Source: Gemmatimonadales bacterium (GTDB taxonomy: Bacteria; Gemmatimonadota; Gemmatimonadetes; Gemmatimonadales; GWC2-71-9). Taken from it: a DNA stretch of 64,000 bases. The translations under genes and the position numbers were made by a program. Position 1 is the first letter of the stretch; each line of letters opens with the position of its first letter. Below, piece after piece: positions 1-64,000 of this stretch. The stretch is from the NCBI GenBank assembly GCA_036265815.1, contig DATAOI010000037.1, forward strand, positions 1-64,000. The letters run 5' to 3'. The notes beneath the pieces are model-generated. The model searched no databases. It saw only the letters and a list, made by a program, of their open reading frames with translations, and was not told where the DNA came from.

Positions 1-333
1 CCCGGCGTCGTGGCTGCGGCGGTGGTTCAAGGCCCCCACGCCCCGCTGCCGCCGGTCCAGCCCCACCCGCTCCTGCAGGTAGAACACCGGGCCCCGCGAG
101 GTCAGCTTGATCAGCACCGCAATCACCAGCATCACTGGCAAGCTGATGATGAGCGCTAACGCGGCGAGCAGGATGTTGACGGCAGAGCCGAGCCATTCGC
201 GGGCCTCGTTCCGCAGCATGCGGTGCGTGCGCAGGCTCGCATACGAAGACACCCGCGACCGCGATGCCGCGGGTTGGGCGAATTCGCCGCTCAAGGTCGG
301 ACGGCGTCGGACTCCGGAGGTGGCGCTGCTCAT
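1..333 (-). CDS. Bacterial sugar transferase (undecaprenyl-phosphate sugar phosphotransferase), 5' part only
   Basis: Open from an ATG at 331-333 to the left edge (111 codons seen). After about 50 polar residues there is a hydrophobic stretch (ILLAALALIISLPVMLVIAV), then LTSRGPVFYLQERVGLD, the characteristic start of the WcaJ/ExoY/PglC family domain, which moves a sugar phosphate from a nucleotide sugar onto undecaprenyl phosphate at the inner membrane to begin polysaccharide or glycan synthesis. The catalytic Asp-Glu region and C-terminus lie outside the window, so sugar specificity cannot be judged. The long N-terminal extension before a single hydrophobic segment suggests the short monotopic type, or a five-TM type that has lost its front part. 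Confidence 0.85.
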   Translation of the reverse strand, partial: MSSATSGVRRRPTLSGEFAQPAASRSRVSSYASLRTHRMLRNEAREWLGSAVNILLAALALIISLPVMLVIAVLIKLTSRGPVFYLQERVGLDRRQRGVGALNHRRSHDAG

Positions 334-1164
334 GTTTGGCCGTCGGTTTCGGGGAAAAGCCGGCTCCACCTCACTCCAAGCGGTTCCACTCGCGAATTCC
401 ACGCGCAGCGCCGTGGGCAAATCGAAGGGCCTGTAAGTAAGCCCGCATGATGGCGCAGGTTAATCGATCTCACCCAAACTCCCAGTGACCTGACTCACTG
501 AACCCCACTGCAAGGTCTTGCGCTGTCACTTACCGAGAGCCAGGCTTGGGAGTCGCCGAGCGGCCTCGGGTGAGCAGCGGGTGCGGCATCTCGCCGAGGC
601 CGAAGCTCGCGAGCCATTGGCTGAACCGGGAGCGCTCCACCGGCGAACCCGTCGGTGTCTGCGAGTCCTCCTGCGCGGACGAGGTGATCGTGTCGTCGTG
701 CGCCCCAGGATTCGAATCAGGCTTGGTGGAGTGCGGCATGTCGAGACTTTCGCTCGGTCAGGGGTGGACCAGGGGACGGTGGACTGTGCTTCAAGGATGG
801 CGCCGTGAATTCCCCCTCGGACCGGCCTTGGCAGACGGGTCTGGCGGCTTCATATAACAGCTTCGTACATTTAGATTTACTGACGTTGGGGCAGTTGGTG
901 AGCGGGCCAGCCCACGGGGCCCACCGTTGCTGTGGGACCACAGCACCGCTGGCCGGACCGCTACAACCGCCATTCGTTGCATGAACGTGTCAAGAGTAGC
1001 TTAAAACTGTAGCATCGCTCCAGCGATCGGGCCCGAGATGGTCTCGGATCTGCTGGCTAACTGCTGAAACCCTAACAGGTTGCCGGCACCGGTGGAACCC
1101 GCACGAGTCCTGCGGTTGGCGGCGCGGGGCTCCTCGCTGTTTCTTCAAATCCGGTTCATCAATA
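334..1164. other. Intergenic region, 831 bp, no supported gene
   Basis: Short open frames here lack ribosome sites and resemble no family. It must hold the minus-strand promoter of the sugar transferase and the plus-strand promoter of the receiver gene at 1165. One weak plus-strand candidate is TTGCAT at 977 with TTAAAA at 1001 (18-nt spacer). GC drops around 855-890 and 980-1015. No hairpin followed by a U-run was seen. Confidence 0.4.
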
Positions 1165-2115
1165 ATGGCAAATCGAGAAAAGGCCGTCAGCGCTCCCCTC
1201 GTCCTCATCGCCAACGATCAGGAGTGGTCGGCCCGCTCGCTGGAGAGCATTCTGGGCCCGAACGGCTATTCGGTGGTCCGGGCCTATACCGGCCAGCAGG
1301 CGTTGGAGCGCGCGCGAAGCTCGCAGCCAGATCTCATCATCCTGGATGCGCAGATGCCTGACATGCACGGCTTCGATGTCTGCCGCGCCCTTCGGAGCGA
1401 TCCCCGATTCAGCGGAACCACGCCGATCGTCATCACCACCTCGGGACCGTCGGGTCGCACGCAGCGACTCGAGGCGTACCGCGCGGGTGCCTGGGAATTC
1501 CTGGGACAGCCGCTCGACGGCGAGGCACTGCTGCTCAAGCTGGGCACCTTTCTGCGCTGCAAGCAGGAAGTCGACGGTCTCCGGGAAGAGAACCTGCTGG
1601 ATCCGGGCACCGGTTTGTACAACATGCGGGGTCTCTCCCGGCGGGCGCGGGAGATCGGTGCGGATGCCCTCAGGCGGCGCGACCCGCTCGCATGCGTGGT
1701 CTTTTCCCCCGAGGCCGAGAGCGATCCGAGCGAGGTCACCGACGAGGAGAGCCAGCGGATGGCCGACGAGCTCGGTCTGGTCTTCAAGCGCACCGGGCGG
1801 GCATCGGATGCGATCGGCCGCTTGGGTCCGCTGGAGTTCGCCATCATTGCGCCAGCCACAGGCCCGGCCGGCGCCCTCCGGCTGGTTCGACGGCTGGGCA
1901 GCGCCGTGGAGGGCGCCACGATTCCGGTTCGGGGCGGCGAGCGCACCGTGCAGGTCCGCGCCGGCTATTGTGCTGTGCCCGACTTCGCCGAGTCGTCGGT
2001 GGACGCGGTGGAGCTACTCCTGCGCGCCACGACGGCGCTGCGAGACCTCACGCGGGACGGTGATGGCGAGCGGGTTCGGTCGTTCGAGCAGGTGCCGCTC
2101 CAGTTCCCCAGTTGA
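1165..2115 (+). CDS. Response regulator receiver with degenerate GGDEF domain
   Basis: 316 aa. Residues 10-125 form a CheY-like receiver: phosphoacceptor D61 in LILDAQMPDMHGF, Thr-91 in VITTS, but the acidic pair is N17-D18 and the conserved Lys position is Q115 (GQPLDG). A GGDEF-type linker LLDPGTGLYN (144-153) introduces a second domain whose signature reads RLGPLEFAIIAP (219-230), so the Gly-Gly-Asp of the GGDEF site is lost. The protein keeps the fold of a diguanylate cyclase but should not make c-di-GMP; it may act as a binding or partner domain. The next gene downstream is an NtrC-type regulator with its own promoter, so the two are probably separate units. Confidence 0.85.
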   Translation: MANREKAVSAPLVLIANDQEWSARSLESILGPNGYSVVRAYTGQQALERARSSQPDLIILDAQMPDMHGFDVCRALRSDPRFSGTTPIVITTSGPSGRTQRLEAYRAGAWEFLGQPLDGEALLLKLGTFLRCKQEVDGLREENLLDPGTGLYNMRGLSRRAREIGADALRRRDPLACVVFSPEAESDPSEVTDEESQRMADELGLVFKRTGRASDAIGRLGPLEFAIIAPATGPAGALRLVRRLGSAVEGATIPVRGGERTVQVRAGYCAVPDFAESSVDAVELLLRATTALRDLTRDGDGERVRSFEQVPLQFPS

Positions 2116-2203
2116 GGCTTGCGGCCGCTCTAAGTGTCGTCTACTAGCTACGATATGTTGCGGACTCCCCGCCGACTCATGTAGTACAAAAGTTGCACTC
2201 TGC

Positions 2204-2232
2204 TTGACAACCGCATCACATTGTGGTAAGAA
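2204..2232 (+). promoter_or_regulatory. Sigma70-type promoter before the NtrC-type gene
   Basis: TTGACA at 2204-2209, a 17-nt spacer and TAAGAA at 2227-2232. The -10 overlaps the earliest possible GTG start (2223), which supports translation from the ATG at 2340 and a leader of about 100 nt. Confidence 0.65.
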
Positions 2233-2339
2233 CGTTACTAGTCCCTGGCACGGGACCGGCCCGTTGCCCGTCGCGGGCGCATGCGGTTGCTGATCCGACT
2301 TCCATTGACCACCTGCGTGGTCCAGCCCAGGAGCCGAGG

Positions 2340-3856
<1,517 letters not shown>

Positions 3857-3860
<4 letters not shown>

Positions 3861-5029
3861 CGGTGGAGGCGGCCCACGTGGGTGCCACCAGCGGAGAACG
3901 CCGGCGGCCCAGCCCCGTAGGCACTGGGCCGAGTGGCGTGTGGGATCCCGACGGCCCGGTCGGCGACGACGTAGCGCCACCCCTGTGGGACGCCCTCCGC
4001 GACGCGACCCTCCGGGCCCAGGCCGAATGGGAGCAGGCCCTGGAGCACGCGTCGGGGATGGAGGAGGTCACCGTCCATCTGGCGCAGCTCTCGATGGCCA
4101 TCCGCCAGCTGGCCAGCGGGCACGCGCCCGATCTGAGCGCGCTCCCGCGCAACGCGCTCTCCCGCCGATTGGTCAATCTGCTGCGCTCCGGGTTCCTCGA
4201 CCGGGTTCAGGCGCTTCCCACCCCACCGGATACGGTCCAGCTCCTCCGGCTGCTCGGCGCGATCGAGACGGTAAGCCAGCGGCTCGAGGTGGACTGGTCG
4301 CAGCATTTCACCGATCGGCTGTCCGGTCCTGACGGGCTGGAGCTGGTGGTCGAGGTGGCCCACGACCTCCGGTCGCCGCTCACCTCCATCCTCTTCCTGG
4401 CGGAGACGCTGCAGCGCGGCCGGAGCGGCCCGGTCAACCCCGTCCAGGAGCGTCAGCTCGGGCTCATCTACAGCGCGGCGTTCGGCTTGAGCTCCGTTGC
4501 CAGTGACGTGATCGAGCTCGCCCGGGGAGGCGACCGGCTGGTGGATCTCGATCCAATCCCGTTTTCCGTCACCGACATTCTCGAGTCGGTGCGGGACATC
4601 GTGCAGCCGATCGCGGAGGAGAAGAGCCTCACCGTGCAACTGGTCACGCCCGAGGCCGATTTCCGGATCGGGCACCCGGTGGCGCTGAGCCGCGTGCTCC
4701 TCAACCTCACCACCAACGCGCTCAAGTTCACGGCCGAGGGATTCGTGGAGGTGACGGCGCGACAGATCGAGCGGGGCGTGGAGTTCTCGGTGCGCGACAC
4801 CGGGCGTGGCATCCCGCCGCAATCGATGGTGACGCTCTATGAGCCATTCCGCCGGCGCCAGAAGCAGGGCGAGTACGCCTTCTCCGGATCGGGATTGGGT
4901 CTCTCTATCTGCCGCAAGCTGGTCGAGGCGATGGGCTCGACCCTGGAGGTCGAGACCGCCCCCGGCTATGGCACCCGCTTCCACTTCGTGCTGGACCTCC
5001 CACTGGCCGGCGAGGCGCAGTTCGGATAA
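3857..5029 (+). CDS. Soluble sensor histidine kinase
   Basis: 390 aa, GTG start overlapping the previous stop (GTGA), so translationally coupled to the NtrC-type regulator. No membrane segment or signal peptide. A helical N-terminal region (about 40-155) of unknown type is followed by the HisKA dimerisation domain with H169 in VEVAHDLRSPLTS and a HATPase_c domain with N-box NLTTNALKF, G1 DTGRGIP (314-320) and G2 GSGLGL (344-349). All catalytic motifs are present. It probably autophosphorylates on H169 and passes the phosphate to the receiver of the preceding gene. The signal is unknown and likely cytoplasmic. Confidence 0.9.
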
Positions 5030-5075
5030 CCCGCCGCCCGCCCCTACCAGCGGTCCCTCGCCCCGTCTAAATTCT

Positions 5076-5104
5076 TTGCGCTGACCACTTCCGGAAGGTG
5101 TACT
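5076..5104 (+). promoter_or_regulatory. Candidate sigma70 promoter before the NYN gene
   Basis: TTGCGC at 5076, a 17-nt spacer and TGTACT at 5099, in the 271-bp gap before the gene at 5301. A weak match; nothing else was recognised in the gap. Confidence 0.3.
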
Positions 5105-5300
5105 CGTGCGCGCGCCTCGGTGACCCGGCCGACCGGCGCCCTCTCGGTGACCGTACCCGTTCCGTTCCGGTGGCGGCCTCGCGAACATTCCTGGTGGGCT
5201 TCCGACCTCGTGCCCTCCTCGTTGCCCTGCCGCACACCGGGTCCGGCCAGGCGCGTCGAGGGGAGCGCGCGGGGACGAGAAGCCCGGAACTGAGCGCTAC

Positions 5301-6947
5301 GTGAATCGACCGCTGATCCGGCCCGCCCGGCATCTGAGCCAGCCTCCGGTGCATGCCCCGAACGCTGCCCTACTGATCGACTTCGACAACGTCACCCTGG
5401 GCATCCAGAAGGACCTGACCAAGGAGCTCCGTACCCTCCTCAACAGCGACATCATCAAGGGCAAGGTGGCAGTCCAGCGCGCCTACGCCGACTGGCGCCG
5501 CTATCCGCAGTACATCGTATCGCTGTCCGAGTCCTCCATCGATCTCATCTTCGCGCCCGCCTTCGGATCGAGCAAGAAGAACGCGACCGACATTCGCCTG
5601 GCCATCGACGCCATCGAGCTGGTCTTCACCCGGCCGGAGATCGGGACCTTCATCCTCCTCTCGGGCGACAGCGACTTCTCGACCATGGTGATCAAGCTGA
5701 AGGAGTACGGGAAGTACGTCATCGGGGTCGGGATCCGCGAGTCGGCCAGTGACCTGCTGATCCAGAACTGCGACGAGTATTTCTCCTACAACGACCTGGC
5801 GGGCCTCACCAAGGAGATCGATGTCCCGTCGATTCAGCGCGATCCCTGGGAGCTGGCCGGCGAAGCGGTGGTGCAGATGGCGCGGAACGGCGACGTCATG
5901 CGCTCCGATCGTCTCAAGCAGGTCATGCAGCAGATCGATCCCAACTTCGACGAGCGCAACGCCGGCTTCAATCGCTTCAGTAAGTTCGTGGTCGAAGCGG
6001 GGCAGAAGGGGGTCGTCCTGGTCACCAAGCTCGACAACGGCCAGTTCGAGGTGGCCCCCCCGCTGTCCGCAGGTGCTCCGTCGGTGCCACCGGCGCGTTC
6101 GGCCCGCGAGGGTGGCAGTGAGGCGGCGCGTGAGGACGGCGGGCGACGGGGCCGTGGGCGTCGGGGACGGGGCCGCGACCGCGAGCGGCCCGCGGAGGCA
6201 GGCCGGGAGACCAAACATCCCGGCCAGCCGGTCCGGGAGGGGCCGCCCGCCCGCGGGCGGGTGACCCAGGCTACGCTCACCCTCGCGGGGGCCTTCCAGC
6301 TCATGAGCCAGGCGCTCGCGGAGCTTCGGCCACCGGTGAGCGAGGAGGCGCTGCGGCTTCGCATGGTGGCCATGCACGGACGGGAGGACCCGCTGCTCGA
6401 CGCCGCCCGGTTCGGCCGGCTGCTGCGCCAGGCGAACGACGCCGAGGTGGCCGATGTTCGCCAGGTCGGTGACAACGACCATGAGGTCTCGCCGCATCCC
6501 CGCGCCCCAGCGCTGCCGCCCCGACCCGCGCCGTTATCCGCGATCCCGGCGGCACAGGTGCCCGCCTCGCTGGAGGAACCGGCCGTGGTCGCGTCCGAGC
6601 CCGCCGCCGAGGGCCCGAGCGGCAGCCGGGAAAACGGTCAACGTCTGGGCGTGCGGTTCCGCCGTGGCTCCCGGGCTCCGTTTCGCACCAGCGAGTTTCC
6701 GCTGATCGGTGTGGTCAAGGTGGATGCGCCGGCCCCGGTCGAGGCAGCACCGGCCATTGAGGAAGCGCCCGCGGAGCCGGCGGCGGCAAAGCCGTCGCGT
6801 CCCCGGCGCGCACCGCGTAAGCGGGCGGCTGCGGCCGCCGCCGCGACGCCAGCTCCGGAGTCGCCCGCGGCACCCGAATCGGCGGACAAACCGGCGGCCG
6901 CGCGCCCCAAGCGACCTCGCGCGAGAGCCCGGAAGAAGGCCGAGTGA
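5301..6947 (+). CDS. NYN (LabA/PIN-like) domain protein with two LOTUS-like domains and a basic tail
   Basis: 548 aa, GTG start. Residues 20-165 form a NYN/PIN-like nuclease-type fold with acidic motifs LLIDFDNV and LLSGDSDFSTMV. Residues about 175-260 resemble an OST-HTH/LOTUS domain (WELAGEAVVQMARNGD ... DPNFDERNAGF). After an Arg/Gly-rich linker (RGRGRRGRGRDRERP) a second LOTUS-like segment (about 320-395) follows, then an Ala/Pro/Lys/Arg tail like the histone-H1-type tails of some high-GC bacteria. The architecture suggests RNA binding or processing; this is family-based inference. The stop overlaps the GTG of the glycosylase gene, so the two are coupled. A shorter start at GTG 5349 or ATG 5352 is possible. 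Confidence 0.8.
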   Translation: MNRPLIRPARHLSQPPVHAPNAALLIDFDNVTLGIQKDLTKELRTLLNSDIIKGKVAVQRAYADWRRYPQYIVSLSESSIDLIFAPAFGSSKKNATDIRLAIDAIELVFTRPEIGTFILLSGDSDFSTMVIKLKEYGKYVIGVGIRESASDLLIQNCDEYFSYNDLAGLTKEIDVPSIQRDPWELAGEAVVQMARNGDVMRSDRLKQVMQQIDPNFDERNAGFNRFSKFVVEAGQKGVVLVTKLDNGQFEVAPPLSAGAPSVPPARSAREGGSEAAREDGGRRGRGRRGRGRDRERPAEAGRETKHPGQPVREGPPARGRVTQATLTLAGAFQLMSQALAELRPPVSEEALRLRMVAMHGREDPLLDAARFGRLLRQANDAEVADVRQVGDNDHEVSPHPRAPALPPRPAPLSAIPAAQVPASLEEPAVVASEPAAEGPSGSRENGQRLGVRFRRGSRAPFRTSEFPLIGVVKVDAPAPVEAAPAIEEAPAEPAAAKPSRPRRAPRKRAAAAAAATPAPESPAAPESADKPAAARPKRPRARARKKAE

Positions 6948-7576
6948 GCACGACGCTACGGGCAGCCACGCTGCCCGTCTCGTTTTTCCGCCGGCCGGCC
7001 GAGGTAGTGGCGCGGGAGCTGATAGGGACGACGCTGATCTCGTCCCTGGGCCGCTCCGTCACGGCGGGACGGATCGTCGAAACCGAGGCGTATCTCGGCG
7101 CCGTCGATCCGGCCTCGCACGGCTACCGTGGACGCCGCACCGAACGAAACGCCGCGCTCTTCGGGCCTCCGTGCACGTGGTACGTCTACCGGTCCTATGG
7201 GCTGCATTGGTGCGCCAATCTGGTGTGCGCACCCGACGGAAACGGCGGAGCGGTCCTGCTGCGTGCGCTGGAGCCGATCCGCGGCCTGGAGACGATGCGG
7301 CGCCGGAGGGGCGGGGTCGATGACCGGCACCTCTGCTCCGGGCCGGGGAAGCTGTGTCAGGCGCTCGGTATTACCCGGGAGCTGGATGGGCTGGCCATGG
7401 CAGACTCGCCCGTGGTGGCCGTGCGCGGCGGCGCCGACGTCCTCCCTGTGCTGGTGACGCCTCGGGTGGGGATCACCAAGGCCGCGGAGTGGCCACTGCG
7501 CTATCTGGCTGCCGGATCCGGTTACGTGTCGCGAGGTCCGGCTCCCCGATGCGAAACGGGCAGCGAATCGTCCTGA
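6944..7576 (+). CDS. mpg: 3-methyladenine DNA glycosylase, AAG/Mpg family
   Basis: 210 aa, GTG start overlapping the upstream TGA (GTGA). Family motifs: RIVETEAYLG with the catalytic Glu, DPASHGYRG, RNAALFGPPCTWYVYRSYG and LCSGPGKLCQALGI. The enzyme removes 3-methyladenine and other alkylated or deaminated purines to start base-excision repair. Length is normal for the bacterial family. Its coupling to a NYN/LOTUS protein is unusual and suggests common expression rather than an obvious shared pathway. Confidence 0.93.
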   Translation: MSTTLRAATLPVSFFRRPAEVVARELIGTTLISSLGRSVTAGRIVETEAYLGAVDPASHGYRGRRTERNAALFGPPCTWYVYRSYGLHWCANLVCAPDGNGGAVLLRALEPIRGLETMRRRRGGVDDRHLCSGPGKLCQALGITRELDGLAMADSPVVAVRGGADVLPVLVTPRVGITKAAEWPLRYLAAGSGYVSRGPAPRCETGSESS

Positions 7577-7588
7577 TCCGCTGCCCGT
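7556..7588 (+). terminator. Hairpin at the end of mpg
   Basis: A 10-bp perfect stem (ACGGGCAGCG with CGCTGCCCGT) and a 13-nt loop that contains the mpg stop codon. There is no U-run. It lies between convergent genes and could serve both. Confidence 0.45.
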
Positions 7589-7613
7589 CTGCTGCTTCCC
7601 GGCCGCGCGCCGC

Positions 7614-8345
7614 TCAGTAGCCGCCGGTTCTCGCCTGCTCGCGTGCGCTCCCCAGGGACAATCGCAATCCGCCGATCAAGGTGTGGGTGGCACCGGTCAG
7701 CCACTCGCCATAGTCGTCTTCGGTCAACACCGCGTTGCCCGCGCCGTCTCGCTGGACCACGGTGGTCAGGGATTTGAATCCCATCTTGGTGGTGATCTGG
7801 TACTCGCCGAAGGCGCTGAAGGGACCCGCACGAAACTCCAGGCCCGCGATCGCGGTGCCGAATCCGCTGCTGCTGAGCTCGCTCGCGTCTCGACCGTCGG
7901 CGAAGCGCCCGGCTGAGTTCCCCGTGGTGTGCATGATGCCGCCGCCCACGCCCACAAACGGCTGGACGTTCCGGTTCCGGAGCGGGTAGGCCACCAGGAT
8001 CGCCGAGTACTTGCGGAGTCCCTGGAAGGTCCATCCCACCGTCCCGCTCTGAACCACCGAGCCGCTATCGTCGCGAACCTGGAACGAGGTGGCCGTCACC
8101 TCGTCTGAGCCGAACGCCTGGTCCACCGAGAGCAACAGCCCGGTGCGCTTGGCCGTGACGAGAATCGAGCCGCCGGCGGTGGGGAGGAACCTGCGATCTC
8201 CCAGCGACTGAATGCTGACGACACCTCCGTGCCCTCCGACGAACCACTGGAAGGTCGAGCTGCCGGGCTGCTGCGCCACCAGGTGGGTCGCGCCCAGGCA
8301 GAAGGCCAGTGCTGCGGCCGGAATGCTTCGGATGACCATGCGCAT
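7614..8345 (-). CDS. Exported beta-barrel-like outer membrane protein
   Basis: 243 aa from ATG 8343-8345 (an adjacent GTG at 8348 is the alternative), with GGAGG at 8355-8359. A signal peptide (IPAAALAFCLGATHLVAQQ) is followed by alternating-polarity strands and Gly-rich turns (QWFVGGHGGVVSI, PFVGVGGGIMHTTGN, RAGPFSAFGEYQITTKMG, LIGGLRLSLG), the usual look of an OmpA/OmpW-type eight-stranded barrel. It ends in Tyr rather than the usual C-terminal Phe. Function unknown; convergent with mpg. Confidence 0.65.
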   Translation of the reverse strand: MRMVIRSIPAAALAFCLGATHLVAQQPGSSTFQWFVGGHGGVVSIQSLGDRRFLPTAGGSILVTAKRTGLLLSVDQAFGSDEVTATSFQVRDDSGSVVQSGTVGWTFQGLRKYSAILVAYPLRNRNVQPFVGVGGGIMHTTGNSAGRFADGRDASELSSSGFGTAIAGLEFRAGPFSAFGEYQITTKMGFKSLTTVVQRDGAGNAVLTEDDYGEWLTGATHTLIGGLRLSLGSAREQARTGGY

Positions 8346-8572
8346 CACAGACTGCCTCCGTAAGGGTCCGCGCCAGGGGGATCCTGGCGACTACCGCGTG
8401 CCCGGGCGGCACGGTCGGTCAAAATGCGGGTTTCTATCGGAAATCGCGGGAAGGGAGGGGGTGTTGAAGCAGCCGTAAGTTTAAATAAGTCAATATCTTA
8501 CAGCATGCGATACCGGGGCTCCCCCGCCCGTCGGAAAGGGTCGGGGTGCAAAGACCGGGCCCACCGACCGGC

Positions 8573-9772
8573 CTAGATCAGTCCGAGCTGGCAGCCGACT
8601 TTCTTGAAGGCGGCCAGCGCCTCGTCCAGGTCCTCACGGGTGTGCGCCGCGGAGACCTGACAGCGGACCCGAGCCTGCCCCTGGGGCACGACCGGAAAGC
8701 CGAAGCCGGTGACGAAGACCCCCTCCGCGAGCAGGAGATCGCTCATCCGGATGGCGGCGGAGGTTTCTCCCAGAATGACTGGGATGATCGGCGTCTCGCC
8801 GGGGAGGGGGTGGAAGCCGAGCTCGATCAGACGCTCGCGGAAGTATTGCGCGTTCTCCCGCAGGGTGGTGACGCGCTCGGGGTGCGCTTCCAGATAGCGG
8901 ATGCTCTCCAGCGCACTGGCCGCGACCGTCGGGGGCAGGGCGTTGGAGAAGAGCTGGGGCCGAGCCCGCTGGGTCAGATAGTCGCAGACCGCGGTCGAGG
9001 ACGCGGCGAACCCGCCCGCCGCCCCACCCAGCGCCTTTCCCAGCGTCGACGTGATGATGTCCACCTCGCCCAGCAGGCCATAATGCTCCGCCGTGCCCCG
9101 CCCGTGGGTGCCCAGCACGCCGGTCGCGTGGGAGTCGTCGACCAGCAGGACCGCGTCGTGCTTCCGGCACAGCTCCACCAGTCCGGGCAGATCCGCGATC
9201 GACCCTTCCATGGAGAACACGCCGTCGGTGATCACCATGCGGACTCGGTGACTCCGTGCCTGGACCAGCTTTGCCTCCAGATCCGCCAGGTCCGCGTGAC
9301 GGTACACGGCCGTTTGGCACTTGCCGATGGCCTTGGCCAGCCGCATGGCATCGATGATGGAGGCATGGTTGAGCTGGTCGCTGAGGACGATGTCCTGCTC
9401 GCCCAGCAGCGTGGCCGGCACCGCCTCGTTGGCATTCCACGCGCTCACGAAGCTGAGCGAGCCGCCGGTCCCCACCAGCCGGGCGCAGGCGGCCTCAAGG
9501 TCGCGATGCACCGTGAAGGTGCCGCAGATGAAGCGCACCGAGGCGGTGCCCGCGCCGTAGCGATCGAGCGCCGCCTTGCCGGCCTCCACCACCTCGCGCT
9601 GGTTGCTGAGCCCCAGGTAGTTGTTGGAGGAGAGGATGATGACCTCGCCGCGGTCCTCCATGCGGACCCGCGCGTCCTGGGGGCTGTCCAGGTAATTGAG
9701 GCGCTTGTACACCCCATCCCGGATGAACTGCTCCAGCTCGGCCTCGAGACGGCGCTCCAGCGAGCTGCTCAT
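8573..9772 (-). CDS. kbl: Glycine C-acetyltransferase (2-amino-3-ketobutyrate CoA ligase)
   Basis: 399 aa; ATG at 9770-9772 overlaps the tdh stop (ATGA). Alpha-oxoamine synthase family of fold-type I PLP enzymes: NNYLGLSNQ, YGAGTASVRFICGT, LLVDDSHATGVLG (PLP-binding Asp and His) and Schiff-base Lys in STLGKALGGAAGGF. It cleaves 2-amino-3-ketobutyrate with CoA to glycine and acetyl-CoA, the second step after Tdh. The coupling to tdh and the near full-length match to the family make this assignment firm over related synthases (BioF, HemA, Spt). Confidence 0.95.
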   Translation of the reverse strand: MSSSLERRLEAELEQFIRDGVYKRLNYLDSPQDARVRMEDRGEVIILSSNNYLGLSNQREVVEAGKAALDRYGAGTASVRFICGTFTVHRDLEAACARLVGTGGSLSFVSAWNANEAVPATLLGEQDIVLSDQLNHASIIDAMRLAKAIGKCQTAVYRHADLADLEAKLVQARSHRVRMVITDGVFSMEGSIADLPGLVELCRKHDAVLLVDDSHATGVLGTHGRGTAEHYGLLGEVDIITSTLGKALGGAAGGFAASSTAVCDYLTQRARPQLFSNALPPTVAASALESIRYLEAHPERVTTLRENAQYFRERLIELGFHPLPGETPIIPVILGETSAAIRMSDLLLAEGVFVTGFGFPVVPQGQARVRCQVSAAHTREDLDEALAAFKKVGCQLGLI

Positions 9773-10809
9773 GGGTCGACCTCCAGAATGACCTTGCCGG
9801 CCTGGCCGTCCTTGATGACCTGGATGGCGTCCGCGATGCACTCGAGCGGAAAGCGATGGGTGATGACCGGCCGGGGGTCGAGCTGGCCGGCCCGGAGGAA
9901 GCGGCGCATCTGGTGCCAGGTCTGGTACATCTTGCGCCCGGTGACGCCGTACAGGGTGAGCCCCTTGAAGATGACGTCCCGGGCGAAATCCACTTCGGTA
10001 GTCCGGTTGGGGGTACCCAGCAGGTTGACCCGGCCTCCCAGGCGCGCGGCGGCAAACGCCTGAGCGTGGCCGGTGGGGTGCCCGCTCATCTCGCAGACGA
10101 GGTCCACTCCATCGCCGCCGGTGAGCTCCCGCACCCGGGCCGGTACGTCGTCGTCGGCTGGGTTGAGGGTGACCTGCGCACCCATGGCCCGAGCCAGCTC
10201 GAGACGCATCGGATTGAAGTCGCTGGCAATCACCAGCGAGGCTCCCGCGGCCCGGGCCACACCGACCGCGAAGCAGCCGATCGGACCGCACCCGAGCACC
10301 AGCACCGTGCTCCCCGGCACGTCGGCCTCGAGCACGGTATGGACCGCGTTGCCCATCGGGTCCATGATGGCGCCGATCTCGGTCGGAATGCCGTCGAGCT
10401 TCATGACGTTCGAGGCGGGCATCGCAATGAAGTCGGCGAAGGCGCCATCGCGATCGACGCCGATGACCTGGGTGCGTTGGCAGAGGTGGCCGGCGCCCAG
10501 CCGGCACTGCAGGCAGTGGCCGCAGACGATGTGACCCTCGGCGGTGACCAGATCGCCCACGGTGAGCAGCTCGGCCGCTTCGGCCTCGCGGCCGAGCTGG
10601 ACGATCTCACCGGCGAATTCGTGCCCGATCACCACCGGAAGACGGAGCCGGTTGCGCGCCCAGCTGTCCCACTCCCAGATGTGGAGATCGGTGCCGCACA
10701 CGCCGGCGTGGCGGACGCGGATGAGCGCCTCGGTGGGGCCGCAGCTCGGGGACGGCACGTCCCGCAGCGCCATGCCGGGACCGGGTGATTCCTTCACCAG
10801 CGCGCGCAT
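9769..10809 (-). CDS. tdh: L-threonine 3-dehydrogenase
   Basis: 346 aa. Medium-chain zinc dehydrogenase: catalytic zinc Cys in GVCGTDLHIWEWD and His-Glu in GHEFAGEI, structural-zinc cysteines in CGHCLQCRLGAGHLC, Rossmann motif VLVLGCGPIGCFAVG. The HIWEWD sequence and the coupled kbl gene identify it as threonine dehydrogenase, which oxidises threonine to 2-amino-3-ketobutyrate with NAD+. The ATG at 10807-10809 has no clear Shine-Dalgarno. Together with kbl this forms a two-gene threonine-to-glycine pathway. Confidence 0.95.
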   Translation of the reverse strand: MRALVKESPGPGMALRDVPSPSCGPTEALIRVRHAGVCGTDLHIWEWDSWARNRLRLPVVIGHEFAGEIVQLGREAEAAELLTVGDLVTAEGHIVCGHCLQCRLGAGHLCQRTQVIGVDRDGAFADFIAMPASNVMKLDGIPTEIGAIMDPMGNAVHTVLEADVPGSTVLVLGCGPIGCFAVGVARAAGASLVIASDFNPMRLELARAMGAQVTLNPADDDVPARVRELTGGDGVDLVCEMSGHPTGHAQAFAAARLGGRVNLLGTPNRTTEVDFARDVIFKGLTLYGVTGRKMYQTWHQMRRFLRAGQLDPRPVITHRFPLECIADAIQVIKDGQAGKVILEVDP

Positions 10810-11011
10810 CTGGACCCGGGGAAAGTGACGGCGGAATATAGTCGCGCGATGTCCACACCGGCGGTCCGGGGCGTCTACGGAATGGTGGCACCGGCCTCGA
10901 GGGGATGGCGGTGCCGTGGAGGCTGAGATTCCGCATGAGCACCACGAAGGGGTGTGATAAATCGAGTTTTGGACCGGCTCTCCAGTGGGGCAAGCCCCGG
11001 AAATACAAACA

Positions 11012-11033
11012 CCCCCGGACCGGAATCCGGGGG
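11012..11033 (-). terminator. Intrinsic terminator
   Basis: 8-bp perfect stem (CCCCCGGA with TCCGGGGG), 6-nt loop. Read on the minus strand it is followed by TGTTTGTATTT, a U-rich tail, and it lies 28 nt past the stop of the small gene at 11061. Confidence 0.7.
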
Positions 11034-11060
11034 CGTTTCGGGCCGCCGCGAGGGGTACCG

Positions 11061-11228
11061 CTACGCGACGTGCTCGCTGGGGACTCGTTGGTGCCAGTGG
11101 TCGCTGGCCATCTCTTCGTCGGCCGCCCACATGTACGCCCAGAAGCGGACCGGCTTGCGAGCGGGTGCGCCGCTCTTGATGACGATGCCCAGCGGCAGTG
11201 ACGGAATGACGAGCGGGAGACTGGCCAC
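11061..11228 (-). CDS. Small hypothetical protein, 55 aa
   Basis: GTG at 11226-11228 is preceded by AGAGGA at a good distance; a longer start at ATG 11288 (75 aa) is also open. The core (IVIKSGAPARKPVRFWAYMWAADEE) is Trp/Tyr-rich and unlike a random antisense frame, and the gene is bracketed by a terminator with a U-tail. No family recognised and no membrane segment. Confidence 0.5.
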   Translation of the reverse strand: MASLPLVIPSLPLGIVIKSGAPARKPVRFWAYMWAADEEMASDHWHQRVPSEHVA

Positions 11229-11360
11229 GGACCGATCCTCTCTACCCACGGGACAACTGCTGACCTCTCCTCGTGGAAAGGCACCCATCGTGCCGCCTGG
11301 GTGCCGTAGCTAAGATCACCAATTCCAATCGTTTAGCCTATCGTCGCCGGGGTGGATGTG

Positions 11361-12239
11361 TCATTCCGACCCTGCCGCCGCGGCGCGCGTTGTGTTCGAG
11401 GGACACGGCGGCATGCAGAGAACGATCCCATCCCGCTGGCGGGTGCTGCTCGAGCGCCGCCGCCGCTTGCCCTCTTCCACGGTCCAGCTCTGGTAGAGTG
11501 TGAGCAGCGCCTCGGGCGCGAGCGACTGGCAGGTCGGCAGCAGGATGTGCACGGCGCCGGGCCGGCTTCGGCGCTGGAGATCGCGGACGAACTCGACCCG
11601 GCAGGCGGGGCTCAGGTGCACCAGCGCGCCGGGATCGAGGACCACCAGGTCCATGGCGTCGACGAAGTCGAGGAACTCCGGGAGGCCGGCGCCGATCTGG
11701 GCGACGTAACCCTCGAACAGGCTGCCCAGAGCCTCCGAGGCCATGCGCGACTCCACCCGCTCGACGCAGCCCAGGTCGCTGGCCAGGAAGGTGACGACCG
11801 CATCGTGCGCGGCGAGCAGATAAGCGGTGGGCTCGGCCCCGCTGCCGATCACCAGCGCGTTGTCCTGGGACTCGATTCGGGGGAGCAGCCGGGCCAGCGG
11901 GCAGGTGGGCTCGAGGCCCCAGTGGGTGGGGGTGCGCTGGGCCTCGCGGAGCTTGAGGAACTGACGTCGCCAGCGGTTGTAGGGCCGAAGCGCGAGCCGC
12001 TTGATGATCAGCCGATCGACCGACTCCAGCATCAGCACTTCGGTGAGCAGGAACTGTCCCTCGGATGCGGTTTGAAGCTCCGAGGCGGCCTCGTCGCCGA
12101 GGCGCAGCAGCTCATCACGCCCGATGGAATTCTTGTAGCCCTCGATGCGCTGGAGGATGTACTCCTGGTAGTGCTGCTTGTCGGAATAGGGCGTCCGCCG
12201 GCGCTCCGCCGTGGCGCGAAGCTGGGCCGCGCTCAGCAC
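11361..12239 (-). CDS. Hypothetical protein with methyltransferase-like core
   Basis: 292 aa, GTG start with GAGG upstream. The middle (NALVIGSGAEPTAYLLAAHD ... FLASDLGCVERVESRMASEA ... MDLVVLDPGALVHLS) has the order of a Rossmann-like SAM-methyltransferase fold, with a glycine-rich loop, an acidic residue after strand 2 and a strand-4 Asp, but no catalytic motif. The N-terminal 80 residues are helical. The C-terminus ends in an Arg/Ser-rich tail. Function unknown; the methyltransferase resemblance is inference. Confidence 0.6.
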   Translation of the reverse strand: MLSAAQLRATAERRRTPYSDKQHYQEYILQRIEGYKNSIGRDELLRLGDEAASELQTASEGQFLLTEVLMLESVDRLIIKRLALRPYNRWRRQFLKLREAQRTPTHWGLEPTCPLARLLPRIESQDNALVIGSGAEPTAYLLAAHDAVVTFLASDLGCVERVESRMASEALGSLFEGYVAQIGAGLPEFLDFVDAMDLVVLDPGALVHLSPACRVEFVRDLQRRSRPGAVHILLPTCQSLAPEALLTLYQSWTVEEGKRRRRSSSTRQRDGIVLCMPPCPSNTTRAAAAGSE

Positions 12240-12381
12240 GACGCCTCGGCGGAAGTGGAGTACCGAGGCGGCCGGTCAACGATAAGAATGAACGGAGAGG
12301 TTCCGGACATTACCTCAAACTCGTATTCGCGACGGCCGGTGTCAACGCGAAGAAACGACGGTACCCCCGCCGCTCGCGCCC

Positions 12382-13554
12382 TCAGCGCGCCTGGAGGAGG
12401 GCTCCCTTGAGGTAGCCGGTCTCGGGGATCCCGAGCACTTCGGGGTGATCCTCGGCCTGACCCAGCACCTGGCGCAGGATGATGGTACGTCCGCTGTCGG
12501 CGGCCGCGTCCGCCAGCATGGCGAGAAACGCGGGAAGCCCCACGTGAAACGAGCAGGACGCGGTGAGCAGACTGCCGCCCGAAACGAGGCAGCGCATCGC
12601 GCGGAGATTGATCTCGTGATATCCCCTGAGCGCCGCCGGTACCGACGCGCGAGACTTGGCGAAGGCGGGCGGATCGAGCACGATGGTGTCGAAGCGCTCG
12701 CGCGCGCGGGCGAAGGCGCGCAGGGTCTCGAACGCATCGGCTTCGCGCCACTCGATGTTCGAGGTTCCGTTGAGCGCCGCGTTGGCGGCCCCGCGCTCCA
12801 GCGCCTCCCGGCTCACGTCCAGCGCCAGCACCGTCGCCGAGCGCGCGGCGAGGTGGAGCGCGAAGGAGCCGTGATACGCGAAGCAGTCGAGCGCCCGGCC
12901 GCCCGGACGGGCCAGGCTGCCGGCGAGGAGCCGGTGGGGTCGCTGGTCGAGAAAGGCCCCGGTCTTCTGGCCGTCCCACGGCGCGGCGAGGTACCGGATG
13001 CTCCCCTCACGCACCTCGATCGATCGCGGTACGCTGCCATAGACCAGCTCCGGCTCGGCAGGCAACCTCTCCCGGCGCCGGGCGGCCGTATCGTGCCGCA
13101 GCAGGATTCCCTCCGGCGCGAAGACCTCGATCACGGCGGCGACGATCGGCTCCCGCATGGTCTCGAGGCCCGAGGAGAGCAGCTGGCCCACCAGCCAGCG
13201 GTCGTAGCGGTCGAGCACCAGCGACGGGAGACCGTCGCCTTCGCCGTGGACGACGCGGTAGGCGGTGGCATCGATTCCGATGCGTCGCTCATTGCACGTC
13301 GCCAGCCTCTCCCGCCACCAGGCGGCATCGACCGGCCGCTCGGTACGCTCGAGGAGGCGGAGCCGGATCTCGGATGCGGGAGAGTACAGCGCCTGGCCGA
13401 TGAAGCGCCCACGCGGATCGTGGACCCGGACGAGCCCGGGGGTCGCGGGTGTCTCCTCCAGGACCTCGCTCCGGTAGATCCAGGGATGCCCCCGGGTCCA
13501 GCGCTCGGCGCCCCGGGCGGTCACGCCGATCTCGGCCACGCCCAGCTGGGTCAC
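12382..13554 (-). CDS. rlmI: RlmI-like 23S rRNA (cytosine-C5) methyltransferase
   Basis: 390 aa, GTG start overlapping the aroH stop (GTGA). An N-terminal PUA-type domain (GHPWIYRSEV, 20-75) is followed by a class I SAM methyltransferase domain: ALDCFAYHGSFALHLA, VLALDVSREALE, VLDPPAFAKS and the C5-methyltransferase Cys in LLTASCSFHV. This architecture and length match RlmI/YccW, which methylates C1962 in 23S rRNA; paralogues with other targets exist, so the target is by similarity only. Confidence 0.85.
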   Translation of the reverse strand: MTQLGVAEIGVTARGAERWTRGHPWIYRSEVLEETPATPGLVRVHDPRGRFIGQALYSPASEIRLRLLERTERPVDAAWWRERLATCNERRIGIDATAYRVVHGEGDGLPSLVLDRYDRWLVGQLLSSGLETMREPIVAAVIEVFAPEGILLRHDTAARRRERLPAEPELVYGSVPRSIEVREGSIRYLAAPWDGQKTGAFLDQRPHRLLAGSLARPGGRALDCFAYHGSFALHLAARSATVLALDVSREALERGAANAALNGTSNIEWREADAFETLRAFARARERFDTIVLDPPAFAKSRASVPAALRGYHEINLRAMRCLVSGGSLLTASCSFHVGLPAFLAMLADAAADSGRTIILRQVLGQAEDHPEVLGIPETGYLKGALLQAR

Positions 13555-13925
13555 GCCCGGTCGGGGCGGAGGACCGTGGCCCCGCGAAGGTAGCAGTGCT
13601 TGATTTCCGCCCGGCTTCTCCGGGTGTAGGCGTGCACCAGGAGGCGAATGCAGCGAGGTAGGGAGCCGGGCACGGGGATCTCGGTGGCGTGCAGCAGCGC
13701 CACGATATTCCAGCCGTACTCTTCGGCTGCCCGGGCCGGGAAGGCGGCGTCGAGATCGCGGGTGACGGTGAAGAGACCGCTCACGATGTCATCCGGCTCC
13801 AGCTGGTTGGCTTCGATGAGGGAGTGGAGCAGCTCGTCGGTGGCGGCGAGGATGTCTCCCGCGTCGTTCCGGTCGACGGTAGTGGCCCCACGAATTCCTT
13901 GGAGTCGCGGCAGGGGAAGCGTCAT
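13551..13925 (-). CDS. aroH: Chorismate mutase, monofunctional AroH type
   Basis: 124 aa, the length of the Bacillus subtilis trimeric enzyme. Motifs: LQGIRGATTV with the first active-site Arg, TVTRDLDAAFPARAA, RCIRLLVHAY and AEIKHCYLRGA. It converts chorismate to prephenate for phenylalanine and tyrosine. The ATG at 13923-13925 overlaps the divergent thiE ATG by two bases. Followed by the coupled rlmI-like gene. Confidence 0.93.
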   Translation of the reverse strand: MTLPLPRLQGIRGATTVDRNDAGDILAATDELLHSLIEANQLEPDDIVSGLFTVTRDLDAAFPARAAEEYGWNIVALLHATEIPVPGSLPRCIRLLVHAYTRRSRAEIKHCYLRGATVLRPDRA

Positions 13926-14571
13926 GCGACCTAATGTAGCGGCGTTGGTTCGTCTCATGCTGGTAACCGATGACGACCTGCTGGCCGGGCGCGATCCGCT
14001 CGCCCTTGCCCTGAGCGCCGAGCGCGGCGGGGTCACCGCGGTGCAGCTGCGCCTCAAGCGTGCCACCGCCCGGGAGCAGGTGAAACTGGCGCGCATGCTG
14101 GTCCAGGCACTCCGCATCCCCGTGCTGCTGAACGACAGGCCGGACATCGCCCTGGCCGCCGGGGCGGCTGGGGTCCACCTGGGTCCGGACGATGTGCCGC
14201 TGAGTCTGGCGCGCGCCATTGCGCCTCCGGGCTTCGTGATCGGCGCCTCGGTCGGCTCGGCGGCCGAGGCCGTGGCAGCGTCGGGCGCGGACTACTGGGG
14301 AATCGGCCCCTGGCGTGTCTCGGGCACCAAGCTGGATGCGGGGGAAGCGCTCGGCGCCGACGGGTTCCATCACCTGGCCGCTCTAGGGGGCGGACGGCCG
14401 TGCCTCGCGATCGGCGGCGTCCGGCTGGAGGATGTGGCCGACGCGGTGGCGGCCGGTGCGAGCGGGGTCGCGGTGGTCTCCGGCATTCTCCGGACGGCCG
14501 ATGCGGAAGGCGCCGCGTCCCTGTACGCGCGCGCCCTGGCGGCATGCCTCCCGGCACCCGCTCGAGGTTAG
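13924..14571 (+). CDS. thiE: Thiamine-phosphate synthase
   Basis: 215 aa from ATG 13924 (AGGGGAAG upstream). TIM-barrel ThiE motifs: LMLVTDDDLLAG, AVQLRLKRATAREQ, VLLNDRPDIALAAGAAGVHLG (substrate site), ADYWGIGPWRVSGTK and CLAIGGV. It joins HMP-pyrophosphate and THZ-phosphate to thiamine phosphate. The usual GRSTH loop reads GASVGS, as in TenI-like members, so a TenI role cannot be excluded. No TPP riboswitch is present; there is no room for one. Convergent with mltG, stop codons overlapping by 4 nt. Confidence 0.85.
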   Translation: MRPNVAALVRLMLVTDDDLLAGRDPLALALSAERGGVTAVQLRLKRATAREQVKLARMLVQALRIPVLLNDRPDIALAAGAAGVHLGPDDVPLSLARAIAPPGFVIGASVGSAAEAVAASGADYWGIGPWRVSGTKLDAGEALGADGFHHLAALGGGRPCLAIGGVRLEDVADAVAAGASGVAVVSGILRTADAEGAASLYARALAACLPAPARG

Positions 14572-15545
14572 CGCATGGCCCGGCGGGTGCGTGCCACGTT
14601 GCTCAGATGCTCGGCATAGGTGCGGGCGAACAGGTGGCGCCCATCGGAGCCCGCCACGAAGTAGAGGTAGGGTACCTTGGCCGGGTAGAGCGAGGCCTCG
14701 AGGCTGCGCCGGCTAGGCGAGTTCACCGGGCCGGGAGGCAGGCCCGGGTGCAGGTAGGTGTTGTAGGGTGAGGCGAACTGGTAGTCCTTCACGTAAAGCC
14801 GCGGCTTTCGCTTGCCCGTCGCCAGCGCGATGGCGTACTGCACGGTCGGGTCGGCCTGCAGCGCCATGCCGATCCGCAGGCGGTTGTGATAGACCCCCGC
14901 GATGGTCTCCCGCTCCTGGTCCGCCCGCGCTTCTCCTTCCACGATGGACGCCAGGGTCACCAGCTGGAGCTCGGTCATGCCTATCGAGTCGAGCCGCGCG
15001 GTCCAGGCGGGCTGCCAGTCGGCGGTGAACCCCTGCGCCATGAGGCGAACCAGCTCATCTGCCGGCATCCCCAGCGGAACGGCGTAGGTCTCGGGGCGGA
15101 GAAAACCCTCGAACGAGCCTACCCGGAAGCCCAGGAGTGCGCTCGCGGCCCTGCCGTCCCGCGCGGCGGTGAGCAGGGAGTCTTCCGGCATCTGCAACCG
15201 CTCCGCCGCGAGCGCTGCCACGTCCAGAATGGTGAGCCCCTCGGGCACGGTGAAGCGGATGGCCGCCGTCTTCCCCTCGGCCAGTACCCCGAGGACCCGC
15301 CAGGCGGAGAGGTGCGGAGCGAACTGGTAGACTCCCGCGTGCACCGAGCGGTCAACCCCGCGAATCCGGGCCAGGAGCTTGAACAGCAGCCGGCTGGAGA
15401 CCACACCGTGGGCAACCAGGGTATCGGTTACCGCGGCGAAGGTGGATCCGGGCGGCAAAGTGACACGCTCGGGGTCCCGGCGGCCGCTGCAGGCGGCGAT
15501 GAGCAGCGTGAGGACGAGAAGCCGGGAGACGCGGGAGCGGATCAT
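14568..15545 (-). CDS. mltG: Endolytic murein transglycosylase MltG, lipoprotein form
   Basis: 325 aa. YceG/MltG domain motifs: VPEGLTILDVAALAAERL, FLRPETYAV, LASIVEGEA with the catalytic Glu, VYHNRLRIGMALQADPTVQYA and SPYNTYLHPGLPPGPVNSPS. It cleaves nascent peptidoglycan strands. Instead of the usual N-terminal membrane helix it has a lipobox (IAAC, C19) after a short signal sequence. The ATG overlaps the ruvX stop (ATGA). Confidence 0.92.
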   Translation of the reverse strand: MIRSRVSRLLVLTLLIAACSGRRDPERVTLPPGSTFAAVTDTLVAHGVVSSRLLFKLLARIRGVDRSVHAGVYQFAPHLSAWRVLGVLAEGKTAAIRFTVPEGLTILDVAALAAERLQMPEDSLLTAARDGRAASALLGFRVGSFEGFLRPETYAVPLGMPADELVRLMAQGFTADWQPAWTARLDSIGMTELQLVTLASIVEGEARADQERETIAGVYHNRLRIGMALQADPTVQYAIALATGKRKPRLYVKDYQFASPYNTYLHPGLPPGPVNSPSRRSLEASLYPAKVPYLYFVAGSDGRHLFARTYAEHLSNVARTRRAMR

Positions 15546-15982
15546 GTGGGGATTGGCCGCCGGGCATCGAGGAAGTGCTGCAGCAGCACGGCCGCCGCCA
15601 GGGCGTCGACCTCCGCTCGGCGGCCCCGGCTGCTGCCACCCTGTTCCCGGATCGCCGAGAGAGCACGGGCGGTGCTCATCCGCTCATCCCAGAACTCGAG
15701 GGGCAGCCCGGTCCGCCGGGCGATGGAATCGGCCAGCTCCCGTGCGGCCGCGGCGCTGATCTCCTCCCGACCCTCGGGTGTGAGCGGAAGACCCACGACC
15801 ACACCGACCGGCGCGTGCTCCTCCACCAGCGCCAGGAACGGTGGCATGGGAAAACGCTTGCCTGGGCGGCGCACCAGGGTGACGAGCGGGGTCGCCAGCA
15901 CCTGGGATTCGTCGCTCAGCGCGAGGCCGATCCGGACCTCGCCCCAGTCGACGGCGAGGAGGCGGCCCGAGGTGGGGAGCAT
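15542..15982 (-). CDS. ruvX: Putative pre-16S rRNA nuclease / Holliday junction resolvase YqgF
   Basis: 146 aa. RNase H-like fold motifs: LLAVDWGEVRIGLALSDE (first catalytic Asp), VVVGLPLTPEG, FWDERMSTARA and DALAAAVLLQHFLD (last catalytic Asp). Length typical. Coupled to mltG; mltG-yqgF pairs are common in bacteria. Confidence 0.9.
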   Translation of the reverse strand: MLPTSGRLLAVDWGEVRIGLALSDESQVLATPLVTLVRRPGKRFPMPPFLALVEEHAPVGVVVGLPLTPEGREEISAAAARELADSIARRTGLPLEFWDERMSTARALSAIREQGGSSRGRRAEVDALAAAVLLQHFLDARRPIPT

Positions 15983-16001
15983 GAGGGAATGTAGGGGGGG
16001 A

Positions 16002-16090
16002 GGGAAGGGCGGTAAGGGCGGTAAGGCAGGAAAGACGAGAAGGATCCAAGCCCTGCACTTGCGAACCTTTCCGCCCTTCCCGCCCTTCCC
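16002..16090. repeat. G-rich/C-rich inverted repeat between rho and ruvX
   Basis: Arms 16002-16026 and 16066-16090 are 25 nt each and match at 23 positions as an inverted repeat, with a 39-nt loop. Each arm is built from GGGAAGGGCGG-type units, so each could also form a G-quadruplex on one strand. It begins 10 nt after the rho stop and ends 19 nt before the ruvX start. It may act as terminator or 3' stabiliser for rho. Confidence 0.6.
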
Positions 16091-16100
16091 GTCCTTCCCG

Positions 16101-17348
16101 CTACTGCGCCATCGTCGCGAAGAACTCCTTGTTGTTCTTCGTCCGCTTCATCCGCTCCAGCAGGAACTCCAGCGCTTCGACCGGCGGCATGTCGGCCAGG
16201 AAGTTGCGCAGCAGGTAGACCCGATTGAGCTCGTCCTTGTCCATCAGGAGCTCTTCCTTGCGGGTCGAGGTCCGCTGGATGTCGATGGCGGGATAGATGC
16301 GCCGATCGGCCAGGCGCCGATCGAGGACCAGCTCGGAGTTGCCGGTGCCCTTGAACTCCTCGAAGATGACCTCGTCCATCCGGCTGCCGGTGTCGATCAG
16401 CGCGGTGGCGATGATGCTGAGACTGCCGCCCTTGTCGATGTTGCGCGCCGCGCCGAAAAAGCGCTTCGGCTTCTGCAGCGCGTTGGCGTCGACACCGCCG
16501 GACAGGATCTTGCCCGAGTGCGGCACCACGACGTTGTGGGCCCGCGCCAGACGGGTGATCGAATCCAGCAGGATCACCACGTCCCGTCCGTGTTCCACCA
16601 GGCGCTTGGACTTCTCGATCACCATGTCGGCCACCTGGACGTGGCGGTCGGCCGGCTCGTCGAAGGTGGAGGAGATGACCTCCGCCTTGACGTTCTCCTC
16701 CATGTCGGTGACCTCCTCGGGCCGCTCGTCGATCAGCAGCACGATGAGGACGATCTCGGGGTGATTCTCGCTGATGGCGTTGGCCAGCTTCTGCATGAGG
16801 ATCGTCTTGCCCGCCTTGGGCGGGGCCACGATCAGGGCGCGCTGGCCCTTGCCCAGTGGCGAGAGCAGGTCCACCACCCGCATCGACAGGTCGCCGCTCT
16901 TCCGCTCCAGCCGGATCCGGGCGTCGGGATAGCGCGGCCGCAGGTTGTCGAAAGCGATGCGGTGCTTGGTCTTCTCCGGCTCCTCGAAGTTGACCTGCTC
17001 GACCTTGAGCAGGGCGAGGTAGCGCTCGCCCTCCTTGGGCGGCCGGACCTGCCCCATGACGGTGTCGCCGGTGCGGAGATCGAAGCGCTTGATCTGGCTG
17101 GGGGAGACGTAGATGTCGTCAGGACCGTACAGGTAGTTCCAGTCCTGGCTCCGGAGGAAGCCGTAGCCTTCGGGAAGGATCTCGAGGACGCCCTCGCCGC
17201 GGATGACGGTGTCCGAGTCGAGGAGCGACTGCTCGATACGGAAGATCAGATCCTGCTTCCGCAGCCCCGAGTAGTTGGAGATGTTCAACTGCTCAGCCAG
17301 GGTGTGCAGCTCCGCGACCGACTTCTGCTTCAGCTCAGCGATATCCAC
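16101..17348 (-). CDS. rho: Transcription termination factor Rho
   Basis: 415 aa from GTG 17346-17348 (GGAG upstream); the frame is open further but the N-terminus then no longer matches Rho. N-terminal helix bundle ([20 protein letters not shown]), RNA-binding cold-shock-like domain ([13 protein letters not shown]), Walker [23 protein letters not shown], Walker [14 protein letters not shown] and the Q/R-loop region KRFFGAARN. Hexameric RNA helicase that ends transcription at C-rich untranslated RNA. Confidence 0.97.
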
Positions 17349-17514
17349 GGACGAGACTCCAGGCAAGCGGGCCCGGCCGGAGTGCCGGCGGGCGATGAGA
17401 GTAGGGGACTGCAAGACCCGGTGAGGTTGACTGTGTCTATGGTGGGCCCCGCTGCGGCGGAGCGTGCGGTACAGGCTGTGACGGGGAGTTTCCTGCCAAA
17501 CCAAGAAGCGACTC

Positions 17515-17543
17515 AACTTAGAGCCGGGCGGGGAGCGAGTCAA
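17515..17543 (-). promoter_or_regulatory. Sigma70-type promoter of rho
   Basis: On the minus strand TTGACT, a 17-nt spacer and TAAGTT. It predicts a leader of about 160 nt before the rho GTG, long enough for the leader-mediated autoregulation known for rho genes. Confidence 0.6.
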
Positions 17544-17557
17544 GTACCGGGGGTGCA

Positions 17558-17585
17558 TTGCGTAAGTGCCACTCCCTCGTAATGT
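17558..17585 (+). promoter_or_regulatory. Candidate promoter of the 93-aa protein / mini-HisKA unit
   Basis: TTGCGT at 17558, a 16-nt spacer and TAATGT at 17580, 34 nt before the ATG at 17619, which has a strong GGAGG site. Confidence 0.45.
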
Positions 17586-17618
17586 TTCATCCGATCGGGT
17601 CCTCCCGGAGGCACTGCC

Positions 17619-17900
17619 ATGACAGCTCAGCCACACCGATCCTACACTCCCGACCCCTTGGAGCCGGTCCTCTACGAGCTCCCACCGCTTCGTCTCTCCG
17701 ACCAAACCATCACACTCCAGCTCTCCGTGCGCCGCTCTGAAGACGGCGCCTGGCGGGGGCGCTTGCGCTTCATCGACCCCGGCAGTCGCGAGTCCGAGAC
17801 CGCCGAGATCTTCTGCGGGGTTTCCGAGGGAGATCTGTGGCAGTCGGTCCGCGGGCTGGGGCAACACCACATCCGCGCGCTCTACCTGTCTCTGACATAG
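17619..17900 (+). CDS. Hypothetical protein, 93 aa
   Basis: ATG with GGAGG at good spacing. A small, mostly beta-type acidic protein ([21 protein letters not shown]) with no signal peptide or membrane segment. Separated by only 6 nt from the free-standing HisKA gene and very likely co-transcribed with it, so a role in the same signalling path is possible. Family not recognised. Confidence 0.7.
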
Positions 17901-17906
17901 GAATTT

Positions 17907-18089
17907 ATGTCAGATGCCGACCGGTTGGGCAAGCTGCGGCACGACCTCTCCAATCCGCTCTCGGCGCTGCTGGCAGAGGCCCAGCTGTTGCTATTGAACG
18001 AGTCAAAGATCGACCCCGAGACCCTCACCGGCCTCCGCGAGATCGAGGCGCTTGCCATTCGGATGCGGGCCATGCTGCGAGAGCTGTAA
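17907..18089 (+). CDS. Free-standing HisKA (phosphoacceptor) mini-protein, 60 aa
   Basis: The whole protein corresponds to the dimerisation/phosphoacceptor helices of a histidine kinase: H12 in [20 protein letters not shown] fits the H-box (compare VAHDLRSPLTS of the kinase at 3857), followed by a second helix ([13 protein letters not shown]). There is no ATPase domain. It could be a phosphotransfer or decoy protein, or a substrate for another kinase in trans. GGAA lies just before the ATG. The last 87 nt overlap, antisense, the 3' end of the RDD-SpoIIM gene. Confidence 0.65.
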
Positions 18090-19847
18090 CCCTGCCGCCG
18101 GGTCGACACGGGCGCCGTTCCACAGATAGAGGACCAGAAATCCCAGGCTCGCCAGGCTGGCAGTGAGTCGGATCCCGAATCCCCAGCTCCCCGCCGACAC
18201 GAACCCCTCGATCAGACCCGCCACCAGCAGAAACAACGCCGTGCCCCCCAGCATCCGGATCGCCGTTCGCCCGCTGAGCACCAACGCGTCGGCCCGGCTC
18301 AGATCGCCCGGGGCGACGACCGACCGGCCCAGGAGGAAGCCGGCGGCCCCCGCCACCCAGATAGCGAACAGCTCGAGCAGGCCGTGCCCCAGGATGAACT
18401 CCAGCAGGTAGCCGAGCAGCCCCAGATTGGCGAAGTGGCCGGCGCTGGCCCCGATGCTGAGCCCGTTCACGGCCAGCAGCACCAGCGAGCCAACACCGAG
18501 AAAGATGCCTCCGGCGAAACAGGCGATCGCTACCCGGACATTGTTGGTGATGATGCCGGAGGCCATCAGCGGGCGGTCCTCGCGCCCGATCTCCACGAAC
18601 CCGCGTCCCTGCGCCTCGCGGGTGGCTCCGGCCTCGGCTCGTCGCAGCATGACGTCCGGCAGGAGCTCGGCGGCAAGTGCAGGTTGCTGGCGCATCAGGG
18701 TGAATCCCGCGGCCGCAGGCACGGCGAAAGTGAGGAACGCCACCAGCACGTAGCCCCGCGCCTGCAGGATGGCCGCCGGGCACTCGCGCGCGAGCGCCAG
18801 CCAGAGTCGTCGCCAGGTTCCCCGTTCGTCGCGGTAGAGCGCGTTGTGTCCGGCGGCGACGAGGCGCTCCAGTCGCGCCAGGGTCTCCCCATCGGCACCG
18901 TAGGTCCGGGCCCGGGCCAGATCCGCCGCCACCTCGCGGTAGCGGGCCGCGAACTCCGGCAGCTCGGCCGAGGCGAAGGTGTCGAGTCCTTTCCGGGCGG
19001 CGCGATCCGCGAGCTGCTCAAACTCGTCCCATCGAGGCCGCTTGTCCGCAGCGAAGCGGGTCCCCGCACCCGCGGCGCCTCGCGCGGCCAGGCGTCCCTC
19101 CCGCCGGGCCAGCTCCCGGGCATGCAACTCGAGCAGGTGGGTGACGTCCGGCACTCCTGCCGGCGCGGGGTGGGAGCCGAGCCGCCCGGCGAGCCCGGCC
19201 GCCTGCCGGCTCCGCGCTGCAGGCGTGAGCGCCTGCTGGCGCGCCTCGAAGTGGGAGAGGAGCCGGAACTCCGCGTCGCTGAGCTCGGGAATGGAGGGCG
19301 ACTCGGCGGTCGCCGCCGCTCCTCGGCGGCGCACCGGTGTGTCGGAGGGCCGGTCCCGCACTACCACGGTCCCTGCAACCAGATCACCCAGCCGCTTCCC
19401 CCGCGGCTGGAACGCCACCAGCAGCATTCCGATCAGATACGGCGGCGGCAGGAAGTCAGCCCAGCGGACCAGGTTCCGCACGGCCGCCGCGCTGGGCGTG
19501 ACCGCGTGGCCGGTGTCCATGACGACCCGGATTCCAATGATCCGCTTCCCCGGGGTCTGCCCGCCGCGGAGGCCCTCGAACAGGATGAAATAGCCGGTCC
19601 ATGAGACGAAGCCGCCCAGCAGGAGGAGCGCCTGGCCGACCCGGCCGACGGTGAGCCCATAGCCGGCCAGAATGGCGAGCATCACCACGACGCCGAGGGT
19701 GCCGCCGGCGAGGATCAGCATGTCGAGAATGGCGGCGAGCGCGCGCGAGCCGATGCCCGCGATCTCGAGATCGAGGACCACATGCTCCGGGGTCTCCACC
19801 TCCAGGTGCTGGCGGTAGTCAGGGGGCGGTGGGCGCAGCGCGGGCAT
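18003..19847 (-). CDS. RDD domain-SpoIIM fusion membrane protein
   Basis: 614 aa. Residues about 15-170 are an RDD domain (GIGSRALAAILDMLILAGG, GQTPGKRIIGIRVV, QPRGKRLGDLVAGTVVV). A soluble helical middle part (about 190-330) follows, then a SpoIIM/DUF95 domain with several TM helices (NNVRVAIACFAGGIFLGVGS, NGLSIGA, GHGLLELFAIWVAGAAG). In many bacteria these are separate genes beside MoxR and DUF58 genes, as here. The last 29 codons are antisense to the mini-HisKA gene. Divergent from the gene at 19874, with 26 bp between the start codons. Confidence 0.88.
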   Translation of the reverse strand: MPALRPPPPDYRQHLEVETPEHVVLDLEIAGIGSRALAAILDMLILAGGTLGVVVMLAILAGYGLTVGRVGQALLLLGGFVSWTGYFILFEGLRGGQTPGKRIIGIRVVMDTGHAVTPSAAAVRNLVRWADFLPPPYLIGMLLVAFQPRGKRLGDLVAGTVVVRDRPSDTPVRRRGAAATAESPSIPELSDAEFRLLSHFEARQQALTPAARSRQAAGLAGRLGSHPAPAGVPDVTHLLELHARELARREGRLAARGAAGAGTRFAADKRPRWDEFEQLADRAARKGLDTFASAELPEFAARYREVAADLARARTYGADGETLARLERLVAAGHNALYRDERGTWRRLWLALARECPAAILQARGYVLVAFLTFAVPAAAGFTLMRQQPALAAELLPDVMLRRAEAGATREAQGRGFVEIGREDRPLMASGIITNNVRVAIACFAGGIFLGVGSLVLLAVNGLSIGASAGHFANLGLLGYLLEFILGHGLLELFAIWVAGAAGFLLGRSVVAPGDLSRADALVLSGRTAIRMLGGTALFLLVAGLIEGFVSAGSWGFGIRLTASLASLGFLVLYLWNGARVDPAAGLQLSQHGPHPNGKRLDLAEAGEGLGVDL

Positions 19848-19873
19848 GCAGCGATTGTAATATCTTTGGGGCC
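19848..19873. promoter_or_regulatory. 26-bp divergent start region with symmetric TAATAT
   Basis: The only DNA between two divergent ATG codons. TAATAT at 19858-19863 could be a -10 for the plus strand, giving an almost leaderless mRNA; its complement ATATTA could serve the other strand. No -35 was found. Confidence 0.35.
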
Positions 19874-20653
19874 ATGACGCCTCCCGCTCTGCGCCCGCTG
19901 TCGGTGGGCGAGATCCTCGACGTCTCCTTCACCCTCTATCGTCGGCACTTCGCGCCCCTGGCCACGGTGGCGCTCATCTGCTCGGGCATCCCGATGGTGC
20001 TGAATCTTTTCCTCCAATCGGCGGGCGGCATTCTGTCCAACCTGCCGCTGCTGGCGCTCTACTACCTGCTGTTCGCGGTGCTCAACTCGATCGCGACGGC
20101 GGCCACCGTGTTCATCGTGTCGGAGAGCTATCTGGGGCGGCCGATCGGCGCGCAGGAGGCACTCCGCCGGGCGGCGCCCTACTTCGGGCGGATCCTGATC
20201 TGCTCCGTACTTCTGGGGGGCATGGTGATGGTGGGCTTTTTCCTGGTGGTGATTCCGGGGATCATCCTGGCCACGGGCCTGGTGCTGGCCATCCCCGCGT
20301 TGGTGCTGGAGCCGGGAGCGAGCCCCAGTGCATCGCTCTCGCGCTCGTGGGAGCTCACCCGGGGCTCCCGCTGGCGCATGCTGGGCCTGATCGTGACGCT
20401 GCTGGTGCTGCTCTACGTTCCGCTCGCGGCCATCACCGGCGTCTTCGCGCTGTTCCTGCCCGATGCCACGCGGGTGGGAGTGCTCGGCCCTGCCTCGGGC
20501 GCCGCACTCTTGGCGCTCGCGCTCACCGGCCTCATCCAGGCGTTCATCTTTCCGCTCTTCTACTGCGTGCTGACCGTCGCGTACTACGATCTGCGGGTGC
20601 GGAAAGAGGGCTTCGATCTCGAGGTCCTGGCCGCCACGCTCCAGACCGCCTGA
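19874..20653 (+). CDS. Multi-TM membrane protein of the MoxR-DUF58 cluster
   Basis: 259 aa from ATG 19874 (MTPPALRPLSVGEILD). About six hydrophobic segments and a conserved-looking cytoplasmic N-terminus (GEILDVSFTLYRRHFAPLA), as in the YciC/DUF975-like and glycerophosphodiester-phosphodiesterase-type membrane domains. SRSWELTRGSRWRMLG between TM segments is typical of that group. Function unknown; first gene of a five-gene operon. Confidence 0.75.
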   Translation: MTPPALRPLSVGEILDVSFTLYRRHFAPLATVALICSGIPMVLNLFLQSAGGILSNLPLLALYYLLFAVLNSIATAATVFIVSESYLGRPIGAQEALRRAAPYFGRILICSVLLGGMVMVGFFLVVIPGIILATGLVLAIPALVLEPGASPSASLSRSWELTRGSRWRMLGLIVTLLVLLYVPLAAITGVFALFLPDATRVGVLGPASGAALLALALTGLIQAFIFPLFYCVLTVAYYDLRVRKEGFDLEVLAATLQTA

Positions 20654-20664
20654 CCTCCGCGACG

Positions 20665-21285
20665 ATGGCGAGCCAGGGAGACCCGGGCACGGCCGCCCTT
20701 CGCGCCGTGCTCGACACGGTCTACTCCGCCCCGCAGTATCGCTGGACCGCCGAGCCCGCCCCGTGGCGTCTGCTGCGCGGGTGGTGGCACCGGCTGGCCG
20801 ATTGGCTTCAGGGACTCCGGTCGGACAACCCCGCCATGTTTCGGCTGCTGCTGCTGGCGGTCCTGGTCGCGCTGATTCTGCTGCTGGCGCATGCGGCCTA
20901 CGTCGTCTGGCGAACGGTGTCCGCCGGCACCGCGACAGCCGAGCACGCGCCCGCGGGCCCGAATCCGGATCGGCGCGACGCGGCGTGGTACGCCCGGGAG
21001 GCCGATCGCGCCGCCGCGCGGGGCCGGATGGCCGAGGCACTGCAGCTCGCCTTCGTGGCGCTGGCGCTCACCCTCGAGGCCCAAGGGCTGCTGCGTTATC
21101 AATCGAGCAAGACCCCGGCGGAATGTGCCCGCGATGCTCGCCTGATCCGGGAAGATCGGGAGCGGCTCCGCGAGCTGGTGCGGACGCTCTACGCCCACGT
21201 CTTCGGCGGCCGCCCCTGCGGCCCCGAGGAGTATCGCCGCTGGCGCGAGAACAGTGGACTTGCCTGGCATGCGCCCGCGCACTGA
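20665..21285 (+). CDS. DUF4129 domain protein
   Basis: 206 aa, ATG 20665, 11 nt after the preceding stop. One TM helix (about 55-80: MFRLLLLAVLVALILLLAHA), then the DUF4129 domain (AWYAREADRAAARGRMAEAL, KTPAECARDARL, LYAHVFGGRPCGPEEYRRW). DUF4129 often sits at the C-terminus of transglutaminase-like membrane proteins or alone in MoxR-DUF58 loci. Its end overlaps the next gene by 17 nt. Confidence 0.8.
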   Translation: MASQGDPGTAALRAVLDTVYSAPQYRWTAEPAPWRLLRGWWHRLADWLQGLRSDNPAMFRLLLLAVLVALILLLAHAAYVVWRTVSAGTATAEHAPAGPNPDRRDAAWYAREADRAAARGRMAEALQLAFVALALTLEAQGLLRYQSSKTPAECARDARLIREDRERLRELVRTLYAHVFGGRPCGPEEYRRWRENSGLAWHAPAH

Positions 21286-22471
21286 GCTGGCCGCCGGCGT
21301 GGTGCTGCTCCTGGTGCTCGGCGTGGGTGCCGCAGCCCTGGGCAGCCGGCGCGCACGGCTCACCGACCGGGATCCACGGCGCTCCGGCTACCTCGCCGGT
21401 CCCCTGGGCGCGAGCGGCTTCGCCGAGGCCCTCTCCCGGTTGGGGGTCAGGGTGATGTACTACCGACGGCCGGTGACCGCGATCGACAGCTTGGGTGATC
21501 GACGAACACTGGTCGCGTTTCTCGGACCTACCCGGGAGCTGACCGCACTCGAGGGCGTCGCCCTCGCCCGCGCACGGGTCGATCTGCTGCTCGCGGGTGT
21601 GGGAGCGGCCCCGGCCATCCGCTGTCTCGGCTACGACGTCGTGCGGCGCCTGCGCGACTCGGTTTCCGCCAGACATCCCAATGGCGGCAGCGACGGGCGC
21701 ATGCCATGGGTCAAGGCCGTGCTGTTCCACCGTCTGTCTCCGGTGGCGGTGGACTCGTCCGATCTGGTCGACGGCCGACGGGTGGCCTGCACCGCGCCCG
21801 CCGCGCTCCGGGTGGACACCCTGCTGCGGGATTCGCGGAGCAGGGCGGTGGCCATCCGGCTGACGCTGCCCGGCGACCGCAGGGTGACCCTCGTGGCGGA
21901 GGACCACCTGTTCGCCAATCGGACGATGCGGGAGACGGCGGCGGGGCCATTCGCCCTGCGCCTGGTGGTCCCGCGCTATTCCCGAGTCGTGATCGACGAG
22001 TTCCATCACGGCTTCGATGCCTCGGGATCGCTCGCGGGGGCCACCATCGCGTGGACGACACGGTCGCCCTGGGGCTGGGCCATCTGGCAGCTCGCAATCG
22101 TGGGGCTGCTCGCGCTGTTGGCGGCCGGGGTGAGATTCGGGCCGGCGCGGAGCGCCATCGAGCGCCGCCGCCGCTCACCGCTGGAGCACGTCCGGGCGCT
22201 GGCCACGGCGCTGGCGGCGGCCCGCGGGCACGACGTGGCTGTGCGCCTCATCGTCCAGGGGCTCCGCCGACGGCTGTCGCACGCCGGCCGCTCCATGCGG
22301 GGCGAAGCCTCGGTCTGGCTGGAGGGGCTGGCGCCCGGAGTGCGGACGCCCCGAGGACGCGCAGCCCTGGCCGCGCTCACTACCATCGTCCATCGGCCCG
22401 CGAGCGCCGATGACGTGCTCGCGGCGGCCAACGCCGTCGAGACGCTCTGGGAGGAGGTCAAGCCGTCATGA
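21269..22471 (+). CDS. DUF4350 domain protein
   Basis: 400 aa from ATG 21269 (GTG 21254 in frame is an alternative). N-terminal TM helix (AAGVVLLLVLGVGAAALG), then a periplasmic-side DUF4350-like domain (RSGYLAGPLGASGFAEALSR; VVIDEFHHGFDASGS), a second TM (WGWAIWQLAIVGLLALLAAG) and a cytoplasmic helical tail. It lies in the usual position just before a MoxR gene, with an ATGA overlap. Confidence 0.8.
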   Translation: MRPRTELAAGVVLLLVLGVGAAALGSRRARLTDRDPRRSGYLAGPLGASGFAEALSRLGVRVMYYRRPVTAIDSLGDRRTLVAFLGPTRELTALEGVALARARVDLLLAGVGAAPAIRCLGYDVVRRLRDSVSARHPNGGSDGRMPWVKAVLFHRLSPVAVDSSDLVDGRRVACTAPAALRVDTLLRDSRSRAVAIRLTLPGDRRVTLVAEDHLFANRTMRETAAGPFALRLVVPRYSRVVIDEFHHGFDASGSLAGATIAWTTRSPWGWAIWQLAIVGLLALLAAGVRFGPARSAIERRRRSPLEHVRALATALAAARGHDVAVRLIVQGLRRRLSHAGRSMRGEASVWLEGLAPGVRTPRGRAALAALTTIVHRPASADDVLAAANAVETLWEEVKPS

Positions 22472-23451
22472 CGCCAGACCCGGCCCCACTCACCGCCGAG
22501 GCGGCCGTCGTCCATGGCGCCGCGGCCAACCGGATCACCGACGCGCTCGGGCGCGTGGTACTCGGGCAGGAGGCCGCCGTGCGCGAAGTCGTGGCGGCGC
22601 TGCTCGCGCGCGGGCACGTCCTGCTAGAGGGCGTGCCCGGGACGGCCAAGACGCTGCTGGTGCGGGCACTCAGTCTGGCGCTGGGGCTCGAATTCCGGCG
22701 AATTCAGTTCACTCCCGACCTGATGCCGTCGGACATTACTGGCGTGAGTCTGCTCGCCGGCCAGGGCAGCTTCGCCTTTCGGCCGGGGCCGATCTTCGGC
22801 GACCTGGTGCTTGGCGACGAGATCAACCGGGCGCCGGCCAAGACCCAGGCGGCGCTGCTCGAGGCGATGCAGGAGAGGCGGGTCACGGTCGATGGCGTCT
22901 CGCACGAGCTGCCGGAGAGCTTCACCGTGTTCGCCACCCAGAACCCGATCGAGTTCGAGGGCACGTATCCACTGCCCGAGGCGGAACTGGACCGGTTCCT
23001 GGTCAAGGTGCTGATCGGCTACCCCGAGGAGCCGGTAGAGCAGGGCATCCTCGTCCGGGTGCTCCGCGGATTCGAGGCCGACCTGCCGGCGAGCTACGGG
23101 ATCGGCGACGTGGCCGATCGAACCGATCTTCGGATGCTGCGCCAGGCGAGCCGCGGCGTGCGGGTGGAGCCGAGTCTGGTCGGGTACATCACGGCCATCG
23201 TCCGGGCCACCCGCAGCTCGCCGGTGCTCACCCTGGGGGCGTCGCCCCGAGGCAGCATCGCCCTGCTCAAGATGGCCCAGGCCTCGGCATTGCTGGAGGG
23301 GCGCGGGTTCGTGGTGCCGGACGACGTCAAGACGCTCGCGCCCGCCGTGCTGCGGCATCGAGTGGCGGTAGCACCGGAGCTCGAGCTCGAGGGGATCACT
23401 CCCGACGCGGCACTGCAGGGCATCATCGAGAAGATCGAGGCGCCGAGGTGA
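22468..23451 (+). CDS. MoxR-family AAA+ ATPase
   Basis: 327 aa. VLLEGVPGTAKTLL (Walker A), GDLVLGDEINRAPAKTQAALLEAM (Walker B), EGTYPLPEAELDRFL (sensor 1/Arg finger region) and GASPRGSIALLKMAQASA (sensor 2) identify the MoxR group, which acts as a chaperone-like ATPase with VWA or DUF58 partners. Overlaps the genes on both sides by 4 nt (ATGA, GTGA), implying tight stoichiometric expression. Confidence 0.95.
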   Translation: MTPDPAPLTAEAAVVHGAAANRITDALGRVVLGQEAAVREVVAALLARGHVLLEGVPGTAKTLLVRALSLALGLEFRRIQFTPDLMPSDITGVSLLAGQGSFAFRPGPIFGDLVLGDEINRAPAKTQAALLEAMQERRVTVDGVSHELPESFTVFATQNPIEFEGTYPLPEAELDRFLVKVLIGYPEEPVEQGILVRVLRGFEADLPASYGIGDVADRTDLRMLRQASRGVRVEPSLVGYITAIVRATRSSPVLTLGASPRGSIALLKMAQASALLEGRGFVVPDDVKTLAPAVLRHRVAVAPELELEGITPDAALQGIIEKIEAPR

Positions 23452-24767
23452 TCGCGGTCCCGTCCCGCCGCTGGTTCCTCGTGGCCGCGGCGCTGGCCGG
23501 TGCCGCGCCGCTCGCCGCCTGGTGGCCGGCAGCGGCCGGAGGGTTCCTGCTGCTCGATGCGCTATGGCTGCTCGCGCTGCTGATCGATACCGTGCGAGCT
23601 CCGGGGCCGGCAGCGATCCGGGTGAGGCGGGACGCGCCCCTCGCGTTCGCCCTGGGGCGGCCGGCGCCGGTGCGCTACCGCTGGCAGCATGGCGGCGCCG
23701 GCCGGCTCGACATGCTGGTGCGGGAGGGCCTCCCCGGGCCGCTGGGGGGTGCGAACGCCCCGCGACGTCACCTGCTGGTCCCGCCAGGGAGTGGCACGGA
23801 GGAGCAGCTCCTGGTGCGGCCTATCCGGCGCGGTACTGGTGCGGGCGGCACTCTCTCGATCCGGGTGCTCGGCCCGCTCGGCCTGGCGTGGCGGCAGAGC
23901 CGGTTGGAGCTGCCGTGGACGGCAACCGTGTATCCGGCGGCCCCGGGTACCACACTGCGGGCGCTCCCGCTCCAGGTGGCGCGCCGGCGCGAGGCTGGAC
24001 TCCGGGCCATCCGCCGCCCTGGTGAGGGGCGTCTGTTCGAGGGCCTCCGTGAATGGGTGCCGGGGGATGAGACCCGGATCATCGACTGGAAGGCGACCGC
24101 CCGGCGGGGAAAGACCATCGCGCGGCAGTACGAAGATGAACGGCGGCAGCAGGTCCTGCTGATGATCGACGCCGGACGGCTGCTGACGGCGGAGGTGGAG
24201 GGGGTTGCCCGGCTCGAGGCCGTGATCGTGGCGGCGCTCCATCTTGCGCGGGCCGCCGCCGAGCACGACGACAATATCGGCCTCATGGTCTTCGCCGATA
24301 CGGTGCAGCGCTACGTGGCTCCCGCGCGCGGACGGCGCGCGCTGCGGGCCGTGCTGGACGGACTGGCGGCTGCGGAGGGGCGTCTGGTCGAGTCGGATTA
24401 CCCGGGTGCATTCCGGTATCTGGCGACCCGCAACCGGAAGCGGGCACTTACCGTGCTCTTCACCGATGTGATCGATCGGACCGCCAGCGATGCCCTGGTG
24501 GCGCACGCCGCCACCCTTCGGCCCCGCCATCTGCCCCTGGCCGTGACGCTGCGGGACCCGGCGCTCGAGGCGCTCGCCACCGCACGACCGTCGGGCGTTA
24601 CCACCGCCTTCGAGCGCGCAGCGGCGGAAGAGCTGCTCGGCGCCCGGGACGCAGCGCTGGCGCAGATGCGGGCGCGCGGCATCATGGTGCTGGACGTGCC
24701 GCCGGCGTCGGCCGGCAAGGCCGTGGTGGAGCGCTACTACCAGCTCAAGCGGCGGGGGATGCTGTGA
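23448..24767 (+). CDS. DUF58 domain protein (VWA-like), MoxR partner
   Basis: 439 aa, GTG start coupled to MoxR. Two N-terminal hydrophobic segments (WFLVAAALAGAAPLAAWWP and the next), then the DUF58 motif EGRLFEGLREWVPGDETRI and IDWKATARRGKTIARQYEDE, followed by a VWA-like fold with VLLMIDAGRLL. Some metal-site residues of canonical VWA domains are replaced (IDAGR for DxSxS). Its last 23 nt overlap the convergent HD-GYP gene. Confidence 0.9.
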   Translation: MIAVPSRRWFLVAAALAGAAPLAAWWPAAAGGFLLLDALWLLALLIDTVRAPGPAAIRVRRDAPLAFALGRPAPVRYRWQHGGAGRLDMLVREGLPGPLGGANAPRRHLLVPPGSGTEEQLLVRPIRRGTGAGGTLSIRVLGPLGLAWRQSRLELPWTATVYPAAPGTTLRALPLQVARRREAGLRAIRRPGEGRLFEGLREWVPGDETRIIDWKATARRGKTIARQYEDERRQQVLLMIDAGRLLTAEVEGVARLEAVIVAALHLARAAAEHDDNIGLMVFADTVQRYVAPARGRRALRAVLDGLAAAEGRLVESDYPGAFRYLATRNRKRALTVLFTDVIDRTASDALVAHAATLRPRHLPLAVTLRDPALEALATARPSGVTTAFERAAAEELLGARDAALAQMRARGIMVLDVPPASAGKAVVERYYQLKRRGML

Positions 24768-25827
24768 TCGGGGTGGGCAGGGGCAGGTTGGCCGGGTCGG
24801 GATAGGCGGCGACGAACGCCTCGACCGCGTCGGGGTCGAGCTGAGTGCCGGCCACCCGGCGCAGCTCGCCCACCGCAAGCTCCGGCGGGCGGGCCTCGCG
24901 GTAGGGTCGCCGCGTGGTCATGGCGTCGAACGAATCGGCGACCGCGACGATGCGGGCCTCGATGGGGATCCGGTCGCCGCGAAGTCCGTCAGGGAAGCCG
25001 CGGCCGTCGAGTCGCTCGTGGTGCGAGCGGACGATGCGGAGCAGATCGGGCGACTCCTGCGCCAGAGGAGAGAGCATCCGCTCTCCCAGCGCGGGGTGCT
25101 CCGTGATCTGCCGGAACTCCTCCTCCGTGAGCAGTCCCGGCTTGTGGAGCACCGACTCACGGGTGCCGATCTTGCCGATATCGTGCAGCTCGCCGCCCAA
25201 CCGGATGCCATCGAGAGTGGGCCCCGCGAAACCGAGACCTGCCGCCGTGGCGACGGCGTACTGGCTCACCCGGATGGAGTGTCCGCGGGTGTACGCGTCC
25301 TTGGCCTCGAGGGCTCGAGCCAGCATCTGCACGCCCTGAAGGAAGAGCTCCTGGATGCGCTGGGCCTGCTCGTGCACCTGCCGCTCCAGGTTCTGCTGGT
25401 AGAATCGATTCTGCAGGACCAGCATCCGCTTTTCCAGCGCCCGCGCCACCCGGGCCTGCAGCTCACTCATGGAGATGGGCTTGAGCAGGAAGTCCGCCGC
25501 TCCCTGGTGCAGGCAGTCGACCGCGGTCATCGTCTCGCTGATGCCGCTGAGCATGATGACCGCCGTGTCCGGGTACTGCTGGCGGACGGCCTCGAGAAAG
25601 CCGGCCCCGTCCAGCTCGGGCATCCGCATGTCGGAGATGACCAGCGGCGTCTCCCCGACCTGCTGGAGCAGGCCAAGGGCCTCGCGCCCATTCCCGGCCT
25701 CGTAGCAGGTGAATCCCTGCGCCTGAAGCATGCGCACGAGGGACCGGCGGACAGTCGGCTCGTCATCGACGATAAGACAGTTAGCGGAGCCGGCCACGAC
25801 GGGCTGCGCGTCCTGAGCATTGGTCAT
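24745..25827 (-). CDS. Response regulator with HD-GYP phosphodiesterase domain
   Basis: 360 aa from ATG 25825-25827; an upstream in-frame GTG would add 48 unlikely residues. The receiver (15-130) has CLIVDDEPTVRR, phosphoacceptor Asp in LVISDMRMPELDG and Lys in FLLKPIS. A helical linker leads to an HD-GYP domain: GHSIRVSQYAVATA, GELHDIGKIG, HHERLDGRGFPDGL (GFP in place of GYP). Such proteins hydrolyse c-di-GMP under phosphorylation control. No active GGDEF protein is in the window. Confidence 0.93.
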   Translation of the reverse strand: MTNAQDAQPVVAGSANCLIVDDEPTVRRSLVRMLQAQGFTCYEAGNGREALGLLQQVGETPLVISDMRMPELDGAGFLEAVRQQYPDTAVIMLSGISETMTAVDCLHQGAADFLLKPISMSELQARVARALEKRMLVLQNRFYQQNLERQVHEQAQRIQELFLQGVQMLARALEAKDAYTRGHSIRVSQYAVATAAGLGFAGPTLDGIRLGGELHDIGKIGTRESVLHKPGLLTEEEFRQITEHPALGERMLSPLAQESPDLLRIVRSHHERLDGRGFPDGLRGDRIPIEARIVAVADSFDAMTTRRPYREARPPELAVGELRRVAGTQLDPDAVEAFVAAYPDPANLPLPTPITASPAA

Positions 25828-26003
25828 CTTGACTGTCAGCAAAGGTGGGACTCGGATGCCACGAGCGTCCAAGCACCTGTAGGGTAAGCGATTGCAAGGA
25901 AATTGTCCATCGAAACGATTGGTCTCGCAGCGGACCGCGATTACCTTTCGGCGTTCTCGTCCACTTCTCACAGCAGGCCGGCGCGCGCGGCCGAGGAGAG
26001 CAG

Positions 26004-26246
26004 ATGCCGGGTGTTCAGGCCCGTCTGCGTTCCGAGCATCAGCGGAAGTATCCCGATCTGACTCCGTCAGTGTGGTATGACGTTGCGCCCATCTTTCCCG
26101 GCGTGACGCAGCGGATGGTGAACATGGCCGGAGAGCGGCTTGCCCGCCTCTCCACTCCCCGCGGCTTCGTGATTCTCCGGACGGATCACCTGGAGTTCCG
26201 GCCGGCGGGCAGCAGCGCCAAGTCGGAGGCCAAGGCCACCTCCTGA
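26004..26246 (+). CDS. Small protein, HFEFRGG family member A
   Basis: 80 aa, ATG 26004 with GAGGAG upstream. Shares with three other proteins of this window an N-terminal ARLR-(S/P)-E segment, YP-x4-(V/T)-W and a C-terminal (R/V)-(I/L)-L-x3-H-(L/F)-E-F-R signature (here VILRTDHLEFRPAG). No signal peptide or membrane helix. Function unknown. Divergent from the HD-GYP regulator, with 176 bp between. Confidence 0.7.
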   Translation: MPGVQARLRSEHQRKYPDLTPSVWYDVAPIFPGVTQRMVNMAGERLARLSTPRGFVILRTDHLEFRPAGSSAKSEAKATS

Positions 26247-26279
26247 ACCATCTCTTCCGCTGGTGCCGCCGCTCCGGAC

Positions 26280-26942
26280 TCAGTTACGCCGACGCTCCGA
26301 TTTGCCGAAGCCGTATCCGATACCGGCGTGGAGATGCAGCGCGAAATTCGGCACCGAGGCGTGTCCCTGGGCCACCGGGACCCGGACGTAGGATGCCGAG
26401 CCCCGGGCGTCCAGACTGAGGAAGACTCCGACGAGGATCGGGAAGGTGCGGGTGGCGCTGGCCATCAGGTGAGCTCCCGAGAGGAAGTAGCCGCCCCCGA
26501 ATCCTCGGCTGGCCTCGAGTGTCTGACCCCGGACTCGATTGCGGGGAAAGGTGACGACCGGACCGGCACCGATGGCGAAGGAGAGCGGCCCCCGGCGGAA
26601 CCCCCGACTCAGCGTGATCATGTTCATCCCGTTGGTGATCCGGAATTTCTGTATCTCCGCCGGTCCGTTGGTCAGATAGATCTTGTGATGGGTGAAGTCC
26701 AGCAGCCACCCGCGATCGCCCCGCCAGAGTCCGATTCGCCCAGCATAGTACCAGGTGTCCAACAGCGGCCGTGTGGCCCAATGGGCCGTGAAGTGGAGGT
26801 CGGGCTGGCCCGCCTGAGTGATGGTGAGGGGGGACGGGGCACTCACTGAGGATCCGAAGAAGGCCTGCACCTCGAGCTGCGCCTCGGCCCAGCGAGGGGC
26901 GAGGATCAGGCCGACGAGCACTATCAACAACCGGGCAAGCAC
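26280..26942 (-). CDS. Exported beta-barrel-like protein
   Basis: 220 aa, GTG start with GGGGGAG upstream. Signal peptide (LLIVLVGLILAPRWAEA, cleavage before Q) and then amphipathic strands with Gly/aromatic turns (GWLLDFTHHKIYLT, FAIGAGPVVTFP, GGGYFLSGAHLM, ALHLHAGIGYGFG), an outer-membrane barrel pattern. Family not recognised. Convergent with the small gene at 26004. Confidence 0.65.
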   Translation of the reverse strand: MLARLLIVLVGLILAPRWAEAQLEVQAFFGSSVSAPSPLTITQAGQPDLHFTAHWATRPLLDTWYYAGRIGLWRGDRGWLLDFTHHKIYLTNGPAEIQKFRITNGMNMITLSRGFRRGPLSFAIGAGPVVTFPRNRVRGQTLEASRGFGGGYFLSGAHLMASATRTFPILVGVFLSLDARGSASYVRVPVAQGHASVPNFALHLHAGIGYGFGKSERRRN

Positions 26943-27000
26943 TGGTTGGTTCTCCCCCGGGGGTGGATCGAAGATTCCGGCAGATCGGGCGCACGCGAAA

Positions 27001-27026
27001 CGGGGCGCGGGATACTCCGCGCCCCG
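27001..27026 (-). terminator. Intrinsic terminator
   Basis: 10-bp perfect GC stem (CGGGGCGCGG with CCGCGCCCCG), 6-nt loop, followed on the minus strand by a short U-run (TTTC). 26 nt past the stop of the lipoprotein gene at 27052. Confidence 0.65.
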
Positions 27027-27051
27027 TCCGGCGGACCGTTGCCGTAGGCTG

Positions 27052-27477
27052 CTACTTGGGTGCGCTGGCGGACGTGTCCGCGCGGTTGCTGATAGTATCG
27101 CCCTTGGACGTCACGGGCTTGTTCTGATCCGGCCGGGTCTTGGTGACCTTGGGTCCGAGCGTCGAGGTACCGCTGTCGTTGGTCACGCCGGACTGCGACT
27201 GGTTCTTCGTGCTGTCGGAGGCGGTGCCGGGGGCCACTCTACCTGCGGTGTCCGCCCCGGTGACGGCGCGGCCGGTATCGGTGGTGGCGCCGGGAGCTCC
27301 GGAAGGTGCCATGCTGCTCGTATCGGTGGGGGCCATGGCCGCGGTGTCAGTCGCGGCGCCCGTCTCGGAGCCGCCGCCGGCCGTCGAGCCCGCATTGTTC
27401 GCGTTGCGTCCACCCCCGCCACAGGCCGCGAGCAAGGCCGCAGCGACTGGGCCTAGCATCCAGGTATTCCGTCTCAT
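27052..27477 (-). CDS. Low-complexity lipoprotein
   Basis: 141 aa. ATG with GAGGTG upstream; signal peptide ending in lipobox LAAC-GGGG. The mature part is a Gly/Ala/Thr/Ser/Asp-rich unstructured chain with repeated TDT and MAPT/MAPS units and no fold-like core. Likely a surface or periplasmic spacer-type lipoprotein; function unknown. Confidence 0.7.
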   Translation of the reverse strand: MRRNTWMLGPVAAALLAACGGGGRNANNAGSTAGGGSETGAATDTAAMAPTDTSSMAPSGAPGATTDTGRAVTGADTAGRVAPGTASDSTKNQSQSGVTNDSGTSTLGPKVTKTRPDQNKPVTSKGDTISNRADTSASAPK

Positions 27478-27564
27478 CAGTCACCTCACTGGAATCGTGC
27501 TCTATTCCACCCATTCGACGCCGGCCAACCTAACCGGCGCGAAGGCCTGCGGAGGTGACGCCGC

Positions 27565-27837
27565 TCACCCTTTGGGCTCCAGCCCGGAGTCGCTCATCCT
27601 GCTCAGATCCGGCGGCAGGCCCTCCGGGCGCGGAGACGGTCCTCTGAACTCGAAGTGATCGTCTCGCAGCAACCGCGGTCCGGTGATTACACCGGATTGC
27701 GAGGGATCACCATACAGCAACGTCGCGACCTTGTTGAGCAGGACTTCGACCGGCATCCAGGTACCGTCCGGAATGCCCGGGTACAGGTAATCGAACTCGG
27801 GCCTCAGTCGGGCCTCGCGGCCGCGGGTCTCGATCAC
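27565..27837 (-). CDS. Small protein, HFEFRGG family member B
   Basis: 90 aa, GTG start with AAGGACG upstream. Family pattern: REARLRPEFDYLYP, then G-x-W and LLRDDHFEFRGP, followed by a short Pro-rich tail. Lies just downstream of the globin gene on the same strand and may be co-transcribed with it. Function unknown. Confidence 0.7.
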   Translation of the reverse strand: MIETRGREARLRPEFDYLYPGIPDGTWMPVEVLLNKVATLLYGDPSQSGVITGPRLLRDDHFEFRGPSPRPEGLPPDLSRMSDSGLEPKG

Positions 27838-27912
27838 GGTCGTCCTTTCGCCAGGGGAGCTCGATGCCTGAGGCGTGAATGGTATTCACCGTCGCCCAGA
27901 GGGGCAATTCCG

Positions 27913-28338
27913 CTATCCGGCGCTGTGCTCCCGGGCGGCCGCGCGCCGCATGACCGTCGCGACCAGCAAATATGCCTCGCTCCACGCCTCCCGCACCTCG
28001 GCGGTGAACGCCTCGCCCAGTCCCTGCTCGAGAGTCCAGAGCAGCGCAGCGCCAACCGAGGGATAGTCGGCATCCTTCACGCCGTAGTGGGTATGCCGCC
28101 GGCCGAGCGCGGCCACTTCGGAGACCAGATCGGCCGGCCGGTCCAGGGAATGGACGATGCCATCGAACATCCGCATCAGCTTGACTTCCTGCAACGCCAT
28201 ATCGGTGCTCGCGAAGAGCCGGCGCGCCTCGGGATCGAGCTCGAATAGCCGATCGTAGAATTGCGCGCCGGCGTCTCGCACCGCCGGCGCGAACCGGGCC
28301 CAGCTCTCACGAACGAGTGCCTGCTGCTCGGGTGTCAT
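27913..28338 (-). CDS. Single-domain globin
   Basis: 141 aa, ATG with GGAGGTGG. Helix A pattern LVRESWARFAPAVRDAGAQF, CD region YDRLFELDPEARRLF, and the proximal (F8) His in ALGRRHTHYGV, then the G/H helices (GAALLWTLEQGLGEAFTAEV, AWSEAYLLVATVM). Length and motifs fit flavohaemoglobin-type or neuroglobin-like single-domain haemoglobins, which bind O2 or NO. No reductase domain. The distal E7 position appears to be Gln. Confidence 0.9.
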   Translation of the reverse strand: MTPEQQALVRESWARFAPAVRDAGAQFYDRLFELDPEARRLFASTDMALQEVKLMRMFDGIVHSLDRPADLVSEVAALGRRHTHYGVKDADYPSVGAALLWTLEQGLGEAFTAEVREAWSEAYLLVATVMRRAAAREHSAG

Positions 28339-28458
28339 GCCACCTCCGGAATCGGTTCGCGGATGGAGTGGGCAGAGCTACCCCACCGGCTCCAGTGCGG
28401 GCTTGCTGGAGCGCAGATCGACTTTGCCCATGAAATTCATCTCCTTTCCGACGAATGG

Positions 28459-28974
28459 CTACCTGCCACGCGCCGTGAATCTGCCCGAGGCGGACATCTC
28501 CCGGTCCTCCGTTGCGGGGTCAGCCGCCGTGAAGCCGGTGGCGGCCAGCGTGAAGCTGCCGGTCAGCAGCGTGTCGGAAGCGAAATCGATCCTGAGCGTC
28601 CCCGACTGGGCCCGGAATACGCCGGTGGGCCGCTCAACCGCACCCAGCATGACCAGCGCCTGCAGGTCATCGGAGCCGTCGCCGCGGTCCGAGATGGTGT
28701 AGGTGCCCAAGCTCAGGCGGCTGCCACTGGAGCGGGTGAAGAGGATGGCTCCCTGCGCGCTACCTTGGCCGAGGTCCAGGGTGAACACTGTCGGCGCCCC
28801 GATGCCTCCTTCGACCCGGGCGAATGTCGCATCACCGGAGAGCTCCACGGCCGCGGCACCGGTGAGCCGGGCCGTGAACGCCCGGGTACGGTGCGTGGCG
28901 GGCACGACTCGCGCGAACGCGGTCAGCGAGACGATCGCCATCAGGCCCAGTCCGGTCACCAGCACGATCTTCAT
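28459..28974 (-). CDS. Secreted beta-rich protein
   Basis: 171 aa, ATG with AAAGGAG. Signal peptide (VLVTGLGLMAIVSLTAFA). The mature part is beta-rich (FTARLTGAAAVELSGDATFA, GTYTISDRGDG, DTLLTGSFTLAATGF, ASGRFTARG) without cysteines. The family is not recognised but this pattern recurs in exported proteins of soil bacteria. Its promoter region carries three 11-bp repeats adjacent to the divergent SARP gene, so it is the likely target of that regulator. Confidence 0.75.
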   Translation of the reverse strand: MKIVLVTGLGLMAIVSLTAFARVVPATHRTRAFTARLTGAAAVELSGDATFARVEGGIGAPTVFTLDLGQGSAQGAILFTRSSGSRLSLGTYTISDRGDGSDDLQALVMLGAVERPTGVFRAQSGTLRIDFASDTLLTGSFTLAATGFTAADPATEDREMSASGRFTARGR

Positions 28975-29057
28975 ACGACAGCTCCTTTTAGTTGAGGTGT
29001 GCGACTGGACCGCCGCGCGTCATCGCGCCCGGTTGCCGCCCGGGATCACGGTGCCTA

Positions 29058-29099
29058 GTATATGAGCGGCAATCACGCGGCAATCACCTCCAAATCACC
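29058..29099 (-). promoter_or_regulatory. Predicted SARP operator and promoter of the secreted-protein gene
   Basis: Minus-strand -10 TATACT (29063-29058). Immediately upstream are three direct repeats of GTGATT (AATCAC on the plus strand at 29071, 29082, 29093), spaced exactly 11 bp. This matches the SARP binding rule of short direct repeats one helical turn apart, close upstream of a -10. The divergent gene encodes a SARP-type DNA-binding protein. Confidence 0.6.
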
Positions 29100-29108
29100 T
29101 CGCGCAAC

Positions 29109-31742
29109 GTGTTACGCGTCCACACTTTGGGAAGGCTGCACGTCAGCCGCGCCGAGGGCGCGGTCAGCGGGTCGGCGGCGCAGCCGAGGCGGCTGGCCGT
29201 CCTTGCCCTCCTTGCGTCCGCCGGAGAGCAGGGGCTCACCCGCGAGAAGCTGCTGGCCTATCTCTGGGCTGAGGCCGATGAGGAGCGGGCACGCCGCGGC
29301 CTCAACCAGGCGCTTTACGCCCTACGGCAGGACCTCGGCTCCGACGACATTTTCCTGGGAACCAGGCACCTGCGGCTCAACGCCGAGCTGGTCTCCAGCG
29401 ATCTGGCGGAGTTCGGGCAAGCGCTGGCTGTCGGCAAGCTGGAAGACGCGGCGGCGCGCTACACCGGTCCGTTCCTGGATGGATTTCATCTTCCCGGTGC
29501 GCCCGAGTTCGAGCGCTGGGCGGAAGAGGAGCGAGCGGACCTGGCCCGGAATTACGCCCAGTCGTTGGGCAAGCTGGCCAGCCGGGCGGAGAGTCGAGGC
29601 GATTGGACTGAGGCCGTCGGCTGGTGGCGGAAGCTGGCGGCGCAGGACCCGCTGAACGCGACGGTCGCGCTGAGCCTGATGCGGGCGCTGGCCGCCGCGG
29701 GCGACCGGGCCGGCGCACTGCAGCACGCGCGGATCTACGAGGTGCTGCTGCAGCAGGAGCTGGATTCGCCGCCCGATCGGGAGGTGGTGGCTCTTGCCGC
29801 GGAGCTTCGGGCGGCGGAGACCACACCGCCGCCGCCGATGCCACGAGTCAAGCCGGAGCCTGTCCCAGTGGCGGCGGAACCCGCGCCGGCGTCGATGCCT
29901 GGTCCTCCCGAGCCGGCACCGATGCCCGCTCCCGAGGTCGTGATCGCGGGAGCTGGCGTCCCGGGAGCTCGCGCCGGCCTGCGGCGCGTGACGATAGCCC
30001 TGGCTCTGCTCCTCACCGGCGCCGCTGGCGGCCTCTATCTCCGAGCCCGCCCGCCAGCGGAGCTGGTACCCGGCCCAGCCCATCGCGTCGCGTTCGACGA
30101 ACGACTCGAGCTCGATCCGGCGCTGTCGCCGGACGGCAAGATGATCGCCTACTCTGCGGATGATGGAACCCGCTTCCAGATCTTCGTGAAACAGGTCGCC
30201 GGCGGTCGCGCCGTGGCGGTGACGCAGGAGCTGCCGGGGTCCCACTGGCGACCGCAGTGGTCACCGGACCGGAGCCGGATGGCGTTCCAGGCGGGCGGTC
30301 GGATCTACGAAGTCCCGGCCTTCGGCGGGGTGCCCCGCGTGCTGGTCGAGCCGGCGCATCCGGGGAGCTGGGTGGCGTCGGCTGCCTGGTCGCCGGACGG
30401 CCGGGCAATCGCCTACGTCGAAGACTGGGCCGTGTATCGCCGGGCCATCGGCGGCGGCCCGGCGACGCTGCTCTGCCGGCTGGCAAACGCCCACTCGCTG
30501 GCCTGGTCACCCGATGGCAGGTGGATCGCGCTGGTCTCCGGCAACCCCGGTTTCATTTTTGGTGAGTCCCCCTGGGGGAGCTCGACCAACCTGGGCAACA
30601 TCGCGCCCAGCTCGATCTGGATCGTGCCCGCAGCGGGCGGAAACCCGATCCGAATCACCGACGATCAAGCGCTCAACACCAGCCCGGTGTGGCTGCCCCA
30701 CACCGCAGGGCTTCTCTTCGTCTCCAATCGAGAGGGGAGCCGCGATGTCTACCGGGTGGACCTGAGCGGGGCAGGAGTGCCTGCAGGTGAGCCCACTCGA
30801 CTGACCACGGGCCTCAGCGCCCACAGCATCAGTCTCTCGGCCGATGGGAGGGCACTGGCGTATTCCGTCTTCTCCTACACCGCGAATATCTGGTCGCTGG
30901 ACATTCCCGAGCACGGCGAGGCTGCCGAGGCTGGCGCCAGGCCGTTCACCGAGGGGACTCAGATCATCGAGGGGATCAGCCTGTCTCCGGACGGCCGCTG
31001 GCTGGCGTTCGACTCCGATCGCGATGGGAACCAGGATGTCTACAAGATGCCGATCGGCGGAGGCGAGGCGGAGCAGCTGACCGACTCGCCGGACGATGAG
31101 TTCGTCTCGACCTGGTCGGGGGATGGGAAGGCGCTGGCGCTCCACTCCTATCACGCGGGCAGCCGCGGACTGCGGCTGGTGCCGGCCGATGGCGGGCGGC
31201 CCGTCGAGGTGGTGCGCTGGCCGCCCAATCAGCGATCCCCCGGCTGGTCGCGGGATGGACGCGCACTGGTGTTCACGTCCGACGTGACAGGCGAGCTCCA
31301 GCTGTTTCTGGTACGGCGCAAGTCCGACTCCACCTGGGGCACCGCGCGGCAGCTCACGACCGCCGGCGGCTGGGCTGGAAGGTGGTCGCCGGACGGACGC
31401 TCGATCGTCTACTGCCGCGCCGACGGAGTCTGGCTGATCGACGATCAGGGGCGGGGGAATCGGCAACTCTTCGAGGCCGGCGACTCCGGCAGCCCCTCGC
31501 CCGAGCTGGCACTCTGGAGCCCCGACGGCCGCACGATCTATTTCAAGGCGTTCGACGCGGCAGGGTCGTCCAGCCTGTGGGCGATCTCGCCCTCGGGGAG
31601 TGCGCCCCGGCTGCTGGTGCGCTTCGACGACCCGAGCAGACCCTCCAGCCGCCCCGAGTTTGCCACCGATGGCAGGCGGTTTTTCTTCACTCTTGGCACC
31701 CGCCAGAGCGACATCTGGGCGATGGAGCTCCGGCGCCGCTGA
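29109..31742 (+). CDS. Membrane-anchored SARP (BTAD) regulator with TolB-type beta-propeller
   Basis: 877 aa from GTG 29109, where SARP similarity begins; the frame is open to 28992. Winged-helix domain (about 1-90: RRLAVLALLASAGEQGLTRE, LLAYLWAEADEERARRGLNQ), bacterial transcriptional activation domain (about 95-235, TPR-like), Pro-rich linker, one TM helix (VTIALALLLTGAAGGLYL) and a long propeller with repeated SPDG blades (LSPDGKMIAYSADD, WSPDGRAIAYVED, SPDGRWLAFDSDRDGNQDVY). The layout is ToxR/CadC-like, with DNA binding inside and a sensor outside. No ribosome site precedes the GTG. Confidence 0.82.
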   Translation: MLRVHTLGRLHVSRAEGAVSGSAAQPRRLAVLALLASAGEQGLTREKLLAYLWAEADEERARRGLNQALYALRQDLGSDDIFLGTRHLRLNAELVSSDLAEFGQALAVGKLEDAAARYTGPFLDGFHLPGAPEFERWAEEERADLARNYAQSLGKLASRAESRGDWTEAVGWWRKLAAQDPLNATVALSLMRALAAAGDRAGALQHARIYEVLLQQELDSPPDREVVALAAELRAAETTPPPPMPRVKPEPVPVAAEPAPASMPGPPEPAPMPAPEVVIAGAGVPGARAGLRRVTIALALLLTGAAGGLYLRARPPAELVPGPAHRVAFDERLELDPALSPDGKMIAYSADDGTRFQIFVKQVAGGRAVAVTQELPGSHWRPQWSPDRSRMAFQAGGRIYEVPAFGGVPRVLVEPAHPGSWVASAAWSPDGRAIAYVEDWAVYRRAIGGGPATLLCRLANAHSLAWSPDGRWIALVSGNPGFIFGESPWGSSTNLGNIAPSSIWIVPAAGGNPIRITDDQALNTSPVWLPHTAGLLFVSNREGSRDVYRVDLSGAGVPAGEPTRLTTGLSAHSISLSADGRALAYSVFSYTANIWSLDIPEHGEAAEAGARPFTEGTQIIEGISLSPDGRWLAFDSDRDGNQDVYKMPIGGGEAEQLTDSPDDEFVSTWSGDGKALALHSYHAGSRGLRLVPADGGRPVEVVRWPPNQRSPGWSRDGRALVFTSDVTGELQLFLVRRKSDSTWGTARQLTTAGGWAGRWSPDGRSIVYCRADGVWLIDDQGRGNRQLFEAGDSGSPSPELALWSPDGRTIYFKAFDAAGSSSLWAISPSGSAPRLLVRFDDPSRPSSRPEFATDGRRFFFTLGTRQSDIWAMELRRR

Positions 31743-31780
31743 GCCGGCACGGGAGTCGTCGGCACGCGACCTGCACTGAA

Positions 31781-31810
31781 TTGCATCCAATCGTGGGGCA
31801 TCCGTACCCT
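31781..31810 (+). promoter_or_regulatory. Candidate promoter of the pilin-like gene
   Basis: TTGCAT at 31781, an 18-nt spacer and TACCCT at 31805, 31 nt before the GTG at 31841. Confidence 0.35.
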
Positions 31811-31840
31811 AAGTGTCTGCAGGGAATCACTCTTACAAAA

Positions 31841-32299
31841 GTGCAACGGCCGATCGTGCCTTCCCCCGCTGGTGCAGATCGCCTGGGCTTCTTGCCCTTT
31901 TCGCGTTCCTTTGCCACCAGTCGGCGCGGAGCGGCGCTGGCCGAGCACGTCCTTCTGGTCGCTCTGGTGCTGATCGGCCTGATCGGGATCCTGTTCGGGA
32001 TGCAGTCCCATCTCGGTAAGATCTACACCCACGCCAACAACCAGATCGGCCTGGCAGACTGCGCCTCCGGAGGGGGCTGCTCGGCAGGCGGCTCTAATGG
32101 CGGCGGTGCCGGGCCGTCCGGAGGTGGGAGCGGCAGCTCGGGCAGCGCGTCGTCAGGAAGCACCGGCAGCGGCAGCGGCGGGGGGGTGCTGGGCGCCGGC
32201 GAGGGGACACCGACCGGTGGTCCGGACGTGAGTACCGGGTCCGGTGGAGGGACGGGAGGGAGCCAACCCCAGCCTGTTATCCAGGTTCCAATTCGGTAG
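31841..32299 (+). CDS. Flp/type IVb pilin-like protein with Gly/Ser-rich tail
   Basis: 152 aa from GTG 31841 (GTG 31856 possible). RRGAALAEHVLLVALVLIGL resembles prepilin N-termini of the Flp group (short basic leader, Gly, then a hydrophobic helix starting near Glu), followed by a short helical part and about 80 residues of Gly/Ser repeats. Prepilin processing after Gly is an inference. No pilus assembly genes are nearby. Confidence 0.55.
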   Translation: MQRPIVPSPAGADRLGFLPFSRSFATSRRGAALAEHVLLVALVLIGLIGILFGMQSHLGKIYTHANNQIGLADCASGGGCSAGGSNGGGAGPSGGGSGSSGSASSGSTGSGSGGGVLGAGEGTPTGGPDVSTGSGGGTGGSQPQPVIQVPIR

Positions 32300-32355
32300 C
32301 CCCAGTCATCGTACATCTCTGCGTGGCAATGGTCTTTCTCCAATAGCTGGAACGG

Positions 32356-32391
32356 CTCGGCCGCTCCGGAAGTCTGCCCGGAGCGGCCGAG
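32356..32391. terminator. Strong hairpin between convergent genes
   Basis: 14-bp perfect stem (CTCGGCCGCTCCGG with its complement), 8-nt loop, no U-run on either side. Sits between the pilin-like gene and the convergent DUF4382 gene. Confidence 0.55.
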
Positions 32392-32410
32392 ATGGTTGCC
32401 GAGCTCCGGG

Positions 32411-33049
32411 CTACGGAGCCGCGCTGTCGGCGGCTCCGGCGGACAGCTCGCCGCCGGTGATAACCGGGTGCATCACCCATTTTCCGACCTGGCCGGCGGC
32501 CTGGCCGAAGCTCTGACTCACGTCGAAGTCGACCAGCAGGATCTTCTCTCCAGGGGCAAGCGTCAGCGCGCCCGCGTCCATGGTGACCTTGAGGCCGGAC
32601 TGCGAGAAGCTCGGTGCCTGGAGCACGCCGGTGGCCGCTCCGCCGCAGGGTGTAGCATCGTAGCCGTCGGTCGCGTAGATGTCGCTCTCACCGCTGTCAT
32701 TCTCCACCGCCAGGCAGGCCCCGCTGATCAGAAACCGCAGCTCCGTGTAGGTGCCTGACGGCACGTCGACTCCGCTGACCAGGTCGGCCGTGCTGCTGGC
32801 GAGCGTCAGGAGATCGGTGGTCACCGGTACGCTGGTGAGCACGACCTTGCCGCTACCACCCATCAGGTTGATTCCGGCGATCGTCACCACCGCGTGCTGC
32901 ACCTCGCCCGGGGCGTCCTTGAGCTTGATCGAGAGTGCGGTCGTGCCGGCCGGTCCGGCGTCGCTGCACGCGCCGAGCAGGGCGGCGGCACCGACCAGAA
33001 GGAACGCGGCCTGGCGCGGAATGGTGGAGGAGAGCAGGCGGAGGGGCAT
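32411..33049 (-). CDS. DUF4382 domain lipoprotein
   Basis: 212 aa, ATG with GGAGACC. Lipobox LLGAC after a signal sequence. The DUF4382 pattern is clear: ALSIKLKDAPGEVQHAVVTI, then a beta-sandwich (VPSGTYTELRFLI, GLKVTMDAGALTLAPGEKIL, LVDFDVSQSFG). These are extracytoplasmic lipoproteins of unknown function. The monoisolated gene has its own signals and no obvious partner. Confidence 0.88.
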   Translation of the reverse strand: MPLRLLSSTIPRQAAFLLVGAAALLGACSDAGPAGTTALSIKLKDAPGEVQHAVVTIAGINLMGGSGKVVLTSVPVTTDLLTLASSTADLVSGVDVPSGTYTELRFLISGACLAVENDSGESDIYATDGYDATPCGGAATGVLQAPSFSQSGLKVTMDAGALTLAPGEKILLVDFDVSQSFGQAAGQVGKWVMHPVITGGELSAGAADSAAP

Positions 33050-33279
33050 GTGAAGGTCTCCTGTGGGGGGTGCCTCGGCAGCTCGCAGTTCGACAGGGCG
33101 CCGGCACAATACCAGGCTACGCCGATGACCGAGGGACCGCGGTGGAACCGGCTATCAGTTTGGGTGGGCCGATCTTATGCGCCGAGGGCGCGGACAAGCT
33201 ACCGCCAGCCCGTGCACCGATCGTGCCCGGGCTGAACTCGCCTCGTGTGCAGCCGATTGCGGTCGCTGGCGCGCCCGAT
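33050..33279. other. Gap without a recognised gene
   Basis: 230 bp upstream of the DUF4382 gene and downstream of the small gene at 33280, all minus strand. Nothing recognised except the DUF4382 ribosome site. Confidence 0.4.
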
Positions 33280-33555
33280 CTACGGATCGGTGCTCCTGCT
33301 GGTCACGCCATTCCAGTCCGCGCCTCGGCGGCGCCCACCACGAAACTTGAAATGCGCGTCGGAGAGGATCCGAGGGCCCTCATCGGGCCACGGGCGGCCC
33401 CTCCTCAACGCCCCATCGACGATGATACTGGACACACTCACGGCGGTCATCCAGATGCCGGAGGGGAGCTCGGAATACAGCGCCGCGAAGGCGGGATCGA
33501 GCCACACCTGACGAAGACCGGCAACTGGCCGCGGAGAGGCGACCGGTGCATGCAT
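33280..33555 (-). CDS. Small protein, HFEFRGG family member C
   Basis: 91 aa from ATG 33553-33555; no good ribosome site, so the start is uncertain. Family pattern with changes: VWLDPAFAALYSELPSGIW and RILSDAHFKFRGG. The tail after the signature is basic. Function unknown. Lies 89 nt after the small membrane protein gene on the same strand. Confidence 0.6.
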   Translation of the reverse strand: MHAPVASPRPVAGLRQVWLDPAFAALYSELPSGIWMTAVSVSSIIVDGALRRGRPWPDEGPRILSDAHFKFRGGRRRGADWNGVTSRSTDP

Positions 33556-33644
33556 TGGTGGACACGGAGTATGTGACGGGGGAGCAGAAAATAAACCGGA
33601 AGGACACAGCCGCGCCAGCGGCGCGTGGCCCGGAGCGGCGTCCC

Positions 33645-33935
33645 TTACCGCTTGCGCCGGGCCAGGAGAAAGCCGAGTGCGACAGCGGCCACCGCCAGCA
33701 GCGCCGCGGATCCGACGACGCGGCCCAACCGGACGGTCCGCCCCGCGTGCCGGGTGGCGAGCTCGTCGGAGGTCGCCGCCAGCGCCGAGGCGACACGATC
33801 TCGCTGGGCCAGCCATTCCCGAACCAGGCCGGGCTCCTCGACGGCGTCGGAGGCGGCGGCAAGCCGCTGGCGAACCTCATCCTCACCGATGTCCTCGAGC
33901 TCCCGCCAGACCTGCTCGCGCGTCTTCCGCACCAT
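33645..33935 (-). CDS. Small tail-anchored-like membrane protein
   Basis: 96 aa from ATG 33933-33935. The N-terminal half is helical and charged (TREQVWRELEDIGEDEVRQR), and one TM helix is close to the C-terminus (VVGSAALLAVAAVALGFLLA) followed by RRKR, so the C-terminus is probably cytoplasmic. Similar EDIGEDEVR-type small proteins are widespread and uncharacterised. Confidence 0.65.
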   Translation of the reverse strand: MVRKTREQVWRELEDIGEDEVRQRLAAASDAVEEPGLVREWLAQRDRVASALAATSDELATRHAGRTVRLGRVVGSAALLAVAAVALGFLLARRKR

Positions 33936-34081
33936 GCCGTGCCTCACTGAATCCGGTGATGGGGGGGCGCACGCAGGGCACGCCACACGCTCGATACTCG
34001 CCTGCCGCGGGCGTCGGGGCAAGAGGGGTTCAGAAGGACGCGCCCGGCCGCCTCAGCGACGCCTGGCGCGCAGGGCTGAGG

Positions 34082-35554
34082 TCACCGTGCCACGATCTTC
34101 AGTACTCGGCCGTCTCCGGTCAGCACGTACAGTTCACCCTCGGCGTCCTCCCCGAAGCTGGACACCTGACCTCCCGGCGCTAGGGAAGGCCAGTCGGCCT
34201 CTTCCACCGCCTGATCGTCTTCGATGCGGAAGCTCCGCACCCAGCCCTGGCAGAAGTCGGAGTAGAAGTAATGTCCCTGCAGCGCGGGAATGGCGGAACC
34301 GCGATAGACATAGCCGCCGATGATGGCGCACCCCATATCATGGCTGTACTCCAACACCGGGAGGGTGAGGCCACTCTGGTCGCAGTCCGGAGTCCCCAGG
34401 CAGTGGCGCCCCTCCATCACATTCCAGCCGTAGTCAACCTTTCGCCCTGCGCCATCGGCCGCCGCCGAATAGTTCACTTCCTCCCACTGGGTCTCGCCCA
34501 CGTCGGCGATGTAGATGTCGCCGGTGCCGCGGTCGAAGCTGAAGCGCCACGGGTTGCGAAGGCCATAATTCCAGATCTCGCCACGGGCGCCCGCGGTCCC
34601 GACGAATGGGTTGTCCGGCGGCACGGTATAGCTGGTGCCCGACGAGACGTCGATCCTCAGGATCGAGCCGAGCAGATCGTCGAGCGACTGTCCCCGCCCG
34701 TGGTCATCGCCGCCGTGCGATCCGCCGTCGCCCATGCCGATGTAGAGCATGCCGTCAGGACCGAACAGGAGCTGTCCGCCGTTGTGACTGGGGCCCGGTT
34801 GATCGATGGCGAGCACCACCGACTCGCTGGCCGGGTCCGCGCGATCCGGATCGCTCGACACCCGGAAAGCGGAGACGTGGGTGTCGCCCTCGAGGTCCGT
34901 ATAGTCGACGAAGAACCGTCCGCTCGAAGCGAAGTCGGGGGGGAAGGCGAGGCCGAGCAGGCCCTGCTCGGCCCGGCCGGAGACCTGGGCCGAGAGATCG
35001 AGGAACGGTGTCGGCAGGAGCGTGCCGTCTTTGACCACGCGGATCGCGCCGGTTTTCTCCACCACGAACAGGCGCTCGTCGCCGGGTGGCGAGGCGAGAT
35101 ACAGGGGGAAGGAGAGCCCAGAAGCGATCTCTTGCAGACCGACATCGGTCGGACCCCCGGGCGGAGGGGGCGGCGTAGTCGGGGCAGGAGAGACGGTGAT
35201 CGTCAGACTGCCGATCACGCCTTCGCTGGTGGCGTGAATCACGACGTTCCCCGGAGCGAGTCCGGCCACCAGACCAGATGCCGATACCGAGGCCAGACTG
35301 GTGTCGTCGGTCGACCAGTCGAACGTCCTGGCCTCCAGCGCCGTGCCGGCCGAGTCGAGCGCGGTCGCGGTGAGCTGCAGGGAATCGCCGACCAGGACGG
35401 AATCGGCCGGGGCTGTCACCCTGACCGAGGCGACCGGAACGGGCGCCTGAATGTCGGCTCCGTCACTGCCGCAGGCCGTAGCAAGGATGGCTAGCAGGAG
35501 GACGAGAGGCGGAGGCAGCGGGCCCCTACGCGGGCTGAGCAACGGTTTCCGCAC
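34082..35554 (-). CDS. PQQ-dependent sugar dehydrogenase-like lipoprotein with Ig-like domain
   Basis: 490 aa from GTG 35552-35554, which follows GGAGACGTG; longer starts lack a site. Lipobox LATAC, a BIG2-type Ig-like domain (about 35-120: VSVTAPADSVLVGDSLQLTA-like), a Pro-rich linker, then a six-bladed GDH/HHIP propeller: QEIASGLSFPLYLASPP, GLLGLAFPPDF, HNGGQLLFGPDGMLYIGMGDGG (active-site His), GLRNPWRFSFD and DVGETQWEEVN. Extracytoplasmic aldose oxidation with PQQ is the family role; substrate unknown. Confidence 0.85.
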   Translation of the reverse strand: MRKPLLSPRRGPLPPPLVLLLAILATACGSDGADIQAPVPVASVRVTAPADSVLVGDSLQLTATALDSAGTALEARTFDWSTDDTSLASVSASGLVAGLAPGNVVIHATSEGVIGSLTITVSPAPTTPPPPPGGPTDVGLQEIASGLSFPLYLASPPGDERLFVVEKTGAIRVVKDGTLLPTPFLDLSAQVSGRAEQGLLGLAFPPDFASSGRFFVDYTDLEGDTHVSAFRVSSDPDRADPASESVVLAIDQPGPSHNGGQLLFGPDGMLYIGMGDGGSHGGDDHGRGQSLDDLLGSILRIDVSSGTSYTVPPDNPFVGTAGARGEIWNYGLRNPWRFSFDRGTGDIYIADVGETQWEEVNYSAAADGAGRKVDYGWNVMEGRHCLGTPDCDQSGLTLPVLEYSHDMGCAIIGGYVYRGSAIPALQGHYFYSDFCQGWVRSFRIEDDQAVEEADWPSLAPGGQVSSFGEDAEGELYVLTGDGRVLKIVAR

Positions 35555-35721
35555 CACGTCTCCGGTAGCTCTCCTGCGATGAGAAGGGCCGATCACCAGG
35601 CAGAACGCTGCAGCTTACGGGAAGGCGGGACAAAGCTCTGTGACGCAGGTAACAGGAGGGGGCGGGTGAGAGACGAGGAGCGCGGCGAGGCTGCCGGGAC
35701 CGGTGCGGCAGCTGACTGTCT

Positions 35722-36264
35722 TCAGAACCGCAGTGCGATCCCCAGTCGGAGGTCACGGCGTTTCGGCACACCGTGGGCCTCCTGCAGTGGGGTCATGACG
35801 ACCGGGCGCCATCGATCCGAGACGATGGTCGCCCCGATGATCGTGCCGGCCAGGGCACCGAGAGGGATGGTGACCAGGTATGCAAGCTCGCAGTTGCTCT
35901 CGGAGCCGAAGCCGTTCTTGCAGTCATTGGACCACAGCGCGCCAGCGCCGATGCCGGCCAGTGTCCCGACGCCCAGGCCGAGCAGCGTATGATGATGGCG
36001 GCCGGCGCTCAGCTCGAGCCGGGTGAGCGAGTCTATCCCCATGACCACAGGCGTCTCCCGGTAACTCTGTACGGCCAGGGTGTCCCCGCTGCGGGAGAGA
36101 AACCTGCCGGTGACCGGGCGACATTGGGGTGCGCGGCTGGTGCCGGCACATCCGGGAGTGATGCGAATGCGGTCGCCCGATCGAATCGGCGCGACCTGGG
36201 CCGTGAGCGTGGACCACGAGCACAGCACGATGGTCAGCGAGCCTCGCCAGGTACGCCGTCCCAT
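35722..36264 (-). CDS. Exported hypothetical protein with glycine-zipper-like hydrophobic segments
   Basis: 180 aa. Signal-like N-terminus (WRGSLTIVLCSWSTLTAQ), a small beta domain (RSGDRIRITPGCAG ... GRFLSRSGDTLAVQS), then two Gly-rich hydrophobic segments (HTLLGLGVGTLAGIGAGALW and VTIPLGALAGTIIGATIV) separated by a loop with two Cys (NDCKNGFGSESNCE). Such architectures are frequent in exported proteins of this type of genome; function unknown. Confidence 0.65.
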   Translation of the reverse strand: MGRRTWRGSLTIVLCSWSTLTAQVAPIRSGDRIRITPGCAGTSRAPQCRPVTGRFLSRSGDTLAVQSYRETPVVMGIDSLTRLELSAGRHHHTLLGLGVGTLAGIGAGALWSNDCKNGFGSESNCELAYLVTIPLGALAGTIIGATIVSDRWRPVVMTPLQEAHGVPKRRDLRLGIALRF

Positions 36265-36315
36265 GATCGGCCTCGTCTCGATTGAGAATGGGTACGGCCT
36301 GGCGAGTGTCTGCGG

Positions 36316-36960
36316 CTATGCCCCGAACCGCTCGAAGCGGTACGCCAGCTCCGGGCCGCCTTCGCCCTCGTACGCGAGCTGCGCGATGAGCAGCGCGAAC
36401 GGCTCGCTGTACCGGGCGACCTGGAGCGGACCGGCGTCTACCGGATCGAACCCGATGTCGCGGATCAGCGTGGCCGCCAGGTCCTTGGCGTCCGCATCAT
36501 CGCCGTAGTACACCAGGCTGGGGCGGGGGCTGCGGCCCCGGGCCTCGAACACGCCGGTCAGCACCTCGCTCGGCACGGTGCCGAAGGCGGCGACGACCCG
36601 GGCCCGCGGCACCTTGGCGGCGAGCTTCTCCGCTCCCGAGGAGGTGCGGCCGACCACGAGGTCGGTGTCGTCCGCATTCATCGGGAGCGAGCAGTTCACG
36701 AGCACCTTGCCCGACAGGTCGCTGGCCTTTCGCAGCACGTCGCTCACCCGGGACCAGTGCACGGCCAGCAGCACAGCGTCCGCGTCTCGCGCGGCCTCAC
36801 GCGGTGTGCCGGGCCGCGCGTTCATCCCGGCCTCTCGGGCGAGCTGCTCGAGCTTTTCCCTGCTGCGAGAGTAACTGAAGACCACCTGATGCCCGGCGCG
36901 TGCAAAGAGAGTCCCGAGTTTGCCGCCCATCAGTCCCGAGCCCAGAATACCGATTTTCAT
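36316..36960 (-). CDS. NADPH-dependent F420 reductase-like / NADP oxidoreductase
   Basis: 214 aa. Rossmann N-terminus KIGILGSGLMGGKLGTLFAR, then VVFSYSRSREKL and DADAVLLAVHWSRVSDVL. This is the NPD/F420_oxidored family, which reduces F420 with NADPH or acts on related substrates; several members in bacteria without F420 have unknown roles. Complete. Last gene before the accessory region. Confidence 0.8.
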   Translation of the reverse strand: MKIGILGSGLMGGKLGTLFARAGHQVVFSYSRSREKLEQLAREAGMNARPGTPREAARDADAVLLAVHWSRVSDVLRKASDLSGKVLVNCSLPMNADDTDLVVGRTSSGAEKLAAKVPRARVVAAFGTVPSEVLTGVFEARGRSPRPSLVYYGDDADAKDLAATLIRDIGFDPVDAGPLQVARYSEPFALLIAQLAYEGEGGPELAYRFERFGA

Positions 36961-37322
36961 GAGGGGAGCTTACCACCGTCATAAGCTCCGTCAAGTTAAG
37001 CGACGAGTCGGGCGCGCAAGCCAGGGGGGCCAGCTAGGCCCGGGGTCAGGCTAAGCCCGATCAGCAACGAGATCAGGTATCGCTGGCTGACGCTCATGGC
37101 CTTTGGTGGGGATTGTCATAAAGATCGTCATAACGTAGCCGCTATGGAGCTGGCGACCAGAGCAGAGGAGAGCAGGCGAGGCTAGCGGTTGCCCCCCGGA
37201 GGGTCGATCACCGGCCAACGGTCTGAAGCATGGGAGAGCGTGTGCACGGAAGGTGGGAAGGTGAACGGTCACCATTGAGGGCGGCTCGTTCCACGGTACG
37301 CCTCAAGCTCTCTGCTCCCAGC
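36961..37322. other. Gap marking the left edge of the accessory region
   Basis: No gene seen. Contains the arm-type repeat at 37108-37132 and, at 37239-37260, a 22-nt sequence repeated with one mismatch at 39783-39804. These tie it to the integrated elements to the right. Confidence 0.5.
37108..37132 (+). repeat. Left-end arm-type repeat, copy 1
   Basis: 25 nt identical to 45364-45388. Contains two direct GTCATAA heptamers 12 bp apart. In both places it is preceded by a GCTGACGCT-containing segment. In the other copy it lies 92 bp inside an att site; here no att copy is found to its left, so that boundary has been lost. Confidence 0.65.
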
Positions 37323-38360
37323 TCAAGTCCTCTCTCCCTCAACCACCGACAGGTGGCTCTCGGTAGAGACGACGCGCCGCAGCCGGAACCCTGACCGCTG
37401 CAGCAAGTTCTGGAACTCCACCTTGGTGCGCTCGCGCCCACGTGGTGTTAGCACCAGCATCTCGAGGTCGAGGAGCTTGCCGAAGTGCGCCGCGTTACCC
37501 GCCGGGATCACCGCGTCGACAATCAGCACTTTCCCGCCAGGCCGCATCGCACGGTGGCAGTTCCTGAGGATCTGGGTCGCTCGCTCTTCATCCCAGTCGT
37601 GAATGATGTGCTTCATGATGTAGGCGTCGCCTCCCTCTGGAACGAACTCGAAGAAGTCGCCGCTGACGATCTGGCAACGATCGGCGAGGCCGCGGCTCTG
37701 GAGCAGCGCCGGTGCTCCGGCGGTCACATGCGGAAGGTCGAAGAGGATGCCGCCCATCCTCCGGTTCGTTTTGAGTATGGCTGTGATCAAGAGACCGTGC
37801 CCGCCAGCGACGTCCACTAAGGTGCCGACCCCCGAGAAGTCGTAGGCTGCGACCACCGCCTGAGACTCAAAGGTGCTGATCGATGTCATCGCTGCATCGA
37901 AAACCGCAGCGGCTTCTGGCATCCTCGCGTAGTACTCGAAGATGGGCATGCCGAAGACCTGGTCGAATGCCGGCTCGCCAGTGTGAACGCTGTGGCGAAG
38001 CTCTCCCCACGGTCGCCACGTGCTCTCGTGTCCTATGAATCGAGCATAACCGCCGATCGCTTCGGGCGAGTCCGTGCGCAACCGCTTGCCAAGCGGAGTG
38101 AGCCGGAATCTCCGTTCTCCGGTCTCGGCGAAGAGCCCGACGCTCCCCAGGGCGCGGAGCAACCGATAGACGCCGTCTTCGGAAGCGTTCGCCGCGCGCG
38201 CGATATCGGCGGCCGCCTTAGGACCGTCCTTCAAGAGGTCTACAATGCCGAGCTCGGCGGCAACGGCAATCGCCTGACTCACCCATTTGCCGGCGGTCAG
38301 GTTGATCAGGATCATCGCGTCGGAAGCCTTCTTTGCTGGTGCCGGTCTCGGTTTGGGCAT
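37323..38360 (-). CDS. Class II O-methyltransferase (SAM-dependent)
   Basis: 345 aa, ATG with AAGGAGGGG. N-terminal dimerisation/winged-helix part (AVAAELGIVDLLKDGPKAAA, GVYRLLRALGSVGLF), SAM-binding motif TLVDVAGGHGLLITAIL, ILFDLPHV, and the catalytic region YIMKHIIHDWDEERATQILR with the His-Asp pair. Related to plant-type and polyketide O-methyltransferases acting on small phenolic or polyketide hydroxyls. Lies between an element end repeat and an integrase remnant, so probably cargo of a shrunken element. Confidence 0.85.
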   Translation of the reverse strand: MPKPRPAPAKKASDAMILINLTAGKWVSQAIAVAAELGIVDLLKDGPKAAADIARAANASEDGVYRLLRALGSVGLFAETGERRFRLTPLGKRLRTDSPEAIGGYARFIGHESTWRPWGELRHSVHTGEPAFDQVFGMPIFEYYARMPEAAAVFDAAMTSISTFESQAVVAAYDFSGVGTLVDVAGGHGLLITAILKTNRRMGGILFDLPHVTAGAPALLQSRGLADRCQIVSGDFFEFVPEGGDAYIMKHIIHDWDEERATQILRNCHRAMRPGGKVLIVDAVIPAGNAAHFGKLLDLEMLVLTPRGRERTKVEFQNLLQRSGFRLRRVVSTESHLSVVEGERT

Positions 38361-38467
38361 GTCCCCTCCTTAGTTCAGATCGAAGACGCTCGCTCGGAGT
38401 TTGTCTCGCTCGGCGCCCCGGAGCAGCACTTCGAGCGGCTCGGGGATCAGCTTCGGCGGCTGGGATC

Positions 38468-38488
38468 TGACATAACTACTGTCATAAA
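38468..38488. repeat. Right-end arm-type repeat, copy 1
   Basis: 21 nt, one mismatch to 51894-51914: TGACATAA facing GTCATAAA. Lies inside the integrase 3' coding remnant, 70 bp from the att core. Confidence 0.55.
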
Positions 38489-38507
38489 AGGCGAGGCGGG
38501 AAAGCGC

Positions 38508-38544
38508 AAACAAGAACCCCGCGACACCGAAGTCTCAGCGGGGG
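38508..38544 (-). terminator. tRNA-type terminator beside att copy 1
   Basis: Minus strand: hairpin CCCCGC...GCGGGG with a UUCG loop, then TTCTTGTTT. It follows the tRNA-Arg 3' half by 14 nt, as expected for the native terminator of that tRNA. Confidence 0.6.
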
Positions 38545-38558
38545 AAGATCTTCCAGAG

Positions 38559-38600
38559 TGGGCCCGGCGCGACTCGAACGCGCGACCTCTTGCTCCGGAG
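38559..38600 (-). repeat. att site, tRNA-Arg(CCG) 3' half, copy 1
   Basis: On the minus strand the 42 nt read: anticodon loop CTCCGGA (anticodon CCG), stem GCAAG, variable AGGTC, T-stem/loop GCGCG-TTCGAGT-CGCGC, acceptor CGGGCCC, discriminator A. The 5' half of the tRNA is absent. Identical at 45231-45272 and 51985-52026. Confidence 0.9.
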
Positions 38601-38783
38601 GGGCGGCGAGCCGCCTGAGGGCGCTGACGGGCGATGATTCCCAAGGACTTAGGCTCTGTCAACGCTGGCCGGCGTTGGCTAGCGCTGGTGTGAATTGTCA
38701 CCCGGAACGGCACCCGCGATTTATGACTCCGCTGCCCTGGTCGCATGGTGACTTGAGGCACATCAAGAGTGGCACCGCCTTGA

Positions 38784-39476
38784 CTACTGATCGAGCTCTC
38801 GGAAAAGGTTAGTGCGCACTTGCTGCAACGAACGTCGGAGACTATCTACTCTGACCTGCGCCGATTCAACCGAGTCTTTCGCATCCATCCAAAAGCTCGT
38901 TCGCTCCGCGGCTAGTGCAGCAAGGAGAGTGGCGGACTCCGTCAGAAATTGCCGAATGGCCTGGACATCATCTGGTCTGATCCAAAACTGGTTCCGATCA
39001 AGGTACCGGCCCACGGAATCGAGCGCTGCCCATTCGGGAAGATACAGTATCCTTTCCTCTCGTTCCGCGGCCGCGAGCTCCACCTGTCCTACCATTGGGA
39101 TCACACCAGCCGCATCCCTTTTACGACGGTGCGCTGTCTCGGATAGGATCTTCGCCCGCTGAAGGAGGCGCTCATCTAACCGACCGCGCTCTTCAAACGC
39201 CTTGCGTGCACTGTCGATTGAACTAAACCCCCGCAAAGGGTTCTTGACGCGCAAACCACGAATGCGCGCGTCTGCGTCATTGGCCAGTTCCCACGCGTTC
39301 GCTGTTGCTTCCAGCCTCTTCTCGGCAAGTCTTGAAGCGAAGACTTCTCGTGTCTTATAGGCTTCTAGGGCGCGGCTGGCGAAATGGCCGAGAAGGAGAA
39401 TGATTCCAGCGATCAGAAGTTTGTCAATAACAATCTTGGCGATGGCGGACCCAAACGGCTCGGCCGATTGCGCCAT
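38784..39476 (-). CDS. Hypothetical membrane protein with long cytoplasmic helical part
   Basis: 230 aa from ATG 39474-39476 (GAGGAAC upstream). One N-terminal TM helix (KLLIAGIILLLGHFASRAL), then a charged, helix-rich domain with repeated hydrophobic spacing (coiled-coil-like, for example AEREERILYLPEWAALDSVG). No family recognised. Base composition is lower in GC than the chromosomal part. Confidence 0.7.
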   Translation of the reverse strand: MAQSAEPFGSAIAKIVIDKLLIAGIILLLGHFASRALEAYKTREVFASRLAEKRLEATANAWELANDADARIRGLRVKNPLRGFSSIDSARKAFEERGRLDERLLQRAKILSETAHRRKRDAAGVIPMVGQVELAAAEREERILYLPEWAALDSVGRYLDRNQFWIRPDDVQAIRQFLTESATLLAALAAERTSFWMDAKDSVESAQVRVDSLRRSLQQVRTNLFRELDQ

Positions 39477-39557
39477 ATCTGCTGTTCCTCGGGTTATAGT
39501 CGCGTGAGGGCTGAGGCTCGGTTGACGGTAATGGGCAATGATCCGCCATGTACCTAG

Positions 39558-39704
39558 ATCGAGGGGAACCAGGCAAGGGTTCGAGCGAAGACTAACTCGG
39601 GCTGGCCGCTGCGGGATAGGACCCAAGCTGCTCGCCTTCTGCTCCCGGAGGCGCTATGGGAGGCGATTGATAGGCTAAAGCTGATCCCACCGCTCGGACC
39701 GTAA
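39558..39704 (+). pseudogene. Remnant of the ALWEAID repeat family
   Basis: Open frame without a start codon: SGWPLRDR, then LLLPEALWEAIDRLK and an in-frame stop. Matches the remnants at 42055, 42638, 48342 and 48682. The middle of the family pattern (ELLAFxARLA) is deleted here. Confidence 0.5.
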
Positions 39705-39819
39705 CCCCCTGGTCCGTGTGCGGGCTCTGCGGTCCGGAGGTGCGCGGGAGTACGCCTATTGCGGCCGGTTGCCTCTGTGGATCGTGTGCACGGAAGGTGG
39801 AAAGACACTAAGTCGAAGC

Positions 39820-40314
39820 CTACTCGAGGGCTGGACACTCGGGTGGCACAGCAGGTGGCGTCGTATCGAGCGGCTGAGGAATGACCTTCCCGTCCACGTG
39901 CACCTCCACCTCGATGTTCGGGGCGGGAGGAGGGATAAAGTTGAGGTCCACCTGACGAGGTGGGCGCCCGTCCAGCTGCGCCAGGTCACGCTCCACGGCG
40001 GTGAACTCATTCTGGAGGAGTTCAAGCTGCCGACTCAGAGCAACCTTCCGGTTTTGCACTCGCGCGATCGTATCTGCGGGGTCGCAGTCTTGCAGTCGCG
40101 CATAGAGGGCGCTGGCCTTGATCGCCTCAAGCATCACATGCTCGATGCGAGCGCCACTCTGGACACGCTGGTTGGTCACCGCTAACTCGTGCTCCTTCCA
40201 TCGCCAGCAACTTCCCTGGCCAATCGTGAGGGCGAGCACGGCGCCGAGGGCCGTCCCCAGTTTGCCGCGATGCTCCCTCATCGCATTCCAGAACCGAGCG
40301 ATCAGGTGCTCCAC
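39820..40314 (-). CDS. Hypothetical membrane-anchored protein, fourth gene of the small operon
   Basis: 164 aa; GTG directly follows the TGA of the gene upstream. N-terminal hydrophobic segment (LGTALGAVLALTIGQGSCWRW), then a coiled-coil-like region (VQNRKVALSRQLELLQNEFT) and a Pro-rich C-terminus (IPPPAPNIEVEVHVDGKVIP). Resembles phage spanin- or holin-like accessory proteins only in general layout; no function assigned. Confidence 0.65.
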   Translation of the reverse strand: MEHLIARFWNAMREHRGKLGTALGAVLALTIGQGSCWRWKEHELAVTNQRVQSGARIEHVMLEAIKASALYARLQDCDPADTIARVQNRKVALSRQLELLQNEFTAVERDLAQLDGRPPRQVDLNFIPPPAPNIEVEVHVDGKVIPQPLDTTPPAVPPECPALE

Positions 40315-40575
40315 TCAAGTCTCCCCCAGCAGCCGGAGCGCCTCCCTGCCGACGTCAGTGCAGCGTGCCGCAGCACCCCGCCGTGTCTGCCCTCTCTGGC
40401 GCTTCTTCTCGTCGGCAATTTCGAGCTCCACCCACCCGGCCCTCTGCAGGTCCTTGAGTCTTGCGAGAGTGGCCTCGTATCGCCCCAGGGCCGCTCGCCC
40501 AGCACCCTCGGGCCTGAAGGTCACCACGTCTACGGCGGCGAGGGACTTGAGAAGGGCAATCTCCGCCTCGGTCAC
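40315..40575 (-). CDS. Small hypothetical protein (86 aa), duplicated in element C
   Basis: GTG start overlapping the upstream stop (GTGA). Helical, charged; LKSLAAVDVVTFRPEG and LARLKDLQRAGWVELEIADE suggest a winged-helix-like small domain. A degenerate paralogue lies at 45801-46130. Function unknown. Confidence 0.7.
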   Translation of the reverse strand: MTEAEIALLKSLAAVDVVTFRPEGAGRAALGRYEATLARLKDLQRAGWVELEIADEKKRQRGQTRRGAAARCTDVGREALRLLGET

Positions 40576-40829
40576 AGCTCGGGGTCGCCTCGCTGCAGTT
40601 CCTTTATCCGGGCACGCACTGGTTCCGTCAGGCGATCGCAGCAGCCTTGCACATCGAGCTGCAGGGTGTCCGTGCTTCGGCCACGGACCAGGATAGTCGC
40701 CGGCTCTCCGTGAACTGGGCAGCGAACGTCGTCCACGTACCGACGCAACCCGTCTACTGCCGCCTGGGCCACCGCGCGACTCAGTTCATCCTGCCAGCCC
40801 TCCTCATCGAACTCCCAAACCACTGTCAT
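40572..40829 (-). CDS. Small hypothetical protein (85 aa) with Cys motifs
   Basis: ATG 40827-40829, overlapping the preceding gene by 26 nt. Acidic N-terminus (MTVVWEFDEEGWQDELSR), then VRCPVHGEPATI and QGCCDRL, a possible small metal-binding pattern. No family recognised; it has no copy in element C. Confidence 0.65.
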   Translation of the reverse strand: MTVVWEFDEEGWQDELSRAVAQAAVDGLRRYVDDVRCPVHGEPATILVRGRSTDTLQLDVQGCCDRLTEPVRARIKELQRGDPEL

Positions 40830-41040
40830 CGCACTCCTCCTTCCCGATCTTCGGGCGGCGCTGCGCTGACTCCAGCAGATGCTCGGCCGCATGCAGGACC
40901 TTCCCTGGGGTGTCCAGCCACACGTAGCCAGACAGCGGATCGCCGTGACCGGCTAGGCCCATGGGTTCGGGGTGGCGCTCCAGAACCAGCACCCACTCCC
41001 GCGGCAGGCCGGGCAGCTTCCAGGCCAGCCTGGGCGGCAC
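40804..41040 (-). CDS. Small hypothetical protein (78 aa), first of a four-gene operon
   Basis: GTG start. Core LPREWVLVLERHPEPMGLAG and GYVWLDTPGKVLHAAEHLLE. A copy with a stop in place of one Trp codon lies at 47340-47534 in element C, which shows that this reading frame was under protein-level constraint. No function recognised. Confidence 0.65.
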   Translation of the reverse strand: MPPRLAWKLPGLPREWVLVLERHPEPMGLAGHGDPLSGYVWLDTPGKVLHAAEHLLESAQRRPKIGKEECDDSGLGVR

Positions 41041-41114
41041 CCGGGCCTAACGTCGATGAGGGGTTGAGGGAGGCGCGTTATCGTCGGACATGGGAGAGAT
41101 TTGTAGTGCTGCTT

Positions 41115-42047
41115 CTAAGGTGACTTGTTCCAGCACTTAGAGCTCGCTAACACAGCACCAATATCGGAACTTCGGAGTCGAATCACGTTGCGCGCAGCAC
41201 CGGCCGCAGGGCTGACCACAAGAAGGCCGCCTCCATCGAAATGCAGTAATAGCGGAGCCGAACGCACGGCAACGTCTCGACTGGGTAGTTCGGCGAGCCC
41301 GAGATCCTTGGCCGTTGCCGGAGCTACCGCATTCCCTGTGATGTCCACTAGGACGCACGAAGGACTAGGTCCTCCGAGCTCTCGTGGGATGAGTGGAAAC
41401 ATAAGGAGCGAATAGAGGTAGCCGGACGCCAGCAGAATCACGGTCACGAGCAGGCGGAATGGCCAAAGCAGTCGTTTCACTCCTGCACGAACGAACAGAG
41501 CAATGGCGAGGCAGTTCAAGAAGAAAACGATGAAAATGCCTACGATCGTACCAACTACACCTAAGCGCAAGGAAACGGACTCCGATAGTCGGGCGAGACT
41601 CATAGCGGACATTGCTAAACCAGTCACCGAGTACCCGTTATGAAGTGCGCGCTTCCGATCCACCTCAGCTGCGGCGGGGCTGATAGCTCTGACTACCCAA
41701 GTACCGACCAGGAGAAGTACGAAAGGGAAAATACCGGCGAGAAAGTATTGACCTTCCAGCGGTGGCAGCACACCAAGTCCACGACGGGCTGAATAGATGG
41801 CCCATGTGCTGTACCCTAAAACGTAAATTGCGGTTGCGACGAATAGCGTCGCATCCCGAAGCTCTCCCATAGCCAGGAGACGGGTGCGGAGCGTGGTAGG
41901 TTCGGCAGGGTTGCTTAACCCGTCTGCTGGCGGGGAAGGCAGCTCCGTCAACGCCGGCGGGGAGGCCCGCGCAGTCCGGCTGCCGATGGTCCATCCTGGC
42001 CCTAGTGGTTGAGCCGGCGTTGACGGTGGATTGGTAGTGTCGGGCAT
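41115..42047 (-). CDS. Hypothetical membrane protein, about five TM segments
   Basis: 310 aa. Disordered Pro/Thr-rich N-terminus (about 60 aa), then TM helices (TLFVATAIYVLGYSTWAIYS, GIFPFVLLLVGTWVVRAI, VGTIVGIFIVFFLNCLAIAL, LLVTVILLASGYLYSLLMF) and an extracytoplasmic C-terminal domain. No family recognised. Confidence 0.7.
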   Translation of the reverse strand: MPDTTNPPSTPAQPLGPGWTIGSRTARASPPALTELPSPPADGLSNPAEPTTLRTRLLAMGELRDATLFVATAIYVLGYSTWAIYSARRGLGVLPPLEGQYFLAGIFPFVLLLVGTWVVRAISPAAAEVDRKRALHNGYSVTGLAMSAMSLARLSESVSLRLGVVGTIVGIFIVFFLNCLAIALFVRAGVKRLLWPFRLLVTVILLASGYLYSLLMFPLIPRELGGPSPSCVLVDITGNAVAPATAKDLGLAELPSRDVAVRSAPLLLHFDGGGLLVVSPAAGAARNVIRLRSSDIGAVLASSKCWNKSP

Positions 42048-42054
42048 GGGGACA

Positions 42055-42186
42055 ATGCTAACGCGGAGTACCGAGGAGCGTGAGGTGGAGGATTACCGAG
42101 GCTGGCCACTCCGGCAGCGGCTCGAGCTGCTGGCGTTCGAAGCACGACTCGCAAGAAACGCGACTATTCCGATTCAAAAACCGTGA
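42055..42186 (+). pseudogene. ALWEAID-family remnant, N-terminal part
   Basis: 43 codons from an ATG with GWPLRQRLELLAFEARLA, the first half of the family pattern, then cut off where the convergent cupredoxin gene begins (22-nt overlap). Confidence 0.5.
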
Positions 42187-42604
42187 TCATGCCCAACTTA
42201 GAATGCGGAGGCAAGCTGTCCGCGTTCTGAAACTGGCACATGAGGAGGTAGAGGTCCCCGGCCCGGACATCGACGAGCAACCGCTCATGGGCGGTCACCC
42301 CGGCAGGAGCCCAAAGCACGCTGCCAGCGCCATCGACCGCCAAACTGTCCGGGAGATCGGTCGTTAGGCGTCGGAGGGCTGAGTCGCGCGAAATGTGAGG
42401 TCGCAGGTGGTAGAACTGAACCTCGTGAGGGACAGTGCCGCGATTGACGAATCTGAAGGCAACGAGGCCCGGCTTGATCTTTGGTGGGACTTGGAAAGCG
42501 TAATCGGTGGCGACAATCTCGATCTCGGAAGTCTCAGTCCATCCTCTGCACCCAGTGATGGCGAGAAGAAAGACCACGCTAGGCACGACGTGGTACAGGG
42601 CCAT
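42164..42604 (-). CDS. Cupredoxin-like lipoprotein
   Basis: 146 aa from ATG 42602-42604 (the frame is open 17 codons further). Lipobox AITGC. Beta-sandwich with type-1 copper ligands in order: His in VPHEVQF, Cys in LLMCQF, His in PPHSK and Met in LGMITVFE. Predicted extracytoplasmic electron carrier or copper-binding protein; partner unknown. Complete and apparently functional within a decayed element. Confidence 0.75.
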   Translation of the reverse strand: MALYHVVPSVVFLLAITGCRGWTETSEIEIVATDYAFQVPPKIKPGLVAFRFVNRGTVPHEVQFYHLRPHISRDSALRRLTTDLPDSLAVDGAGSVLWAPAGVTAHERLLVDVRAGDLYLLMCQFQNADSLPPHSKLGMITVFESE

Positions 42605-42637
42605 GAAGCTGTCGACGCCAGGTTGAGAGTCTTCTGC

Positions 42638-42877
42638 ATGATACCGGATGAACACAATCCCGCTAGATCCTACGCCGGACTCTCCGTTCGCGACCGGCCC
42701 GAGCTGCTCGCATTCGATGCCCGGCTCGCCGGGGTACCGCCGGCGCTGCTGGAGGCGCTCTGGGAGGCGATCGACCTGCTCCGAGTTGACGTCACTCCCG
42801 AAGCGGACCTCCAGACTGAGCCTAGGCGCTCAACAACTACTTCCCGTCCCACTCAAGCCCGGACCCGCCCTCAATGA
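42638..42877 (+). CDS. ALWEAID-family small protein, longest copy
   Basis: 79 aa. RDRPELLAFDARLAGVPPAL and LLEALWEAIDLL give the most complete version of the family pattern, followed by a Thr/Arg/Gln-rich tail. No strong ribosome site (GAGAG 12 nt upstream). Its 3' end overlaps the convergent gene at 42837. May itself be a remnant. Confidence 0.45.
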   Translation: MIPDEHNPARSYAGLSVRDRPELLAFDARLAGVPPALLEALWEAIDLLRVDVTPEADLQTEPRRSTTTSRPTQARTRPQ

Positions 42878-43226
42878 ATCTGGCACTCCCATAGCGTCTA
42901 ATCAGGTCAGGACCCGGGGACGGGCCGTTCAGGGTCACTCGGTAGGCGTGCATCGGCTTGTGCCGGTACATGGTGTTCCGGATTGTGAGTAATGCCCTCT
43001 CAGCAAAGCCTTGAGCGGACCCTGTAAGTTCTTCGGGCGCCAACTCAAAGGTCGCGACCAGCCACCCCGCGTCGGTGACTTCCAGTGTTTTGGGTGGCGG
43101 CAGATGCTCGCCGCGTAGGGCCGCCGCGATACCTGAGCGGTCCTGATCGCCCAGCTGTGGGGAAGGGGTCGTTTCGCAGGAGATGAGGAACGCGACAGAG
43201 ACGCAGAGTCCCGCCCAGGTTTTCAT
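42837..43226 (-). CDS. Hypothetical lipoprotein
   Basis: 129 aa from ATG 43224-43226 with GGAGG. Lipobox FLISC. Small mature domain (LEVTDAGWLVATFELAPEEL, YRVTLNGPSPGPDLIRRYG). No family recognised. Confidence 0.65.
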   Translation of the reverse strand: MKTWAGLCVSVAFLISCETTPSPQLGDQDRSGIAAALRGEHLPPPKTLEVTDAGWLVATFELAPEELTGSAQGFAERALLTIRNTMYRHKPMHAYRVTLNGPSPGPDLIRRYGSARFIEGGSGLEWDGK

Positions 43227-43425
43227 GGCGCCTCCGTTCAAAAGAACCCTCCTCGTTTGGGACCGATTCCTTCTGTGGCGGCTTGGTCTGACGAGTAGAA
43301 TGGGGACCAAGCTCTTGAGCAAGCGATCTTCGATCTTCCTAGCCACACCAGAGCAGATCACTTGTTCCCTAACCTGCAAGACTATTCGGACTATTTAGCA
43401 AAGGACCAGCGTCAAAGGCCACGGG

Positions 43426-44433
43426 TCACTGCGGTATGGTTATGCCGATCTTGTCGAGCATTGCTCTTCCCAGAGGAGCAGCCCACGCAGGCCTACACGC
43501 CACGAGAACAAAGGCCGAGCCAATACCAAGTATGGTCTTCCGGTTGTTGAACAGACTGTGACGATGAACGGCGTACAGCGAGCGCAGGAGTAATGGCCAC
43601 CCGATCCTGTGCAATCCAAGCGTGAGGAGAAGCCCGAGCAACAGCCCAGGCGGAATGAGAGTGGTGATTGTCAAGCCGATGAGAGAAAGGCCAAAAGCGC
43701 TTAGTTCAGGACTGTTCTCTCGGTGGTAAGCAATCGTTCCAGGTAGAGCAACGAGCACGACTATCATCGCTACGCCTAGAAGGAGCATGAGCTGAGATCT
43801 GAACGAGTTGGCGCTGCTCACGGTTCGTATCAGCCTTCTCAGCAGGGCCACCGCTGCAATGTCCATTATCACCGCACAAGACATGGCCAGCTCCAGAATA
43901 CGCCAACTTGTGCTGGCGCTGAAACGGTGGCCAGGCTGCGAGCCTGAGACTATGAACCCTGTGCATATCATGAAGGCCACAAGGGCGAGGGCTGCTCGTT
44001 GCGCTGTTCGTCCTTGTGGCCGCTGAAAGCTTCGGAGAATCGCCCACCAAAGCAACAATGCCATTAACCCCAAAGAGACCACGCTTCCTGGCTTGCCCCA
44101 ACCACGGTGCAGCACAATTGCCAAGAGCGTTATGCTGCTAACAAGCGTAAAGGCGACAGCCGCTTGCAATAGGAAGCTTATCGAAAATGCCCTCGCGGAG
44201 AGGAGGCGTTCTCCATAGATGACTACGAGGACGCGATCCACAAGCCGCGTTGCGCCGCTGAGAAACGCAGTGTGTCTTGATAGGGCAGTAGGTTGGATCC
44301 TGCTCAATCCTACCCAGAGCTCTTGAATACGATCCTGCACCTGGCCTTCCTCATCCTCGTAGAGGAACGCGACAGCAACAATGAGGGTGAATCCGAAGAC
44401 GCCTTCTGCAAACCTCAACAGGAGTTCTGCCAC
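43426..44433 (-). CDS. Hypothetical polytopic membrane protein
   Basis: 335 aa, GTG start. About eight TM helices (FTLVSSITLLAIVLHRGW, VSLGLMALLLWWAIL, ALALVAFMICTGFIVSG, IIPPGLLLGLLLTLGL-like). No transporter signature recognised. No Shine-Dalgarno before the GTG. Confidence 0.65.
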   Translation of the reverse strand: MAELLLRFAEGVFGFTLIVAVAFLYEDEEGQVQDRIQELWVGLSRIQPTALSRHTAFLSGATRLVDRVLVVIYGERLLSARAFSISFLLQAAVAFTLVSSITLLAIVLHRGWGKPGSVVSLGLMALLLWWAILRSFQRPQGRTAQRAALALVAFMICTGFIVSGSQPGHRFSASTSWRILELAMSCAVIMDIAAVALLRRLIRTVSSANSFRSQLMLLLGVAMIVVLVALPGTIAYHRENSPELSAFGLSLIGLTITTLIPPGLLLGLLLTLGLHRIGWPLLLRSLYAVHRHSLFNNRKTILGIGSAFVLVACRPAWAAPLGRAMLDKIGITIPQ

Positions 44434-44827
44434 TTAGAGCCTACCAATAGGCCAGCCAAGCTGATTTGTGAATACAAAGACTATGAGATCGAAGGACGGG
44501 ATATCCACAGAATGAGTCTGTTGTTCGGAGTTCCGGACACGCACATCATGGGGGTAGGTGCGGCCAAGGGGACCGGACTGGGGATCTTCACCCGCACCTC
44601 TCGCTTGCACGTCTCGCAGAGGAGTGTGCCCAAGGATCACCCCAGCCAAATGTTGGATTGGCTCTGACAGGCGCGGAGAGGCAGCGGAATGATCGGAGGT
44701 CGAGCAGATGATAGCCCTCGGTACATGACCCCGCTAGGGCGCTGAGAGCCGATTCGTTTTGTTGGGGCTGTGCGGCCCCCTACGGCCCTAACGTGCGGTA
44801 AACGGCCAGGTCTTGCGAATCGCGGGG
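44434..44827. other. Gap without a recognised gene
   Basis: 394 bp; frames here have no ribosome sites or family motifs. Probably holds the promoter of the membrane protein gene at 43426. Confidence 0.4.
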
Positions 44828-45091
44828 TCATCGTACCACCAAGTAAAAGTCGTTGCCCCAAAGCCAAGTGCCAGGGTTGGGGGCGCCCTCTTCCTCCGCC
44901 TGCTCCTGCTCCGGTTCAGAAGCAACAATCCAGAAGCGTAGATGATAGAAGCCAGGGTTGCGGGCTGGGGCCACGAAGATGTATTGCGATTTGATACCGG
45001 GCATTAGGCGAAGGCCGTTGATCGTATCCCCGGGTGGCTGGACGTAGCGAGCTGGAATGGAGACAGGCACCTGCGCAGGATTTGCGCTCAC
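44828..45091 (-). CDS. Hypothetical protein, probably 5'-truncated at the element end
   Basis: 87 codons from GTG. Beta-rich with many aromatics (YIFVAPARNPGFYHLRFWIV, WLWGNDFYLVV). The 5' end runs into the integrase remnant, so the front of the gene may have been lost in recombination. Function unknown. Confidence 0.45.
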   Translation of the reverse strand: MSANPAQVPVSIPARYVQPPGDTINGLRLMPGIKSQYIFVAPARNPGFYHLRFWIVASEPEQEQAEEEGAPNPGTWLWGNDFYLVVR

Positions 45092-45171
45092 GCAAGCCTG
45101 CCGAGGCTCTCAAGGACCGGCTCGGAGCCATCGGGTTTGTCACCCGGAAGGACACCGCGGAAGGGGAGGAG

Positions 45172-45214
45172 GTCAGAAACGAAGTACCCCGCGCATCGGT
45201 AAGCGATGGCGGGG
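45172..45214 (-). terminator. tRNA-type terminator beside att copy 2
   Basis: Minus strand hairpin CCCCGC-CATCG / CGATG-GCGGGG, then TACTTCGTTTC. The stem sequence differs from the other two copies but pairing is kept. Confidence 0.6.
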
Positions 45215-45230
45215 TTACATCTTCGGAGAG

Positions 45231-45272
45231 TGGGCCCGGCGCGACTCGAACGCGCGACCTCTTGCTCCGGAG
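45231..45272 (-). repeat. att site, tRNA-Arg(CCG) 3' half, copy 2
   Basis: Identical 42 nt to copies 1 and 3; junction between elements B and C. Confidence 0.9.
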
Positions 45273-45363
45273 CGCAGGCCACCGCGCCAGCCGCCGTCAG
45301 CCGGCGCTGATTCTCCCTGAGATTTGGGCTCTCATCGCTCGCTGACGCTGACCAGCGTTGGCG

Positions 45364-45388
45364 GGGATTGTCATAAAGATCGTCATAA
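45364..45388 (+). repeat. Left-end arm-type repeat, copy 2
   Basis: Identical to 37108-37132; two GTCATAA heptamers. 92 bp from att copy 2, a position typical of integrase arm-type sites. Confidence 0.65.
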
Positions 45389-45408
45389 ACCGGGGAGCCG
45401 GCGTCAGC

Positions 45409-45672
45409 CTAGCGCCGGTGGAACGTCAGCGGCAACACCCCACTCTCTTGGACCACCCCCGCGGCTTCTGAGAGCGAGATCGGAATGGCCACCGAGTCCG
45501 CGCCGAGTGACCCCATCGCGCCGGCCCACGTGCCCTCGGCCTCGGGCTCTGGCTGCGGCGGGGTTGGATCGGTCGGCGGCTGGACGTCACTTCCCGCTCC
45601 ACCGCAGGCCGTGAGGGTGAGCGCGGCCGCCGTGGCGAGTACAGAAAACCATCTACGGGCAAACAGGGGCAC
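45409..45672 (-). CDS. Small lipoprotein, possibly 3'-truncated
   Basis: 87 aa from GTG 45670-45672, which gives a normal signal peptide (WFSVLATAAALTLTAC); the frame is open to 45735. Pro-rich spacer then a short beta-like region. The stop lies close to the element's left end, so the original C-terminus may be missing. Confidence 0.5.
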   Translation of the reverse strand: MPLFARRWFSVLATAAALTLTACGGAGSDVQPPTDPTPPQPEPEAEGTWAGAMGSLGADSVAIPISLSEAAGVVQESGVLPLTFHRR

Positions 45673-45800
45673 GCCTGGCGGGAGCAAAGTAGCACTACGC
45701 CCCTCGCCTGAGGGGTATCGTTCTGACGCGGACAACTTGGGGTCCTTGGTCCGGCGATGACAGCCGGCCTTGGCAGGGAGAGGTGAACTGCTAACCCAAG

Positions 45801-46130
45801 CTACCGCCCGGTCCGGCCAATAGATAGTCCGACCACCGCTGGTGAACGACTTGCGCTCGATGGCGAGGGCGGGCGAACTCCCCTAACAGCCGCAGCCTCT
45901 CTACACGCCCCCATGCACCGCCCGGCCAGCTTCCGCAACGGGTGCCCGCCCTTCCGCCGCTTGTCTTCTGCTACCTGGAGCTCCACCCATCTTGTCTTTC
46001 GCATCTCGCGCAGGCTATCCAGGGTCACCTCGAACCGGGCCAGCGCCGCGGCCGTGTGTCCCTCGGGCACAAAGGTCACCACGTCGGCTTCGGCGAGCGA
46101 GCGCAGGATGGTGATCTCGGCAGGGGTCAC
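45801..46130 (-). pseudogene. Degenerate paralogue of the 86-aa gene at 40315
   Basis: N-terminal 60 codons match well (ILRSLAEADVVTFVPEG, WVELQVAEDKRRKGG), then the frame shifts: one base change of register restores a segment like the ERLRLLGE end of the paralogue. The annotated frame continues into an unrelated basic tail. Confidence 0.6.
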
Positions 46131-46268
46131 GCTGGCTCCAGAATTGTACCAGTGTGTCCTCAGTCGAGCAGGACGGCCTATCAATCCGGCGGCCGAGTGG
46201 TATGTTTCGCCTAAGTACCGAACACCTCCTGTCAAGACCGGCCGTCTCCGCCGGATGCAAGAACTCAC

Positions 46269-46661
46269 ATGTCGTCCCCACCAGCCGCCCGCCCAGGGGC
46301 GCTTCGCATCGTCATCTGTGACTATAACGCGCTGCTGCATTCCGTCACTGGCCTGCTGCGGATGAGCGGCTATTATGTCTTTCAAGCCTACAATGGAGAA
46401 GCCGCCGAGGAGTTGTGCTCTGACCTGCACGGGATTGGACTGCTGGTGCTCAACACGGAAGGCACTGGGGTAGATACACCGGCGCTGGTCCGGTCCATCC
46501 GGAAGACCCATCCCGGGCTGCCGGTGCTTCACATCGGGACGGCGCCCATCCCCGGCATGCCCTCGAATGTGCAGCACCTGCCGGAGTCGTTCACCGCCGC
46601 TCAACTCCTCCAAACCGTGAGCGGCCTCGTGCCTGGGCCGCAGGTGGTGCCGCAGCCGTAA
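46269..46661 (+). CDS. Pseudo-receiver (REC-like) protein
   Basis: 130 aa. CheY-like layout (LRIVICDYNALLHSVTGLL, GYYVFQAYNGEAAEEL, LLVLNTEGTGVDTPALV, LPVLHIGTA) but the phosphoacceptor Asp is N62 and the switch Lys is E106 (LPESF). It cannot be phosphorylated in the usual way and may bind a partner constitutively. A frameshifted relative lies at 47892. Confidence 0.75.
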   Translation: MSSPPAARPGALRIVICDYNALLHSVTGLLRMSGYYVFQAYNGEAAEELCSDLHGIGLLVLNTEGTGVDTPALVRSIRKTHPGLPVLHIGTAPIPGMPSNVQHLPESFTAAQLLQTVSGLVPGPQVVPQP

Positions 46662-46814
46662 CGTCGATGACCGGGGGGGGCAACTTTCTTCCCTCTTCGG
46701 ATCCCACCGCCGATCAGGTCCCGGGCTTTTCGGCTACGCGCCGCGCTTCTACATGCTCTAGCCAAGCAAACCTTTGCGAGCAGCTTGCTGAGGCGACGCG
46801 GCGAGTTGCCGCGA

Positions 46815-47237
46815 TCACGTGACTTCAGGTGCGCCAGTGTCCCGCTCTCCCCGCCGCAGGTCTGCCCTGGCATCCTCCGCCAAGCGGCCGTAGCCGGCCC
46901 GAATGTGGTCGAGTTCGATCTGTTCGAGCTCTTCAAGGTCGAGCAGGGCGTTATGAGCGCCCTTGGTCGCGCGAAGCAACTCGTCCAGCTTCACCTGCAC
47001 GGCCTCCGCATCACGGTTTTGGGTATTCTGAATGAGGAACACCATCAGGAAGGTGACGACAGTCGTACCGGTATTGATCACCAGTTGCCACGTATCGCTG
47101 AACCGGAACAAGGGTCCTGTCACTAACCAGGCAAGGATCACAGCAACCGCGAGGATGAAAGCCGCGGGTCTGCCCGTCGCTCGTGCCGTAGTCTTAGCGA
47201 AAAGCGTAAACCGCGAACGAGACTTTGTCGGGCGCAT
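46815..47237 (-). CDS. Low-affinity iron permease-like membrane protein
   Basis: 140 aa. Two TM helices (FILAVAVILAWLVTGPLF and LVINTGTTVVTFLMVFLIQN) and the family signature NTQNRDAEAVQVKLDELLRA, then a charged C-terminal helix. Matches the iron_permease (PF04120) family, whose bacterial members are of uncertain transport role. Confidence 0.85.
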   Translation of the reverse strand: MRPTKSRSRFTLFAKTTARATGRPAAFILAVAVILAWLVTGPLFRFSDTWQLVINTGTTVVTFLMVFLIQNTQNRDAEAVQVKLDELLRATKGAHNALLDLEELEQIELDHIRAGYGRLAEDARADLRRGERDTGAPEVT

Positions 47238-47339
47238 TGTCTATTTCTCCCTTGTACCTACCATCGGCCGTTGGTGACGCCGTGCGCAAAGTATCAGGCC
47301 GCTCTCGTATGCTCGCAGCAGAGTTGACGGAAGGGGAGT

Positions 47340-47534
47340 TCACGACCTCAGGCCCTCCCTGAACTCCAGCAGGTGCTCGCTCATGCCCAGCACCTTCTGC
47401 GGCGTGTCCAGCCACACATAGCCGGGAGTCGGGTAGCCATCATTCGTCAGGCCGATCGGCGCGGGATGCCGCTCGAGCACCCGCACCCAGTCTCTCGGTA
47501 GACCGGGCCGTTTCTAAGCGAGCCCGGGCAGTAC
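47340..47534 (-). pseudogene. Degenerate paralogue of the 78-aa gene at 40804
   Basis: Aligns over its length (LPRDWVRVLERHPAPIGL, GYVWLDTPQKVLGMSEHLLE) but the start codon is GTA and a Trp codon of the paralogue is TAG here. Confidence 0.7.
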
Positions 47535-47571
47535 CCGGGCCCAGCGTTGAATCTTGTTTGACCCCTGCGTC

Positions 47572-47817
47572 TCACTCCGTGGCATCTGTTCTCCGCGATG
47601 GGGGCTCCGGTCGGCTTTCCGGCCCTCCACGAAACTCGAAATGCTCAGGGTTCAGCACTCGATCCCACCCGAACAGCCCACTCTCCGCGCGCCGCAGGCG
47701 CCAAGCGATCAGTTTCTCGGTGATCACCGCGGCGGCCTCCCAGACGTCCGCAGTGAGCGGCGGGTAGGCCTGGGCGAACTCCGGCCGGAGCCGGGCCTCA
47801 CGGGACTCTGAGCTCAT
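47572..47817 (-). CDS. Small protein, HFEFRGG family member D
   Basis: 81 aa, ATG with GAGGGATGG. Closest to the family consensus: REARLRPEFAQAYP, then V-W and RVLNPEHFEFRGG. Its presence in the mobile element while A-C are chromosomal suggests mobility of the family or capture. Function unknown. Confidence 0.7.
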   Translation of the reverse strand: MSSESREARLRPEFAQAYPPLTADVWEAAAVITEKLIAWRLRRAESGLFGWDRVLNPEHFEFRGGPESRPEPPSRRTDATE

Positions 47818-47891
47818 CCATCCCTCAAGCGCGGCGATGCTGAAGACTTGTAGAGGGTGCGCACGCCTTCGGGACGCTCCTCGCAGGATGG

Positions 47892-48187
47892 ATGCGACAG
47901 GTTGTCGAGGTGCGGGCGCCGCGACGCCCTTGGCAGACGGCAAGCTTCGACCTGGTGATCACCAGCAACTGCATGCCCCACATGAGCGGTGCTGAAGTGG
48001 TGAAGCGATTACACCAGCTCTTCCGGCTCTGCCTGTCCTCCACATCGACGACCTGTCACGCCTTCCGGTCAAGACTTCCCAGAGGGCGTGCGGACACCAT
48101 ACGAGCCCTTCAGTATCGCTGCGCTTCAGGAGGCCGTGCGGACACTGCTGGCGGGATTCTCGTCCTTGCGAGGCTCGGGTTTTTAGG
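47892..48187 (+). pseudogene. Frameshifted receiver-domain remnant
   Basis: FDLVITSNCMPHMSGAEVV in one frame (phosphoacceptor already Ser), LPVLHIDDL in a second, and YEPFSIAALQEAVRTLLAG, the normal receiver end, in a third. Related to the pseudo-receiver at 46269. Confidence 0.65.
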
Positions 48188-48341
48188 CATGGCTCGGGAG
48201 CAGATGCCTGTCCAGTATGATGCGCGACTCCTCAATTCGCCGTATGGCGCAGGCGATCAGCGCGAACGCGCTGGCGAGAACGAGGTCATGGCGGTTCTCA
48301 GGTGACTCGCTCGGGTACGGCTTCGAGGAGGTCATGCAGAA
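48188..48341. other. No supported gene
   Basis: Short frames on both strands without ribosome sites. Confidence 0.35.
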
Positions 48342-48479
48342 ATGTACCACGAGGGACGGACCCGCGGGCTCGCGAGGGTACCGCCGACGCTCTTGGAGGC
48401 ACTCTGGGAGGCGATCGATGGGCTCAGCGGCCGTCAGGTTCAGCTCGCTGGGACTGGCGAGCTTCGCGGGCGGCTCTGA
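48342..48479 (+). pseudogene. ALWEAID-family remnant, element C
   Basis: 45 codons: VPPTLLEALWEAIDGL, followed by an unrelated Gln/Gly-rich end. GAGGAGGT lies upstream. N-terminal half of the family pattern missing. Confidence 0.45.
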
Positions 48480-48681
48480 CCTCAGCGAGAAGGCTCTGGG
48501 ATGCGGCGCGCGTCCTAGCCGCGTCAGCACAGATTTCGGCAGACCGCTCCGCGATTTCCTGGGTGATCTTCCTCAAGGCGAGAAAGGATTCAGGAGGATA
48601 ACCCGCGAGACACATCTCCGCACGCTACGTCTCGCCGGCTCGCCGCTCAAGCGGGCTGTTCAGGCTATCCAGACGCTCCTA

Positions 48682-48705
48682 GGAGGCGCTTTGGGAGGCG
48701 ATCGA
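48682..48705 (+). repeat. Fifth trace of the ALWEAID repeat
   Basis: 24 nt coding EALWEAIE in a frame interrupted just upstream by a stop; matches 39647, 42751 and 48395. Confidence 0.45.
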
Positions 48706-48710
48706 AGGAA

Positions 48711-49214
48711 CTAGGGGACCTTGGGAGCCTCAGGACAAGGACGTGCGGTAAACGGGCAATAGAAGCCCTGCTGCTCCCGCTGAACCTTCCCCGGTCTAGC
48801 CTCCTCAAGCAGTCCAGGGTAGAAGGCGCCGACATCGGCGGTCTTCACGACGAGGAACTCATACTTGTCCATCCGCAGCCGCGCGTTACTGACAGCGAAG
48901 TAATCAAAGAGTCCCCGCAGCGCCTCATCGTCGCTGGGAAAGCCCTGTTCAGCCCGGGCGGTGGCGAGCCGGACCGCCCACTCCCCGCGAAAGTCGGCCC
49001 GTTCCTCCTCCGTGAGCGGCGGGATTTCAATTACGGGGATCTCCAGCCGGCCGCCCGCGAGCCCGGCGCGCCGGTCGCACTCGTCCCGCCAGCGGGTGTA
49101 TCGGCCGAAGGGGCAGAGTGAGCCGGAAATGACCTCTCCGGCGACTACGACGGTGATGGCGCGTTGGTATCCAACCTCCTCAACTTCTCGGATCCAGTGG
49201 ATGATCGGATGCAT
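48711..49214 (-). CDS. Hypothetical protein, probably phage-derived
   Basis: 167 aa, ATG with AAGGAGG. Soluble, with four Cys (SLCPFGRY, DECDRR, FYCPFTARPC) and a helical middle (EWAVRLATARAEQGFPSDDE). Lies 30 nt after the phage tail-like gene on the same strand. No family recognised. Confidence 0.6.
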   Translation of the reverse strand: MHPIIHWIREVEEVGYQRAITVVVAGEVISGSLCPFGRYTRWRDECDRRAGLAGGRLEIPVIEIPPLTEEERADFRGEWAVRLATARAEQGFPSDDEALRGLFDYFAVSNARLRMDKYEFLVVKTADVGAFYPGLLEEARPGKVQREQQGFYCPFTARPCPEAPKVP

Positions 49215-49244
49215 GTCAGCCCTCCTTAAGGGCGGTGTCGAGGC

Positions 49245-50531
49245 TCATGGAAAGAGCACGCTGTCCACCGGCAGCCAGAGCGCGCCTTCCTCGGCATCTG
49301 GCCCGATGGGCGGCGGCTCGGTAGCCACATGCACCCGGCGTGGCTTGCCCCGCATCCAGTCATGGTAGGCCGCAATGGGCTTCCCGCGGGTGCGGATCGT
49401 GGTCGTTGATTCTTCAGCGCCGAGCGAGTGCTGGTAGCTCACCACGCTCCAGTCCTGGTCCGTGTCATAGTGGACCCCGTTCGCCTGGAAGCGAATCAGG
49501 TCATTCAACTGCACGGGCCAGAAGTAGCGGAGGCTCACTTCCTGGCTCGCAAACGGCTCGCAGAGGTCGCTGGCCGCCGCGTCCACCATGCGGGTGATCT
49601 CCTCCAGCGTGTCCACGTTGCTGCTCGAATCTTCTACGACCTGCATGAACCGGCGGCCATACTTTTGGATTGAGCTGGTGAGTCGGCCGGCGAGCGCCGC
49701 ATCGGTGGTGCTGCTGCTCTGGTAGGTCAGCCGGTTGCCATACCACCCGCGCACCACGTTCCGGATATCGTCACCGATGAGCGTCAGGTCGCGCACGTCG
49801 AAGTATTCGGTCGGACCCAGGGTGAGATCCGGCCGGGTCTTGGTGCGGTCCGGATCGAGGAAGTAGAGTTGCGGCGCCTCGTCGCCGCCGACGTTCCGGT
49901 AGCGGAGGTCCCAGCCGATCTGGAGCGCCAGCTTCCGGAGCGCCTCGAGCATGGGCATCTGCTGCTGGTTGAACTGCTTGATGTCCCAACCCGGCGACAC
50001 CGGAGTGACGAGGCTCAAGGTAGGGACGCTCACCCCGAGCGGCGGCAGGGCCGAGGCGCCGGCTGTCAGTATCTGCTGCATGACGGTCTCGACCGGCGTG
50101 CCGCCCAGAGTGCTGTAGGCTACTGAGTCCTCGATCACGCGGTTGAGCAAGAGCCCACCCCGGTCCCGAATCTGCAGCACCACCGTGTCGTCCGGCCCGG
50201 CGACGTCGATGTTGTCGATGAGGCCATCGAGCACCCGCTGCCACTCCGTCGGGTTCGGTGGCACGTCGGGGTGGGTCACGTTGGTGAGCAACCGGAACCG
50301 GCGGCCCACGTCCAGGGCGGGCGCGGGGCTATTGATCGCCGGACCCAGCATCAGCGGGGAGAGGTTGCCGTCCCCCGTCCCACGGCCCTCATGCAGACCC
50401 GGCGACTTCGTCTCACTGCTGGCTCGCGATTCACGCCAACGCTGATTCAGGAGCTGCTCACCTTCCAAGTGAAGATTGACCCACTGACGGCGCATGACAG
50501 CTACGGCAACTGGCGTCGCGAGGGGGCGCAT
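49245..50531 (-). CDS. Phage tail-like structural protein, 5' end replaced
   Basis: 428 codons. From about residue 75 it reads as a phage tail/baseplate-type protein (DDTVVLQIRDRGGLLLNRVI, MLEALRKLALQIGWDLRYRN, LDPDRTKTRPDLTLGPTEYF, FWPVQLNDLIRF). The first 60 codons are antisense to a terminase fragment, so they are not original; ATG 50351 is a possible real start. No other structural genes remain. Confidence 0.55.
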   Translation of the reverse strand: MRPLATPVAVAVMRRQWVNLHLEGEQLLNQRWRESRASSETKSPGLHEGRGTGDGNLSPLMLGPAINSPAPALDVGRRFRLLTNVTHPDVPPNPTEWQRVLDGLIDNIDVAGPDDTVVLQIRDRGGLLLNRVIEDSVAYSTLGGTPVETVMQQILTAGASALPPLGVSVPTLSLVTPVSPGWDIKQFNQQQMPMLEALRKLALQIGWDLRYRNVGGDEAPQLYFLDPDRTKTRPDLTLGPTEYFDVRDLTLIGDDIRNVVRGWYGNRLTYQSSSTTDAALAGRLTSSIQKYGRRFMQVVEDSSSNVDTLEEITRMVDAAASDLCEPFASQEVSLRYFWPVQLNDLIRFQANGVHYDTDQDWSVVSYQHSLGAEESTTTIRTRGKPIAAYHDWMRGKPRRVHVATEPPPIGPDAEEGALWLPVDSVLFP

Positions 50532-50630
50532 GACGACCTCGTGTTGGCCCTCGCGGTGGCAGCCTGGCAGGCGGCCCGCTGGCGCCCGAGCACGCTGCCG
50601 ATTCCCTCAGCCTCGTACAGCACTCTCTGA
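50421..50630 (+). pseudogene. Phage terminase large-subunit C-terminal fragment
   Basis: LIQELLTFQVKIDPLTAHDS and GAHDDLVLALAVAAWQA match the end of terminase nuclease domains (HDDLVLALA motif). Everything upstream of it is missing; it faces the tail-like gene on the opposite strand. Ends 16 nt before the integrase. Confidence 0.7.
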
Positions 50631-50646
50631 CCAAAGGAACGCGAGT

Positions 50647-52095
50647 ATGACTCCGCGGAAGCGAAGGTCACGGGTTTACTGGAACCACGGCCGCCTCTGG
50701 GGCGACTTCCGGGACTATGCCGCAGTGGGTGGCACCCGCGAGCCGCTCATCCCTGCAGGCGCGAAGTTGGCCACGTCAGACCCCGATCTCGCGGCTCGGC
50801 TCGCCGATGTGCGTCTGAAGGAGCTGCGCGAACTCCAGCGGGCGCAGCAGGACACGGGTCGGGTGCCGGCGCCGTCGCTCGCGGGCTTCGCTCGGGACCA
50901 CCTGATCGCCAAGAAGAGGGCAGGGAACGTGACGGACGGCTGGCTTGCCGCAACCGAGGGATTCCTCAAGCGTGCGGTCGCCTTCTTCGGGGCAGAGCGG
51001 GGGCTCGACCGGATCCGACCGAGCGAGGTCCGCGGCTTCGCAGAATGGCTCACGAGCCAGCCAGCGCGGAAGCCCAAGGAGCGGAAGGAAGCGGGCTCGA
51101 GCCGGACCATGACCACCTATACGGTGCGGGCGCATCTCTTCGCGCTCTCGAACCTCTACCGGCGAGCGCAGGAGAGCGAGTTGGTGCCGGTCGGCTTCAA
51201 CCCCGTTGCGGCCCTGATGGAGAAGCCTGCGGTCGTACGGAAAGAGGCAAAATGGCTGGAGGTGCACGAGGCCGCGCTTTTGCTGGAGTCAGCCAGGACC
51301 CTCCCAGTGCTCCAGACCGCCGCCGGCGCCGCGATCGGGGCGAGCCTCGCGCATCCCTTCCTCGCCACCTTCCTGCTCACCGGCGGTCGCTACCACGAGG
51401 TCCTCGGCCTGGAGCTCGATGACGTGAGCTTCGATCGGAAGACCGTCACCTTCCGCCCCAACGCCTTCAGGCGACTCAAGACCCAGACCTCCTGGCGCGT
51501 CGTGCCCCTCTTTCCGCAGCTCGAGGCGATTCTTCGGGCCTGGGTCTTCGGGCCGCGGCTCGAGGCGGGTGGCACGCTGCTCTTCCCGGCCCCTGGCTCG
51601 ACTGAGATGCTGAGCGATACGCGGAAGCTGCTCGACCGGATCGCCAAGTGGGCCGGCTGGAAGCGAGGGGAGATCCGGCACCGCATTTTCCGGCACACCT
51701 ATTGTGCGGCCAGGCTGCAGACGCTCGACCGCGGCGCCCCGGTGAGCCTCTACGTGGTGAGTCGGGAACTCGGCCACGGGAGCGAGGAGATGTACTCTCA
51801 TCTGGGCGCTGTCCGCCATCGCTCAGAGGTGGTCGAGTACCGGGTCGAGCGGCACTATGAGCGGCTCGGCGATCAGCTCATCCGGCTCGCGTTTGACATA
51901 ACTAGTGTCATAAAGCAGCCGAGCGCCGAGGCAAAAGAAGACCCCCGCGACACCCAAGTGTCGGCGGGGGAAGATCTTCCAGAGTGGGCCCGGCGCGACT
52001 CGAACGCGCGACCTCTTGCTCCGGAGGCGGGCGGAGCCAGCGCTGGCTGGCGAAAGGCAGCGCCAGCCACTGGTATCGAAGTGGTTGTACGCTGA
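50647..52095 (+). CDS. int: Tyrosine recombinase (integrase) of element C
   Basis: 482 aa, ATG with AAAGGA. N-terminal arm and core-binding part (about 75-195), catalytic domain with R248 (TGGRYHE), box II RIFRHTY (R349, H350), LGH (H377) and nucleophile Y383 (MYSHL). After the catalytic domain the frame runs on through the arm repeat, the tRNA terminator and the tRNA-Arg att core (EWARRDSNARPLAPE) to a stop in unrelated DNA, so its true C-terminus depends on the integrated state. Very likely responsible for integration at tRNA-Arg(CCG). Confidence 0.9.
   Translation: MTPRKRRSRVYWNHGRLWGDFRDYAAVGGTREPLIPAGAKLATSDPDLAARLADVRLKELRELQRAQQDTGRVPAPSLAGFARDHLIAKKRAGNVTDGWLAATEGFLKRAVAFFGAERGLDRIRPSEVRGFAEWLTSQPARKPKERKEAGSSRTMTTYTVRAHLFALSNLYRRAQESELVPVGFNPVAALMEKPAVVRKEAKWLEVHEAALLLESARTLPVLQTAAGAAIGASLAHPFLATFLLTGGRYHEVLGLELDDVSFDRKTVTFRPNAFRRLKTQTSWRVVPLFPQLEAILRAWVFGPRLEAGGTLLFPAPGSTEMLSDTRKLLDRIAKWAGWKRGEIRHRIFRHTYCAARLQTLDRGAPVSLYVVSRELGHGSEEMYSHLGAVRHRSEVVEYRVERHYERLGDQLIRLAFDITSVIKQPSAEAKEDPRDTQVSAGEDLPEWARRDSNARPLAPEAGGASAGWRKAAPATGIEVVVR
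51894..51914. repeat. Right-end arm-type repeat, copy 2
   Basis: TGACATAA facing GTCATAAA; one mismatch to 38468-38488. Confidence 0.55.
51930..51970 (-). terminator. tRNA-type terminator beside att copy 3
   Basis: Minus strand: CCCCCGC-GACAC-type stem closed by a TTGG loop, then TCTTCTTTT. Best U-tail of the three copies. Confidence 0.7.
51985..52026 (-). repeat. att site, tRNA-Arg(CCG) 3' half, copy 3
   Basis: Identical to copies 1 and 2. The DNA to the right does not restore the tRNA 5' half; instead a GCTGACGC segment like the element left ends lies at about 52092, so another element or remnant may start here. Confidence 0.9.
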
Positions 52096-52221
52096 CGCGC
52101 GCTGGCCGGCGACGGTGGATGCTAGGGTGCTTGGCACTAGTTCGTCACTATGAAGGTCGCTGGTACACATCGTCGCTCAGCCCGTCGCCTGCCTCATATG
52201 CTCGGCCTACCCGGACGACGG

Positions 52222-54806
52222 CTATCTCCCGTTTACCAGCCGCTCGAAGCGCGGGTTGCCCCGGAGCGGGTCGAAGGTGGGGTCGATCTTGAGCCAGCCG
52301 GGCGAGATGTAGTGTCTCTGAAGCAGCGGCTCGAGCAGGTCAAGTGCCTTTTCCCGCTTGCCCACCAGGACGTATATCCGGGCGAGGAGGTGCTTAAAAT
52401 CTCCCCGGAGATCCATGCTGATGGGCAGCGCCAGCGCACGCTCGCCCTCGCGGATGGCGTCGGCCTTGCGCCCCATGTAGGCAAGTGCCAGGCCCAGGTA
52501 TGCGTGGGTCACGGCATCCTGAGGCACGTCTCGAAGGCGGGCCTTCAGGACGATCCGGGCCGAGTCGGCGTAGGCTCGCGCCAGCGCGGTGTCGCCCCGG
52601 AGCGCGTGCGTCTCGGCGAGCGCGATGCCCCACGTGGCACGGTCGTCACCAAACGGCGCGGGCGAAAGTTGGAGGAGCAGCCGCTGCTGCGCATCGTCCA
52701 GCACCCAGTAGAGATCGTCCAAGGTGGCGACGTAGGCCACGAGCGCGGCGGGGTCCACCTCCCGTGGCACGGCTCGGAGCACCGCCTGCCCTCCGGCCAG
52801 GTCGCCCTGGGCGAGATGGGCCTCCACCACAGCGTGGATTAGCGGGATGTCGGCCGGGGCAAGGGCGAGCCCCCGCTCGGCCGCCTCCAGCGCCTCGCGG
52901 TAGCGGCGAAGCCCGACCAGCGCGTGCACCGCGCGTGTCGCCGTCTCGACCGAGCGGGGGTCGAGCATCTGCACCTCTCGCAGGTGCTTGAGCCCCTCCT
53001 CAGTGTGCCCGAGATCAAGCTCGTTCTGGGCAACCACGACTAGGAACTGGGCGTCCTTCGGCCTGAGTTGCCACGCCCGTGTGGACTGCTCGAGTGCGCG
53101 CGTGACGTCGTGCTGAACGGAGTAGTAGTAGAACGCGAGGGCGAAGTACCCCTCGGGCAGTTTCGGCGCAAGCGCCAACGCCCGCTCAGCGGCCCTGCGC
53201 ATGGCCGCCGCCCCGGCGGCCGTAGGCGCGACCCAGTACATTTGCCCGCGCGCCCGCGAGAGCTGAGCCCAGGCGAGGGCAAATGTGGAGTCAAGCGCCA
53301 CTGCGCGCTCGTAATAGTCGACCGCGCGTCGCTGGGCCGCTAGGTCGCCGCTAATCGCCTCCTCGCCCTTAAGGAAGGCGTCGTAGGCCGCGAGGTTCTC
53401 CGTCGGGCGTTCGGCGAGCCGCTCGCGCTGGCTCGCGCCGAGCGCCAGGCCAAGCGCCTCGGCCACCCGGGCCGCCACGTCGGCCTGCACCTGGAACACA
53501 TCGGTAAGTGGGGCCTCGAAGGGCTCCTGCCACTTGGCGGCGGCACTGGAGCCCTGGATCAGCTCGGGGCTCACCTGCACTCGGCTGGTGCTGTCGACCC
53601 GCTTCTCCCAGCGCACTTTACCCACGAGCAGGTAGTCAACGCCGAGTTCTCGCGCGATTTGCTGCGGGGACTTGGACGTCCGTCTATACTGGCCGGAGCT
53701 GTTGGAGGCGATTACCTCGAGGCCTGGCAAGGAGGTGAGCTTGCCCCGGATCGCGTCGGTCACCCCGTCGGCGAAGTAGGCATCGGTCGAGTCGCCCAGA
53801 TTCTCGAACGGCAGCACCGCGAGCACCTTCACACCCCCGGTCTCCTCTACTCCTCCGTGGCTCCGCCGCCAGGCGAACAGCACGCCGAGCCCGATCAGGA
53901 GCCCGACGGCCAGGGCCATCGCAGGCACCGGCATTCGTCGCCCGGCGCGCGCGGCGGGCGTAGCTGCCGTCACGGCGGCGGTCGGCTGCAATGCCTGGGC
54001 GAATTCGGCCGCATTCGCGAATCGGTCGGCGGGGGCCTTGGCGAGCGCCCGGGTGACCGCCTGCTCGAGCGGCTCCGGCACGCTCTCACGCAGGGTGCGC
54101 ACGTGCGGCACCGGCTCCAGCACGCGCTTGGCGAGAATGGCCTGCGGCGTGGGGCCGGTGAATGGTGGCTCCCCGGTGAGCATCTCGTAGAGCACGCAGC
54201 CGAGCGCGTAGATATCCGAGCGGCCGTCCACCGGGCCCCCACCAGCCTGCTCGGGGCTCATGTACGCCGGGGTGCCCACGGCCATGCCGGTCTCGGTGAG
54301 TCGGCTCTCACTCCCGGCAGCGAGCGCCTTGGCGACTCCGAAGTCGGCGACCAGCGCCTGCCCCTCACTCAGCAGGATGTTCTCGGGCTTGAAATCGCGG
54401 TGGATGACCCCTTCTCGGTGGGCGTAGTCTAGGGCCAGCGCTGTCTGGCGGGCTAACTCCATGGCGTCGTGTAGTGGGAGCTGGGCCTCGCGCCGGAGCC
54501 GGTCGCGCAGCGACTCCCCCCGCACGTACGGCATCGTGTACCAGAGCTGGCCGGCGGCCTCGCCGGAGTCCAGCACCGGGAGGATATGCGGGTGCTGCAG
54601 CCGGGCCGTCGTGCGGACTTCCCGCAGGAAGCGCTCAGGGCCCAAAGTGGCGGCGAGTTCCGGATGCAGGACCTTGAGGGCGACCGGGCGCTCGTGCTTG
54701 AGGTCCTGCGCGAGGTACACGGTGGCCATGCCACCGCGCCCAAGCTCACGCTCGATGCGGTAGCGATCAGCCAACTCGTTCCGGAGTCGCTCGCGAAGGT
54801 CTATGG

Positions 54807-54810
<4 letters not shown>
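52222..54810 (-). CDS. Transmembrane Ser/Thr protein kinase with TolB-N-like and TPR domains (third of three)
   Basis: 862 aa, GTG start overlapping the previous kinase stop (GTGA). Kinase domain 1-275: GRGGMATVYLAQD, VALKVLHPE (Lys), VIHRDFKPENILL (catalytic Asp), VADFGVAKAL and GTPAYMSPEQ. TM helix MALAVGLLIGLGVLFAW, then a TolB-N-like domain (VLAVLPFENLGDSTDAYFAD, IARELGVDYLLVGKVRW) and about eight TPR-type repeats. All catalytic residues present. Layout: cytoplasmic kinase, extracytoplasmic sensor. Ends with the shared PLRGNPRFERLVNG motif. Confidence 0.93.
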
Positions 54811-57454
<2,644 letters not shown>

Positions 57455-57458
<4 letters not shown>

Positions 57459-60103
57459 GACCCGTTCACCAGCTGCTCGAAGCGCGGGTTGCCCCGGAGC
57501 GGGGCGAACATCGGGTCGAGCCGGAGCCAGGCCGGCGTGGCCCAGCCCGGCCCGGGTGCCAGCCGTTCCAGGAGGGGCAGGGCCCGCCCGGCGTCCCCCC
57601 GCACCACGGCGGCGCGAGAGTAGGTGAGCAGCTCGAAGACGCGCCAGGTCGCGTCGGGGCTGGGCCGCTCCAGGAGCACCTCACACGACCGTCGTGCCTC
57701 GCCCACCCGCCCGGCCAGAGCGTGCCCCAGGCAGAGTCCGGGCCTCCAGTAGTCCGCCGGCACCCCGGGGCGCGCTGAGTGGTGCGCCGCCAACCAGCGC
57801 CACGCCGTGTCGGCGTAGGCGCGGGCCCTACGCGTGTTCCCCAGGTAGCGGGCCGCGAGCGCGAGCGTCAGCCCCCAGTCGGCGGTGTCACCCTCCATGA
57901 CCTCCGGCCGCTGGCGCAGCAGGAACGCCTTGGCGCTGTCGGGGAGCACCCACTGCGGGTCGTACTGCCGCCCGATGTACACGACCATCCGGGCGTAGCC
58001 GAGTTGGCGCTCGGCGAGGTCTAGCTCCCGGCGCGCGTCGGGGAGGTCGCCCTCCGCCGCCCGAGTCTCGATCCGCATGCGGTACCATTCCGGGTTCGAG
58101 GGGTCGAGCGCCCGCGCCCGGTCGGTGACGGCGAGCACCTCGTCGAAGCGGCGCACGTGCATCAGCGCCCAGGTCTCTAGCCAGAGCGGCAGGGTCGAGC
58201 GGGGATCCAGGGGCTGAAGCCTACGCGCCGCCTCCACCGCCCGCGCCCACTCCCCCCGCCGCACGTCCACCTCGGCGACCCCGCTCAGCAGGACCACGTC
58301 GTTCGGGGCGACCGCGAGGCCCCGGGCGTACTCGGCGAGCGCCCGGTCGAATTCCCCGCGCACCTTGTGGTACTGCCCGAGGGCGACGTAGGCCAGCGGC
58401 AGCCTCGGGTCGAGCGCCAGGGCGCGCTCGGCCTCGCCCTTCGAGCGCTCGACCTGCTCGCGCGACGTGAACCCAACGGAGTGGAAGCGCTGGTGGGTGA
58501 GCGCGAGCTCGGCCCAGGCCAGCGCGAAGGCGGAATCCCGTGCGATCGCCTGCTCGAATGCGGCGGCGGCGGCTGGCGCGTCTGTGCGGCGCAGGTCCAA
58601 GGCCCGGAGATAAGCGTCGTACGCCGCCAGGTTGTTCGTGGGGCGCGCGGCCAGCCGCTGTCGTGTGCTGTCGCCCAGCGTCACGCCGAGGGCTTCCGCC
58701 ACCCGACCGGCGATCTCGGCCTGCGTCTGGAACACGTCGGTGAGCGCCGCATCGAGGGGCTGCTGCCAGCGGGTGGTGGGCGCGTCCGGGTCGCCGAGGT
58801 CGACCAGCTCGGGACTCACCTCGACCCGACTCGCCCCGCCGCCCTTCTGCCAGCGGATTTTGCCGATCAGCAAGTAGCGGACGCCCAGCTCACGTGCCAC
58901 CTGGCGCGCAGACTTCCGGGTGCGCCGGTACTCCTCGCTGCTCGTGCTCGCGATCACCCGTAGCCCCGGGACGGCGGACAGCTTGCCGCGCACCGCGTCG
59001 GTGATGCCGTCGGCGAAGTAGGCGTCGGCCGAGTCGCCCAGGTTCTCGAACGGGAGAACAGCCAGCACCTTCGCGCCGCCCGCCTCCCCGACGCCCGCGT
59101 GGCTCCGCCGCCAGGCGAACAGCACGCCGAGTCCGATGAGGACGCCGAGAACCAGCGCCGTCGCGGCCATCAGAATCCGTCGCCGGGCGCGCCCAGTGGC
59201 AGCAGCCGAGCGGCGGGTGGCTGTGGCAGTCGGCGTGGTGGTCGTCGGCTGTAATGCCTGGACGAACTCCGCGGCGCTCGCGAATCGGTCGGCCGGCAGC
59301 GGCGCGAGCGCTCGGGTGACCGCGGCCTCCACACTCTCCGGTACGCTGGGTCGCGCGCGGCGCAGCCGGGGGACCTCGCCGACGAGGCGCTTGGCGATTA
59401 CCGCCTGGGCCGTGGGCCCGGTGAAGGGCGGCTCACCCGCCAGCATCTCATAGAGCACCGTGCCCAGGCTATACACGTCGGTCCGGGCATCCAGGTGCCG
59501 ATCCCCAGCCGACTGCTCCGGGCTCATGTAGGTCGGGGTGCCCACGCTCATGCCGGTCTCCGTGAGCCGGTCGTCGCCCCCACTCAGGGCCCGGGCGATG
59601 CCGAAGTCGGCCACGAGCGTGCTGCCGTCCTTCGTGAGGAGTAGATTCTCAGGCTTGATGTCGCGGTGGATCACCCCGTGGTCGTGGGCGTACTGGAGCG
59701 CCCGGGCCGAGTCCGTGGCGATCCGAAGCGCGACCTCCACGGGGAGCTGCTGCTCCCGCCGGAGCCAGTCGCGGAGACTCTCCCCTTCGACGAAGGGCAT
59801 GGTGAACCAGAGCTGCCCGGCCGTTGACCCGGAGTCGTGCACGGTGAGGATATGCGGGTGCTGGAGGCGGGCCACCGTCTCGATCTCACGCTGGAAGCGC
59901 TCGGGGCCGAGCGTGTGAGCCAACTCGGGGTGCAGCACCTTGAGCGCCACCGGACGCTTGTGCCGGAGGTCGTGCGCCAGAAAGACCGTGGCCATGCCGC
60001 CCCGCCCGAGCTCGCGCTCGATACGGTAACGATCAGCTAAGCCGTTCTGGAGCCGCTCGCGGAGGTCCGCCACCTGGGGCCGGTGGAGTGGAGGTGAACT
60101 CAA
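57455..60103 (-). CDS. Transmembrane Ser/Thr protein kinase with TolB-N-like and TPR domains (first of three)
   Basis: 882 aa from TTG 60101-60103; an alternative GTG at 60073 would align better with the starts of the other two. GRGGMATVFLAHD, VIHRDIKPENLLL, VADFGIARAL, GTPTYMSPEQSAG, TM TALVLGVLIGLGVLFAW, VLAVLPFENLGDSADAYFAD, TPRs. Active-site residues intact. Heads the operon; no promoter clearly seen upstream. Confidence 0.92.
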
Positions 60104-60409
60104 GCATACTGCCGCGAACTACTTATGGACACGGGCAGTCGGAAGCGCGGCCATAGCGCGGGGGTGGTCGCTCGCTCCCAGCTTCCGGGAGCGGCCGCGG
60201 TAGCGCGCCTGCTTTGGGAGCCGGCTGCACCAGTCTATCTTTCACATATGCCGTCAAACCTCACGGCCAGCGGCATCTAGGGGTGTGGACTTCGCCGGTG
60301 GAGTTCGCACCCCTTCGGCATCCGAACTTGCACAAGTTCTTGCACACTGACCGAGCACACGGGAAGCCGCCGGGTGGGGTTGACGCTCGCCTCGCTTCAA
60401 CTGTAGGTC
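60104..60409. promoter_or_regulatory. Divergent intergenic region with palindrome
   Basis: 306 bp between the kinase operon and the gene at 60410. At 60324-60339 GAACTT-GCAC-AAGTTC is a perfect inverted repeat, and CTTGCACA recurs 12 bp apart (60327, 60339). A possible operator; no convincing promoter hexamers were found. Confidence 0.4.
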
Positions 60410-61132
60410 ATGGCGGACGCGCCGCAGTCCCGCCGTTGGCCGTGGTACTTCTCCCGTCTCTTTGGGTGGGGATTATTCGCGTTTGCACTGGCCAGCTTCG
60501 CGGGTCAGTGGGATGCAGGTACTGAGGCATGTGCCCGCACGGTCGGGGGCCTTCTACAGGTGCTCGGGCTTGCCACCGTGGCCCTCGGCATCTCGGACCT
60601 GCGACGCAGCTTCGGGCTGCCCTCGACTACGCTGGAGATGAGGGATGAAGTCTGGGAGGCCATACGTCGAACGTGGGGCGACCTGCTCCGTAAGCTCGGC
60701 AGGAAGCCTCGACCGCCGAACATAGTGGGCGTGGGGGCCGCAACACTCGGTGTAGGCACAATGCGCGCCCGGGCCCGCGTGAAGCCTGGGCCCGACGCAA
60801 CGCTTTCTCAGCGCGTGGATCTGCTAGAGCGAGTTGTAGACGGACTGGAGGATCGAGCCGACAAGCTGGAGGACGACCTAGAGCAGGAAACGAAGGAGCG
60901 GAAGGACGAGGCGGCCATCGAACGGCGAGAGCGGGTCGAACAGGATGAGTGGCTGGAGGCCAGAGTTCGCAACGTGGCAACAGGCGGACTCCGGCTTCAA
61001 ACCCTTGGGCTCCTCTGGCTGGTCGTCGGAGTCGTACTGGCCACTTGGTCTCCGGAGCTGGGACGGCTCGTCACCAGTCCTCGCATTGGTTGTGTGGGCC
61101 CCGTTGCCGCACCGGATAACCCGGAACCTTAG
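60410..61132 (+). CDS. Hypothetical membrane protein with coiled coil
   Basis: 240 aa. N-terminal hydrophobic segments (LFGWGLFAFALASFAG, LQVLGLATVALGI), a cytoplasmic-like part with a heptad-rich, highly charged region (about 130-190: LLERVVDGLEDRADKLEDDL), and a C-terminal TM (GLLWLVVGVVLATW). No family recognised. The ATG lacks a strong ribosome site. Confidence 0.6.
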   Translation: MADAPQSRRWPWYFSRLFGWGLFAFALASFAGQWDAGTEACARTVGGLLQVLGLATVALGISDLRRSFGLPSTTLEMRDEVWEAIRRTWGDLLRKLGRKPRPPNIVGVGAATLGVGTMRARARVKPGPDATLSQRVDLLERVVDGLEDRADKLEDDLEQETKERKDEAAIERRERVEQDEWLEARVRNVATGGLRLQTLGLLWLVVGVVLATWSPELGRLVTSPRIGCVGPVAAPDNPEP

Positions 61133-61332
61133 ACCGCTTCAGCCAGCCGAGCAGATATCCCACTCGTTGCCGGCAATCGGGGCCGCGGCTGCTTCCCAAC
61201 CCTACAGGCCCACGCGATCCTTGGCCCCGGCCTCCGCCAGCAGCGTACCCAGCACCCCCATATCCACCCTAGGGGCCGCATAGTCAAACAGCCTCGCTCT
61301 ACTTATGGCCACTCGGCGTAGGCTTAGGATGA
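61133..61332. other. Gap, nothing recognised
   Basis: 200 bp between the coiled-coil protein gene and the tRNA-Met fragment. Confidence 0.35.
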
Positions 61333-61374
61333 TAGCAGGGGCGGGACTCGAACCCGCGGCCCCGGCATTATGAG
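61333..61374 (-). repeat. tRNA-Met 3' half, likely att site of a second element
   Basis: Minus strand: anticodon loop CTCATAA (CAT), TGCCG, GGGCC, T-arm GCGGG-TTCGAGT-CCCGC, acceptor CCCTGCT, A; 42 nt with the same limits as the tRNA-Arg cores. The 5' half does not follow (only 3 of 5 anticodon-stem pairs possible, no D-arm), so it is not a complete tRNA. Confidence 0.75.
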
Positions 61375-61501
61375 TGCGACGCGTAGGGGCAGATCAGCGG
61401 AGCTCCCTGTGAAGGAGCGCCGTACTGCGCCAGGAACCCTCCGGTTTACTACTACAACCCCTACTACACTATGGGCTCTGCTTCCCGGGGCCAGCGGCGG
61501 C

Positions 61502-63430
61502 TCACCGGAGCCAGTGCACGTCCCGCAAGTCGAGTCGTAGCCAGTCGTGAACCAATTCCAGTGCTGGGAAGTGCCTGAAGACGTGATCAATGTGAGACGT
61601 AACGACAGGCGGAAACAACCATGAACTCGCACTCCTCCGCACGGCCCGTGTTCGCTCGGCTAAGGCTTGCCGATCACGATCCAGGTCCTCCCAGAATCGG
61701 TTCTGAGCCGAGAGCTCGAAGTGCACCTGCGTAGTTTCTCCAATAGAAAGTGGCCAAAACGTATAGGACATAGTCGGTAGCCCATGCTTATCGCGAGGGT
61801 CTGGCGGGCAGACATAGCCCACGATCCGAGCAGGGAGAACCGCAGCGTGTCGGAATCGATGCCGAAACTTAGGGAACCAGCGAAGGACGAATGCCGGGTA
61901 GCCGGTGGCGGCGGCTAGGTACACGCTCATAGTTCGACGAAGCACCAAGTCCGGCCCACTCGTTCCAGGGATCCATACGCCTGGCGCGTGCAACGCCTCC
62001 GGCGCGGGATATGGCGGCTCCAAGCTGTCAAGTCCTCGCTCGCGAAGGGCAGCAATTTCTTTCCGAAGCCCTGTCAGGTCATGGGGCCCCTTGAGTAACG
62101 GCTCAGGAGCATCAACGGCACGCGCCAAACCTTCCGGAAGGAAGGAGAGCCGCTCCTCAAGCATACTCAAGGAGATTGGATGGGTCGAACGCGCTGCACT
62201 CCCGCTAACTGCTAAGGCTGCCGCCCACATTTCTTCGGCACGTAGTTGACCGACTCCGGTTGGCAGCCTACGGTGACGTAAGAACTCCGAGAGCTGCTGG
62301 CGAAGCTTGTCATGTGTCCAGCGCCACGACCAAGCCTGACTAGCACCTGTCCGTGCGCTCTGGCTACCAGACCAGCCTACTGGCATGTGGAACCAGTCCA
62401 CAGGACCTAGATCGCTGATCTCAGGCACGTCCGACACCCCGCGATACCAGGCTGATGTTAGCCACGGACCTTGAACGCTTACGCCAAGCGGCCGCAGGCT
62501 GCCGTTACTCTTTAGCGGAGCGATAGCCGGAGCCACTGGCCGGACCCCTTCCACCCAAGCGCGCATTGCCTTCCAAATTGACCGGCCAGCCTCTAATGGC
62601 GGTGGGGGAGCGACACTCTCATCGAAACCCCATTGAGCGACCCCCTTGTCAAGAACCCAGGACGCCAGAGCAGGCTCGCTGACTGCAAGTGGCTCCATTA
62701 TTTCATCGGCGCGACGTGACAAACATGTCGCGACCGCGATCGCCAGGGGGAAACGCCATCGGTCCGCACGCTGAGTTTCCGAGATAACTTCAGAGATCGA
62801 GGGTGAGCCGCTTACCAACGCCCGCGCCGCAAACCATTCAGCAAGGATGGGCAGTGAGAAGCCGATCGTGCGACCATCGTTGATTATGAGGCCGGTCTGC
62901 TGCAGCACTCCCGCGCTATGCACGTCGTGAAGTTCGCGCACGGGCACTACGGGCGCTTCTCGGTCGGTTACCAGAGTGGCTAGTCGCTCAAGGAATGGCT
63001 CCAATGCCGCGACGTCGATTTTAGATGCTGTAAAGGCACGACTCACGAGATGCTCGACGAGATCGGCTGTGCTCTGGGGAATGAGCTGATTCTTCGACGC
63101 GATGTGTTTACCAAGGAGGATGGCGAACAGGGGTCGCCGAATCGCGTCCCTCACCGCCTTGGGCCAGTAATGGTTCATCGCGAGGGTCACGGGCACCTCT
63201 GCTACGCGCGCCACTAGGGCAACTGACTCGCTCTCGCTGAGAAGGGGAGGCTGGCGTACTTCTTCGATGCCATGCCATAGCCGAGAGGGACGACTGGTTA
63301 TGAGAACCCGAGTGTTTGGCCATCCCGATGTTAGAACCCTAGCCGATTCAAGTAGGACCCTGGCACTCGACGACACCTCATCTGCACCGTCAACAACGGC
63401 GAAGACACCATCGGCCCCCACCTCGCCCAA
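61502..63430 (-). CDS. NACHT-like NTPase lacking its P-loop part
   Basis: 642 codons. Near the start: VFAVVDGADEV (Walker B with extra acidic residues) and TRVLITSRPSRL (sensor 1), as in NACHT/STAND NTPases, then a winged-helix-like part and a long C-terminal region with repeated Trp/Pro motifs. The Walker A segment that should precede is missing: a TAG lies 15 nt upstream of the first usable codon (TTG 63430) and no P-loop is found in other frames. Truncated, probably nonfunctional; originally perhaps a defence NTPase. Confidence 0.6.
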   Translation of the reverse strand: MGEVGADGVFAVVDGADEVSSSARVLLESARVLTSGWPNTRVLITSRPSRLWHGIEEVRQPPLLSESESVALVARVAEVPVTLAMNHYWPKAVRDAIRRPLFAILLGKHIASKNQLIPQSTADLVEHLVSRAFTASKIDVAALEPFLERLATLVTDREAPVVPVRELHDVHSAGVLQQTGLIINDGRTIGFSLPILAEWFAARALVSGSPSISEVISETQRADRWRFPLAIAVATCLSRRADEIMEPLAVSEPALASWVLDKGVAQWGFDESVAPPPPLEAGRSIWKAMRAWVEGVRPVAPAIAPLKSNGSLRPLGVSVQGPWLTSAWYRGVSDVPEISDLGPVDWFHMPVGWSGSQSARTGASQAWSWRWTHDKLRQQLSEFLRHRRLPTGVGQLRAEEMWAAALAVSGSAARSTHPISLSMLEERLSFLPEGLARAVDAPEPLLKGPHDLTGLRKEIAALRERGLDSLEPPYPAPEALHAPGVWIPGTSGPDLVLRRTMSVYLAAATGYPAFVLRWFPKFRHRFRHAAVLPARIVGYVCPPDPRDKHGLPTMSYTFWPLSIGETTQVHFELSAQNRFWEDLDRDRQALAERTRAVRRSASSWLFPPVVTSHIDHVFRHFPALELVHDWLRLDLRDVHWLR

Positions 63431-63561
63431 AGGCCGAGCTGCCTACGTCGCACGTAGTTACCCAGGTGTCGCAGTGTGTCGGATAACGGGTCCCTCGCGC
63501 CCCAGGGGGTATGGAGGGGTCGGGGTCGGTGCCGTGCTGTCTGACATGGACGGAGGGGTGG

Positions 63562-64000
63562 ATGCGGCGAGTTCGACTGGGGGCGGTGCCAGGTGAGGTG
63601 ATCGAGGCTGATGCAGAGCGATTTAAGTGGGCCGTGGATACCGTGATCCAGTACAGTGGGCTGCCGCTTTCCCGAGAGGTCGTCGCCCGGTACTGCCACT
63701 GGTTCATTGGGAGGGAGTTCGGGTGGGGGGAGACACACGGGGACGTTTGGTCCAAGGGCTACCGAACCGATTGGGTGGGCAGCCTGGCTGCGCACTTTGC
63801 CGGTGGCCGCGACGAGCGCCTGCGGCGGTTCAGCCTGCACATGCACTGCAAGGAGGGGAGGCTCCACGGGAGGCCCTTTTACTGGACCCGGTTCCTAGCG
63901 ATCGACATCGACCGCCGGCCAGGACAACCACCCGGCAGCCTCCGCGAACGCTACCAAGGCTGCAGGCGGGCTCTCGGCAGCGAGCCGGTTGTCGTCCGCT
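63562..64000 (+). CDS. Archaeo-eukaryotic primase (prim-pol)-like protein, 5' part
   Basis: ATG 63562 with GGAGG; open for 146 codons to the right edge. The pattern RFLAIDIDRR with D115-x-D117 and the following SLRERYQGCRRALGSEPVVV resembles the catalytic start of AEP/prim-pol domains of plasmids and conflict systems. The rest is outside. Divergent from the truncated NTPase, with 131 bp between. Confidence 0.55.
   Translation, partial: MRRVRLGAVPGEVIEADAERFKWAVDTVIQYSGLPLSREVVARYCHWFIGREFGWGETHGDVWSKGYRTDWVGSLAAHFAGGRDERLRRFSLHMHCKEGRLHGRPFYWTRFLAIDIDRRPGQPPGSLRERYQGCRRALGSEPVVVR

Follow-up and report, generated by a model that had tools for sequence, protein, structure and literature searches.

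SARP-type regulators are known as switches for antibiotic genes in Streptomyces. The window analysed here, a stretch of 64,000 nucleotides from a Gemmatimonadales bacterium (contig DATAOI010000037.1, positions 1 to 64,000), carries a gene for such a regulator, and three identical hexamers are located between it and the divergently oriented gene of a predicted secreted protein. This arrangement raises the question which protein binds the hexamers and which genes are controlled from them.

Three direct repeats ahead of a -10 element

On the minus strand, the element reads from 29098 to 29057 as GTGATTTGGAG GTGATTGCCGC GTGATT GCCGCTCA TATACT. Its three GTGATT repeats (29093 to 29098, 29082 to 29087 and 29071 to 29076) are all perfect and follow each other with a start-to-start distance of exactly 11 bp. 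The second is placed roughly at the -35 position, and the third is separated by 8 nt from TATACT (29057 to 29062, minus strand), the putative -10 element of the secreted-protein gene, which is found at the same place in the related genome G041 (L051). A preliminary description of this DNA had recognised the repeats on the minus strand and their 11-bp spacing, and both are confirmed at precisely these positions. It had also named the TATACT hexamer correctly, but the distance of the last repeat is 8 nt instead of the 7 nt given there, and the bounds of the site move from 29058-29099 to 29057-29098.

A search of the window for AATCAC-N5-AATCAC with at most one mismatch retrieved two matches, both of them part of this GTGATT site; 100 shuffled versions contained 0.05 on average. 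No sigma70-type -35/-10 pair was detected by a scan of positions 28950 to 29200, and the hexamers upstream of TATACT share only 0 to 2 positions with TTGACA at distances of 16 to 18 nt, 4 at 15 nt and 3 at 19 nt. On the plus strand, positions 29057 to 29062 appear as AGTATA (inside TAGTAT), so that this -10 element might be shared by the two divergent promoters.

The predicted target is a secreted protein of 171 aa with an N-terminal hydrophobic signal (28459 to 28974, minus strand; a sequence-based prediction), which has no family match in Pfam or NCBIfam. Its start codon is the ATG at 28974, preceded by the Shine-Dalgarno-like AGGAG at 28982 to 28986 (minus strand). A globin gene (27913 to 28338, minus strand; Pfam Globin 5.5e-15) follows on the same strand after 120 nt and is possibly the second gene of an operon.

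The adjacent gene encodes a SARP with a predicted membrane helix

The regulator gene (29109 to 31742, plus strand) encodes 877 aa and starts with the GTG at 29109. A longer frame reaching back to 28992 was judged to be spurious, because the relative in G041 also has a GTG at the equal distance of 10 nt from its first repeat. Pfam, hydropathy, structure models and Foldseek together outline a winged helix (about residues 1 to 95), a BTAD domain (104 to 234), a membrane helix (289 to 313) and a PD40 propeller (about 318 to 877). The BTAD match (PF03704, residues 104 to 234) reaches 48.8 bits with a cut-off of 22.1, the match to Trans_reg_C (23.0) stays under its cut-off of 26.2, and the PD40 repeats are recognised by Pfam. 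Hydropathy indicates one membrane helix with its peak at 293 to 312.

AlphaFold models of the regulator contain a TPR-like helical part, the helix 289 to 313 and the propeller, and the DNA-binding part is modelled with low to moderate confidence. The winged helix predicted there, at the same low-to-moderate confidence, consists of strands 2-5, 9-14 and 17-19, helices 26-41, 45-52 and 58-76, and strands 81-83 and 87-90. With residues 1 to 254 as query, the top Foldseek matches were AfsR (8k60/8hvr, in a transcription complex) and EmbR, and just six matches had values of 0.001 or below, all of them AfsR or EmbR. A profile search of solved structures led to the same two proteins (EmbR, 2.2e-6; AfsR, 0.002). 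The single-sequence search returned designed TPR and other designed proteins only; the EmbR/AfsR match required a profile. A receiver domain, the hallmark of OmpR/PhoB response regulators, is absent from the Pfam and NCBIfam matches of the protein. Its assignment to the SARPs, with an OmpR-type winged helix followed by BTAD, is well supported by these predictions, and the predicted membrane helix between the DNA-binding and the outer domain would place it among the transmembrane regulators. The BTAD match and the Foldseek hits to AfsR and EmbR thereby bear out the preliminary claim that the adjacent gene encodes a SARP-type winged helix.

Conservation of the locus in relatives

Relatives of the secreted protein are present in 8 of 101 genomes searched, the genome of the window counted. 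Their upstream regions were compared with the exception of the minus-strand cases L050, L053 and L056. In G041 and G040, the coordinates show that the relative is also divergent to a SARP gene. The G041 site consists of GTGACT, GTGACA and GTGAGT in 11-bp register, with the last unit 8 nt before TATACT, and it is two units (22 bp) longer than the site of the window; in G040, GTGACC and GAGACC are followed after 8 nt by TATCCT. The first 30 nt past the -10 element (29027 to 29056, minus strand), the start of a predicted leader, are strongly conserved with G041, and 28 of 36 positions are identical from the -10 element onward (-10 counted). Conservation in this stretch exceeds that of the repeats. 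The SARP most closely related to that of the window is likewise encoded in G041, and this genome contains two further GTGA triples, on C77 and C119 (L071, L078), at distances of 31 and 69 nt from downstream genes whose N-termini are signal-like.

The GTGA pattern had no match in any of nine relatives of the same genus. A family-wide search of 102 genomes yielded 19 matches, spread over 15 of them, versus 2 in the control; four of the 19 stem from the host genome, and L066, L068 and L072 look like simple runs. Since several matches are of this kind, the GTGA core is not a family-wide trait. Another match (L067, G033:C67:15911-15952) is an exact GTGA triple with a -10 element that points toward a SARP-like gene starting a few nt past it, the opposite of the usual direction. 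Two named Gemmatimonadota loci (L083, L084) have no strict site; in L084, GTGATC, GTGACC and GTGAGA can be seen by eye at 11-bp spacing, with no TANNNT at the right distance.

Recurrence of the element in the host genome

The host genome (4.59 Mb) was searched with the reversed pattern as control. GTGA-N7-GTGA-N7-GTGA-N10-TANNNT with up to two mismatches occurs five times and its reversal not at all; three matches are exact (this site included), one has one mismatch and one has two. A tighter pattern retrieved the same best four sites. Each is located 62 to 82 nt ahead of an ATG, and the N-terminus encoded there resembles a signal sequence or that of a lipoprotein. The three distal sites, on contigs C5, C45 and C42, precede genes for lipoprotein-like PD40 proteins by 62, 63 and 75 nt, and Pfam identifies all three products as PD40 proteins. 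The 79 PD40 repeat matches of the genome fall into roughly 35 open frames (hand count of the listing), so that three PD40 targets out of three far exceed chance expectation. No SARP gene was seen beside the three distal sites, with the C42 site at a contig edge. The stretches around eight further PD40 matches contained no new good site: the one good match was the already known C5 SARP site, and a second match was weak (score 12).

The preliminary description had suggested a genome scan for GTGATT-N5-GTGATT near -10 elements. At one mismatch this pattern has 11 genome-wide matches versus one in the reversed control. The matches on C34, C44, C78, C87 and C92 were discarded by eye for lack of a -10 element at the right distance. 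On C24 (position 2680, L010), GTGAGA, GTGATT and GTGATT with 11-bp spacing are followed after 9 nt by TATCGT, a candidate that may be a fifth site of the regulon.

An 11-bp geometry of SARP genes as a class

The host genome has 14 BTAD matches. We compiled 87 SARP upstream regions in which the match starts near the N-terminus and room is left upstream, including those of the host genome's other SARP genes (13 of the 14 BTAD matches; the one on C2 was omitted at a contig edge). Three 6-mers counted as a strict site if they scored 14 or more identities out of 18 and TANNNT followed 7 to 9 nt further on. Such triples were found in 17 of the 87 regions at a spacing of 11 bp, in one at 7 bp and in none at 8 to 10 or 12 to 16 bp, and shuffles of the regions had a mean of 0.1 and a maximum of one 11-bp triple. 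Sixteen of the 17 point away from the SARP gene and one toward it. In a held-out set of 60 SARP genes from other genomes, for which the test had been fixed beforehand, 12 regions had a strict site at spacing 11 and none at any of nine other spacings. Eleven of these sites point away and two toward the gene, as one of the 12 regions has both. The orientation of 34 held-out regions passed an automatic check, and inspection by eye showed for each of the remaining 26 that the expected frame opens with a SARP-like start. The 11-bp pattern is accordingly associated specifically with SARP genes in two genome sets. A strict away-pointing site is absent from 120 of the 147 regions, hence either the pattern is not universal or the criteria are too stringent.

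In 76 of the 147 SARP regions, the divergent gene was judged to start like one for a lipoprotein or a protein with a signal sequence. The proportion was 17/27 with and 59/120 without a strict site, which is not significant (p = 0.21), and the idea that the site predicts a secreted neighbor was dropped. Random segments of the window had such starts in 24 of 600 cases, an imperfect control because these segments are not promoter regions.

The core of the repeats varies with the SARP. The site described here has GTGATT. Six SARPs whose recognition helix contains LEQ have mostly GTGAG, three with LRQ have TAACG, and TTGACC and CGACAC belong to two more SARPs of the host genome. Core and helix thus appear to vary in rough step; this link is suggestive only, because the members are related and because L253 and L254 combine LRQ with GTGACG-like repeats. 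A paralogous SARP on C1 adjoins GTGAGC repeats (L235), which are close to the GTGAGT and GTGAGC repeats present at the distal sites on C5 and C42.

Function of the repeats and alternative explanations

We consider a SARP operator the likely function of the three repeats: the product of the adjacent gene would bind it and activate the divergent gene as well as the distal PD40 lipoprotein genes. The reasons are the exact triple, the 8-nt gap, the copies in the genome, the class-wide recurrence, the corresponding gene pair in G041, the AfsR/EmbR match and the lack of a notable -35 element. Less favorable are the 120 regions in which no strict away-pointing site was detected, the non-significant link to secreted neighbors, the GTGAGC repeats beside the C1 paralogue, the missing GTGA pattern in the nine relatives of the genus, the reversed direction of L067 and the limited model confidence for the DNA-binding part. 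The same evidence supports the preliminary reading as a SARP site, which is very probably right. Among the 14 BTAD proteins, the adjacent SARP would be the cognate regulator.

Its protomers would sit side by side on the 11-bp repeats before the -10 element and hold sigma region 4 in place of a -35 contact, a sigma adaptation like that of AfsR. If transcription starts about 7 nt past TATACT, repeat 2 (at about -37 to -32) and repeat 3 (at about -26 to -21) would by calculation fall inside the two units of an afs box, and repeat 1 would hold a third protomer. In the passages of PMC10936776 on this promoter, the afs box is described as two 11-bp repeats centred at -29.5, and a dimer of the SARP forms the bridge to sigma region 4. 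Binding would switch on the secreted-protein gene, perhaps also the globin gene behind it, and the same regulator would switch on at least three distal PD40 lipoprotein genes. The protein would be anchored in the membrane with its PD40 propeller outside, where it presumably senses something. Binding probably also lowers the expression of the regulator itself, because the repeats are located 10 to 38 bp before its own start codon.

The site might instead be read by another regulator, either a paralogous SARP of the host genome or a response regulator of the OmpR/PhoB type. OmpR/PhoB-type response regulators also bind 11-bp direct repeats, and one of the 14 BTAD genes, as mentioned, lies beside GTGAGC repeats. 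Moreover, the PhoP box overlaps that of AfsR in Streptomyces, where PhoP competes with AfsR for the afsS promoter (excerpts of PMC10972967). We nevertheless regard another regulator as unlikely, given that in both gene sets this repeat geometry recurs next to SARP genes as a class and that the cores seem to follow the recognition helix; a response regulator is further disfavored by the lack of a receiver domain in the neighboring protein. The position of the repeats inside the probable leader of the SARP gene would also suit a site that mainly represses this gene, as a roadblock or by covering its promoter and start, while the neighbor is not activated. This is very improbable, since almost every detected site has its -10 element at 7 to 9 nt on the flank that faces away from the SARP gene, and since the element also precedes PD40 lipoprotein genes beside which a SARP gene was not seen. 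Chance repetition in a G+C-rich intergenic stretch is hardly credible: short repeats do arise in this way, and an 11-bp triple of score 14 is also present at 56894 of the window, but the shuffle, reversed-pattern and spacing controls exclude it.

With the repeats read as an operator of the adjacent SARP, the new elements are a membrane-anchored, PD40-fused SARP outside Actinobacteria, a predicted regulon of PD40 lipoproteins and an operator geometry of phylum-wide occurrence, and Gemmatimonadota, to which named relatives of the N-terminal part of the regulator also point, are a new host group for the SARP promoter geometry. A literature search combining Gemmatimonad with SARP, BTAD or the full family name found no paper on such a system. 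That a second phylum has this geometry, with a membrane-anchored SARP and next to the gene of a secreted protein, points to a mechanism of greater age and wider use than the regulation of antibiotics. The dozens of SARP genes flanked by repeats of their own lend themselves as material for working out a SARP recognition code, and the regulon of PD40 lipoproteins provides testable biology for an uncharacterised sensor. We tentatively go one step further, with a proposal that may well prove too broad: the membrane-anchored SARPs of the phylum could be a large one-component class, each with its own core, that activates a divergent secreted-protein or lipoprotein gene with AfsR-like geometry, the secreted product might feed back on the outer (e.g. 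PD40) domain, and the covariation of helix and core could yield a recognition code.

Comparison with known systems

Usually, although this does not strictly define the family, SARPs control secondary-metabolite clusters of actinomycetes. The neighbors of the regulator gene in the window are genes for a secreted protein and a globin. Classical small SARPs recognise a TCGAG core, which was not found at the window site. EmbR of Mycobacterium tuberculosis has the winged helix and BTAD in common with the regulator of the window, as judged by sequence profile and structure, but it is soluble and carries an FHA domain. ToxR and CadC resemble the regulator in the single predicted membrane helix between the DNA-binding part and the outer domain; the SARP/BTAD module sets the window protein apart from this type, and a word search in the main text of PMC10269533 found mention of neither BTAD nor SARP. 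The sites of ActII-ORF4 and DnrI, several of which also have three repeats, are located in Streptomyces antibiotic clusters, unlike the site described here (excerpts of PMC10972967).

The promoter rule for SARPs given in parts of PMC10936776 comprises direct repeats 11 or 22 bp apart, a 3' repeat 8 bp from the -10 element and a poor -35 element. The window site has 11-bp repeats, the 8-nt distance and a poor -35 element, and the initial statement that SARPs bind direct repeats near the -10 element agrees with this rule. AfsR of Streptomyces coelicolor, as portrayed in the same source, differs in its core, CGTT(T/C)ATCG in two repeats versus GTGATT in three, in its NOD and TPR parts, which contrast with the membrane helix and PD40 propeller, and in its target, which is predicted to be a secreted protein here. 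Its SARP domain is nevertheless the best structural match of the window regulator, and both systems share 11-bp repeats over the -35 position and a weak -10 element 8 bp past the 3' repeat.

Follow-up and report, generated by a model that had tools for sequence, protein, structure and literature searches.

Integrative elements that probably accreted serially at tRNA-Arg(CCG) and then decayed in a Gemmatimonadales bacterium

A stretch of 64,000 nucleotides on contig C37 of a Gemmatimonadales genome (hereafter the window; the genome, G000, has 4.59 Mb in 119 contigs and is 99% complete) holds a head-to-tail array of elements targeted to tRNA-Arg(CCG), with partly paralogous cargo, as the initial annotation had proposed; two of its members are present with both ends and one is truncated. 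The best explanation, to which we give a probability of roughly 85%, is that integrative elements accreted serially at this tRNA gene and then decayed, in the manner of CIMEs (cis-mobilizable elements). At least three elements are left in the window, and a fourth probably lies to the right.

The array is delimited by three copies of a 42-nt sequence, the core, all on the minus strand and all exact in a pattern search of the genome: core 1 at 38559-38600 (the junction of elements e1 and e2), core 2 at 45231-45272 (e2/e3) and core 3 at 51985-52026 (e3/e4). The spacing between successive cores is 6672 and 6754, thus the earlier description of three identical copies bounding two head-to-tail elements of these sizes is borne out. 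Since a backward control pattern of the core matches nowhere in the whole 4.59-Mb genome, a chance origin of the cores is excluded. There is a fourth copy, with one mismatch, on contig C55 (12352-12393). In five genomes of the same genus (G002, G005, G006, G008 and G009) this sequence, unchanged, makes up the 3' half of intact tRNA-Arg(CCG) genes, beginning at the anticodon loop, and it is through these intact genes that the identity of the cores, asserted before on the window alone, is established. Each junction presents, in the order that had been described, an arm site, a hairpin resembling a tRNA terminator and the tRNA 3' half. Both e2 and e3 are flanked by direct repeats of the tRNA end, as expected of tRNA-targeted elements.

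By these cores e3 extends over 45273-52026 (6754 bp, prophage-derived, with matching arms and phage remnants) and e2 over 38601-45272 (6672 bp, with an arm type of its own on either end and nearly all of its integrase gone). The leftmost member, e1, is a remnant at 37114-38600, which has lost its far core and keeps the far arm, a methyltransferase gene and the C-terminus of an integrase; the remains of a third element had been recognised correctly from the arm at 37114-37133 and the integrase C-terminal sequence at 38391-38633. To the right of core 3, three degenerate units at 52132-52162 (minus strand) probably represent the far-end arm of a fourth element, e4: with an arm profile built from 13 arms, e4 left out, the segment 52143-52162 lies at the expected place and scores 13.0, a value reached by about 1% of random 90-nt stretches. 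The end of a fourth element is therefore probably located to the right of 52026, as judged from this profile. A repeat at 39600-39830 was also considered as a genome-wide element and was discarded, with just one other place in the genome.

The putative arm sites follow a common design. In each element, a pair of similar 8-mers with a spacing of 12 nt stands 72-94 nt away from the core towards the integrase side and 95-116 nt away on the opposite side. All are on the minus strand. For e3 they are TTATGACACTAGTTATGTCA at 51894-51913 on the integrase side, identical in G006, and TTATGACGATCTTTATGACA at 45369-45388 at the far end; for e2, GGTGTCCTTCCGGGTGACAA at 45137-45156 and GGTGCCGTTCCGGGTGACAA at 38695-38714, respectively; and for e1, the sites at 38468-38487 and 37114-37133. 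The first arm repeat occurs at 51894, 45369, 38468 and 37114 with 0 occurrences expected from shuffles, though the pattern was written from these very sites. The arm type at both ends of e2 is unlike that of e1 and e3. Comparison of an element's two ends gives a best 22-mer match of 17-21 for five elements and of 15 for e1; 3 of 300 random comparisons reach 17. As the ends of some different elements with the same arm type also match each other, this end-to-end matching shows arm type and not unique pairing. The same design is found in elements at tRNA-Pro, tRNA-Ile and tRNA-Met, and in complete relatives at tRNA-Pro and tRNA-Ile the arm types likewise agree between both ends. The matching arms at both ends of each element thus support the predicted element boundaries.

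Regarding the integrases, e3 carries a tyrosine integrase gene beside the core and inside the element, whose open frame reads across the core (50647-52095, plus strand; phrog_1, E 4e-26, and alignments), as some phage and virus integrases do (PMC4383910). The remnant in e1 (38391-38600, plus strand) has 65% identity to P0001, and in e2 there is a trace of about 30 codons (45186-45275, plus strand; a weak match, E 0.006), half of which is the core itself and about 15 codons of which are kept beyond it. The initial annotation held that only the last element has an intact integrase. The frame in e3 is indeed full-length, but four residues are gone from the stretch that joins the conserved LGH motif to the catalytic tyrosine (HGSEEM----YSHLG), a loss that is found in this protein alone among ten aligned members of the clade; the e3 integrase is probably inactive, to judge from the alignment. 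A homolog in G082 has phenylalanine in place of the catalytic tyrosine. Of the cousins in G000 the one on C2 is truncated and the one on C55 is broken, so none of the integrases of this clade that we found in G000 is complete and undamaged. A search in IMG/VR gave a single relative, with 30% identity.

The phage contribution is visible in e3. A remnant at 50382-50582 (plus strand; phrog_27743, E 7e-6) belongs to a family that in G006 sits between terminase and integrase, and a tail protein remnant at 49329-50237 (minus strand, inside the ORF 49245-50531) is 38% identical over 302 aa to a protein of G249 lying two genes past the tape-measure gene. The tail protein has homologs only within the order and no match in IMG/VR or INPHARED. 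The two remnants are encoded on opposite strands, as would not be seen in a functional late operon, which indicates that they were joined by rearrangement. Element e3 is not a tailed prophage with head, packaging and tail genes, and retains remnants only. In e2 no phage gene is recognisable in Pfam, nor in PHROGs (for which two ORFs were tried), so a phage origin of e2 is unsupported; e1 shows no phage gene either.

The remaining cargo is of other kinds. In e1 there is an O-methyltransferase gene (37323-38360, minus strand; PF00891, E 9e-54) with a homolog of 81% aa identity in a tRNA-Phe array on C50. An 86-aa protein of e2 (40315-40575, minus strand) belongs to a family that is common to e3, C2 and C101, its paralog in e3 being encoded at 45801-46130 (minus strand, 51% aa identity). 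In addition, e3 encodes a receiver-like protein (46269-46661, plus strand), with homologs on C55 and at the tRNA-Arg(CCG) locus of G005, and a member of the low-affinity iron permease family (46815-47237, minus strand; PF04120, E 4e-51). The kinases to the right of e3 resemble a kinase on C50; the link is weak, because such kinases look abundant in this genome.

A search of 288 genomes of the order found close relatives of the integrase in 12, and they sit at tRNA genes, namely Arg(CCG), Arg(TCT), Pro(CGG), Pro(TGG), Thr(CGT), Val(CAC), Met, Ile(GAT) and Ala(TGC). Wherever both ends of the relatives are available, the displaced 3' halves measure 42-44 nt. Those next to Thr(CGT) are located upstream of that tRNA gene, on its own strand, and in G033 a displaced 5' half is present, from which it seems that this subgroup uses the tRNA 5' half. 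Three elements with both ends give a notion of size: the one in G036 has 19.3 kb and includes an excisionase-like gene as well as one for a 1368-aa protein that, by eye, resembles a tape measure; the one at tRNA-Ile in G134 has 7.1 kb, with genes for an integrase, AAA_25 (helicase-like), AAA_21 and DUF4238; and the one in G002 has 1.5 kb and no integrase. At tRNA-Arg(CCG) itself, G006 has an integrase 74% identical to that of e3 with a terminase gene adjacent to it, on a contig that ends at 4.6 kb, so that a close relative of the integrase stands in a phage genome at the same tRNA.

Serial accretion could have proceeded as follows, both the recombination steps with their order and the loss of integrase activity being inferred. 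Phage-derived elements would bring a gene for a tyrosine integrase that overlaps attP at its 3' end. In attP the 3' half of the tRNA, anticodon loop through discriminator base, would be present as a copy. The integrase would bind the paired arm sites on both sides and recombine attP with the tRNA gene, by which a full tRNA with its terminator would be restored and the old 3' half pushed to the far end. Repeated with different incoming elements, this would yield head-to-tail elements with identical 42-nt cores between them and an arm type of their own each. Integrase and phage genes would later be lost while some cargo stays; the four-residue loss in the e3 integrase and the integrase remnants in e1 and e2 are signs of such decay.

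As an alternative to decay, the units could be autonomous small integrative elements of 6-7 kb, satellite- or IME-like, that accumulate in tandem, and the near-equal sizes of e2 and e3 had been read earlier as a family of small elements. The 7.1-kb tRNA-Ile element of G134 is in line with this, and so are the units of 5.6 and 5.4 kb that two extra 3' halves delimit in the tRNA-Phe array on C50 of the same genome. The relatives, however, span 1.5 to 19.3 kb, no replication or relaxase domain was detected in e2 or e3, and the terminase-linked and tail remnants of e3 on opposite strands are what would be expected of a rearranged prophage. As e3 carries prophage remnants, a naturally small size is not supported for it. 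With the lack of an undamaged integrase added, the idea of a small-element family does not hold up well; we regard it as rather unlikely, and the similar sizes of e2 and e3 may be a coincidence of decay.

The initial annotation had described the array as lying in tRNA-Arg(CCG). There is no intact tRNA in the window by ARAGORN and Rfam, and the 5' half of tRNA-Arg(CCG) is absent from the whole assembly. This absence would fit a different history, in which a rearrangement, for example between tRNA-Met and tRNA-Arg arrays, moved the cores away from tRNA-Arg(CCG) and left them as detached fossils. Two further observations point the same way: a 3' half of the C91 tRNA-Met (41/42 nt) lies at 61333-61374 in the window, on the minus strand as in the array, and an Arg(CCG) core lies inside the tRNA-Met element on C55. 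Together they show rearrangement beyond simple stacking. Against detachment stands the left flank. The window genes at 1-26 kb are collinear with the DNA downstream of tRNA-Arg(CCG) in relatives (18 genes in G013 and 14 in G012 over 1165-25827, and three in G036), and two more genes at 26-28 kb match G002 and G008 on the corresponding side. This conserved chromosome anchors the array, and the gene order therefore places it downstream of tRNA-Arg(CCG), the tRNA being on the right. Across all compared genomes the zone from tRNA-Arg(CCG) to the conserved genes varies from about 13 to 33 kb; the window DNA at 30000-37000 has scattered gene matches in the genus without synteny. The tRNA-Met half at 61333 had led us to consider the tRNA-Met of C91 as the site of the array, which was rejected as C91 runs into C101 and the left flank corresponds to that of tRNA-Arg(CCG).

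What is more, the tRNAs Ala(GGC), Gly(GCC), Val(GAC) and Arg(ACG) are likewise missing from the assembly, and in the relatives they cluster with Pro(CGG) and Arg(CCG). Because the bacterium could hardly do without all these tRNAs, a gap is likelier than a loss, and the cluster including Arg(CCG) probably fell into it, apparently to the right of the array. Pro(CGG) is on C41, and the phosphatase gene of C41 corresponds to one shortly upstream of tRNA-Arg(CCG) in five relatives (G002, G008, G012, G013 and G036). Neither end of C41 has an overlapping contig, nor has the right end of C37, and the assembly contains neither the tRNA nor the array's right end. With the flank and the gap both considered, detachment of the cores is unlikely, and accretion at tRNA-Arg(CCG) remains the preferred reading.

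The tRNA-Arg array is not alone in this genome. A census of displaced halves for 41 tRNAs, with up to 20 kb of surrounding sequence considered per tRNA, found, besides the tRNA-Phe array on C50 and the tRNA-Met half in the window, 3' halves of the C55 tRNA-Met at C55 18067 and C116 3039 and one of Gln(CTG) at C100 3354; cargo families are partly common to arrays at different tRNA genes. One might imagine a genome-wide exchange of integrase-less units of 1.5-7 kb with tRNA 3' halves at their ends. Their cargo would be host-type genes (of kinase, methyltransferase, receiver and small regulator-like families), and related integrases would shuttle the units in trans between the Arg, Phe, Met and Gln arrays like slow cassettes, but we consider this a decidedly doubtful extension. 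As for an assembly artefact, that is unrelated pieces joined at the 42-nt repeats, the missing true tRNA and the dead ends of nearby contigs might hint at it; it is very improbable, given that overlapping contigs have 141 bases in common (which makes an assembly word well above 42 probable), that arm types agree across each element, and that the same layout recurs on C50 and in G002, G036 and G134.

Taken as serial accretion and decay, the array documents repeated tandem accretion at tRNA genes for Gemmatimonadota, a combination for which the library searched gave no paper. It means that the type of arm site, besides the core repeats, separates stacked elements here, and that decayed prophages leave host-type genes next to a tRNA. 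It matters also in practice: such arrays break draft assemblies right at tRNA genes, and an apparent loss of a tRNA can be an artefact.

Among known systems, the islands of the Islander collection are alike in having a tRNA 3' fragment at each end, a subsite in the anticodon loop and a tyrosine integrase beside the core reaching across attP (PMC4383910). They differ in that the survey demanded an integrase for each array member (PMC4383910), whereas e1 and e2 hold remnants only, and in that the assembly here lacks the complete tRNA. Over 2168 genomes that survey counted 125 cases of two or more elements in tandem and 4 of three or more (PMC4383910). Tandems usually contain decayed elements, and are described as arising when an integrated element decays to a CIME and another then integrates (PMC5704250). 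In CIME accretion, as here, the elements stacked at one gene end have retained both att sites but no functional integrase (PMC5704250); e2, with both cores, both arms and almost no integrase, is in just this state. CIMEs are defined as derivatives of ICEs or IMEs (PMC5704250), whereas here one member is phage-derived, the scanned ORFs of e2 and e3 have no relaxase or conjugation domain, and the relatives carry phage genes. Prophage remnants at tRNA genes offer a third likeness, with the G006 integrase beside a terminase at the same tRNA and the terminase-linked and tail remnants of e3, but e1 and e2 show no phage gene and e3 has 6.7 kb with rearranged remnants only. The array is therefore ordinary in kind, a known route by which foreign DNA is gained, and unusual in being repeated within one genome at several tRNA genes.

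Another tandem array occurs in the same genome, at tRNA-Phe on contig C50 (456-528, 6072-6113 and 11498-11539 of stretch L018). Its units measure about 5.6 kb and 5.4 kb and carry a kinase-TPR gene together with a methyltransferase and a large gene of the cyclase type; no integrase was seen in this array in L018. Within the window, positions 61333-61374 on the minus strand match the 3' half of the tRNA-Met of contig C91 at 41 of 42 nt, in the same orientation as the tRNA-Arg(CCG) cores, and a long ORF for which no Pfam match was found is encoded to the right of this half, in the DNA at 63562-65028. On contig C55 (L015 6465-18108), a tRNA-Met is flanked by two displaced halves, one of them a 5' half and the other, across the tRNA, a 3' half; the element on the 3' side contains a tRNA-Arg(CCG) core, and the elements at this locus are nested or scrambled. 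A short repeat is common to elements e2 (39619-39677 and 42723-42781) and e3 (48367-48425 and 48679-48708), and is found in a single copy on C55 (L015 9525-9563). Contig C21 holds an exact 31-nt copy of the 3' part of tRNA-Lys(CTT) (57506-57536, L120), in opposite orientation and about 7 kb away from the tRNA.

At tRNA-Thr(CGT), integrases of the same clade as that of e3 are encoded on the strand of the tRNA, upstream of it (L097, L098, L105 and L106). One displaced tRNA 5' half in G033, a relative's genome of the same order, suggests that these integrases use the 5' half of the tRNA, which is the rarer mode.
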